IMG/VR virus record: IMGVR_UViG_3300001450_000121
Span: 1-34,549 of that record
Reading direction: 5' to 3' (one strand)
DNA from: a virus
DNA length: 34,549 nt
Shown here: one piece after another, positions 1 to 34,549 of the stretch
How positions within the stretch are numbered: the first letter of the stretch is position 1
Layout of the letters: every line of letters starts with the position of its first letter
Notes under the pieces: generated by a model
What the model was told of the DNA's origin: nothing
Seen by the model: only the letters and a program-made list of their open reading frames with translations
Database searches by the model: none
Position numbers and translations under genes: made by a program

Positions 1-1629
1 AACACAAACATACAAGCAATGAAGAAAATTAATGCAGATGCTATGAAAGATGTTATTAAGTTTTCAAAAGCAACAGGTATTGAAGCAGAAGGTGTTGCAG
101 AGCTTGTCAATTTGCAATTTGTTAAAACAGGTGAAACAAGTACAAAAATTTTAGACAATTTAGTTAATCATGCTCAAAAAATTGGAAATCAAGTAGGCAT
201 AGCAATGCAAGACTTGCTTGATGATACTACTCAGATAATTACAAATGTAGGATTTTTTACAAAAATTGGAGAAGGAGGCGCAACTAGATTGGCAGCGTCT
301 TTAAGACAGGTAGGTTTGTCAATACCTAGTTTTGAGTCAATGACAGGTGCTTTTAGAACTTTTGAAGGTGCTTCAAATATAATGAATGAGCTTTCTGCAG
401 GCTTTAATATTCAATTAGATTCTGTTGAAATGATGGCGCTTGCAAACGAAGACCCAGAAGAGTTTCAAAGAAGAATAAGAGAAGTAATAACCAGCCAGGC
501 AGGGGACTTTGAGTCAATGTCTGGTACACAGCAGCGATTATTAGCAAATACTCTTAAATTGCCAATGGCAGAAATGAAGACATTCATGAACACCAATCTT
601 CAAATGACTGACAGGGCAACAATGCAAGGAGAGTCTGCAAAAGCAGATGCAATGACACAGAGTGAAACAGCTGACGTAATGGCTCAGTCAACAATAAAGT
701 ATGCAAAGTCTGCAGAAGAGCTTGCTACAGCAGTCAAAGATCAAAGATTCTTATCAATAGCCCCTCAAATTAACAAACATGCTGAGTCTGTGGCTGGATA
801 TGGTTCTGCTATTCAAGGTGTACTAAGCAATACTTCAGCTTTTGGAAAAGTTTTAGAAGAAATGTCAGTAGGAAGTTTTGAAGTATATACAACAGCAGCA
901 GAAACAGCTGTAGAAGGACAGTTAGCCGTCGTTAGTGCTGGTGTCAAAGCCGGAGAAGAATTACTAAACTCACTTGCTGACAATATAAAGTCAGGAGCCG
1001 ATACTGTAGAAGGAGCCATGGAGGCTCTTAGGGAAGCAATTGCTGCTATGTTTAGTCCGAACTCGATGCCTAACATATACATGCCAGTCAAAGAAGGTAC
1101 TGAGTTTATGATAGGGTATCTTGAAAAAGATGCTTCACCTAGAATAGCTAACGGTCTTACCGGAGGATACGAAGGGTTAGGAGAAAGTACAACCGAGCAT
1201 ACAGGTGCGGAGTCTTTGCCAAAGTTTGCGAGAGCTTTAGGGCCAGGCCTTGAGTTTGTGACTAAAACAATTGAAGAAGCATCAGATGAAATAGGAAATA
1301 TGTACTTATCACCCGGAGGTGCTGAAATTCCTGAAGTTGAAGCGCCTAAAGCCAAAAGTGTTGCAGAATTACAAGAATCAATAGCTAAAGAGCTTAACAG
1401 ACAAATTTCTGAAACTGCATTAAGTGCTTCAGAGAGATCGCTAGGTGTTGCTTCTGGTATTGATTTAGAGTCTTTAAAAACAGCCATAGTCAGTGCAATC
1501 AGTACAGGCCTAGAAAATGCTGACCAGACTTCTAATATTACACTTGAAATTGATAAAAAGAAGCTTGCAGAAGTAATGATGACTGCAAAAACTTCAGATA
1601 GAAAATCATTTGCTTACGTTGTGACCTGA
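1..1629 (+). CDS. Tail tape-measure-like protein, 5'-truncated by window edge
   Basis: The frame is open from base 1, and the first ATG at 19 has no ribosome binding site, so the real start lies upstream and only the C-terminal part (about 542 aa) is seen. The protein is long, Ala/Glu/Ser-rich and mostly helical in character, with amphipathic stretches such as KSAEELATAVKDQ and GAMEALREAIAAM. It ends in a short polar segment (SNITLEIDKKKLAEVMM) of the kind found at the end of phage tape-measure proteins. Its place directly before baseplate genes fits that role, since the tape measure sets tail length and fills the tail tube. No catalytic motif is visible. The function is inferred from composition and context; another tail or baseplate structural protein remains possible. 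Confidence 0.55.
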   Translation, partial: NTNIQAMKKINADAMKDVIKFSKATGIEAEGVAELVNLQFVKTGETSTKILDNLVNHAQKIGNQVGIAMQDLLDDTTQIITNVGFFTKIGEGGATRLAASLRQVGLSIPSFESMTGAFRTFEGASNIMNELSAGFNIQLDSVEMMALANEDPEEFQRRIREVITSQAGDFESMSGTQQRLLANTLKLPMAEMKTFMNTNLQMTDRATMQGESAKADAMTQSETADVMAQSTIKYAKSAEELATAVKDQRFLSIAPQINKHAESVAGYGSAIQGVLSNTSAFGKVLEEMSVGSFEVYTTAAETAVEGQLAVVSAGVKAGEELLNSLADNIKSGADTVEGAMEALREAIAAMFSPNSMPNIYMPVKEGTEFMIGYLEKDASPRIANGLTGGYEGLGESTTEHTGAESLPKFARALGPGLEFVTKTIEEASDEIGNMYLSPGGAEIPEVEAPKAKSVAELQESIAKELNRQISETALSASERSLGVASGIDLESLKTAIVSAISTGLENADQTSNITLEIDKKKLAEVMMTAKTSDRKSFAYVVT

Positions 1630-1637
1630 GAAGATAA

Positions 1638-1886
1638 ATGAAATACTACCAACAAATACTAGACGACCTTTGCAAACAAAAAGATATTTTTTGTGAAGGA
1701 ATGTCAGAAGAAGAAATTAAAGAAATAGATACTTATTTAGAAGAAGTTGTAAAAGAAATGGCTTCTTTCTTAGAAAATGTTGATCATATTGCTGAGGATC
1801 CACAAAAAAGAAAACGTGCAGCAGAACTTTTTAAAAATGAAATTAAGGAACAAGGATGGCAAGAGAAACTTTCAAAGATTTCTTAA
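1638..1886 (+). CDS. Small acidic helical protein of unknown function
   Basis: An 82-aa protein rich in Glu and Lys with a heptad-like helical pattern and no membrane segment or signal peptide. It starts 8 bases after the tape-measure-like stop, with a weak GAGAAG preceding the ATG, and its last 31 bases overlap the start of the large baseplate gene. This indicates one co-transcribed and probably translationally coupled tail cluster. I do not recognise the family. The position between tape measure and baseplate genes suggests a tail assembly factor or small tail component, but nothing in the sequence proves it. Confidence 0.6.
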   Translation: MKYYQQILDDLCKQKDIFCEGMSEEEIKEIDTYLEEVVKEMASFLENVDHIAEDPQKRKRAAELFKNEIKEQGWQEKLSKIS

Positions 1887-4800
1887 GAAATGAATCCCTA
1901 CCTGCTGGAAAAGAAAATCCAGAGGGCATGATCAGCTACACAGTTGATGGCATTGCAGCGTTTGGAGATTCGTCTGGTTTAGGTTTGGAAACAAATACTG
2001 GCCAGCCGCTTGTAGGTTTTGATGCTGCAGACCCTGATTCTGGTTTAACCGGTAGATTTTTAGATCACATAGTTAGAGAAGAAAATAATTTTTACAACTT
2101 CAAGAGAGGAAATTCTGAAGTTAATGCTGGAAATAGAGGTGATCATTTACAAGATCAAGATAGCTTTTTAGCAGGACCTTCTGACCCTAAGGGTTTACCT
2201 TATGTACCTCAAGGCACAGTAGAAGATGGACTACTAGAAGAGTACAGTAATAGTAGAAACTTTGAAGACATAACTTCAAACAACCCTAACACAGTAAGCC
2301 TAGATTCAATAATAAGCAAGGTTGACGGAGCACCGCGTGGTCCTGGATCTGAAAATGGACCATTTAATCAAAGAAGAGGCGCAAATGAGTTGTTAAAAGA
2401 CTTATATGTGTCGGAAGACGGAACAGGCCCTACTGACTTTGTAGTTAAAGCATCAGTTGAGTCTCTTAAAAGAAACAATAGATTTAACATTGAAAACAAT
2501 TATTTAGAAACCAATACTTTTCCTGCAAGATCAGATATAGATTCAAATATAAATATGACAATACCTGGCTATAGAGGCATAGATCAAGATGGCGACGGCA
2601 GACGTGACGAAAGAATAGTTTCAAGTACTTCGCTAGATGACCTTAAAAACATTGGATCTTCATTGCTTCTCAGGGCGTCAGGATATGATATAAAAACAAG
2701 CCCAGGAAAAGACTTAGAAGTTGTTGAATCAACATTGTCAAATATTGCGTCAGGAGATCTTGAAGAATCACTTTACACTCAAAAGAAAGTAATGTCCAGA
2801 CTTCTTGCAATGAATGCTACAGGTTTTCCGGCGACTGATCCGCTAGGTGTTTCTGTAAGAGCAGGAACAGGCATTGACCTTGACTATTCAAACGAAGAGT
2901 CGAAAAACTCTAATTCTTTTGGGTCAACTTACAACGATGCTGTTAGATTTACTGACTATTCTAGAGCGCTAAGGATTAAAACTGCCTTTAGATTAGTCGC
3001 AGTAGTAAGTGCTGCTAAAATACTTTTTGAATCAATTACAGATGAGTTAAGCACAAAAGAAATTAAAAAAATAAAAGAAGACATAAAAACCATAGCTAAG
3101 AAGACAGACAAGGTACAGGCAGGAAAGCTTATTTTAGGGCAAAGTAGAAATTCAACAAGGTTTGTTGCCAAAAACTACTTTATGAATAATCTTCTGACAG
3201 TGACATCGTTTAACTACGAAGAGTGTTTTAATGAAGGGCTTTTTGCTTTGTTTGGTAATAAGTCTGGCGAAGATTTAACAAAAGACGCTTTAGACGCAAA
3301 CTCTACTAGCAAAGGTGCAAGTGTTAGAAAACTAGATTTTTCTGACTCACCTGGTTTTTGGCACGCTGTTTCAAACTCAATTATGAATTCTTTAGATGGA
3401 TTTTCTGGCAACTTAGAAAACATTGGCGCGCCAAATAATGGTGACACAGAATCTGAAAAAGCTGCTATATCAAGGCTGCTTAATGAAAATGATAAAATTC
3501 TTAAGGTTGTAAATATTATTGCGATTATAGGTGAGAAAAGTCTTCATGCAAAAAATGCTGTTAAAAATGCAAAGCTAAAAAATATAGAACTTACAAGAGA
3601 TCCGGACGCTCTTCCAAACTTACCTGGTCATAGAGTTGGAAAGAGCAGAATAGGAAAACAACCAGGCTCTTCAAGTGCTATGAATCCATCAATGGGCAAT
3701 GAAACAACACTCGCTTGGGAGCAGAGCAGTGTGCCTTCTATGTACTTGCTTCCAATGAATATTATTCGAGCTGCCCAGACTCTAAATAACTCTTTCTCAG
3801 GCGAAAATCCTATGCATGGAATGCTAGGTAGTAGAATGGTTAGAAATACGTATACTGGGCTTGATACAGACGGGTCAGCTGCTAGAATACCAGGGCGTGT
3901 AGCAAAGATTGTTGAAGATCGACTAGACGCTGAATATGTTCCTTTTTACTTTCATGATTTAAGAACAAATGAAATTGTATCTTTTCATGCATTTTTATCA
4001 CAGCTAACAGATACAATTAGCCCACAATATACTCAAACATCTGCATTTGGTCGAATGGATCCTGTTCAAACTTATCAGAGTACAACAAGATCTCTAAGCG
4101 TAGGTTTTACTGTTTACGCAACAAACAGAGAAGACTTTGATGAAATGTGGTACAAGATTAACAAGCTTGTGACAATGTTGTATCCTCAGTGGACAGCAGG
4201 TACGCTTGTCCAAGGAAGCCGAGGTGATCTATTTGGAGACCCGCCTAGTTTTTACCAGCCTATGAGTCAAGTCATTGGTGCGTCGCCTCTAATACGTCTT
4301 CGAGTTGGAGATGTAATTAAATCAAACTATTCAAAATTTGGGTTAGCAAGAACTTTTGGAATAGGTGACACGGGGATAAACGCAAGAATAAATGAAAAAA
4401 CTTCTGGTGCTTTGAGCGATCCAACGACAATTGGCGGCTCTATATTTTCTGAAATTGTTACAGTAGTCAGAGAAGCAGCAATAACAATTCTTGTAGGTGT
4501 GTTTGGCTCACCACAGGGTCTACTTCAGATGCTTTCAACTGACGCACAAGAAATAGAGTCTGTTATGGGTAGAGTTGCTGCCCTAGGGGCTACTGATGCT
4601 GCGGCATCCGCTCTTTCTGAAATTCTTGTAAACGGTTTTGCAAACCCTCTAATGACAGCACAAATTATCGATAATATGAAAGATCCCAATGTTTCTGGCG
4701 AAGATAAAAATCTACCTAAAGCATTTAAATATTTAAATCCAAACTTTATAGATGGATACTTTTGTGAAGACGATGGAAAAACTTACTTTACAACAAAGCG

Positions 4801-5512
4801 AGTAATAATAGATGTTTTAGAAACAGTAAAAGGTACAGATGACAAGTTTTACTTTAAAGCAGAAGTAAAAGACAAGACCGCAGGTGAGCTATTTCAAAAG
4901 AAAATCTTAATTAGACATGAAGATATATTTAATAGCCCGACTAGAACATTTAGCACTTCTTTAGCAGGAATACTTTTTGGCATTGGATCTCTAGACGCAG
5001 CCGGGGCACTAAATCTTGCAGCCCGAGCAGTATTTGGTGGCGGTCAAGCAGGTGGAGCGCTGACAGGTACAGTTAATTTTGCAACAAGTTTCTTGTCGTT
5101 TCTAATAGAAAACCCAGAGACTGTATTTATGAGACCAGAAGTCAACCCTTTTGTTCGTGCATTTAAATCTACTCGAGGACGAGGACTGGCGGGTGTTATG
5201 AAAGGTATTAACTTTAACTGGCTTGAGGACAACATTCCTTGGGAAACTGACTTTAATGCTCGTGCACCAATTGGATGTAACATAAGCTTTCAGTTTGATG
5301 TCATACATGACTTACCACCCGGTCTTGATCACACTGGCTATAACAGAGCACCACTCTATAATGTTGGTGAAATAATGAGAAGCATATCAGGCGACCCTTA
5401 CGAAGAAGTCATATCAGAATCAGAACTTAACTTTAGAAAAGCAGGTAATCGAGGCGTTTTCCTTGACGGTGAACAGTATAGAACTCAAGGCACAGAAAAA
5501 GGTAAGAAATAA
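1856..5512 (+). CDS. Large baseplate / tail structural protein (1218 aa)
   Basis: A 1218-aa structural protein. The ATG at 1856 follows an AAGGAACAAGG-type ribosome binding site inside the previous gene. The first ~350 residues are polar and Gly/Asp/Asn-rich with EF-hand-like DQDGDGRRDE near residue 245. Around residues 728-780 there is a segment (PVQTYQSTTRSLSVGFTVYA, then a WYKINKLVTMLYP stretch) typical of baseplate/tail proteins that pair with LysM/gp53-type proteins. A small beta-rich region with alternating charged residues lies near 960-1025. The C-terminal segment (FDVIHDLPPGLDHTGYNRAP) also has the look of phage tail proteins. It is followed at once (TAATG) by the gp53/LysM-like gene. 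The structural role is well supported by context; the exact baseplate position is not. Confidence 0.7.
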   Translation: MARETFKDFLRNESLPAGKENPEGMISYTVDGIAAFGDSSGLGLETNTGQPLVGFDAADPDSGLTGRFLDHIVREENNFYNFKRGNSEVNAGNRGDHLQDQDSFLAGPSDPKGLPYVPQGTVEDGLLEEYSNSRNFEDITSNNPNTVSLDSIISKVDGAPRGPGSENGPFNQRRGANELLKDLYVSEDGTGPTDFVVKASVESLKRNNRFNIENNYLETNTFPARSDIDSNINMTIPGYRGIDQDGDGRRDERIVSSTSLDDLKNIGSSLLLRASGYDIKTSPGKDLEVVESTLSNIASGDLEESLYTQKKVMSRLLAMNATGFPATDPLGVSVRAGTGIDLDYSNEESKNSNSFGSTYNDAVRFTDYSRALRIKTAFRLVAVVSAAKILFESITDELSTKEIKKIKEDIKTIAKKTDKVQAGKLILGQSRNSTRFVAKNYFMNNLLTVTSFNYEECFNEGLFALFGNKSGEDLTKDALDANSTSKGASVRKLDFSDSPGFWHAVSNSIMNSLDGFSGNLENIGAPNNGDTESEKAAISRLLNENDKILKVVNIIAIIGEKSLHAKNAVKNAKLKNIELTRDPDALPNLPGHRVGKSRIGKQPGSSSAMNPSMGNETTLAWEQSSVPSMYLLPMNIIRAAQTLNNSFSGENPMHGMLGSRMVRNTYTGLDTDGSAARIPGRVAKIVEDRLDAEYVPFYFHDLRTNEIVSFHAFLSQLTDTISPQYTQTSAFGRMDPVQTYQSTTRSLSVGFTVYATNREDFDEMWYKINKLVTMLYPQWTAGTLVQGSRGDLFGDPPSFYQPMSQVIGASPLIRLRVGDVIKSNYSKFGLARTFGIGDTGINARINEKTSGALSDPTTIGGSIFSEIVTVVREAAITILVGVFGSPQGLLQMLSTDAQEIESVMGRVAALGATDAAASALSEILVNGFANPLMTAQIIDNMKDPNVSGEDKNLPKAFKYLNPNFIDGYFCEDDGKTYFTTKRVIIDVLETVKGTDDKFYFKAEVKDKTAGELFQKKILIRHEDIFNSPTRTFSTSLAGILFGIGSLDAAGALNLAARAVFGGGQAGGALTGTVNFATSFLSFLIENPETVFMRPEVNPFVRAFKSTRGRGLAGVMKGINFNWLEDNIPWETDFNARAPIGCNISFQFDVIHDLPPGLDHTGYNRAPLYNVGEIMRSISGDPYEEVISESELNFRKAGNRGVFLDGEQYRTQGTEKGKK

Positions 5513-5802
5513 TGGGTATATCTAGATATAATTTTGTTAAAAGAATTCCAGGTGGAATCTCAATTAGCAGCGCTAGTTTTGTAATATTTAATGCTGTTTC
5601 TAGAGGCATAATTTCTACAAACAACATTGTAATGGACGAAGGTAGAAGATTAGACCAAATAGCAGGAGAACAATACGGCGATGCCGGGTACTGGTGGGTT
5701 ATTGCAGCTGCAAGTGGGATTGGATGGGGTCTTCAAGTTCCGCCTGGAACACTTGTAAAGGTTCCAAATTCTTTAGATAAAGTAATAGGATTGCTGATAT
5801 GA
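5512..5802 (+). CDS. Baseplate wedge protein, gp53/LysM-like
   Basis: A 96-aa protein with a LysM/tail-protein-X-type core at residues 45-86: RRLDQIAGEQYGDAGYWWVI, followed by a Gly-rich turn and QVPPGTLVKVP. The pattern D-x-I-A-x-x-x-Y-G-D, an aromatic WWVI helix and a closing PPGT-LVKVP strand is typical of the small LysM-like proteins of contractile tails (T4 gp53 relatives), which bind in the baseplate wedge or hub periphery. The start codon overlaps the upstream stop (TAATG) behind AAAGGTAAG, and its own stop overlaps the next gene (ATGA), so the three baseplate genes are translationally coupled. Confidence 0.75.
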   Translation: MGISRYNFVKRIPGGISISSASFVIFNAVSRGIISTNNIVMDEGRRLDQIAGEQYGDAGYWWVIAAASGIGWGLQVPPGTLVKVPNSLDKVIGLLI

Positions 5803-8800
5803 GTAACAGTTCTGATCTTAGAAACTATAACGTTGCTTTTGAAATATTTCTTGATGCAATTGATCAATACAGCAAGTTTGTTACCGGACTAGACAGCGGT
5901 CTTTTTAGAAGGTACGACTTAGAGCAAACGCAAAAATTTCCTGATCAAGAAGATGAAGAATCAAAAAAGCTTTTAACAAGTATTTTAGACAGGACTGTTG
6001 GTGCTCATTCTTTTCTTGGAATGGAAACAGTATTAGAAAAGATAGCGGTGACAGACAGACGCGATTTTATTCTAAGCTGTTATTCTTTTGGCACAGGAGA
6101 TATCAAGCACAATCAGACTTTTGAAAATGAATCTTTGAGAGCGTCTGGCACCTTGGAACCAGAAGATTCTTTGATCTCAATTTATGACGTAGTTAATACC
6201 AACTTTAAAAAGATCGATCCCAAGCTAACTGCACTACCTGAAGATTTTATAAATCAAGCTACAAGCCCTAGCGAAGTTCATCGATTTGAAAAACCTACAC
6301 TTTCTGCCCATGTTATTAGAAAGTCTCAATACAGTCCTACAAACAGACAAGCAAGACATTTACCTATCTTTTTAAATGCAATTAGTGACATTGAGATGTC
6401 AAGGTGTACTCCCTACTTAGATGTAAAATTCATTCACTCGAGAAATTTGGCCGCAGGTCTAGACATTATTGCAAATCCAAAAATGTCGTACACGAGGCTT
6501 TTTAGGTTTGCAGCAAATGATACTTTTGATAATACAACTCCTTTAAATAGTAACTTAACAGATGCAAGTGAAATCGGACTAGATAGTTTTTCTTATATGA
6601 ATCTTTTTACTTCACCACAAACAATGGTCAATGCTGATATTAATTCAAGTAACAACTCTTTTTCTAATATTACAGCATTTTCAGGAGAAGACGAAGATGA
6701 AAGACCTACTTCTAAAAATGTACTAGATCCTTTTCAACCTTTACTTTCTTTAATATCGTTTGATGTAACAGAATCAGGTGGTGGCAAAGAAGGTTTTATG
6801 TCTAGCAAGCGTGCTTCTTTAAAAATTAAACTACATGACAAATCTAGAATGGCTGATATATCTCCTCTGATAGCAGTTAACGAATTTGCATTTACAGATT
6901 TTTCTATAGAGTTTGGATGGTCACACCCAGACAGCAAGCTGACTTCTGATAATACTATCGGTAAATACATTAACAACCTTAGAAGCATCAATACCTACGA
7001 TCTAATAAGTTCCAGCTACAGTTTTGGAAAAGATAATACTGTAGATATTACCCTTGAGTTGGTAACGAAAGGTGCAAGTCACATTATACCACTTGTATCA
7101 GCGTATAGCGGATATTATCAAAACATTGGTGTTTTTAAGGGTGTTATAAATGCTGCTATCGGTGTAATGGAAGGTCCTAGCGGAGAAAAAAATATTAGAA
7201 AAAGAAGAGATTTATTACCAAAAGTAAGACAGCGGCAAACAAAGTTGTCTTCGCTTAGTAGATTAACACCTTTTGAAAACTTAAAAAAAATCAAAGCGAT
7301 GGTAGATCAAATAGACGCTTCTAATATTACCAAAGACATAGAAGAATTTTATAAAGATTTAAAAACTTTGCTTAACGAAGGCGCTCAAGATACAAGCGGA
7401 GAAACCATAGATCCAGGCATAAGTGATAAAGTTACTGGATTTTTTGCGTCGCCAGGTGATGTTTTTGAATCAAAGTGGGCAAGTTTAGATAACACCCCAG
7501 ATCCTTTTGCATATGCTTCCAGGTTTGAAGACGTTCAAACTTCGGCTTTCTGGCGAGGTGAAAGTAAAACACCTCATGATTCTTTTAGTACTTTTTATAG
7601 TAATCCACAAATGCCTCATGTTACTCTCGGAAAGTTAATTACAAAATTTGTTGCATTTCCTCTTTCTACTTGTGGTATCTATGACGAAGTTCAAGTTTAC
7701 TTTTATCCTGTTAATCACCACGCTGCTGGTGCAAGAAGGCATACAACAGCCAGCTTACCAATAGATCAAAACTTGCTTAAAGAGCAAATAGATAAAAAAA
7801 TATCAAGTATTGACTCAAATGAAAATCCAAATGCAGGGCTTGCTGTTAATGGGTTTATTGCACTATGTCAAAACATTCTGAGAAGAAAAGAAATTTCTGC
7901 TTATGGTTTGCAAGAAACAGGCGGCACACATACAGGTTTTCCTGCTGATAATATTAAAAAAGGATTTTTAGAATCATCTCATGAAGAAAAAATTGAATTT
8001 TTAACCTCACTAGAAGCAGCCGCGCCTAGCTCTCCAACTGGTGCAATTGAAGATGAATTATGGCAGTATAAATATACACCTACACCTGGCGCAAGTCCTG
8101 AGGTGGTGTCAGAAGAAGAGCAAGAAGCAATTAATAAATTTTTAAAAGGAATTGAAGAACTAGGCGTTCAAAGTTTAGCAAATAAATTAAGTAGCATATA
8201 CGGACCGGGCCGCGCAGCCGGTGAAGCTAGCGATGACGGAGTATCTTTGCTTGCAAGAGGAACTACATTTCAGCCAATTGATTTACAAGTATTTTTTGAA
8301 GTGACACCTATCGTTGATGAAGCTGCAATTGGAGAGTCTGTTGCTTTGGACTCTTTTTCTAAAATACTTAAAAGTATTAAAGGAGAAGACATTTTAGATA
8401 TTGACGGGCTTCTAACAGACAAGGTGCTTTTAAGAATACATATATTTGATAGCAATACTCTATCAAATTCAGATCCAGCTGTGTTGGGGCTAGATACAAA
8501 CGAAGACGGCGCAATTATTGAAGGGTCTGAAACTGACTCTGCAACTTCAGAACTGATGGAAGAAGCTAGAAAAAATAAAAACAACTTTGACTTTTGGAAG
8601 TCAATACTAAATTCTAAGTTTCCAACAATTACACATGGCCAGTCTAGTAGTGTTATTAAGAGTATTGATATTAATTCAAATATACCCAGCAACATATTAG
8701 ATATGTACATAGTCGATTCATACGAACAAAGAATTGGAAAACAGACAGCCGAGGAGGCTGAAAATCAATGGGATGAAGCGACATTTTTTCCTTCAAATGT

Positions 8801-9029
8801 TTCTATTCAAATGATGGGAAACCCAATGATTAACAGAGGCACTGTTTTCTTTGTTGACTTTATGACAAAGACCAATTTGGACAATTTATATGCGACCAAT
8901 CAGGTTACTCATACCATCGCTCCTGGTAATTTTACAACAACATTAAGTTGTCTTCCATACGGTCAAGGAAGAGTTTCAGCAGCAAGAAATAATATGCTTA
9001 AGAAGATAGATGATCTTGCAAAAAGCTAA
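5799..9029 (+). CDS. Baseplate hub-like structural protein (1076 aa)
   Basis: A 1076-aa protein overlapping the gp53-like gene by 4 bases. Near residues 308-400 it has a beta-rich hub-type region (SLISFDV..., SLKIKLHDKSRM, FSIEFGWSHPD). The C-terminal ~75 residues (SIQMMGNPMINRGTVFFVDF, then YATNQVTHTIAPGNFTTTLS) match the general pattern of hub proteins of contractile tails (gp27/gpD type), where a final barrel reads G-N-P-x-I-x-x-G and V-x-H-x-I-x-x-G-x-F-x-T. It would form part of the central hub around the spike. No lysozyme or spike motif is visible. The insert between ~440 and 1000 is large compared with T4 gp27 (391 aa), so extra domains are likely. Confidence is good for a structural role and moderate for hub. 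Confidence 0.65.
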   Translation: MSNSSDLRNYNVAFEIFLDAIDQYSKFVTGLDSGLFRRYDLEQTQKFPDQEDEESKKLLTSILDRTVGAHSFLGMETVLEKIAVTDRRDFILSCYSFGTGDIKHNQTFENESLRASGTLEPEDSLISIYDVVNTNFKKIDPKLTALPEDFINQATSPSEVHRFEKPTLSAHVIRKSQYSPTNRQARHLPIFLNAISDIEMSRCTPYLDVKFIHSRNLAAGLDIIANPKMSYTRLFRFAANDTFDNTTPLNSNLTDASEIGLDSFSYMNLFTSPQTMVNADINSSNNSFSNITAFSGEDEDERPTSKNVLDPFQPLLSLISFDVTESGGGKEGFMSSKRASLKIKLHDKSRMADISPLIAVNEFAFTDFSIEFGWSHPDSKLTSDNTIGKYINNLRSINTYDLISSSYSFGKDNTVDITLELVTKGASHIIPLVSAYSGYYQNIGVFKGVINAAIGVMEGPSGEKNIRKRRDLLPKVRQRQTKLSSLSRLTPFENLKKIKAMVDQIDASNITKDIEEFYKDLKTLLNEGAQDTSGETIDPGISDKVTGFFASPGDVFESKWASLDNTPDPFAYASRFEDVQTSAFWRGESKTPHDSFSTFYSNPQMPHVTLGKLITKFVAFPLSTCGIYDEVQVYFYPVNHHAAGARRHTTASLPIDQNLLKEQIDKKISSIDSNENPNAGLAVNGFIALCQNILRRKEISAYGLQETGGTHTGFPADNIKKGFLESSHEEKIEFLTSLEAAAPSSPTGAIEDELWQYKYTPTPGASPEVVSEEEQEAINKFLKGIEELGVQSLANKLSSIYGPGRAAGEASDDGVSLLARGTTFQPIDLQVFFEVTPIVDEAAIGESVALDSFSKILKSIKGEDILDIDGLLTDKVLLRIHIFDSNTLSNSDPAVLGLDTNEDGAIIEGSETDSATSELMEEARKNKNNFDFWKSILNSKFPTITHGQSSSVIKSIDINSNIPSNILDMYIVDSYEQRIGKQTAEEAENQWDEATFFPSNVSIQMMGNPMINRGTVFFVDFMTKTNLDNLYATNQVTHTIAPGNFTTTLSCLPYGQGRVSAARNNMLKKIDDLAKS

Positions 9030-9042
9030 TTTAAAACAAGCA

Positions 9043-9072
9043 TGTAAAATAGAAAATATTAACGCTATACTT
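9043..9072 (+). promoter_or_regulatory. Promoter before the mini DNA polymerase gene
   Basis: ATGTAA (9043-9048), an 18-base spacer and TATACT (9067-9072) form a sigma70-type promoter. The -35 resembles the TTGTAA boxes found elsewhere in this window. The expected start site, 6-7 bases past the -10, falls at or next to the ATG at 9078. Confidence 0.45.
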
Positions 9073-9077
9073 TCTTT

Positions 9078-10157
9078 ATGCTTCAAAAGAACTACAAAAA
9101 GAAAAGTATAGGTACACTACAAATAAATTCAGAGTTTACTAGATCTGGTAAAAATAAGATTGTAAAAATATCAAATTCTGATGATGTTTTGTCTATTAGA
9201 AATATTAATAAGTTTAGATCTTTATCTAATCTAGAAACAATCAAAGACTATAGAGGATATTTTTATAACTTTTCTAGAGATCTTAATATCATTAATACAG
9301 ATGTCAGATGGGATCTATTATTAGGTAATGGTATTTGTGACAAATATGACAAAGATCTTTTAAATAAAATTAAATTTTCTATTGATAAAATTACTTCATA
9401 TCATACTAATATTCTTAATAGAAGAAAGACACTATACGAAAATCTAAACAAGATTCTGGATGAGTCAGGTAATGAAATTGAAGTTCCGGAATATTCACAT
9501 GATGGAGTGACAGGCAGAACTACAATTAAAAAAGGTTTTAACTTTTTAACTTCTAAAAAAGAGTTTAGAAAAAAATGCAAATCTAAAAATAAAGATAATA
9601 TGCTGGTCAGTATTGACTTTAAGGCATGCGAGCCTAATCTATACTTAAGATCTTTGGGCATAGAAATATCAGACCCTGATATATACGAATTTTTATCTAG
9701 TAAGCTTAATTTAGATGTAAAAGATAGAAGTACTTTAAAGAGAGGAATACTGTCAGTTTTGTATGGAGCGTCTGACAGCACTTCAAGTAAATTACTAGGA
9801 AGTAAAAAACAAAATCTAGACAAGATAAAAAAATTCTTTAAAATCAAAGAGGTAGAAGAAGAACTAAAGGCCCAGTTTCAGAATACAAATACAATTTACA
9901 ACTTATACGGGAGACCAATACACTCAGACAAAAGCATTCTTAACAAGTGGATTCAATCATCAGCAGTAGATTTTTGTAGTTTAGCATTTTTAAATTTTGT
10001 GGAGGAATTTAATTTAAATGTTTGCTACTTAGTTCATGACGATATGGTTGTAGATATTAGTAAAGAAGAATATGAAAAAATAAAAGACATAACCGAGCTT
10101 TATGAACCTGACGCAAAATTAAGCCTTCCCGTAGAAATTACTATTCTAAACGCCTAA
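9078..10157 (+). CDS. Minimal family A DNA polymerase (palm/fingers, no exonuclease)
   Basis: A 359-aa protein with the ordered motifs of family A DNA polymerases: TGR at 145-147; motif A SIDFKACEPNLYLR with Asp180 and Glu185 (equivalent to E. coli Pol I D705/E710); motif B DRSTLKRGILSVLYG with Arg217, Lys221 and Tyr229 (R754, K758, Y766 equivalents; the F762 position is Leu); LYGRP at 276-280; Gln293 in WIQSSAVDF; motif C LVHDDMVVDI with His320-Asp321. The usual HDE is HDD. There is no 3'-5' or 5'-3' exonuclease domain, and the thumb region (1-145) is short. It is very AT-rich and sits between a baseplate gene and an unknown gene, away from the replication cluster. No ribosome binding site precedes the ATG. 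All catalytic residues are present, so activity is plausible; its role (repair, priming, lesion bypass) is unknown. Confidence 0.85.
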   Translation: MLQKNYKKKSIGTLQINSEFTRSGKNKIVKISNSDDVLSIRNINKFRSLSNLETIKDYRGYFYNFSRDLNIINTDVRWDLLLGNGICDKYDKDLLNKIKFSIDKITSYHTNILNRRKTLYENLNKILDESGNEIEVPEYSHDGVTGRTTIKKGFNFLTSKKEFRKKCKSKNKDNMLVSIDFKACEPNLYLRSLGIEISDPDIYEFLSSKLNLDVKDRSTLKRGILSVLYGASDSTSSKLLGSKKQNLDKIKKFFKIKEVEEELKAQFQNTNTIYNLYGRPIHSDKSILNKWIQSSAVDFCSLAFLNFVEEFNLNVCYLVHDDMVVDISKEEYEKIKDITELYEPDAKLSLPVEITILNA

Positions 10158-10165
10158 GTAATCTT

Positions 10166-11677
10166 ATGGCAAATAAAAAAATAAAATCAGAATCTTACGG
10201 TACACAACGTCAAACTTGGGCCGGAGGCGCAGGTGCTGGAAGCAACTTCCAGCACGGAAAAGACTTAGGTACACACACAAGAGGTAGTCTAGGTACAAGA
10301 GGCGCAGACTCAAACTGGAGCAGGGCTAGTCAAGCTGTTATGCCTTTAAATGCTTTTACACATTTTTTAGATGAAGACGAAGACGAAGAGTTTGATGAAG
10401 GCTACACTGTTGAAGACTCAAAATATGATCTTCAAGAAATTCTTCGATTGAACGAAGATTTAAGTGATGTAGGTGCTGCCGCTGTAGACATAGCAACAGA
10501 CTTAGGCGGTGACTTTGCTGCATCTGCAATTTCTGGATTAGATGTTACAAGAACAGTTGGGACAGGCACTAGTTTACTGTTTATTACTAAAAATATTTAT
10601 GAAATTAAAAAAGGTCGCGAAAGAGCAGATGAAGTTATTCGCCAGTTTTTAAACAGGCCAACGAACGAAGCTGCAGAAAAAATGGCAGACATATTTGATT
10701 CACTTATAACAGATGTCATTGACCTTTTTCAAAGAACAATAGAGATAATACCTGATAGTTTGCCTATAGAAGAGTTTGGCTCAATAGCAATTTCTATAGC
10801 CCAGAATTACAAGCGCGCAGCTAAATTTTTAAAGGCTTATTTTACGTTTAGAAAGGTAGATTCTATCACAGCTGTCGGCAAAAAATTTACAGCTAAGTCT
10901 GTGCGAAGAGTCTCTTTTTACGGAATTGTGTCACCCATTATTAAGATGGTAATGAAGTTATTTAACTCTGACTTTGTTCCTGAAAAAGTCGAAGAAAACA
11001 AGTCTATAATCATGGGTACAATCTCAAGAATTGTATTGCTAGGCGATTTAATGGAAGACTACCATATTCAAAAAGAAGTAGCTATAGGTATCGGAATACC
11101 AGAAGAAGATTTTGTTTACAGACACAGAATTTTACAGCCGGGTTCAGAAGCTGATGGTTACGATTATGAGTCACCAAGAAATGAACTTCCTTTTGAAGAT
11201 AGAGTAGAAGAAGAAATAGAAATTAGAAGAGAAGAAATGGAACAAAGACAACCAGAGTATTCAGAAGGACTATTTGGACCTGACGCAGATGATGATCTTT
11301 CTGAACCTGTTGTCGTTGGTGGCGCAGCAGCTGGCGCCGCATCTCAAAATTCTACACTTGGAAACGAATTCTTAAGAAAACTTTTCATATCAAAACCTGG
11401 AGACGAAGGTCTTTTTAGAGAGTCTTTAGAAAATAAATCTTTACTTTACTTAATAGAAGAAAAAGATTCAGAGTTAGATGAAGAACTAGAAGAAGATGAA
11501 ATAAACGAATTCTCAGGCGCCGGAGGCGGAGCTATAGGAACACTACCGCTAGGTATGTCGACAAAAGGCCCAAAGGGAAAAACCAGCGCGACATCAGGTG
11601 GCACCGCGTTCCCTTACAGTAAGAAAAGTAGAACTGCTTTTAAGAAGTACGCTAAGAAGTCATTTGGCGGAAAATAA
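10166..11677 (+). CDS. Unrecognised acidic protein with Gly-rich, basic C-terminus
   Basis: A 503-aa protein starting 8 bases after the polymerase stop. Visible parts: a Gly/Ser-rich N-terminus (residues 15-50); a strongly acidic stretch near 68-80 (DEDEDEEFDEGYTVED); an Ala-rich hydrophobic and helical core (about 95-300); a charged helix near residues 350-365 (VEEEIEIRREEMEQRQ); an acidic patch (ELDEELEEDEINEF); then GAGGGAIGTLPLGM and a basic tail KKSRTAFKKYAKKSFGGK. The alternation of acidic and basic low-complexity parts suits a virion-internal or scaffold-type protein, but I recognise no family. It may be co-transcribed with the polymerase and ends before the promoter of the ssb gene. 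Confidence 0.65.
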   Translation: MANKKIKSESYGTQRQTWAGGAGAGSNFQHGKDLGTHTRGSLGTRGADSNWSRASQAVMPLNAFTHFLDEDEDEEFDEGYTVEDSKYDLQEILRLNEDLSDVGAAAVDIATDLGGDFAASAISGLDVTRTVGTGTSLLFITKNIYEIKKGRERADEVIRQFLNRPTNEAAEKMADIFDSLITDVIDLFQRTIEIIPDSLPIEEFGSIAISIAQNYKRAAKFLKAYFTFRKVDSITAVGKKFTAKSVRRVSFYGIVSPIIKMVMKLFNSDFVPEKVEENKSIIMGTISRIVLLGDLMEDYHIQKEVAIGIGIPEEDFVYRHRILQPGSEADGYDYESPRNELPFEDRVEEEIEIRREEMEQRQPEYSEGLFGPDADDDLSEPVVVGGAAAGAASQNSTLGNEFLRKLFISKPGDEGLFRESLENKSLLYLIEEKDSELDEELEEDEINEFSGAGGGAIGTLPLGMSTKGPKGKTSATSGGTAFPYSKKSRTAFKKYAKKSFGGK

Positions 11678-11695
11678 AATTATTTGACAATAATT

Positions 11696-11724
11696 TTGTA
11701 AACAATCCTCTCCTTTTGTATAAT
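11696..11724 (+). promoter_or_regulatory. Strong sigma70-type promoter of the ssb gene
   Basis: TTGTAA (11696-11701), a 17-base spacer and TATAAT (11719-11724). The expected start is near 11731, giving a leader of about 55 bases that carries the tandem repeat. A perfect TTGACA lies at 11684-11689 but is 29 bases from the -10, too far to serve it. Confidence 0.7.
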
Positions 11725-11741
11725 GTTTAAGCAATTAAAAC

Positions 11742-11780
11742 ATTGCACATTAAATATTGCACATTAAATTTTAAAGGAGA
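11742..11780 (+). promoter_or_regulatory. Putative autogenous translational operator in ssb leader
   Basis: Two exact tandem copies of ATTGCACATTAAAT (11742-11755 and 11756-11769) run into TTTTAAAGGAGA, so UUAAA elements repeat up to the Shine-Dalgarno sequence at 11773-11780. In phage T4 the gene 32 leader has UUAAA-type repeats beside the ribosome binding site to which gp32 binds cooperatively to shut off its own translation. The layout here is the same kind; the function is inferred by analogy. Confidence 0.5.
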
Positions 11781-11784
11781 AAAA

Positions 11785-12579
11785 ATGGCAATCGATTTCG
11801 ACGCAATTAAACGTAAACTAGAAAGACTTAGCGGCGCAGACAAGAGTCGCAACTCAAAATGGAAACCTGAAGAAGGTGAAGAACATACTGTCCGACTTAT
11901 CTCATTCCCGGATAATGACGGTCAACCCTTTAAGGAAGTACAGTGGTACTACAACATTCCGGGTTCTCGAGGTATGGTAGCACCTTACCAGTTTGGCAAA
12001 AAAGATCCTGTTCAGGAACTAATTAGCAAGCTTCGCGATGAGGGTTCAAAAGAATCCTACGAGATGGCAAAAAATCTCTACCCTAATATGCGCACCTATG
12101 CTGCTGTAGTAGTACGTGGTCAAGAAGATGAAGGAGTGAAGATTTGGGGCTTTGGAAAGACTGTTTATCAAAAGCTTCTTTCTATTATGTTAGATGAAGA
12201 CTACGGTGATATTACTGATCCTCTCGAAGGTCGCGATATTAAGGTTGTTTGTACTAAGCCTCCTGGTAAAAAGTACGCAATGACTGATGTAATGCCTCGC
12301 GGCAAGGTTACTAAGCTTTCTACTAAGTCAAAACAAGCTTCTGAGTGGTTAGAAAATATTCCAAAAGTAGAAGATCTTTACACGCTTAAATCTTACGACG
12401 AGATTTCTGGTATTCTTGAAAACTGGATTAACGGAGATGAAGAAACTGTTTCTAGTGAAGGAACAGCACATCGCTCAACACCGTCAAGTACAAATACAAC
12501 TTCTGATTCAACATCAAAGAAAACAGAAAGTGAAAGCTTTGGAAGTCTAGACGATGCGTTTGCAGACTTAATGGAATAG
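11785..12579 (+). CDS. gp32-like single-stranded DNA-binding protein
   Basis: A 264-aa protein resembling T4 gp32-type SSBs: an N-terminal helical segment (DFDAIKRKLERLSG), an OB-fold core containing EHTVRLISFPDNDGQPFKEV and VKIWGFGKTVYQKLLSIM, a Ser/Thr-rich linker near 225-250, and an acidic C-terminal tail (FGSLDDAFADLME) of the sort that recruits replication partners. The start at 11785 is fixed by AAAGGAGA eight bases upstream; a TTG-initiated extension to 11743 would run through the leader repeat and is unlikely. T4 gp32 uses a His-Cys3 zinc site, but only one Cys is present here, so the zinc site is missing. It opens the replication module and has its own promoter, leader and terminator. 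Confidence 0.85.
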   Translation: MAIDFDAIKRKLERLSGADKSRNSKWKPEEGEEHTVRLISFPDNDGQPFKEVQWYYNIPGSRGMVAPYQFGKKDPVQELISKLRDEGSKESYEMAKNLYPNMRTYAAVVVRGQEDEGVKIWGFGKTVYQKLLSIMLDEDYGDITDPLEGRDIKVVCTKPPGKKYAMTDVMPRGKVTKLSTKSKQASEWLENIPKVEDLYTLKSYDEISGILENWINGDEETVSSEGTAHRSTPSSTNTTSDSTSKKTESESFGSLDDAFADLME

Positions 12580-12604
12580 AGTTAGACTTAAGTTTGACTT
12601 ACTT

Positions 12605-12630
12605 TGGCGGCACTTTGTGCCGCCATTTTT
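12605..12630 (+). terminator. Rho-independent terminator after ssb
   Basis: Stem GGCGGCAC / GTGCCGCC (12606-12613 with 12617-12624), a TTT loop, then ATTTTT. A strong intrinsic terminator just after the ssb stop, insulating ssb from uvsX. Confidence 0.9.
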
Positions 12631-12658
12631 GTAAATAAAGCAAGAAGCTAAGTAGAAT
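12629..12658 (+). promoter_or_regulatory. Promoter for the uvsX operon overlapping the terminator tail
   Basis: TTGTAA (12629-12634) lies in the T-tract end of the ssb terminator. After an 18-base spacer comes TAGAAT (12653-12658), with a start expected near 12665. The SD AAAGGA follows at about 12674. Its -35 equals that of the ssb promoter. Confidence 0.5.
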
Positions 12659-12684
12659 CAAATATAAACTTTCAAAGGACAATC

Positions 12685-13866
12685 ATGCAAAAAGACAGCT
12701 TTACCAAAGACTTAATTAAATCACTAAATAAAGAAGCAGGGACAAGAGTTGCTTATAATCTATCTGAAGATGAAAGTCCTACTCACGTAAATAGATGGAT
12801 TAGCACAGGTTCAAAAATGCTTGACTGGATTTGCGCAAACAAGAAAGACGGCGGGCTTCCAGAAGGAAGAATTATTGAAATATTCGGACCGCCCTCTATT
12901 GGAAAATCACACATAGCTACTCAGATAGCAAGATCAACACAGGAAATGGGCGGAATTGTTGTTTATATTGATACTGAAAACGCAACTTCTGTAGAAAATC
13001 TTCAGATGTTAGGTTGTGATGTAACAAAACGATTTGTATATGTTGATACTCACTGTACAGAAGAAGTCTTATCAATTGCAGAAAAAACAATCTTAAAAGC
13101 AAAAGCATTAGATAAAGACATTCCTGTAACAGTTATTTGGGATTCTGTTGCAGCATCATCACCTAAAGCAGAACTTCTTGGTGATTATGATCAAAACTCT
13201 ATTGGCCTTCAAGCAAGAACAATCTCAAAAGGAATGCGAAAGATAACAGGTGTTATTGGTCAAACTAACAGTCTTTTTGTTATTTTAAATCAAGTTCGAA
13301 CAAAGATAGGCGTAATGTATGGTGACCCAACTACTACACCGGGCGGAAAAGCAATACCTTTTCACTCTTCAATTAGGATTAGACTCGGAGCTGGACAACA
13401 GATAAAAGATGGAGACGATGTAATAGGAATCCAGGTGTGGGCAAAAACAATTAAAAACAAAGTCGCGCCTCCTTTTAGAAAGGTAGACTTTCAAATTCAT
13501 TTTGGAAAAGGTATTGTAGAACATGAAGAACTATTTGATCTACTTAGAAAGTACTGCAAAGACAACGACGTCCTTAGCGAAGACGGAAATACTGCGTATT
13601 CTGTTCAGGGAGGCGGCGCCTGGAAGTCAATAACAATGACAAATACAAGTACCGGCGAGATAATTGCAGAAAAGAAATTCTACAAAACAGGGTTCAAAGA
13701 TATTATAAACAGTCCTGACTGGTCAGAAGCTGTAGATATTTTAACAGCAGCAGCAATGAAGAAAAAACTAGGTTCTATTGAAGATGTCGAAATAGATTCA
13801 GAATCTTATGAAGAAGTACAAGCACTTGCTCAAGAACTGGATATGGACTTAGATGTAGATGTATAA
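12685..13866 (+). CDS. uvsX: UvsX/RecA-like recombinase
   Basis: A 393-aa RecA-family strand-exchange ATPase. Walker A is GPPSIGKS at 68-75 (the RecA form is GPESSGKT). The strand after it carries YIDTENA (about 94-100), where RecA has the catalytic-Glu strand FIDAEHA. Walker B is VTVIWDSVAA (148-157), followed by LFVILNQVRTKIGVMYGDPT and a PGGKAI loop 2 region like that of RecA. The acidic C-terminus (ELDMDLDVDV) is typical. It would form filaments on ssDNA for recombination-dependent replication and repair alongside the gp32-like SSB. The start has SD AAAGGAC. The last 8 bases overlap the 5' nuclease gene, so the two are probably coupled. Confidence 0.9.
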   Translation: MQKDSFTKDLIKSLNKEAGTRVAYNLSEDESPTHVNRWISTGSKMLDWICANKKDGGLPEGRIIEIFGPPSIGKSHIATQIARSTQEMGGIVVYIDTENATSVENLQMLGCDVTKRFVYVDTHCTEEVLSIAEKTILKAKALDKDIPVTVIWDSVAASSPKAELLGDYDQNSIGLQARTISKGMRKITGVIGQTNSLFVILNQVRTKIGVMYGDPTTTPGGKAIPFHSSIRIRLGAGQQIKDGDDVIGIQVWAKTIKNKVAPPFRKVDFQIHFGKGIVEHEELFDLLRKYCKDNDVLSEDGNTAYSVQGGGAWKSITMTNTSTGEIIAEKKFYKTGFKDIINSPDWSEAVDILTAAAMKKKLGSIEDVEIDSESYEEVQALAQELDMDLDVDV

Positions 13867-14824
13867 AAATAGAATTCTGCTAATAGATGGACTAAATCTT
13901 TTTACAAGACATTTTATTGCAAATCCTGCAATGTCTGAAAACGGAGATCACGTAGGCGGAATATCTGGTTTTTATAATGCAATGATGAGACTTGTAGAAA
14001 AATGCAAACCTGAAGGTGTTGTAGTAGTTTGGGAAGGCGGCGGATCAAATAAAAAAAGAGGCCTTTATAAAGATTATAAAAAAGGATCAAAGCCACAAAA
14101 ATTAAACAGGTACTACGAAGGCGACATTCCTTCTACATATGAAAATAGAAACTTTCAACTAAAAACGCTGATATCTATTTTAGGCTGCATACCAGTTTGT
14201 CAGACTTACATATCAGGTGCTGAGGCTGATGACGCAATAGGGTATTTGTCAAAATATTTGCTTAAAGAAAAGAACAAAATCATAGTCTCTTCCGATCATG
14301 ACTTTTATCAGCTTGTCAATGAATCTACAATCATATGGTCACCTACGTTAAAAGGTTTTGTCGACAAAGATAAGGTAATTGAAAGATTTGGAATTCACCC
14401 TAATAATTTTTGCTTAGCAAAGAGTATCACAGGAGACACTTCAGACAACATCCCGGGGGTTAAAGGTGTAGGATATAAGAGTCTTTCCAAGAGGTTTCAG
14501 AAGTTAACAGAGTCTCACGAATATATGCTCTATGACATGGTCGTAGATGCAAAATCAATGATTAAACCTAAGGGTCCAAAAATCTTTGAAAACATTGTAA
14601 ATAACGAAGACTTAATTAAGAGAAACAACAAGCTAGTGCTTCTTGATACAAACAATCTATCTTTGAGTCATATGCAAAAAATTGAAAGTGATATTGAAAA
14701 TTTCATTCCTGCATGGAATAATATGAATATGCAAAAAATCTTAAAGGCATCATCTATAAGAACTATTGATCCCTTAAGGTGGAATTATCTTCTACGTAAT
14801 TTAAAAAAAGGCACTATTAAATGA
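13859..14824 (+). CDS. 5'-3' exonuclease / flap endonuclease (T4 RNase H-like)
   Basis: A 321-aa FEN-family nuclease. The metal-binding acidic residues are in order: Asp10 (LLIDGLNLF), Glu122/Asp124/Asp125 (GAEADDAIGYL), Asp146/Asp148 (VSSDHDFYQL) and Asp193/Asp196 (TGDTSDNIPGVKGVGYKSL), the last leading into the helix-hairpin-helix DNA-binding region. The usual FDG near residue 59 reads WEGG, a conservative Asp-to-Glu change, followed by the basic KKRGLYKDYKKG clamp. It should remove RNA primers and 5' flaps during lagging-strand synthesis. The gene overlaps uvsX (8 bases) and the helicase (4 bases). Its length suits a stand-alone phage FEN rather than a Pol I domain. Confidence 0.9.
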   Translation: MYKNRILLIDGLNLFTRHFIANPAMSENGDHVGGISGFYNAMMRLVEKCKPEGVVVVWEGGGSNKKRGLYKDYKKGSKPQKLNRYYEGDIPSTYENRNFQLKTLISILGCIPVCQTYISGAEADDAIGYLSKYLLKEKNKIIVSSDHDFYQLVNESTIIWSPTLKGFVDKDKVIERFGIHPNNFCLAKSITGDTSDNIPGVKGVGYKSLSKRFQKLTESHEYMLYDMVVDAKSMIKPKGPKIFENIVNNEDLIKRNNKLVLLDTNNLSLSHMQKIESDIENFIPAWNNMNMQKILKASSIRTIDPLRWNYLLRNLKKGTIK

Positions 14825-16197
14825 GTTATGAAAATCACTTTTCTAAGTACGGAAAAGACTTTCAAGAAAAAATATTTCAATCACTTTTAAAAGACCAGCA
14901 ATGGGCAACACAGATGGTTGAAGTAATGACACATGAATACTTTGAACTTAAGTATTTACAGTATTTGTGTGACAGATTCTTTGGGTTTTACTTAAAGTAT
15001 AAAAGTTTTCCAACACTAAGTCTTCTTGTTTCAATCATTAGAGACGAATTGACAGAAGGTGACGATGTTATTCTTAAAGGTCAAGTAATTGAATTCTTGT
15101 CCAGAGTAAAATCGTCACCAAACTTAGGCGACTTAGAATACGTTAAAGAAAAAACTCTTGACTTTTGCAAAAAGCAAGTTTTGCAACAAGCACTAGAAGA
15201 TAGCGTCAAGGCAATTCAAGGCGAAAACTACGAAGCTGTCTTAAACATTATGAAAGACGCAGTGTCTAAAGGATCAGGTTCGTCAGTTGGCCATATCTTT
15301 TTCAAAGACCATGAAGCAAGATTTGCAAAGATTAATAGAATTTGCTGCCCTACTGGTTTATCACATCTCGATGCAAAAGATGTATTTAACGGAGGTCTTT
15401 CTAGAGGAGAAATTGGTGTAATTGTTGCGCCTACGGGAGTAGGAAAGTCACACTGGCTTGTTGCAATGGGTGCTGAGGCACTCAGAAGAGGCAAAAATGT
15501 AATTCACTATACTTTTGAATTGTCAGAGACAGCTGTAGGCATTAGATATGACAGTAACTTAACTGGAATTGACTCTTCCGACATTGTTGAAAATAAAGAA
15601 AAAGTTCTAGAATATTATGAAAATAACAATCATGGAAGGTTAATTATTAAGCAGTACCCAACAGGTTCTGCCAGCATAGTAACAATTAGAAATCACATAG
15701 AAAAGCTCTCAATGAAAGACTTTGTGCCTTCTTTAATTGTTTTAGACTATGCTGATATTATGAGGTCAACACGTCAATATGATTCACTCAGGCATGAATT
15801 AAAATTGGTATATGAAGAATTAAGAAATCTTGCAATGGAAATGAACATTCCTGTGTGGACTGCTTCTCAAGCAAACAGAGAGGCATCAAATTCTGAAGTT
15901 GTTGGCCTAGAAAACATGTCCGAAGCGTATGGAAAAGCTATGGTAGCTGACATTGTTGTCTCTATATCTAGAAAACCCGCAGAAAAAGCATCTGGAATGG
16001 GAAGAATTTTTGTTGCTAAAAACAGAGCAGGAAAAGACGGAATTCTATTTCCTGTTAAAATAGATACAGCTAGATCAAAAATAGAGATAATAGAAGATGC
16101 TTCTCAAATGTCACTTGTAGATATTTATGAATCTCATAATACGGGAACAAAAGACATGTTAAAATCTAAATGGAAAGAGATAACAGCGAGCAAGTAA
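14821..16197 (+). CDS. Replicative DNA helicase, DnaB/gp41-like
   Basis: A 458-aa RecA-fold hexameric helicase. Residues 1-150 form a helical N-terminal domain like that of DnaB/gp41. The core has Walker A APTGVGKS (203-210), then NVIHYTFELSE, a Walker B strand SLIVLDYADIM, and a sensor-like PVWTASQANRE. The arginine-finger region near the C-terminus reads RIFVAKNRAGKDG. It unwinds the fork in 5'-3' direction in this family. The 4-base ATGA overlap with the upstream nuclease gene indicates coupling. No separate primase or helicase loader is visible in this window. Confidence 0.88.
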   Translation: MSYENHFSKYGKDFQEKIFQSLLKDQQWATQMVEVMTHEYFELKYLQYLCDRFFGFYLKYKSFPTLSLLVSIIRDELTEGDDVILKGQVIEFLSRVKSSPNLGDLEYVKEKTLDFCKKQVLQQALEDSVKAIQGENYEAVLNIMKDAVSKGSGSSVGHIFFKDHEARFAKINRICCPTGLSHLDAKDVFNGGLSRGEIGVIVAPTGVGKSHWLVAMGAEALRRGKNVIHYTFELSETAVGIRYDSNLTGIDSSDIVENKEKVLEYYENNNHGRLIIKQYPTGSASIVTIRNHIEKLSMKDFVPSLIVLDYADIMRSTRQYDSLRHELKLVYEELRNLAMEMNIPVWTASQANREASNSEVVGLENMSEAYGKAMVADIVVSISRKPAEKASGMGRIFVAKNRAGKDGILFPVKIDTARSKIEIIEDASQMSLVDIYESHNTGTKDMLKSKWKEITASK

Positions 16198-16208
16198 AAG
16201 AGAAAATA

Positions 16209-18758
16209 ATGTATACACATAATCAAGTTTTAGAATCATCTACAGAATACTTTAAAGGCGACGAGCTTGCTGCAAGTGTCTTTGCAGGAAAATATGCGCT
16301 TCAAGATGCAGAAGGAAATTTTTTAGAAAAAAACCCTGATGATATGCACAAAAGACTAGCATTAGAGTTTTCAAGGATAGAATCAAAACATCCTAATCCT
16401 ATGAGTTATGACGAGATCTATATCTTACTTAAAGAATTTAAGTATGTTGTGCCTCAAGGTTCACCTATGAGCGGGATAGGTAACGATCATCAAATACAAT
16501 CTATTTCCAACTGTTTTGTTATTGCTTCGCCTGAAGATAGCTACGGTGGTATTTTAAAGACTGATCAAGAACAAGTTCAAATTATGAAACGCCGCGGAGG
16601 AGTAGGTTTTGATGTGTCAAACATTAGACCAAAAGACATGCCTACTTCAAATGCAGCAAAAACAACGTCTGGTCTAGAGGTATTTTTAGATAGATTTTCC
16701 AATTCTTGCCGTGAAGTCGCGCAAGGAGGAAGAAGAGGTGCACTGATGATAACACTATCAGTACACCATCCACAAATAAGAGACTTTATTAGAATTAAGA
16801 GAGATCTGTCGCGTGTGACAGGAGCCAACATTTCAATAAGACTTACTGAGGAATTTATGTGCGCGGTCCGAGGGGGTGATCCAATAAACCTGCGTTTCCC
16901 AGTTGACACCAAAGAGCAGCCTATTGTAGAAGAATGGGTGAGTGCTAAAGAACTTTGGCATGAAATAGTTGAATCTGCTCACGCGGCAGCCGAGCCTGGC
17001 CTTCTGTTTTGGGATACAGCAAAGCGTATGACGCCGTCTGACATCTACAAAGCAGAAGGCTTTGGCTCGACCTCTACTAATCCTTGCGGAGAGATTATTC
17101 TTTCTCCCTATGACAGCTGCAGATTGATGCTTATCAACCTTACTTCTTTTGTTAAAAACGCCTGGATTGATAATGCTGAGTTTGACTTTGCACATTTTGG
17201 AGAAGTTTCACAAAAAGCACAGCGGCTCATGGACGACATGATCGATCTAGAAATAGAAAAAATTGATAAGATTCTTGCAAAGATTAAAGCAGACCCAGAA
17301 GCACTAGAAGTAAAACAACCAGAAATTAATCTCTGGAACAAGGTTAAAGAGCAAGCTGTAAATGGTCGCAGAACTGGTTTAGGTATTACAGGCATCGGCG
17401 ACGCACTGGCAATGCTGAGTATTAAATACGGTAGCAAGGCCAGTATTAGAATGACTGAATTAATATATCAAGCGCTCGCTGTTAATTCATATGTTTCTTC
17501 AATGGTTATGGCAAAAGAAAGAGGTGCGTTTGTAGTTCATGACCCAAGTAGAGAAGAAGATCATCCTTTCTTAGCTAGAATTTTTGATGCGATTGATGAG
17601 TCAGGAATTCTACCTTCAGCCGGACCTATGGGAGAACATTGGCCTGCAAGATACTGGAATGCTCATTTTGGACGTAGAAATATTGCCAACACTACAACAG
17701 CACCTGCAGGCTCTGTTTCTGTTCTCACTCAGACAACAAGCGGGATTGAACCAGCATTTATGCTTCACTACACTCGCCGAAAGAAGATTAACCCAAATGA
17801 TGCAGATGCCAGTGTAGACTTTGTTGATGACTTAGGGGACAAGTGGTCAGAGTTTCCAGTCTATCATCATGGTTTTAAGTCGTGGATGGAAACGCTAAGC
17901 GAAGAAGATTTAAAGATGTACCCAGTAGAAGATTTAGTAGGATCGAGCCCGTATGCAGGCGCAACTGCCAACGAGATTGACTGGGTTGCTAAAGTAGATC
18001 TACAAGCTGCTGCTCAAAAGTGGGTATGCCACGCAATTTCAAACACTACAAACCTTCCTGCTGACATTGATGTAGAAACTGTCAAGCAAGTTTATATGCG
18101 TGGCTGGGAAAGCGGTTGTAAGGGGATCACTGTCTATCGAGACGGAAGTAGATCTGGAGTACTAGTAAGCAAAACAGAAAAAACCAACGATGACAGGTCA
18201 GCAATGAAATTTGTTGACAATACAGCACCAAAACGTCCTGAGGTTCTTCCTTGCGAAATACATCATGCAACTATCAAAGGTGAAAAATGGACCATCTTAC
18301 TTGGTCTTCTAGCGGGCCGCCCATATGAAATCATCGGTGGGCTTAGTAAATATGTAGAAATACCGAAAAAGCACCGCTATGGAGAAATTAGAAGAAGACA
18401 AAGAAAAACAGTTCTTTCAAAGTATGATTTGCATTGTGGCGTCGATGAAGATGAGTTTGTTATAAAAGATGTTGTTTCTGTCTTTGACAATCCAAATCAT
18501 GCCGGGTATACTAGAACTATATCACTAGCACTTCGTCATGGCGCACCAATTCAATACATTGTAGAGCAGTTACAAAAAGATAGAGAAGCTGACTTGTTTA
18601 GCTTTAGTAAGGTAATAGCAAGATGCCTTAAAAACTACATTCCCGACGGATCAGTCGGTGGAGATAAAACTTGCGAACATTGTGGAGCTGAAGGAAGCTT
18701 AGTCTATCAAGAAGGATGTGTAACATGCAAATCTTGTGGAATGAGCAAGTGTTCTTAA
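16209..18758 (+). CDS. nrdJ: Adenosylcobalamin-dependent (class II) ribonucleotide reductase
   Basis: An 849-aa protein with class II RNR motifs: N-terminal MYTHNQVLESS; SISNCFVI with Cys102 (first redox cysteine); NPCGE at 291-295 (active-site Asn-Cys-Glu, radical cysteine Cys293) followed by SPYDSCRLMLINL (second redox cysteine); TGLGITGIGDALAML; and phosphate-binding TAPAGSVSVL. The C-terminal tail has several thiols (CEHCGAEG, then CVTCKSCGMSKC), used in this family for re-reduction and possibly zinc. It converts ribonucleotides to deoxyribonucleotides with a B12-generated radical and needs no NrdB or oxygen. I prefer ATG 16209 (AAGAGAA upstream; family-like N-terminus) over 16170, which overlaps the helicase and lacks an SD. 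A B12 supply from the host is implied. Confidence 0.88.
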   Translation: MYTHNQVLESSTEYFKGDELAASVFAGKYALQDAEGNFLEKNPDDMHKRLALEFSRIESKHPNPMSYDEIYILLKEFKYVVPQGSPMSGIGNDHQIQSISNCFVIASPEDSYGGILKTDQEQVQIMKRRGGVGFDVSNIRPKDMPTSNAAKTTSGLEVFLDRFSNSCREVAQGGRRGALMITLSVHHPQIRDFIRIKRDLSRVTGANISIRLTEEFMCAVRGGDPINLRFPVDTKEQPIVEEWVSAKELWHEIVESAHAAAEPGLLFWDTAKRMTPSDIYKAEGFGSTSTNPCGEIILSPYDSCRLMLINLTSFVKNAWIDNAEFDFAHFGEVSQKAQRLMDDMIDLEIEKIDKILAKIKADPEALEVKQPEINLWNKVKEQAVNGRRTGLGITGIGDALAMLSIKYGSKASIRMTELIYQALAVNSYVSSMVMAKERGAFVVHDPSREEDHPFLARIFDAIDESGILPSAGPMGEHWPARYWNAHFGRRNIANTTTAPAGSVSVLTQTTSGIEPAFMLHYTRRKKINPNDADASVDFVDDLGDKWSEFPVYHHGFKSWMETLSEEDLKMYPVEDLVGSSPYAGATANEIDWVAKVDLQAAAQKWVCHAISNTTNLPADIDVETVKQVYMRGWESGCKGITVYRDGSRSGVLVSKTEKTNDDRSAMKFVDNTAPKRPEVLPCEIHHATIKGEKWTILLGLLAGRPYEIIGGLSKYVEIPKKHRYGEIRRRQRKTVLSKYDLHCGVDEDEFVIKDVVSVFDNPNHAGYTRTISLALRHGAPIQYIVEQLQKDREADLFSFSKVIARCLKNYIPDGSVGGDKTCEHCGAEGSLVYQEGCVTCKSCGMSKCS

Positions 18759-18776
18759 ATAAAAGGAGAAAAGAAC

Positions 18777-19379
18777 ATGTTATGGAAATTTGAAGCGTCA
18801 AATCTACTAAAAGAGTTTGAACTATCTAACAATCCAATTATTGTTACAGTAAATAAGTTTGATGAGCAGTCAGCAGAAGACTTTAGAAACAAGTTTTCAA
18901 TGGCTCAGAATACAGGTCAAAAAGTAATTCCTGTTGTTATAGACTCATACGGAGGTCAAGTTTATTCTCTTATGTCTATGCTTGCAACAATAAGGGCATC
19001 ACCGCTTCCTGTTGCAACAATTACTGAGGGTAAGGCAATGTCATGTGGTGCTGTTTTATTAACTTGCGGTGAGGCGGGAATGAGATACATGGATCCAGAC
19101 GCAACTGTAATGATTCATGATGTAGCATCAGGACAGCATGGTAAAAATGAAGAAGTAAAAGCATCAGCAGCTGAAACAGACAGATTAAATAAAAAGATTT
19201 TTAAAATTATGGCTCAAAACTGCGGAAAGCCAGAAGACTACTTCTTAAAAGAAATTCACAAAAGAGGGCACGCTGACTGGTTTTTAGAGGCAGATGAATG
19301 CAAAAGCATTGGAATAATTAATCATACTCGAATTCCAAAGATTAATGTTAAAATTGATGTAAGTATTGATTTTGACTAG
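18777..19379 (+). CDS. ClpP-like serine protease
   Basis: A 200-aa protein of the ClpP/crotonase fold with a complete catalytic triad: Ser89 in EGKAMSCGAVLL, His114 in PDATVMIHDVASG, and Asp167 in GHADWFLEADECKSIGII. The Ser-His spacing of 25 equals that of bacterial ClpP. The oxyanion strand is VVIDSYGGQVYS. It is co-directional with nrdJ, 18 bases after it, with a strong AAAGGAGAAAA site, and ends at a terminator. Phage ClpP-like proteases often process prohead proteins, but no capsid genes are in view, so it may instead act in host takeover or protein turnover. No AAA+ partner is visible in this window. Confidence 0.85.
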   Translation: MLWKFEASNLLKEFELSNNPIIVTVNKFDEQSAEDFRNKFSMAQNTGQKVIPVVIDSYGGQVYSLMSMLATIRASPLPVATITEGKAMSCGAVLLTCGEAGMRYMDPDATVMIHDVASGQHGKNEEVKASAAETDRLNKKIFKIMAQNCGKPEDYFLKEIHKRGHADWFLEADECKSIGIINHTRIPKINVKIDVSIDFD

Positions 19380-19399
19380 GCAGTATTTATAATTTTTAC

Positions 19400-19433
19400 A
19401 AAAGACACCTTTTAAATAAAGGTGTCTTTTTTT
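19400..19433 (+). terminator. Rho-independent terminator after the ClpP-like gene
   Basis: A 13-bp stem with arms AAAAGACACCTTT (19400-19412) and AAAGGTGTCTTTT (19418-19430), a 5-base loop, and further Ts. It closes the operon starting at uvsX. Confidence 0.9.
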
Positions 19434-19464
19434 AATTTTCGAGATATTTATCTTAGGAGAAGAA

Positions 19465-19920
19465 ATGTTAAAAGAAATAGCTTTGTCAACAATCGGATCT
19501 TTTAAAGCTGTTGAAATGTGGATGCATGCGGCACATCATCTGACAAAAGGGCCCGCGTTTGTTGCAAACCACGAACTTTTGTATGGTAGAATCTACGAGA
19601 CAATAAGTAAGGATTTTGATACAATTGTAGAAAAAATGATATATCAGTTAAACGATGAAGAATGCGGTTGTCCGCTATTAGTTTCGTCAATAGCAGCACA
19701 AACATTGCAAAATTATGAATCACCTGCAAATTTACCTGATTCTCAAATTTCAATGTATTCGCTTGTTTTAATTGTAGACCACATTAAAGCACTCGAGGCT
19801 TTAAAATTAACACTAGAAAAAGAAGGAGCTTTATCACTAGGCATGGACGATTTTCTTGCTGCAGCTTGCAATCAGTATGAATCTTTTGCCTACATGATTA
19901 ACCAGAAATTAAAATATTGA
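19465..19920 (+). CDS. Dps/ferritin-like protein
   Basis: A 151-aa, probably four-helix protein. Residues 21-58 follow the Dps signature: HAAHHLTKGPAFVANHELLY, then IYETISKDFDTIVEK, matching the Dps pattern H-x-x-V-x-G-x-x-F-x-x-x-H-E-x-x ... D-x-x-x-E. His24 and His36 have the 12-residue spacing of Dps ferroxidase ligands, and Asp52-Glu56 the DxxxE spacing, though one residue is inserted between His36 and Asp52 and the usual Asp four residues after the second His is Tyr40. Dps proteins oxidise iron and shield DNA; whether this copy does so is unknown. SD TTAGGAGAAG precedes the ATG. It lies between a terminator and the fibre genes. Confidence 0.7.
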   Translation: MLKEIALSTIGSFKAVEMWMHAAHHLTKGPAFVANHELLYGRIYETISKDFDTIVEKMIYQLNDEECGCPLLVSSIAAQTLQNYESPANLPDSQISMYSLVLIVDHIKALEALKLTLEKEGALSLGMDDFLAAACNQYESFAYMINQKLKY

Positions 19921-19974
19921 TTTTTAAGAAGGATTCAATGTCCTAGTAAAATTTAAAGTTAAGTTGAGTTATAA

Positions 19975-20997
19975 ATGGCAGCAATTAGAATTACAGAATC
20001 TTCGGGTTCGGTTGGAGTAATTCAATCATCAAATTTGTTTGGAGGCTTTGAGCCCACTAATATACTGTTTAACACAGCGTCTGGTGGGCTTCAAACAGGC
20101 CTGTCTTTAGGGACTGATACTGCACTATTTATAAGCGGCGCGATTGGTTCAAAAAATTCTTTAAATGTAGGCGTTTCTGTATTCGGTGGCGACTTAGTAG
20201 TATCAGGGACACTGTATGCAGAAAGGCAAGTAATAGAAGTAGATGAAGTTGCTTCAGGACACTTACTTGTTTCTGGAAATCTAGAAGTACAAGATTCTAT
20301 ATCAGCAAATAGTGCTAAGATCATGTTCTTGTCTGGTGGCGCGGCGTCCTCAACAGATGAAGGTAGCTATCCTGATGTTAACTTTTTTGTATCTGGTTCA
20401 AAAAACTCACAAGGTTCTGCTGTAAGAGGTACTGCACTTTTTGGTGGTGACGTAGTAATATCAGGAACACTTCATGGTGGTTCTCCTCTGAAAATTGGTG
20501 GTGGCATGCAAGTTGTAGGAAACACTATATTTGACGGCCCGATGACGTTTAATTCAACTTCTTTGTTCTGTTCAGGTTTTGAAGTAGAAGCAGGACTCAC
20601 AACTTTTCAAGATGCATCGACTTTTTCTAGTGGGCTATCTGGATCTTTGACTAAGCTACCAAATGGCACAAGCTTTATAAAGCAAGCAGGCTCTATTGCT
20701 GTCGTTACACAATCTAACGGTTCCTTAGAAATTAGTTCTCCAAACTTTATATTTAATGAGTATTTAGGCACAGGCAGCAATCTAAATACTTTTTTCACTC
20801 TTTTGAAAACGCCTACTGAATCTAAGAATATTTCAATATATTTAAATGGACTACTTCAAATGCCTGCAACTGCCGCCACCGGCGCACCGTATCAAGACTA
20901 TAGTATTACAGGATCAAATATATTTTTTACAACATCTTCAATTCCTGGGCAAGGAAGTATTATTATGGCAAATTACACAACTAATGAGTCCAACTAG
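19975..20997 (+). CDS. Tail-fibre-like structural protein with internal repeat
   Basis: A 340-aa protein, almost entirely Gly/Ser/Val beta-repeat sequence. Residues 51-80 (LFISG...SKNS...VFGGDLVVSGTL) are repeated at 137-166 (FFVSGSKNS...ALFGGDVVISGTL), as in beta-helical or beta-prism fibres. The last ~75 residues (ISIYLNGLLQMPATAATGAP, then YQDYSITGSNIFF) form a compact domain resembling the C-terminus of the 818-aa fibre protein downstream. It is therefore likely a fibre or appendage subunit. The SD is weak (GAG). The small DUF5659-type gene follows with overlap. Confidence 0.75.
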   Translation: MAAIRITESSGSVGVIQSSNLFGGFEPTNILFNTASGGLQTGLSLGTDTALFISGAIGSKNSLNVGVSVFGGDLVVSGTLYAERQVIEVDEVASGHLLVSGNLEVQDSISANSAKIMFLSGGAASSTDEGSYPDVNFFVSGSKNSQGSAVRGTALFGGDVVISGTLHGGSPLKIGGGMQVVGNTIFDGPMTFNSTSLFCSGFEVEAGLTTFQDASTFSSGLSGSLTKLPNGTSFIKQAGSIAVVTQSNGSLEISSPNFIFNEYLGTGSNLNTFFTLLKTPTESKNISIYLNGLLQMPATAATGAPYQDYSITGSNIFFTTSSIPGQGSIIMANYTTNESN

Positions 20998-21241
20998 CAT
21001 GAAACGCAATAATTATAATGTGAACTATTTTCAAACATCAGACTTAGCAATTGCTGCGTATTTAATGATGCGAGGTCTTAAGTTATCTGACGCTTCTGTT
21101 CAAAAAGGAGGTAGATTTATGTTTAAGTTTGAAGATCCATCTGGTCAGGCATTTCAAATGTCTATTGAATATGTTAATAGTGAAGCTGCAAAGTTTGATG
21201 CACACATAAAAAATCTAAAAAATATTATTTATAAGAGTTAA
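20984..21241 (+). CDS. DUF5659-type small protein
   Basis: An 85-aa protein (80 aa if it starts at 20999) that overlaps the fibre gene by 14 bases in another frame. The pattern NVNYFQTSDLAIAAYLMMRG, then a beta strand FMFKFEDPSGQ and a final helix NLKNIIYKS matches the DUF5659 family as I know it: an F-x-T-S-D-L-A-x-A-A-x-L start and an NLK end. No biochemical role is established for that family. The upstream extension of the frame to 20846 is shadow sequence inside the fibre gene. Being encoded between two fibre genes, it may assist fibre assembly, but this is a guess. Confidence 0.65.
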   Translation: MSPTSMKRNNYNVNYFQTSDLAIAAYLMMRGLKLSDASVQKGGRFMFKFEDPSGQAFQMSIEYVNSEAAKFDAHIKNLKNIIYKS

Positions 21242-21344
21242 TACAATTCTATCTCGATATTTATAACCGTTAAAGTTCAAGTCATAGTAAAAGTCCACTA
21301 GTTAATGTCACAAAAGCTATAAAAAATTAACTTAGGAGTAAATA

Positions 21345-23801
21345 ATGGCTAATTTCAAAACAAGATTAAGACTTAACCAGGTAACTGGTTCTTTCGGTGA
21401 TTTCGAAGGCGGAATCATTGATTCAAGAGCAGAAGGCTCTTCAACACTTGCCTCTGTTGGAATTCTTTCCGGTTCTATGGTAGGTGTCCTTTCAGAAATG
21501 GCATCAGCAGTTAAAAGAATTCACGGCGCTGGTTCTTTTGCAGCAGCCTCAGCTGGAACTTTTCATCATGACCTTGTCCCTAATGCAGACGATAGTCTTG
21601 ACTTAGGCTCAGCATCTGCTGCTTGGCAAGATCTGCACCTTGAAGGCGACGTCCTAATGACTGACGCTGGTAAGGTTTCTACCGCAGCAGGCGATCTTAC
21701 AGTAGAATCGGTTGCAGGTTCACTAGTCTTAGAAGCCGGTGAAGCAGCTGCAGACTCTATTGTACTTCGTGCTGTTCACGCAAGCGGTGGCGTCGATCTT
21801 AAGGTCGCTTCCAACGTTGTACTTAGTGTAGATGCAGACTCAGTTGATATTGCTCAAGCTACGGTTATTGCTCACGCAGCTGGCCTTTCACTTGGTGCAG
21901 GTGGAAACGAGTTTAGCATCACAGAATCAAGCGATGATGTCACACTTGCATCCTTAGTTTCAGACAAAGACATGATCTTCAAGGTAAACGACGGCGGCTC
22001 AGCCACTGAAGTTATGAGACTTGATGGTGATGTTGCTGCACTTAAGATGGCCTCTGGTAAGCAGGTTCAGCTTGGTGGTGCTGGTGCAAACCTTAGCGGC
22101 GACGGCTCAGATATTTCAGCAATTGCTGCTAATAACTTTGTCATTGATACTCAAGGTACAGATGCAGGTGATGGTGTTTCAATAACACTAGGCTCAGATA
22201 CAGCTGATACTAAACTTCAGGTCAAGAACAACTCAGGAGTTCTAAAATTCCAAGCTGACGCTACTGGTGATGGATCTTTTGCTCAAGACTTAGGTGTTGG
22301 TAGAGATCTTACTGTTACAAGAAACGTTGTTATTAACGGTGACTTAGATGTCAACGGTGCAACAACAACAATTGATACAGCAAACATGGCAATTGAAGAT
22401 TCAATTATCGGCATTGGTACATCAGGTTCCGTCGGTTATGCTCCTGCTGCTATGGCACGTGGTATCATCTTTGGAGCAGGTGCACTTTCAGCAGAACAGG
22501 CAGCACTCTACCACGGTGGTTCTGGCGATGACAGATTCCATCTTGGTGTTAGTGCAACAAGCCCACTTTCATCTTCGTTTGCAGCACCTTCATCTTACTC
22601 CAAGCTACGTCTTGGAAGAATTGAAATTGAAAACGCAAACAATAGAATCTTTCTAGATACAGATCTTAAGCTTGCTTCAGCAGCTGACATTGTTCTTTCA
22701 CCTGTAGGTGGAGAAGTTAAGGCAGACGGTAACGTAATTCCTTCTTCTGACAGTGCCAAAGATCTTGGAGCTGACGGTGTTGCTTGGCGTAAGCTTTATG
22801 CAGACGACATTGACCTTAATGGCGTTGGTCGTATTGATCTTGATGCAGATGCTGATACTTCAATTCGCTCACCTTCAGATGATACAATAGCATTTGAAGC
22901 TGGCGGCGCCGACATATTATTTGTTTCAAACTCAGGCGCAAAGCTTGTTGATGACAAAGGTCTTGTCTTCGGTACCAATGATGATGCTTCATTCAAGTAT
23001 GATGAAGCAGGTTCTGACACTCTTCTATACGCCGGCGCAAGCTTAAGAATCAGCGATGATACTAAGCTTGAGTTTGGCGCAGCAGGTGATGCTTCAATTG
23101 AGTACGACGAAAACGGTACTGATCAGCTAAGATTTGCTCTACCTGCTGCAGGTATGGTTCTTGGCGGAACAACTCCAAAACTTGTTATCGGTGATGCAGG
23201 TGCTGAAGATACGCTTCTCGTCTTTGATGGTAATGCTCAAGACTACCGTATTGGTCTTGATGACGGCACTGATAAGCTTGAATTTGGTCTCGGTGCTGCA
23301 CATGGTTCAACCACAGCATTTACTATCGATGCAAGCCAAGTAACAGACTTCACAGCAGGTAAGCTTTCTTACGGCGGCGTGGGTATTACTGCAACAGGTA
23401 CTGAGCTCAACATCATGGACGGCGACACTTCAGCTACTTCAACTACCTTAGTTGATGCTGACAGAGTTGTTGTTAACGATGCAGGCACAATGAAGCAGGT
23501 TTCTATGCTTGATATGATTACTTACATGCAGTCATTCTTGGTGCAGAAAGCTGAAATTGATATCACGGCGACACTTGCTTCAAACACTGACTTAAATACC
23601 GGTCTCGGTGCAGATTATACAGATGGTAACTCAAAACAAAGAGAGGTATACGTCAACGGCCAGCTAATGTCCGAAGGCGCAAACGCCGGTGCAAACAAAG
23701 ACTTCTACCCAGGTTCATCAGCCGGTAGAATTAAGTTTGAGTTTGCTCTCGAAGCTGGTGATACCATCCAGGTTGTTCTTAGAAGAGGCGACGTATCATA
23801 G
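21345..23801 (+). CDS. Long tail fibre protein (818 aa)
   Basis: An 818-aa protein with a short N-terminal segment (TRLRLNQVTGSFGDFEGGII) and then many short beta repeats. Two DLG-A-x-x-A-W-x-x-L modules are clear: LDLGSASAAWQDLHLEGDVL near residue 82 and DLGADGVAWRKLYADDIDL near 471. Other repeats carry FGAAGDASIEYDENG-type and LVFGTNDDASFKYDE-type sequence. The C-terminal domain (EVYVNGQLMSEGANAG, ending VVLRRGDVS) resembles that of the 340-aa fibre protein upstream. Such proteins form trimeric adsorption fibres. SD TTAGGAG. Codon choice differs from neighbours (many GCA/CTT/GGT, more GC), as in highly expressed structural genes. A strong terminator follows. Confidence 0.8.
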   Translation: MANFKTRLRLNQVTGSFGDFEGGIIDSRAEGSSTLASVGILSGSMVGVLSEMASAVKRIHGAGSFAAASAGTFHHDLVPNADDSLDLGSASAAWQDLHLEGDVLMTDAGKVSTAAGDLTVESVAGSLVLEAGEAAADSIVLRAVHASGGVDLKVASNVVLSVDADSVDIAQATVIAHAAGLSLGAGGNEFSITESSDDVTLASLVSDKDMIFKVNDGGSATEVMRLDGDVAALKMASGKQVQLGGAGANLSGDGSDISAIAANNFVIDTQGTDAGDGVSITLGSDTADTKLQVKNNSGVLKFQADATGDGSFAQDLGVGRDLTVTRNVVINGDLDVNGATTTIDTANMAIEDSIIGIGTSGSVGYAPAAMARGIIFGAGALSAEQAALYHGGSGDDRFHLGVSATSPLSSSFAAPSSYSKLRLGRIEIENANNRIFLDTDLKLASAADIVLSPVGGEVKADGNVIPSSDSAKDLGADGVAWRKLYADDIDLNGVGRIDLDADADTSIRSPSDDTIAFEAGGADILFVSNSGAKLVDDKGLVFGTNDDASFKYDEAGSDTLLYAGASLRISDDTKLEFGAAGDASIEYDENGTDQLRFALPAAGMVLGGTTPKLVIGDAGAEDTLLVFDGNAQDYRIGLDDGTDKLEFGLGAAHGSTTAFTIDASQVTDFTAGKLSYGGVGITATGTELNIMDGDTSATSTTLVDADRVVVNDAGTMKQVSMLDMITYMQSFLVQKAEIDITATLASNTDLNTGLGADYTDGNSKQREVYVNGQLMSEGANAGANKDFYPGSSAGRIKFEFALEAGDTIQVVLRRGDVS

Positions 23802-23842
23802 CTATAGGGTGAAAGCTTAAACTTAGTTTAGCTAAAATTCTG

Positions 23843-23875
23843 CGGGGGACCACTTTGTGGTCCCCCGTTTTGTTT
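23843..23875 (+). terminator. Strong rho-independent terminator after the tail fibre gene
   Basis: An 11-bp GC-rich stem CGGGGGACCAC / GTGGTCCCCCG (23843-23853 with 23857-23867), a TTT loop, then TTTTGTTT. The inner CACTTTGTG is the same as in the ssb terminator. Confidence 0.95.
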
Positions 23876-23899
23876 CATAAACATAATCTTAGTTTTGTG

Positions 23900-23905
23900 T
23901 ATAAT
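23900..23905 (+). promoter_or_regulatory. Promoter -10 box opening the small structural operon
   Basis: TATAAT in the context TGTGTATAATTAAT, which is repeated exactly at 29808-29821. No convincing -35 lies 16-18 bases upstream. It lies 25 bases after the fibre terminator and before SD GTGAGG. Confidence 0.45.
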
Positions 23906-23929
23906 TAATAGAAATAAGTGAGGTTTAAA

Positions 23930-24370
23930 ATGAAAGACTTAGAGTATCTAGAACGACTTTTGCAAGACTTAAACAATAAATTATCAGAACAAAGAAAATC
24001 AATGCCAGAAGAAGATGTTTTAGTAAATACAATCTATTCAAACGCAAGAGAAGTTCTTTTATCACAAGTCTTAGAACATAAAAAGACAAACCCAGGTCTT
24101 TCAAGTTACCTTGAAGCTTTGACAAAAAAAATATTAGATACTATATCATTGTCAAGTAAGTCATACAAGACAGAAAAAATAAAAGTAAGCGGAAAATTTG
24201 AAATTTTAAAAAGTCTTATTAGCCAAACAGAAGATTCAATAATTCTAGAATTAAAAAATATGGATTTAAATATTGAAGAATCAAAAGAAAGAAAAGAAAA
24301 AGACATTAGAAAGATTGGCAAAAGACCAAAAACCATAAAAGAGAAAAAGAAAAATAGGAAACTAAGTTGA
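23930..24370 (+). CDS. Coiled-coil protein with a Lys-rich tail, unknown function
   Basis: A 146-aa, mainly helical protein: residues 1-35 and 85-125 show leucine-heptad, charged helices, and the C-terminus is very basic (RKIGKRPKTIKEKKKNRKLS), suggesting nucleic-acid or charged-surface contact. ATG 23930 is chosen because GTGAGG (23918-23923) makes a good SD for it; the GTG at 23918 would be part of that SD. It begins an operon of overlapping genes running to 26573 and overlaps the next start by 4 bases. Family not recognised. Confidence 0.6.
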   Translation: MKDLEYLERLLQDLNNKLSEQRKSMPEEDVLVNTIYSNAREVLLSQVLEHKKTNPGLSSYLEALTKKILDTISLSSKSYKTEKIKVSGKFEILKSLISQTEDSIILELKNMDLNIEESKERKEKDIRKIGKRPKTIKEKKKNRKLS

Positions 24371-24792
24371 AAATACTTCAAACAACAAATCTAGGAAGAT
24401 CTGTAGGTGGAATTAGTGGCAGCATAAGATATGCACTTTATGACACACTTGGAAGTGAAGTATCTGCTTCTGCAAATACAGGAATATATGAACTAGGTTC
24501 AACAACAGGTATCTATGGAGTTGAACTCAATCTTTCACCTCAATTTAGTGGATCAATTGTTTGGTCAGTGACATCAGCACCGACTGTTTTTGCGACAGAA
24601 GAAGTGAAAATTGATCAAAAAATGGCAAGATATATCCATACAGGTCGTTGGACGGTTGACTCAAGCAAGAAACAGATGGTGTTTTTTCAAGATGACAATG
24701 AAACAGTTATTGCAAGGTACAATTTATTTAATTCATCAGGTTCACCTTCAGTCACAGAAGTTTTTGACAGGGTTTATAGCGGTTCTTCATAA
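24367..24792 (+). CDS. Small virion structural protein candidate, TTG start
   Basis: A 141-aa protein beginning at a TTG that overlaps the upstream TGA (TTGA). It is beta-rich: SVGGISGSIRYALYDTLGSE, then IYGVELNLSPQFSGSIVWSV, and a C-terminal segment HTGRWTVDSSKKQMVFFQDD followed by TVIARYNLFNSSG. That last pattern (G-R-W-x-x-D-x-x-K-x-Q-M, then N-x-x-x-x-G-x-P) looks like small phage virion proteins of the neck or tail surface. The exact role is unknown. It has no membrane segment or catalytic signature. Confidence 0.6.
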   Translation: MKILQTTNLGRSVGGISGSIRYALYDTLGSEVSASANTGIYELGSTTGIYGVELNLSPQFSGSIVWSVTSAPTVFATEEVKIDQKMARYIHTGRWTVDSSKKQMVFFQDDNETVIARYNLFNSSGSPSVTEVFDRVYSGSS

Positions 24793-25136
24793 TGAGAGTA
24801 CTAACAAGAGGTCTGACCGGAGCAGCCGGTGGCTTAGTTTTGCAAGGTCTTGGCCCTGCACTTGAAGTTGTAAAAATACTTCGAGCCGGGAGGTCTGCAG
24901 CTTCTAGAGCTGTAAAAGACTTAAATGAGACTTTTAGGCTATCTGCAATGTTAATTTCATATAATGGAGCGGACGTATTTAGACCAATTGCTAAAAATAT
25001 AAGAAAAACTTTTGTCAAGAATGAGATAGTTATTAGGCGAGCTACACCACTGTCTATTGAACATAGAAAATCAAAAGACATAGAAGTTATTGCTGAAACT
25101 GTAAAAATAAGGAATAAGAAAAATGTCAAACATTGA
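24792..25136 (+). CDS. Small basic protein of unknown function
   Basis: A 114-aa protein with its start on the previous stop (TAATG). The N-terminus is Gly/Leu-rich and mildly hydrophobic (GLTGAAGGLVLQGLGPALEV). The rest is helical and strongly basic, ending in KIRNKKNVKH. It overlaps the next gene by 14 bases. The tight coupling with structural-type genes suggests a virion or assembly component. No family recognised; the hydrophobic N-terminus looks too glycine-rich and short for a clear membrane helix. Confidence 0.55.
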   Translation: MRVLTRGLTGAAGGLVLQGLGPALEVVKILRAGRSAASRAVKDLNETFRLSAMLISYNGADVFRPIAKNIRKTFVKNEIVIRRATPLSIEHRKSKDIEVIAETVKIRNKKNVKH

Positions 25137-25617
25137 TCTTTTATTAGACGAAGAAAATGAGCTAACGTTTGCTCTTAAAATTGAAGGGACACGTCCTGCA
25201 ACAGCAAAATGCAGATTAGTTTTAGAAAACAAAGATATGTCTTTGGTTTTTAACTCTGACACATACAACGGAGAAGAAGTAAGTGTTGTGCTTCCTCCGC
25301 TTGGTCATGTTTTAAAAGAAGGTCAATACAATATGAATCTAGAAGTTATTGTAGAAGACAAGTTTTTTAAACCATTGACACTTGTTGGCAATTTTGAAAA
25401 GAGCATATCAATTGTTGCAGAAACAGTTACAAAAAAGAAAGAAGTTCTCAAGCCACAAGTAAGTCTTTCAAGTGTGTCAGTAAAAAGAAGAAAAAAATCT
25501 TCTTTTAATAAGCCAGCTCAAAAAATAAAAACAAAAACAAATCAAGTTTTAGAATCAAAAACAAAAATAACCGACAAAGATATAATGTCGCTTATTGAAG
25601 CACTAAAGAGTAGATAA
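25123..25617 (+). CDS. Ig-like/beta-sandwich protein with basic tail, probably structural
   Basis: A 164-aa protein. Residues 1-100 alternate strands and polar turns: ELTFALKIEGTRPATAKCRL, EVSVVLPPLGHVLKEGQYNM, NLEVIVEDKFFKPLTLVG. This gives a beta-sandwich look of the kind seen in head or tail decoration proteins. Residues 105-150 are a Lys/Ser-rich linker, and the end (KITDKDIMSLIEALKSR) is a short helix. Its start lies inside the preceding gene and its stop overlaps the next ATG (TAATG). A virion protein is likely from fold pattern and context; a precise role cannot be given. Confidence 0.55.
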   Translation: MSNIDLLLDEENELTFALKIEGTRPATAKCRLVLENKDMSLVFNSDTYNGEEVSVVLPPLGHVLKEGQYNMNLEVIVEDKFFKPLTLVGNFEKSISIVAETVTKKKEVLKPQVSLSSVSVKRRKKSSFNKPAQKIKTKTNQVLESKTKITDKDIMSLIEALKSR

Positions 25618-25838
25618 TGATAGAAATTTTTTACACATCCATCCTGTCGTCCCTTGTTATTTCGTATATAATGGTCGGAGTTTTTTCTTGGAAACTAGAA
25701 AAAGATGTCAATCAAGCAATTGAAAAAGTTATTTCTTCTTCAAAAAATCTTAAAAAACAAGAAAATCTTTTAGCGTTGTCTAGAACGAAGAAATCTATGC
25801 TTAGGTACATTTTTTGGCCAATTACATTTTTTAAGTAG
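25617..25838 (+). CDS. Small membrane protein with one N-terminal helix
   Basis: A 73-aa protein with a hydrophobic helix at residues 4-24 (IFYTSILSSLVISYIMVGVF), followed by a charged helical part (KLEKDVNQAIEKVISSSKNL) and an aromatic end. It would probably sit as a single-pass inner-membrane protein with a cytoplasmic tail. It overlaps the preceding stop by one base. Small phage membrane proteins can be holin-like or act in superinfection exclusion or host membrane remodelling; nothing here separates these. Confidence 0.55.
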   Translation: MIEIFYTSILSSLVISYIMVGVFSWKLEKDVNQAIEKVISSSKNLKKQENLLALSRTKKSMLRYIFWPITFFK

Positions 25839-25844
25839 GTTAAT

Positions 25845-26573
25845 GTGACTTTAGACGCTGAAAGTAAAATATTCCTACTTCAGTATAAACTCTACTATGA
25901 AGAAATAGATGTTGTTAACAATGAGTTTCAAAGAGGTCAAGCAGACCTTTTAATTTATGTAACGAATTTTAGAGAAAATCTTTCTGAAGAAGTAGAAGGA
26001 CAAAGAAAAGACTTTAATCAACACTTTTTTGGTGATAGAGATATAGAAGAAAAGTTAGATTTCCAACCCTCTCCTGTGCAAATACCAGAACAAACAGAAG
26101 AAAAAACAAATTTGACAGTAGCAAAATGGGCAAAAAATCTCTATAGAAAGATTGCAATAGCAACACACCCAGACAAGACAATGCATTTAGGTGTGCCTTC
26201 TCTCGTGAAAAAATTTAACAAGTATTACAACACAGCAATAAGCGACTACGCTGCTGGGCAGTATGATAGTTTGCTTTTTATTGGTTTTGAACTTGGGCTT
26301 GAAATCCCAGCTGAAAAAATAACTGAGCATATTGTTCCTAAAAATAGAGCGCTTTCAAAAGAAATTGAAAAGAAAAAGAAGAGTATTGCATATCAGTGGC
26401 AAAAAGTACCTGAAAAAGACAAAAACGAAGTGTTAGAAAAATACTTAACTTCCCTAGGTTACGTTTTTGACAAAAAAGACATAGAAGCAACAATTAAAAG
26501 AGTAAGAAAAATTAAAAGAAAAGTTGGTACTAGGCCGGTAAACATTATTAAAAAAAGAATAAAGAAAAATTAA
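25845..26573 (+). CDS. J-domain (DnaJ-like) protein
   Basis: A 242-aa protein starting at GTG 25845 with a TAGG-type SD. Residues 95-150 form a J domain: WAKNLYRKIAIATHPDKTMH with the HPD motif at 108-110, followed by a helix (LVKKFNKYYNTAISDYAAGQ) matching helix III. J proteins stimulate Hsp70 (DnaK) through HPD. Unlike DnaJ, the J domain lies mid-protein after a ~90-residue helical segment, and there is no G/F region or zinc finger. The basic C-terminus (RKIKRKVGTRPVNIIKKRIK) could bind nucleic acid. It ends the 23930-26573 operon. A role in recruiting host DnaK to virion assembly or replication is an inference. Confidence 0.8.
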   Translation: MTLDAESKIFLLQYKLYYEEIDVVNNEFQRGQADLLIYVTNFRENLSEEVEGQRKDFNQHFFGDRDIEEKLDFQPSPVQIPEQTEEKTNLTVAKWAKNLYRKIAIATHPDKTMHLGVPSLVKKFNKYYNTAISDYAAGQYDSLLFIGFELGLEIPAEKITEHIVPKNRALSKEIEKKKKSIAYQWQKVPEKDKNEVLEKYLTSLGYVFDKKDIEATIKRVRKIKRKVGTRPVNIIKKRIKKN

Positions 26574-26629
26574 TCCTTCTTTGTACAAGTTAAGGTATTT
26601 GCATATAATCAAATTACCACAAAGAAGGA
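26574..26629 (+). promoter_or_regulatory. Promoter and inverted repeat masking the ribosome binding site
   Basis: Promoter TTGTAC (26581-26586), 17-base spacer, TATAAT (26604-26609). An 11-base perfect inverted repeat, TCCTTCTTTGT (26574-26584) and ACAAAGAAGGA (26619-26629), pairs the -35 region with the SD of the next gene. Only transcripts reading through from upstream contain both arms. Confidence 0.6.
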
Positions 26630-26635
26630 GAAAAC

Positions 26636-26854
26636 ATGACACTTAGTGATTCAACAATTGCTCACGTAGCACAACTCGTACAGCTCGCAATGCTAACAGG
26701 GACCGACGTCGTAGATCATATGCGAATGATGACTTTGGTAGATATAGACGGAAGTCTCGAGCTAGATCCTGATTACGAACAGCGAAGTGAAGATAACGTG
26801 CAGCGAATGATACAGGAAGCAGTTAGAATGCAGAGCGAAGTTTCCGAGAGCTAA
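26636..26854 (+). CDS. Small conserved-looking acidic protein, unknown function
   Basis: A 72-aa protein with strong SD AAGGAG and its own promoter. Sequence: LSDSTIAHVAQLVQLAMLTG, a VVDHMRMMTLVDIDGSLELD stretch, then an acidic helix with RSEDNVQRMIQEAVRMQSE. It looks like a small helical protein without membrane segment or metal motif. Codon use is more GC-rich than neighbours, suggesting good expression. It is followed 5 bases later by the dUTPase-like gene and so leads the dNTP-supply operon. Family not recognised. Confidence 0.65.
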   Translation: MTLSDSTIAHVAQLVQLAMLTGTDVVDHMRMMTLVDIDGSLELDPDYEQRSEDNVQRMIQEAVRMQSEVSES

Positions 26855-26859
26855 ATCTT

Positions 26860-27237
26860 ATGAAGTGCAATCTTGAAAAAATGTTTATTCTTAGGAATGA
26901 ATTTATTGAAAAAATGAAACAAGATAGGCCTGGATCTTATCCAGACTTGCCTGTTGATCTAAGAAAAAAAGATTCACAACAATTTTGTAGAGATCTAGCG
27001 CTTAGAGGCGTTGAAGAAATGTTTGAAGCACTTCAGCACCTAAAAAACTGGAAGCCTCATAGAATGACAGAATTTAATGAGGGTCCGGATAGAGAAGAGT
27101 TTTTAGAAGAAATAGTTGACGCTTTAAACTACTTCTTTTCACTGCTTATCGCTGCTGGTTTTGATGAAGATGATTTAACAGCTGCTTATATTTTAAAGCA
27201 CGACATTATAATGAAAAGGATACAGGAAGGTTATTAG
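26860..27237 (+). CDS. All-alpha NTP pyrophosphatase, dUTPase-like (MazG superfamily)
   Basis: A 125-aa helical protein with the metal-binding pattern of the dimeric dUTPase/MazG superfamily: E53-M-F-E56 (VEEMFEALQHL), 27 residues, then E84-I-V-D87 (EEIVDALNYFFSLL), followed by the helix DLTAAYILKHDIIMKRI. That is the ExxE(12-28)ExxD signature. It should hydrolyse dUTP or a related dNTP to the monophosphate, keeping uracil out of DNA and feeding thymidylate synthesis, which fits the ThyX gene downstream. The exact substrate cannot be fixed from the sequence. No clear SD; it starts 5 bases after the previous stop. Confidence 0.8.
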   Translation: MKCNLEKMFILRNEFIEKMKQDRPGSYPDLPVDLRKKDSQQFCRDLALRGVEEMFEALQHLKNWKPHRMTEFNEGPDREEFLEEIVDALNYFFSLLIAAGFDEDDLTAAYILKHDIIMKRIQEGY

Positions 27238-28139
27238 TGAATTTTATAGACATGATGGAAGCGCAAGCCAAGTACAATAAAACAAAATTTGGTGAGCTCG
27301 ACTCAGACGATAGAAAAAGAGAGATAAGCAAAGACTTAGCTCTAAATGCTTATAATTCTATCAATAAAATGATTAAAAAAATGAGAATTGACAATGGTCT
27401 TCCTCACGAAGACGATTTAATATTTTCTTCTATTGATGTTCTGAGATATGTCATGTCCATGCTAAATCTTTGGGACATAAGCCCTGAGGAAGTTTCTACT
27501 GCATTCTTGCTTAAAGATATTTTTCTTGACATAGATCATAAGACAAATTCTAAAAAGTGGGAAGGACAACCAGTTGCAATAGTTGATATTGACGATGTCT
27601 TAGCAGAGTTTAGACAACCCTTTTCAGATTTCTTAAAACAAGAATATAAAGTAGAAGCAGATGTTGAAAGTCCTCAGTACTTTTTTGTTGAAGAAATATT
27701 AAATGCTGATGAAGGTCTAAACCCAGAAAAAGTTTTTGAAAGTTTTGTCAATGATAGCCAGTTTAGGCATCTTCCTGTAATAGAAGGCGCAAAAGAATTT
27801 CTAATTAGCCTTAGATCACAAGGATACTGGATCCAGCTTCTAACAGCACGGCCAAAGAAAGATTTAAAGATCTTTTATGACACATACTACTGGTTAGGAG
27901 CGACCGGTCTTTGCTTTGATAGAGTAGATTTCTCACCTGAAAAGCTAAGATGGTGTATGAACTCTGAGTATTACGACTCAGGCGCTATTACTTTTGCTGT
28001 TGATGATTCACCAAAGCATGCTTTAGAATATGCAAAGCATGGAATTTGTGTAAAAGTACCTATAAAAAGCTATAATAAAAGTATTAATCATGAAAACATT
28101 CAATTTTATTCAAAAATAGGAGAAGCAATTGGAATATGA
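27237..28139 (+). CDS. Degenerate dUTPase-like domain fused to a HAD (NT5C-like) nucleotidase
   Basis: A 300-aa protein, GTG start overlapping the upstream TAG by one base, SD AGGAAGG. Residues 28-100 align with the preceding dUTPase-like protein (DLALNAYNSINKM against DLALRGVEEMFEA; SSIDVLRYVMSML against EEIVDALNYFFSL), but Glu53, Glu56 and Glu84 became Ser41, Lys44 and Ser64; only Asp67 is kept. Residues 112-300 are a HAD phosphatase: VAIVDIDDVLAEF (Asp117/Asp119), LLTARP (Thr203), Lys236, and VDDSPKHALEY (Asp256/Asp257). The DxDxVLAxF form suits 5'(3')-deoxyribonucleotidases. The N-terminal half is probably a non-catalytic dimer or binding domain; the phosphatase looks active. Confidence 0.8.
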   Translation: MNFIDMMEAQAKYNKTKFGELDSDDRKREISKDLALNAYNSINKMIKKMRIDNGLPHEDDLIFSSIDVLRYVMSMLNLWDISPEEVSTAFLLKDIFLDIDHKTNSKKWEGQPVAIVDIDDVLAEFRQPFSDFLKQEYKVEADVESPQYFFVEEILNADEGLNPEKVFESFVNDSQFRHLPVIEGAKEFLISLRSQGYWIQLLTARPKKDLKIFYDTYYWLGATGLCFDRVDFSPEKLRWCMNSEYYDSGAITFAVDDSPKHALEYAKHGICVKVPIKSYNKSINHENIQFYSKIGEAIGI

Positions 28140-28356
28140 AAAGAAAGAGGTGGTAGTGACTCCTCAAAAATTTAGCTGGAAAGAAAAAAAGAGGTTTAGC
28201 AGATACGAAGACGCTTCAAGTCTAAAGTCTTCTCTTTTAAAAGAAGGTTATAAAAAAGTAAAGATTCGCCGATGCGGCCCTGAAGGTTCTCAATTTAAAG
28301 TAGTTGTTGGAACCGAAGTAAAAACAAACAAAAAAGGAAAAAATAATGCCAATTAA
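28129..28356 (+). CDS. Small basic protein of unknown function, TTG start
   Basis: A 75-aa protein reading from TTG 28129 with a good SD (AGGAGAAG) inside the end of the HAD gene. It is highly charged: VTPQKFSWKEKKRFSRYEDA, then a predicted alpha-beta turn (LLKEGYKKVKIRRCGPEGSQ, FKVVVGTEV) and a Lys/Asn tail. The KVKIRR...FKVVVG segment could be a small single beta-hairpin fold. The last 11 bases overlap the thyX start. A place inside the nucleotide operon is all that can be said. Confidence 0.55.
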   Translation: MEYEKKEVVVTPQKFSWKEKKRFSRYEDASSLKSSLLKEGYKKVKIRRCGPEGSQFKVVVGTEVKTNKKGKNNAN

Positions 28357-29329
28357 TGAAAGCCTTAAGCCTGTGATACTTCCTATGGATTTAAAGTTTG
28401 GCGATTTACCGTCAACAGTGTTTCAAAACAATTTAACTGCACTTAAAGTAGAACTAGTTGATCATCCTACACGATCGCAGTCTCTTAATGTAGCTTGGCA
28501 GTATGTGAAGGCGACATGGGCAGACCATCCAGATAGCACCAATCCTTCAGCTACAAGAATGCAAGAACTGTCTCAAAATCTTGAAGATGTTCTCAACTTC
28601 AGAGCTTTGCCTACACCCATGGAATGTTTAGGCTTTACTTTTAAACTCAGTGGCCTTTCTTTTCAAGAAGTAACTCATATTATCCGGCACCGCGCTGGTT
28701 CTTTTGCTGCACAATGCACAGGCGATAGAGATCTTAGAGACGATGGCGCTGTTGTTCCTGAAGCTGTAGAAAACTCTCCTGAGTTTCTTGATCGATATAT
28801 GGCACTTGTAAGAGACTCTAAGCAGCTATACGCAGACATGACAGATTCAAAAGATATTTCTATGATGGATGCAAGAATGATCTTACCAAAATGCATGACT
28901 TCTTTTTATCTTATGCGCATGAATCTAAAAGACCTTCTTGGTTTTATTCGTCAACGTCAAGATCGTCAAATCCAGCCTGCAGCTGATAATATTCTTGCTG
29001 CTTATATGGCAAAAGAACTAATCAGAGTCCTTCCTGAGGCTTCTTCTGCAATTAACTTTGACAAGCCTGACATGCACTATGTCAAGACCTTTAGAGTTCA
29101 AGTTGGCGATGACTTTACTTCACGAGGCACAAACCTTTATTGGCCCGAACCAAAAAATGATATCTTTGAATTCCACCCGGAAGATACAATTTATCAGGCT
29201 AGACGTGAAGAACTCAACGGTACAGAAAATCCTGGAACTGAAACTATTTTTGAAAATCTTTGGAATTCTTCTATGCAAGAAATCAATGAAATGAAAAGCG
29301 AATACAACGGCTTTATGGGAAGAGAATAA
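28346..29329 (+). CDS. thyX: Divergent flavin-dependent thymidylate synthase (ThyX-like)
   Basis: A 327-aa protein. The ThyX core is visible as HIIRHRAGSFAAQC (Arg114-His115-Arg116, Ser119), corresponding to RHRxxSxxxxSxR, and a downstream helix ARMILPKCMTSFYLMRMNLK leading to LLGFIRQRQDRQIQ, the site where ThyX has the R-x-x-x-x-A-Q substrate-binding region. The second Ser of the motif is Cys124 and its final Arg is displaced, so the motif is not canonical. It is longer than typical ThyX (about 210-250 aa), with extended N- and C-terminal segments. It would make dTMP from dUMP with FAD/NADPH and methylene-folate. SD AAAGGAAA. Fold assignment is fairly sure; activity less so. Confidence 0.75.
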   Translation: MPINESLKPVILPMDLKFGDLPSTVFQNNLTALKVELVDHPTRSQSLNVAWQYVKATWADHPDSTNPSATRMQELSQNLEDVLNFRALPTPMECLGFTFKLSGLSFQEVTHIIRHRAGSFAAQCTGDRDLRDDGAVVPEAVENSPEFLDRYMALVRDSKQLYADMTDSKDISMMDARMILPKCMTSFYLMRMNLKDLLGFIRQRQDRQIQPAADNILAAYMAKELIRVLPEASSAINFDKPDMHYVKTFRVQVGDDFTSRGTNLYWPEPKNDIFEFHPEDTIYQARREELNGTENPGTETIFENLWNSSMQEINEMKSEYNGFMGRE

Positions 29330-29776
29330 ATGAATAAATGCTATATTGCAAGCGGATGGTTTTCACCTGAATGGCTTGAAGAACTTGAGATGATCAAGAC
29401 GAAGCTGGACGTCTGCGGTCTAGAATACTTCTCGCCTAAGGATGAAAATCTATGTGATGAAGATTCTGACATTGGGTTTCAAGATCAGGTCTTTAACGGC
29501 AACATCAAAGGCATGGAAGACTGTGACTGGATGATCTGTAATACTAGGAACAAAGACATGGGTAGTATTTTTGAAGCAGGTTACTTCCATAATCTCGGCA
29601 AGCCTATTGTTTACTTCTGCGCAGGCCTTCCTCCAGGTGCACAGTTTAATCTAATGTTGGCAGCAAGTGGCGAGACTGTATGCACATCGCTAAATGATCT
29701 AGAAGAATACCTTCAGTGGTGTAAGCGTAATGACAGAAAGATTATGCCTCGACGATACGAAGGAAAAATAGAATAA
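29330..29776 (+). CDS. Nucleoside 2-deoxyribosyltransferase-like protein
   Basis: A 148-aa Rossmann-like protein. KCYIASGWFSPEWLEELE forms the first strand and helix. DWMICNTRNKDMGSIFEAGY contains Asp76-x-Gly78-x-x-x-Glu82, where the Glu is the nucleophile of the nucleoside deoxyribosyltransferase/DNPH1 family. GKPIVYFCAG is the following strand. The enzyme either swaps bases between deoxynucleosides or hydrolyses deoxynucleoside monophosphates. It starts right after the thyX stop (TAAATG) and closes the operon before a terminator, so salvage of host deoxynucleotides is the natural role. Confidence 0.75.
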   Translation: MNKCYIASGWFSPEWLEELEMIKTKLDVCGLEYFSPKDENLCDEDSDIGFQDQVFNGNIKGMEDCDWMICNTRNKDMGSIFEAGYFHNLGKPIVYFCAGLPPGAQFNLMLAASGETVCTSLNDLEEYLQWCKRNDRKIMPRRYEGKIE

Positions 29777-29803
29777 AATAACTTCAATTAAGATATTTTC
29801 ATA

Positions 29804-29838
29804 GCTCTGTGTATAATTAATGCACAGGGCATTTTTTT
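29804..29838 (+). terminator. Terminator hairpin with a TATAAT box in its loop
   Basis: Stem GCTCTGTG / CACAGGGC (29804-29811 with 29823-29830, one G-U pair), an 11-base loop TATAATTAATG, then ATTTTTTT. The loop opens with TATAAT at 29812-29817. Terminator for the dNTP operon and possible -10 box for the gene at 29848; no clear -35 is seen. Confidence 0.7.
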
Positions 29839-29847
29839 GGAGTTAAA

Positions 29848-30585
29848 ATGAAAATATCAAGAAGTCAACTAAGACGACTAATAGAGTCTGCAATCTTAAA
29901 CGAGGATGGTTATGATCAAATCATGTCAGGTTTAGGCGGCAAAAGAGAGAATGGATTGCTAGTGCCAGACGGCAGTAACAAGGATGCCATACTAATTCAC
30001 ATGTCTGGGACACAATACGGAATGGGCACAAGAAAAGACGGGAAGGCAATAGGCATGGAGAAAAATGCGATGGAAGGAATCGCAAAAGCCACCGGGAAAG
30101 ACTTGTCTAAGAAAAACTACTATATCTGGAGAGGGCTTTCTGAGTACTGGGATTCTGGAATGATGGAGCTTCCTGCTTCTGGAAGAAGTGGTGACCCTTA
30201 TCTTTACATGCCTTCTTCGATCGGAAAAGATGGCTTTATTGATAAAGTAAGAGTCGTTGCTGGACCTCAAGCAAAAGCGATAGGTAGAACTATATCTGCA
30301 TCCGCATTGGAAGGAAAACCTGCAAATTTAGAGAACATGGCAGAAAGTTTTCTAGTAGCGCTTGGTGAACAGATAGCTGAATTTGTTAAAGAAGCTTATG
30401 AGGCCGGTGTCAATATGTCTGATGGTGTTGAAAAGTTTGCTGCACGAGTAGCTTCAAAATATTTAGGTGTTGAAGAGTCAACTGCTAGAAACTTTGTAAA
30501 AGGATTTATAATTAGCGCGAGCGCATTAACTGGAATTATAGGGATGGCAGCAACAGCTGCTACAGTAATACCAGATAGAAGCTAA
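29848..30585 (+). CDS. Phage protein with putative capsid-targeting N-terminus
   Basis: A 245-aa protein beginning MKISRSQLRRLIESAILNE. This amphipathic, basic leader resembles a propeptide; the LNE at 17-19 would suit a T4 gp21-type cleavage (L-x-E), which removes capsid-targeting sequences from internal head proteins. The rest is mixed: a Gly/Lys-rich region (residues 25-75), an aromatic segment KKNYYIWRGLSEYWDSG, helices around 150-225 and a hydrophobic Ala/Gly-rich end (GFIISASALTGIIGMAATAA). No enzyme motif recognised. It may be a packaged, ejected protein or a membrane-active factor. SD GGAG; promoter and terminator lie directly upstream. Confidence 0.6.
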   Translation: MKISRSQLRRLIESAILNEDGYDQIMSGLGGKRENGLLVPDGSNKDAILIHMSGTQYGMGTRKDGKAIGMEKNAMEGIAKATGKDLSKKNYYIWRGLSEYWDSGMMELPASGRSGDPYLYMPSSIGKDGFIDKVRVVAGPQAKAIGRTISASALEGKPANLENMAESFLVALGEQIAEFVKEAYEAGVNMSDGVEKFAARVASKYLGVEESTARNFVKGFIISASALTGIIGMAATAATVIPDRS

Positions 30586-30633
30586 AAATATTAATTATGC
30601 CTCGTCAACGCTAGCTCGTATCACTGTGATTTT

Positions 30634-30664
30634 AAAACACTTCTTTGACAAAGAAGTGTTTTTT
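30634..30664 (+). terminator. Rho-independent terminator
   Basis: A 13-bp stem AAAACACTTCTTT / AAAGAAGTGTTTT (30634-30646 with 30650-30662), a GAC loop, and a continuing T-run. It follows the 29848 gene. Confidence 0.9.
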
Positions 30665-30689
30665 GTGTGCAAAGACGTGTTAAAAAAAG

Positions 30690-30695
30690 TATAAT
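30690..30695 (+). promoter_or_regulatory. Promoter -10 box before the membrane protein gene
   Basis: TATAAT 26 bases past the terminator and 12 bases before the AAAGGAG site. No good -35 at standard spacing. Confidence 0.4.
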
Positions 30696-30712
30696 ATTTA
30701 AAAGGAGAAAGA

Positions 30713-31525
30713 ATGTTACTTTTTGCATGGTTTTATGCATTGTTTTCTGCACTATCTTTAGATTTGTTCATGACTTCTATGCTTTGGGTTTTAGGCGGAT
30801 TTTTTTTACACTACTTCTTTAAAAACAATAATTTTAAAAGATTTTTTTTATTAACGTATTTTTTAGTTCTCTTGCCTTTTTCTTTCTTTGAATGGAATCA
30901 AATATCACAAGATTTTAACAACAAAGCACAACAAAATCAGTATACTCCGCTGAATGTAGCTGGTGTATACAATATTACTTTTCTTATGTCTTCAATTGGG
31001 TCGCTCGCAGGTTACCCACAAACAGGTTTTGAAATGATTTACTTTGCCATTCCAGCAAAGATAAAAAGTCATGACATAACGATACAGTCAGACTTCGCCA
31101 TGAAATCTGAAAAAGTTAGAGGTTACATAGAAAAGCATATTGATTCACAAAGAAAAACTTCTAGCTTTTATTTAAACTGGACTAGAGCTGAGCACTCGTC
31201 TGACTCTTCAAGAGTCGCTTTAGCTCTGAACGGTGCTTCTATTTTGTACGTTAGAAAAAAAGTAGATAAATCAGGTAAGACGTACCACGAGTGCGAGATT
31301 GTTACAAACTTTCACATGAATAATGTCAGTACCCGCATCAAGCTAGGAGAAATTACTATTTTAGAGTTAAAAGAGGGGGTTTTTAGTGCTATGCAAGAAA
31401 AAGGTCTTTTCTCTAAATATATAGTTAGAAGAAAGTGGAAAATAACATCTAAGAATGACCTAAGCTCCTTTCATATTTTCTGGCTTGACGATGTAATTCA
31501 AAAAATACTAAGAGGTAAAAGATGA
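30713..31525 (+). CDS. Membrane protein with N-terminal transmembrane region
   Basis: A 270-aa protein. Residues 2-36 (LLFAWFYALFSALSLDLFMT, WVLGGFFLHYFF) and 43-60 (RFFLLTYFLVLLPFSFFE) are hydrophobic, giving two or three membrane helices. The remaining ~200 residues are soluble-type, with predicted beta strands and a basic segment (SKYIVRRKWKITSK). SD AAAGGAGAAAG. It overlaps the next gene by 4 bases (ATGA). Possible roles are membrane anchoring of a phage function or lysis control; no holin signature is evident and the family is unknown to me. Confidence 0.65.
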   Translation: MLLFAWFYALFSALSLDLFMTSMLWVLGGFFLHYFFKNNNFKRFFLLTYFLVLLPFSFFEWNQISQDFNNKAQQNQYTPLNVAGVYNITFLMSSIGSLAGYPQTGFEMIYFAIPAKIKSHDITIQSDFAMKSEKVRGYIEKHIDSQRKTSSFYLNWTRAEHSSDSSRVALALNGASILYVRKKVDKSGKTYHECEIVTNFHMNNVSTRIKLGEITILELKEGVFSAMQEKGLFSKYIVRRKWKITSKNDLSSFHIFWLDDVIQKILRGKR

Positions 31526-32484
31526 AAATTAAAAGATTAGATTTGAAAATTTTAATTGAAGACTTGATAAAAGAAGAATATCCATACGTTAGCAATCAAA
31601 AAAAGTCTGACGAATTTAGATCCTGGATGCTCGACAACGAGCCTGCTGCTTCAAAAGAAAAAGATATAGACATTACTAAGAAATCAGGTGCCGCAAGCTG
31701 GGCAGGGCTAGAAATTGCTTACGATAAGTTTGGAAGAGAGTTTGAAGAAAGCCAGGAAGAAGATTTTGAGACATACGACACTAAAAATAAAATTGACCTA
31801 GAAAATGCGAGAAAAGAAGGTAACATCATTACGACAACTGTTGGGTCAGCAATTAAAAAACTGACTCAGATTTCAAGATCGGGAACTTTAGATTTAATAC
31901 CTACTTCTTTTTTGCAGAAAGTAACAGGAATACCGCTTCATTATCTAATACTAATGTCATTTATAATGCTTAGGTCTAAAGAGCTTAAAATTGCTGCTTC
32001 TAATGCTAAGGAAGGGATGCAAAAAGTCGCCGAAAAAGTGCACAAAAGATTAGGCAGGCCAAACAAGAAATTTTTAATCACTTATAAAGATTACAAAAAA
32101 GTTTCTGATGGCATGCCAACATACGGTTTCGGTTTTCAGATTCACAAACCAAATTCTGACAATATAATCGGGCAACTTTCATCATTTTTTGGAAATTGCA
32201 CAGCATACCCACAATCAGATGGCACCTTCACCATAGTTGACCAGTATGACTTTAATGTGTTTAGACAACCAGGGCATCAAAAATCAGATTTTGAAGAGGC
32301 CATTCCTACCATTGCTAACACATACAAGTCGTTTAAAATGTTCTTAGACTATGTGTTTTCAGGTTTTGATGGCAATGCTGCAGCTGCACTAGAACCTCTT
32401 CTTCTGCAATACGAAACACAACTAAACTACAAAGGTGTACCAACTAGCATTCGCACTAAAAAATCAAAAACTTCTTTTGCGTAA
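31522..32484 (+). CDS. Protein with MKIxR-type N-terminus, unknown function
   Basis: A 320-aa protein. The leader MKIKRLDLKILIEDLIKEE resembles that of the 29848 gene product (basic/hydrophobic, ending L-I-K-E), so it too may carry a cleavable capsid-targeting sequence. Residues 25-65 (KSDEFRSWMLDNEPAASKEK, then GLEIAYDKFG) resemble a motif (FRxWxxxNxP...) that I associate loosely with phage cell-wall proteins. Residues 135-155 are hydrophobic (GIPLHYLILMSFIMLRSKEL). A beta-rich end (FGNCTAYPQSDGTFTIVDQY) follows. Coupled by ATGA to the membrane protein. No catalytic residues recognised; lysis or an ejected role are both possible. Confidence 0.55.
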   Translation: MKIKRLDLKILIEDLIKEEYPYVSNQKKSDEFRSWMLDNEPAASKEKDIDITKKSGAASWAGLEIAYDKFGREFEESQEEDFETYDTKNKIDLENARKEGNIITTTVGSAIKKLTQISRSGTLDLIPTSFLQKVTGIPLHYLILMSFIMLRSKELKIAASNAKEGMQKVAEKVHKRLGRPNKKFLITYKDYKKVSDGMPTYGFGFQIHKPNSDNIIGQLSSFFGNCTAYPQSDGTFTIVDQYDFNVFRQPGHQKSDFEEAIPTIANTYKSFKMFLDYVFSGFDGNAAAALEPLLLQYETQLNYKGVPTSIRTKKSKTSFA

Positions 32485-32537
32485 TTTAATCTTGTAAAGA
32501 CTTTTTCTGGATTGATGATTCTCTAGAGATAGTAATT

Positions 32538-32566
32538 TTGAAAAAGTATTCCAAAATTGGTAATAT
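32538..32566 (+). promoter_or_regulatory. Promoter with dyad in its spacer (SDR gene)
   Basis: TTGAAA (32538-32543), 17-base spacer, TAATAT (32561-32566) preceded by TGG (extended -10). AATTTTG (32534-32540) and CAAAATT (32552-32558) form a 7-bp dyad around the -35 and spacer, a possible operator. Confidence 0.5.
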
Positions 32567-32584
32567 ATCTTAAAGCGAGGCAAA

Positions 32585-33601
32585 ATGAAAATATTCATCA
32601 CAGGTGAAAAAGGTTTTATTGGAAGAAACCTTGTTAAAAAACTTCCAGAGTTTGAGTTTTCACATATACCGTCTTCAACAGTTGCGACGCACTTCGACTT
32701 TATAGAGAAAGCTAATCTTAAGTATACTTTTCACGAAGAAGAAGAGCTTTGTGTTCACAGAAACTCAATTGAACATTGGGTAGAATTCTTCTTTAGGACA
32801 AAAACAGAAGTTGTTATTCATAATGCTGCGACGGTAGGAACTGATGTCGTCGCGCTAAATCCCACAGAAGCAACACTTACCAATGTAGCAGGCACTTATA
32901 ATATTTGTCGGGCAGCAAAGCGCTTAGGTATTCCTGTATGTTACATGGGCACAACTGTCATATATGACGTTGCTAAGTATCAAGACGCATCTATAACTGA
33001 GACTTCAATTAAAGGTCCAACAACACTCTATGGCTGTCAAAAACTTTGTGCTGAAGATATTGTCAAAAGCCAGACAGGGAAGAAGTGGATGATTGTTCGG
33101 CCACTTTTTGCTTACGGAGGCGTAGGCGACATGAATTCACTTATTGCTAAGACAACTTTTGGCTATTTAAACGGAAAGAAAGGCATCGATATGTTTCTTG
33201 ATCAAGAGAAGATTAAAGATTACATGCATGTTGATGATTACTGTGATGCTGTTTTAACAGCAATTAAACAAGGATTATGGAATGATGACTGGAATGTTGC
33301 CTCCGAGACTCCGCTAAATACAGGTGAAATCATGAATATGCTACAAAAAATACTTGTGGAAGAACTAGGAGGCGAAGGTATCGAAGAAGTTCTTGAATGG
33401 CACCCTAAGACAGACTATCTAGGTAATCACAGGCTCTCTTCAGCTAAGTTTCGAAGGTACTCAAGATGGGAGCCTAAAATATCTCTTGAGGTGGGTATTA
33501 GGCGAACTGTCAAAGAAATCAAAGAGAGTAAAGATTACAACCCACTCGAACATCTTGAAGAAGCAAAAGAAAAAGGTGTTGATTTGACGGATTTTTATTA
33601 G
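32585..33601 (+). CDS. NAD-dependent epimerase/dehydratase (extended SDR)
   Basis: A 338-aa extended SDR. The N-terminal Rossmann motif is FITGEKGFIGRNL (Gly7-x-x-Gly10-x-x-Gly13). VVIHNAA (77-82) is the cofactor strand. MGTTVIYD holds the Thr/Ser of the catalytic triad, and Y149-G-C-Q-K153 the Tyr-x-x-x-Lys. RPLFAYGG and the C-terminal KDYMHVDDYCDAVL segment belong to the substrate-binding part. Likely substrates are UDP- or GDP-sugars (4-epimerase or GDP-fucose-synthase-like); the precise one cannot be set. Such genes in phages may modify host surface sugars or make precursors for DNA or virion glycosylation. SD GCGAGG; separate promoter. Confidence 0.8.
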   Translation: MKIFITGEKGFIGRNLVKKLPEFEFSHIPSSTVATHFDFIEKANLKYTFHEEEELCVHRNSIEHWVEFFFRTKTEVVIHNAATVGTDVVALNPTEATLTNVAGTYNICRAAKRLGIPVCYMGTTVIYDVAKYQDASITETSIKGPTTLYGCQKLCAEDIVKSQTGKKWMIVRPLFAYGGVGDMNSLIAKTTFGYLNGKKGIDMFLDQEKIKDYMHVDDYCDAVLTAIKQGLWNDDWNVASETPLNTGEIMNMLQKILVEELGGEGIEEVLEWHPKTDYLGNHRLSSAKFRRYSRWEPKISLEVGIRRTVKEIKESKDYNPLEHLEEAKEKGVDLTDFY

Positions 33602-33620
33602 TAGTAAACTTTTTAGCAGA

Positions 33621-33659
33621 GTGTAAACTTAAGCCTCATGTTTTATAATAAACATGAGG
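33621..33659 (+). promoter_or_regulatory. Promoter with perfect palindrome enclosing the -10 (Pol III alpha)
   Basis: GTGTAA (33621-33626), 17-base spacer, TATAAT (33644-33649). The -10 is exactly the loop between perfect 10-base arms CCTCATGTTT (33634-33643) and AAACATGAGG (33650-33659). It may be an operator or, in read-through RNA, a hairpin. Confidence 0.6.
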
Positions 33660-33677
33660 ATTTACTTTAGGAGTATA

Positions 33678-34549
33678 ATGAGCATATTTGATATCAAGCC
33701 GCCCACACGTTTCGTCGGCCTTCACGGTCACACAGGTTTTTCAGTTTTTGACGGTCTAGGTTACCCCAAAGATCACATCGACTTCGTTCTTGAAAACGGT
33801 ATGGATGCTTGGGGATTAACAGATCACGGAAATGGTAGCGGATTAGCACACGCTCACAAGCATGCAGCCAAAATACAAAAAAGTGGCCGCAAGTATCGAC
33901 AGATTTACGGCTGTGAATTCTACTTTGTGCCTTCACTTGCTGGCTGGAAGGATGATTATGAGCAGTCAAAAATCGACCGGGCACTCGCAAAGCAGCGTGC
34001 ACTCAAGGAAGACGCAGACGCAGGTCACGTCATCGAGAATGAAGATGAGACAAAGACAGTCGATGTCAACAAGGACGAATGGAAACGACGTTATCATCTG
34101 GTAATCACTGCACAAGACCGTGAAGGTTTAGGCAATTTGTTTACATTGATTAAACGTGCGTACACAGAGGGATTCTATCGATACCCACGCATTGACTTTG
34201 ACATGCTCAAGCAGCACGGAAAAGGTCTTAATGTTTCCACAGCTTGCTTAGGTGGTATTTTCTCGAATAGGATTATGAGAGGCAACGCACTTAAGAAATC
34301 AGACGCTGAGATCCAAGCAGAACTACTTGGTCTATCAGACAGGTTTGTTGATGCAGTCGGCGAAGATAACTTCTACTTAGAAATTCAATTTAACAGACTA
34401 AAACAGCAACACCTCGTAAATCATCACTTACTTAGGCACTCAGCAGCAACAGGAATTAACTTAGTAGCTACTCCTGATTCTCATTATTACAACCCAAACA
34501 AGTGGGAAGCCCGCGAGCTTTACAAAAAGCTAGGGTGGATGGGTAACGA
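33678..34549 (+). CDS. dnaE: DNA polymerase III alpha subunit, N-terminal part (PHP domain), truncated by window end
   Basis: The frame stays open to the last base; 290 codons are visible from ATG 33678 (SD TTTAGGAG). The PHP domain of C-family polymerases is clear: VGLHGHTGFSVFDGLG (His-x-His), WGLTDHGNGSG, the YGCEFYFVP acidic site, RYHLVITAQDREGLGNL, NVSTACLGG, and ATPDSHYYNP. The retained His, Asp and Glu metal ligands suggest an intact PHP, which in many bacterial alpha subunits gives 3'-5' proofreading. An insert with DADAGHVIENEDETKTVDVN separates two PHP strands. The polymerase domains lie beyond the window. It would be the main replicative polymerase, an unusual choice beside T4-like gp32, UvsX and helicase. 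Confidence 0.9.
   Translation, partial: MSIFDIKPPTRFVGLHGHTGFSVFDGLGYPKDHIDFVLENGMDAWGLTDHGNGSGLAHAHKHAAKIQKSGRKYRQIYGCEFYFVPSLAGWKDDYEQSKIDRALAKQRALKEDADAGHVIENEDETKTVDVNKDEWKRRYHLVITAQDREGLGNLFTLIKRAYTEGFYRYPRIDFDMLKQHGKGLNVSTACLGGIFSNRIMRGNALKKSDAEIQAELLGLSDRFVDAVGEDNFYLEIQFNRLKQQHLVNHHLLRHSAATGINLVATPDSHYYNPNKWEARELYKKLGWMGN

What the first reader, a model, noticed from the sequence alone, without database searches (positions are those of the whole stretch)
9078..10157. Exonuclease-free mini family A DNA polymerase inside a tail/structural region
Seen: all family A polymerase motifs in order (TGR, motif A D180..E185, motif B R217/K221/Y229, Q293, HD 320-321) in only 359 aa, no 3'-5' or 5'-3' nuclease domain, a reduced thumb, Leu at the Pol I F762 position and HDD instead of HDE. 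Known: Pol I Klenow fragment is ~600 aa and phage family A polymerases normally carry an exonuclease domain. Inference: a compact second polymerase, perhaps for repair, lesion bypass or a terminal synthesis step, of a type I cannot match to a described family.
Basis: partly seen in the sequence, partly recalled or inferred. Interest (0 to 1): 0.78.

Follow-up and report, generated by a model that had tools for sequence, protein, structure and literature searches.

The report
Stand-alone second phage DNA polymerase
Many uncultured viruses of bacteria carry a miniature DNA-copying enzyme, stripped of its proofreading and primer-removing parts, always beside the same replication genes and, where the rest of the genome can be seen, usually alongside a separate main copying enzyme; it probably fills the gaps left when primers are removed.

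Summary
The 359-aa gene at 9078-10157 is a stand-alone family A polymerase domain (PF00476, E 4e-9) with no 3'-5' or 5'-3' nuclease domain. It is not an oddity of this window. It belongs to a large clade of 343-466 aa proteins in uncultured phages. R147, D180, K221, Y229, Q293 and D321 (E. coli Pol I R668, D705, K758, Y766, Q849, D882) are kept in 135 of 135 members; E185 and R217 in all 115 of the near clade. dN/dS is 0.06-0.26. AlphaFold with 71 relatives gives pLDDT 93.

"Inside a tail region" is half right. The gene sits at the seam between a baseplate gene and the replication block. The order polymerase, gp32-like SSB, UvsX, FEN nuclease, DnaB helicase is kept in 58 of 58 testable loci. 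Searches started from SSB or FEN instead recover the polymerase in 30/34 and 25/26 cases.

It is a second polymerase. Long relatives also carry DnaE, Mel-JY01 a family B polymerase, Flavobacterium phage immuto a full-length PolA.

Most likely role (inferred, about 0.5): a Pol I split into two genes, mini-polymerase plus FEN, for primer replacement and gap filling. Recombination-coupled synthesis is the main rival. New clade and arrangement of a known enzyme; no paper found describes it.

The parts
9078..10157 (+). mini-PolA: stand-alone family A DNA polymerase domain, 359 aa, no exonuclease or FEN domain
   Evidence: PF00476 E 4.2e-9; 71-sequence AlphaFold model pLDDT 93.4, pTM 0.90; Foldseek best hits are Pol I, KlenTaq, Pol nu, Pol theta at E 1e-10 to 1e-8
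9516..9518 (+). R147 of the TGR motif (E. coli R668)
   Evidence: 135/135 members; mapping
9615..9632 (+). motif A, D180 to E185 (E. coli D705, E710)
   Evidence: D 135/135; E 115/115 in the near clade, H in 10 of 20 far members
9726..9764 (+). motif B, R217-K221-L225-Y229 (E. coli R754, K758, F762, Y766)
   Evidence: K and Y 135/135; R 115/115 near; L/I at the 762 site in 115/115 near
9954..9956 (+). Q293 (E. coli Q849)
   Evidence: 135/135
10035..10043 (+). motif C, H320-D321-D322 (E. coli H881-D882-E883)
   Evidence: D321 135/135; D322 not conserved; lies in the turn between predicted strands 314-319 and 322-328
5799..9029 (+). upstream neighbour, 1076-aa baseplate/hub-like late protein (function inferred from its place after the gp25-like gene 5512-5802)
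   Evidence: same gene upstream in 52 of 53 testable loci; the 96-aa gene before it hits baseplate wedge PHROG 7145
10166..11677 (+). 503-aa protein of unknown function, starts 8 nt after mini-PolA; in other lineages the slot holds an HD-domain-like protein
11743..12579 (+). gp32-like ssDNA-binding protein (likely true start ATG 11785)
   Evidence: PF08804 4.8e-11; PHROG 1192 9e-21
12685..13866 (+). UvsX/RecA-type recombinase
   Evidence: PF00154 9.3e-65; PHROG 97 1.7e-66
13859..14824 (+). separate 5'-3' exonuclease/FEN with its metal-binding acidic residues
   Evidence: PF02739 5.7e-26; D10, E122, D124, D125, D146, D148, D193, D196 in 59/59 loci
14821..16197 (+). DnaB/gp41-type replicative helicase
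   Evidence: PHROG 19 1.5e-70; PF03796 4.9e-20
16170..18758 (+). ribonucleotide reductase large subunit, next gene of the block
   Evidence: PHROG 84 8e-97; PF02867 5e-85

Best explanation
The gene encodes an active, non-proofreading family A DNA polymerase that is the phage's second polymerase. Shown by comparison: a polymerase domain alone, active-site residues strictly kept, purifying selection, fixed place in a replication/recombination block, and a separate replicase in relatives. Inferred: together with the FEN nuclease a few genes downstream it makes a two-gene equivalent of bacterial Pol I. The main replicase (DnaE in the nearest long relative) and a DnaG-like primase make RNA-primed lagging-strand fragments. 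FEN trims the primer or displaced flap, the mini-polymerase fills the gap or extends by strand displacement, and a ligase (phage-coded in some relatives, otherwise the host's) seals the nick. It would act on SSB-coated DNA.
For: Fold and family. Catalytic residues kept. dN/dS 0.06-0.26. Fixed order polymerase-SSB-UvsX-FEN-DnaB in 58/58 loci and hub upstream in 52/53. Presence tested from SSB (30/34) and FEN (25/26) anchors. Separate replicase: DnaE in the 137, 202, 236, 107 and 79 kb relatives and cut at the ends of two more contigs; family B in Mel-JY01; full-length PolA in immuto. No second PolA or split-off PolA-type exonuclease in the DnaE carriers. FEN active site intact in 59/59. DnaG-like primase. 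ATP-dependent ligase in three relatives. The clade is one lineage apart from full-length PolAs, including immuto's own (support 99.5/99). In T4 the primer-removal nuclease is likewise a separate FEN-family protein that works with gp32 (PMC3012046).
Against: No biochemistry. In T4 there is no second polymerase and gap filling needs none, so a dedicated enzyme is not required in principle. UvsX is as constant a neighbour as FEN, so a recombination role fits nearly as well. Ligase was found in only 3 of 13 records searched, though host ligase may serve. The window record shows no replicase, being only 34.5 kb. The 206 kb contig G021 has a member but no DnaE or family B polymerase by these models, and its neighbours are not the usual ones.
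Confidence: 0.5

Rival explanations
1. Recombination polymerase: an exonuclease-free, strand-displacing enzyme that extends UvsX-made D-loops or anneals and fills broken ends, as Pol theta and Pol nu do in animals.
For: UvsX and gp32-like SSB are near-invariable neighbours; Foldseek and profile hits include Pol nu and Pol theta, which also lack active proofreading; a SbcCD-like protein is in the 137 kb relative.
Against: FEN and DnaB are equally constant neighbours; Pol theta's helicase domain and large insertion loops are absent; hits to Pol I are as good or better.
Confidence: 0.22
2. Repair or lesion-bypass polymerase working with phage base-excision enzymes.
For: The 137 kb relative encodes a Fpg/MutM-type and a HhH-GPD glycosylase; family A enzymes without proofreading often tolerate lesions (general knowledge).
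Against: The glycosylases lie about 23 kb away in one relative, while the polymerase is fixed next to replication genes in nearly all loci; Leu at site 762 made Taq slower and more accurate (cited in PMC6302109), which does not suggest a bypass enzyme.
Confidence: 0.13
3. It is the main or only replicase of at least some of these phages, perhaps with a separate exonuclease subunit as in phages with split PolA.
For: G021 (206 kb) and several shorter contigs show no other polymerase by Pfam; polymerase-only PolA PHROGs and an 'exonuclease subunit' PHROG exist; a 313-aa polymerase of podophage Lau218 is a structural hit.
Against: DnaE, family B or full-length PolA found in the other long, well-covered relatives; no PolA-type exonuclease in DnaE carriers; most contigs without DnaE stop before the place where it is expected, 30-40 kb downstream.
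Confidence: 0.1
4. A decayed or repurposed polymerase fold without polymerase activity, for example a structural or regulatory replisome part.
For: Far-branch members change E710 to H, R754 to Y and H881 to Y together.
Against: Metal-binding D705/D882, K758, Y766 and Q849 are kept in 135/135 including the far branch; dN/dS low.
Confidence: 0.05

Closest known systems
Bacterial DNA polymerase I / Klenow fragment (PF00476)
   Same: All polymerase motifs, in order and residue by residue; predicted fold; polymerase and FEN functions encoded close together
   Different: No exonuclease or FEN domain in the chain; 359 aa versus 605-928; FEN is a separate gene; L/I instead of F at site 762 in the near clade
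Virioplankton Leu762 PolA groups (PMC6302109)
   Same: Leu at the 762 site
   Different: Those PolAs neighbour RecB-, SNF2- and UvrD-like helicases and lack RNR; this clade neighbours DnaB, UvsX, SSB, FEN and RNR
Polymerase-only or split PolA of other phages (PHROG 2573, PHROG 15971, podophage Lau218 313-aa protein)
   Same: Small polymerase without fused exonuclease
   Different: Weak similarity only; not tested whether those pair with a separate exonuclease as replicase; this clade coexists with a separate replicase and lacks a PolA-type exonuclease gene
Flavobacterium phage immuto gp001, annotated 'DNA polymerase family A'
   Same: Same gene order with SSB, recombinase, 5'-3' exonuclease, DnaB, RNR; same clade
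   Different: Far branch with H at E710, Y at R754 and Y at H881; coexists with a 777-aa PolA
T4 Okazaki repair set (RNase H/FEN, gp32, gp43, ligase)
   Same: Separate FEN-family nuclease working with gp32; UvsX and gp41-type helicase
   Different: T4's replisome has one polymerase, gp43 of family B, and gap synthesis is by the DNA polymerase (PMC3012046)
Jumbo phages with a second, split DNA polymerase III alpha (PMC7824862)
   Same: Two polymerases of different families in one phage
   Different: That case is a reduced Pol III beside family B; this is a reduced Pol I beside C, B or A. The passages read do not mention a mini-PolA

Membership tests
Family A DNA polymerase (PF00476) | Profile match above curated cut-off | tested here: met
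   36.2 vs 34.3 bits; diverse members 37-62 bits
Family A DNA polymerase (PF00476) | Motif A Asp, motif C Asp and motif B Lys/Tyr, in order | tested here: met
   135/135 members, mapped on E. coli Pol I
Family A DNA polymerase (PF00476) | Palm-fingers-thumb fold | tested here: met
   pLDDT 93.4 model; Foldseek E 1e-10 to Pol I. TM only about 0.5 over the full query; palm/fingers core about 4.5 A in some hits; the thumb itself was not resolved
Family A DNA polymerase (PF00476) | Template-directed polymerase activity | not testable with these tools
   needs purified protein
Full Pol I (polymerase + 3'-5' exo + FEN in one chain) | Fused 3'-5' exonuclease | tested here: not met
   no PF01612 in the window or in DnaE-carrying relatives
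Full Pol I (polymerase + 3'-5' exo + FEN in one chain) | Fused 5' nuclease | tested here: not met
   FEN is a separate gene, 13859-14824
Split PolA replicase (polymerase subunit + separate exonuclease subunit) | Separate PolA-type exonuclease gene in the same genome | tested here: not met
   no PF01612 hit in six relatives or the window; DnaQ-type exonucleases not searched with a profile
Split PolA replicase (polymerase subunit + separate exonuclease subunit) | Is the genome's only replicase | tested here: not met
   DnaE/PolB/full PolA present in relatives; window itself too short to tell
Leu762 virioplankton PolA groups | Non-ring helicase neighbours and no RNR | tested here: not met
   DnaB-type helicase and RNR adjacent
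Pol theta/Pol nu repair polymerases | Fused helicase (theta) or family-specific insertion loops | tested here: not met
   359 aa, no helicase domain; the chain is too short for large insertions

The most novel reading that the evidence does not exclude
Large phages of several lineages carry a dedicated gap-filling or recombination polymerase, a stand-alone Pol I polymerase domain, as a fixed part of the SSB-UvsX-FEN-DnaB block, independent of whether the replicase is family A, B or C. Division of labour between fork synthesis and fragment maturation would then be a built-in and overlooked design of phage replisomes.
Probability: 0.5. Interest if true: 0.72.

Novelty: new variant of a known kind. 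Interest (0 to 1): 0.6.

Why it matters
Phage replisomes are usually described as having one polymerase, and PolA is widely used as a marker of a phage's replicase and lifestyle (PMC6302109). Here PolA would be misread as the replicase. The separate polymerase and FEN genes give a natural experiment on how Pol I's two jobs divide. The small exonuclease-free enzymes, with Leu, Ile or Phe at site 762 and a branch with His at the ribose-gate position, are ready candidates for enzymology, and cultured hosts exist for the far branch.

Tried and rejected
Single-protein tblastn against 50,697 phage records found nothing for the window protein; distant members hit only other PolAs weakly. The first structure model, from 8 sequences, was poor in the N-terminal 100 aa (pLDDT below 50) and was replaced by the 71-sequence model. 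The idea that it sits in a tail region as a virion protein was dropped: the downstream block is replication. In Microcystis phage Mel-JY01 the annotated 'DNA polymerase I' first looked like the relative, but that gene is the FEN; the relative is the unannotated WWT39333. Prokaryote genomes: first scan none, second found two short MAG contigs; one (L272) has hub and SSB matches around it and is probably viral, the other (L273) matches only the HD gene. Promoter/terminator scan around the gene: promoter-like sites no more than in shuffles. Ligase motif search in the 137 kb relative: none. Literature searches gave no description of this clade; only open-licence papers are held.

Full report
What is there. 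The window is a 34,549-base IMG/VR virus record. The ORF at 9078-10157 (+) encodes 359 aa. Pfam gives DNA_pol_A at E 4.2e-9 and PHROGs 'DNA polymerase' at 1.1e-7. No nuclease domain is found. Residue 1 aligns near E. coli residue 521, so the protein is essentially a polymerase domain alone.

It is a family, not an accident. Scans of 2.9 million viral contigs found nine close relatives, then with a broader alignment 151 confirmed relatives, of which 80 were kept. Complete members are 343-427 aa, with longer stop-to-stop frames up to 466 in a far branch; two other ORFs, of 193 and 254 aa, look broken. In 74 of 74 full-length near members R147, D180, E185, R217, K221, Y229, Q293 and D321 are identical. 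With members found independently through their neighbours the count is 115 near and 20 far members: R668, D705, K758, Y766, Q849 and D882 are kept in all 135. dN/dS between pairs is 0.06-0.26. These counts include near-identical contigs, so they are not 135 independent lineages.

Structure. With 71 sequences AlphaFold gives pLDDT 93.4 and pTM 0.90. Foldseek against the PDB returns Bacillus Pol I fragment, Taq, Aquifex Pol I, Pol nu and Pol theta, E 1e-10 to 1e-8. TM is only about 0.5 and the overall rmsd large, so the outer parts are arranged differently or mis-superposed; partial matches over 230-280 columns have rmsd near 4.5 A. D180 ends a strand and D321 lies in a strand-turn-strand, as in the palm of family A enzymes. 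I could not measure distances, because coordinates are not released.

Setting. Upstream is a baseplate/hub-like gene; downstream are a 503-aa protein, gp32-like SSB, UvsX, FEN, DnaB and RNR. In the 80 relatives the order SSB-UvsX-FEN-DnaB-RNR after the polymerase is kept wherever at least three of these genes are visible, 58 of 58. Only L088 and L107 lack the neighbours. Since these loci were found through the polymerase, I also searched from the other side. Among SSB-anchored loci with enough upstream sequence, 30 of 34 have the mini-polymerase; among FEN-anchored loci, 25 of 26. A few contigs appear in more than one set.

A second polymerase. The 137 kb relative (its protein 68% identical to the window's) carries a 1179-aa DnaE, a DnaG-like primase and SbcCD, no family B polymerase and no other PolA. 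DnaE is also complete in relatives of 202, 236, 107 and 79 kb, and cut by the contig end in two more. In the complete cases it lies about 30-40 kb downstream of the mini-polymerase; most contigs without it end before that point. The exception is G021, 206 kb. In the far branch, Mel-JY01 has a family B enzyme and immuto a 777-aa PolA besides its 441-aa mini-PolA. So the same slot is kept beside replicases of families A, B and C. The window's own record is too short to show its replicase.

Phylogeny. In a maximum-likelihood tree the near and far branches form one clade (SH-aLRT 99.5, bootstrap 99) apart from seven PolAs from phage records and E. coli, including immuto's own long PolA. The near clade as such is weakly supported (82/39). 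Reference sampling was small, so the origin of the clade is open.

How it most likely works. Shown by sequence: active-site conservation, lack of nuclease domains, constant neighbours including a FEN whose metal-binding acidic residues are kept in 59 of 59 loci, and a separate replicase in relatives. Inferred: the polymerase and FEN together do what Pol I does in bacteria, replacing primers and filling gaps on SSB-coated lagging strands, with ligase finishing (phage ligase in 3 of 13 records searched). In T4 the corresponding nuclease is a separate FEN-family RNase H that works with gp32 (PMC3012046), without a second polymerase; here a dedicated enzyme may have taken the gap-filling step. The strongest rival is extension of UvsX-made recombination intermediates, because UvsX and SSB are just as constant. 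Repair and main-replicase roles are less likely.

Against the literature. Viral PolAs are normally described with a 3'-5' exonuclease and as the replicase (PMC9069017). Leu762 PolAs are known, but with other neighbours (PMC6302109). A second, reduced Pol III in jumbo phages is known (PMC7824862), and a marine jumbo group is marked by DnaE (PMC9123017). No paper found describes a stand-alone PolA domain fixed beside SSB-UvsX-FEN-DnaB; only open-licence papers could be searched.

Verdict. It is a new clade and a new arrangement of a known enzyme, widespread and overlooked. Interest 0.6.

Noticed in passing
L036 7561-8784 (Mel-JY01 WWT39333), L044 1-1323, L045 9350-10705 and seven other far-branch loci: In 10 of 20 far-branch mini-PolAs three sites change together: E710 (ribose gate) to His, H881 to Tyr, and R754 to Tyr (9) or Val (1), while metal-binding and other core residues stay. 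May mark altered sugar selection.
   Followed up: partly
L034 1962-2552, L035 11091-11690 and many loci: In several lineages the slot between mini-PolA and SSB holds an HD-domain-like protein (PF01966 E 0.002 in L034, below cut-off) instead of the 503-aa protein of the window.
   Followed up: partly
137 kb relative G005 (L018-L024), 42945-43781, 43759-44178, 17539-18336, 15752-17350, 14267-15001: The relative also encodes a Fpg/MutM-type and a HhH-GPD DNA glycosylase, a second FEN, a GroEL-like protein (by eye) and a sigma-70 factor.
   Followed up: partly
137 kb relative G005, 79407-82844 and 82872-85988: Two adjacent long proteins (1145 and 1038 aa) with similar starts that look like duplicated tail sheath genes.
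   Followed up: no
137 kb relative G005, about a dozen small ORFs (e.g. 5051-5341, 93781-94110, 94118-94537): Many short, otherwise different proteins begin with the same stretch, MKITRRxLxxxIxEA, as if a shared N-terminal tag; unexplained.
   Followed up: no
L036 9569-10855 (Mel-JY01): The protein just before SSB in Mel-JY01 matches the S-adenosylmethionine lyase family (PF23780, 4.4e-10).
   Followed up: no
LR756508.1 47412-48476: The 484 kb uncultured phage has a short, 575-aa frame matching DnaE catalytic and finger parts, reminiscent of the split Pol III of jumbo phages, besides a far-branch mini-PolA.
   Followed up: no
window 25845-34104: Downstream genes include a MazG-like pyrophosphohydrolase, thymidylate synthase, nucleoside deoxyribosyltransferase and a nucleotide-sugar epimerase; several 240-340 aa ORFs have no match.
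   Followed up: no
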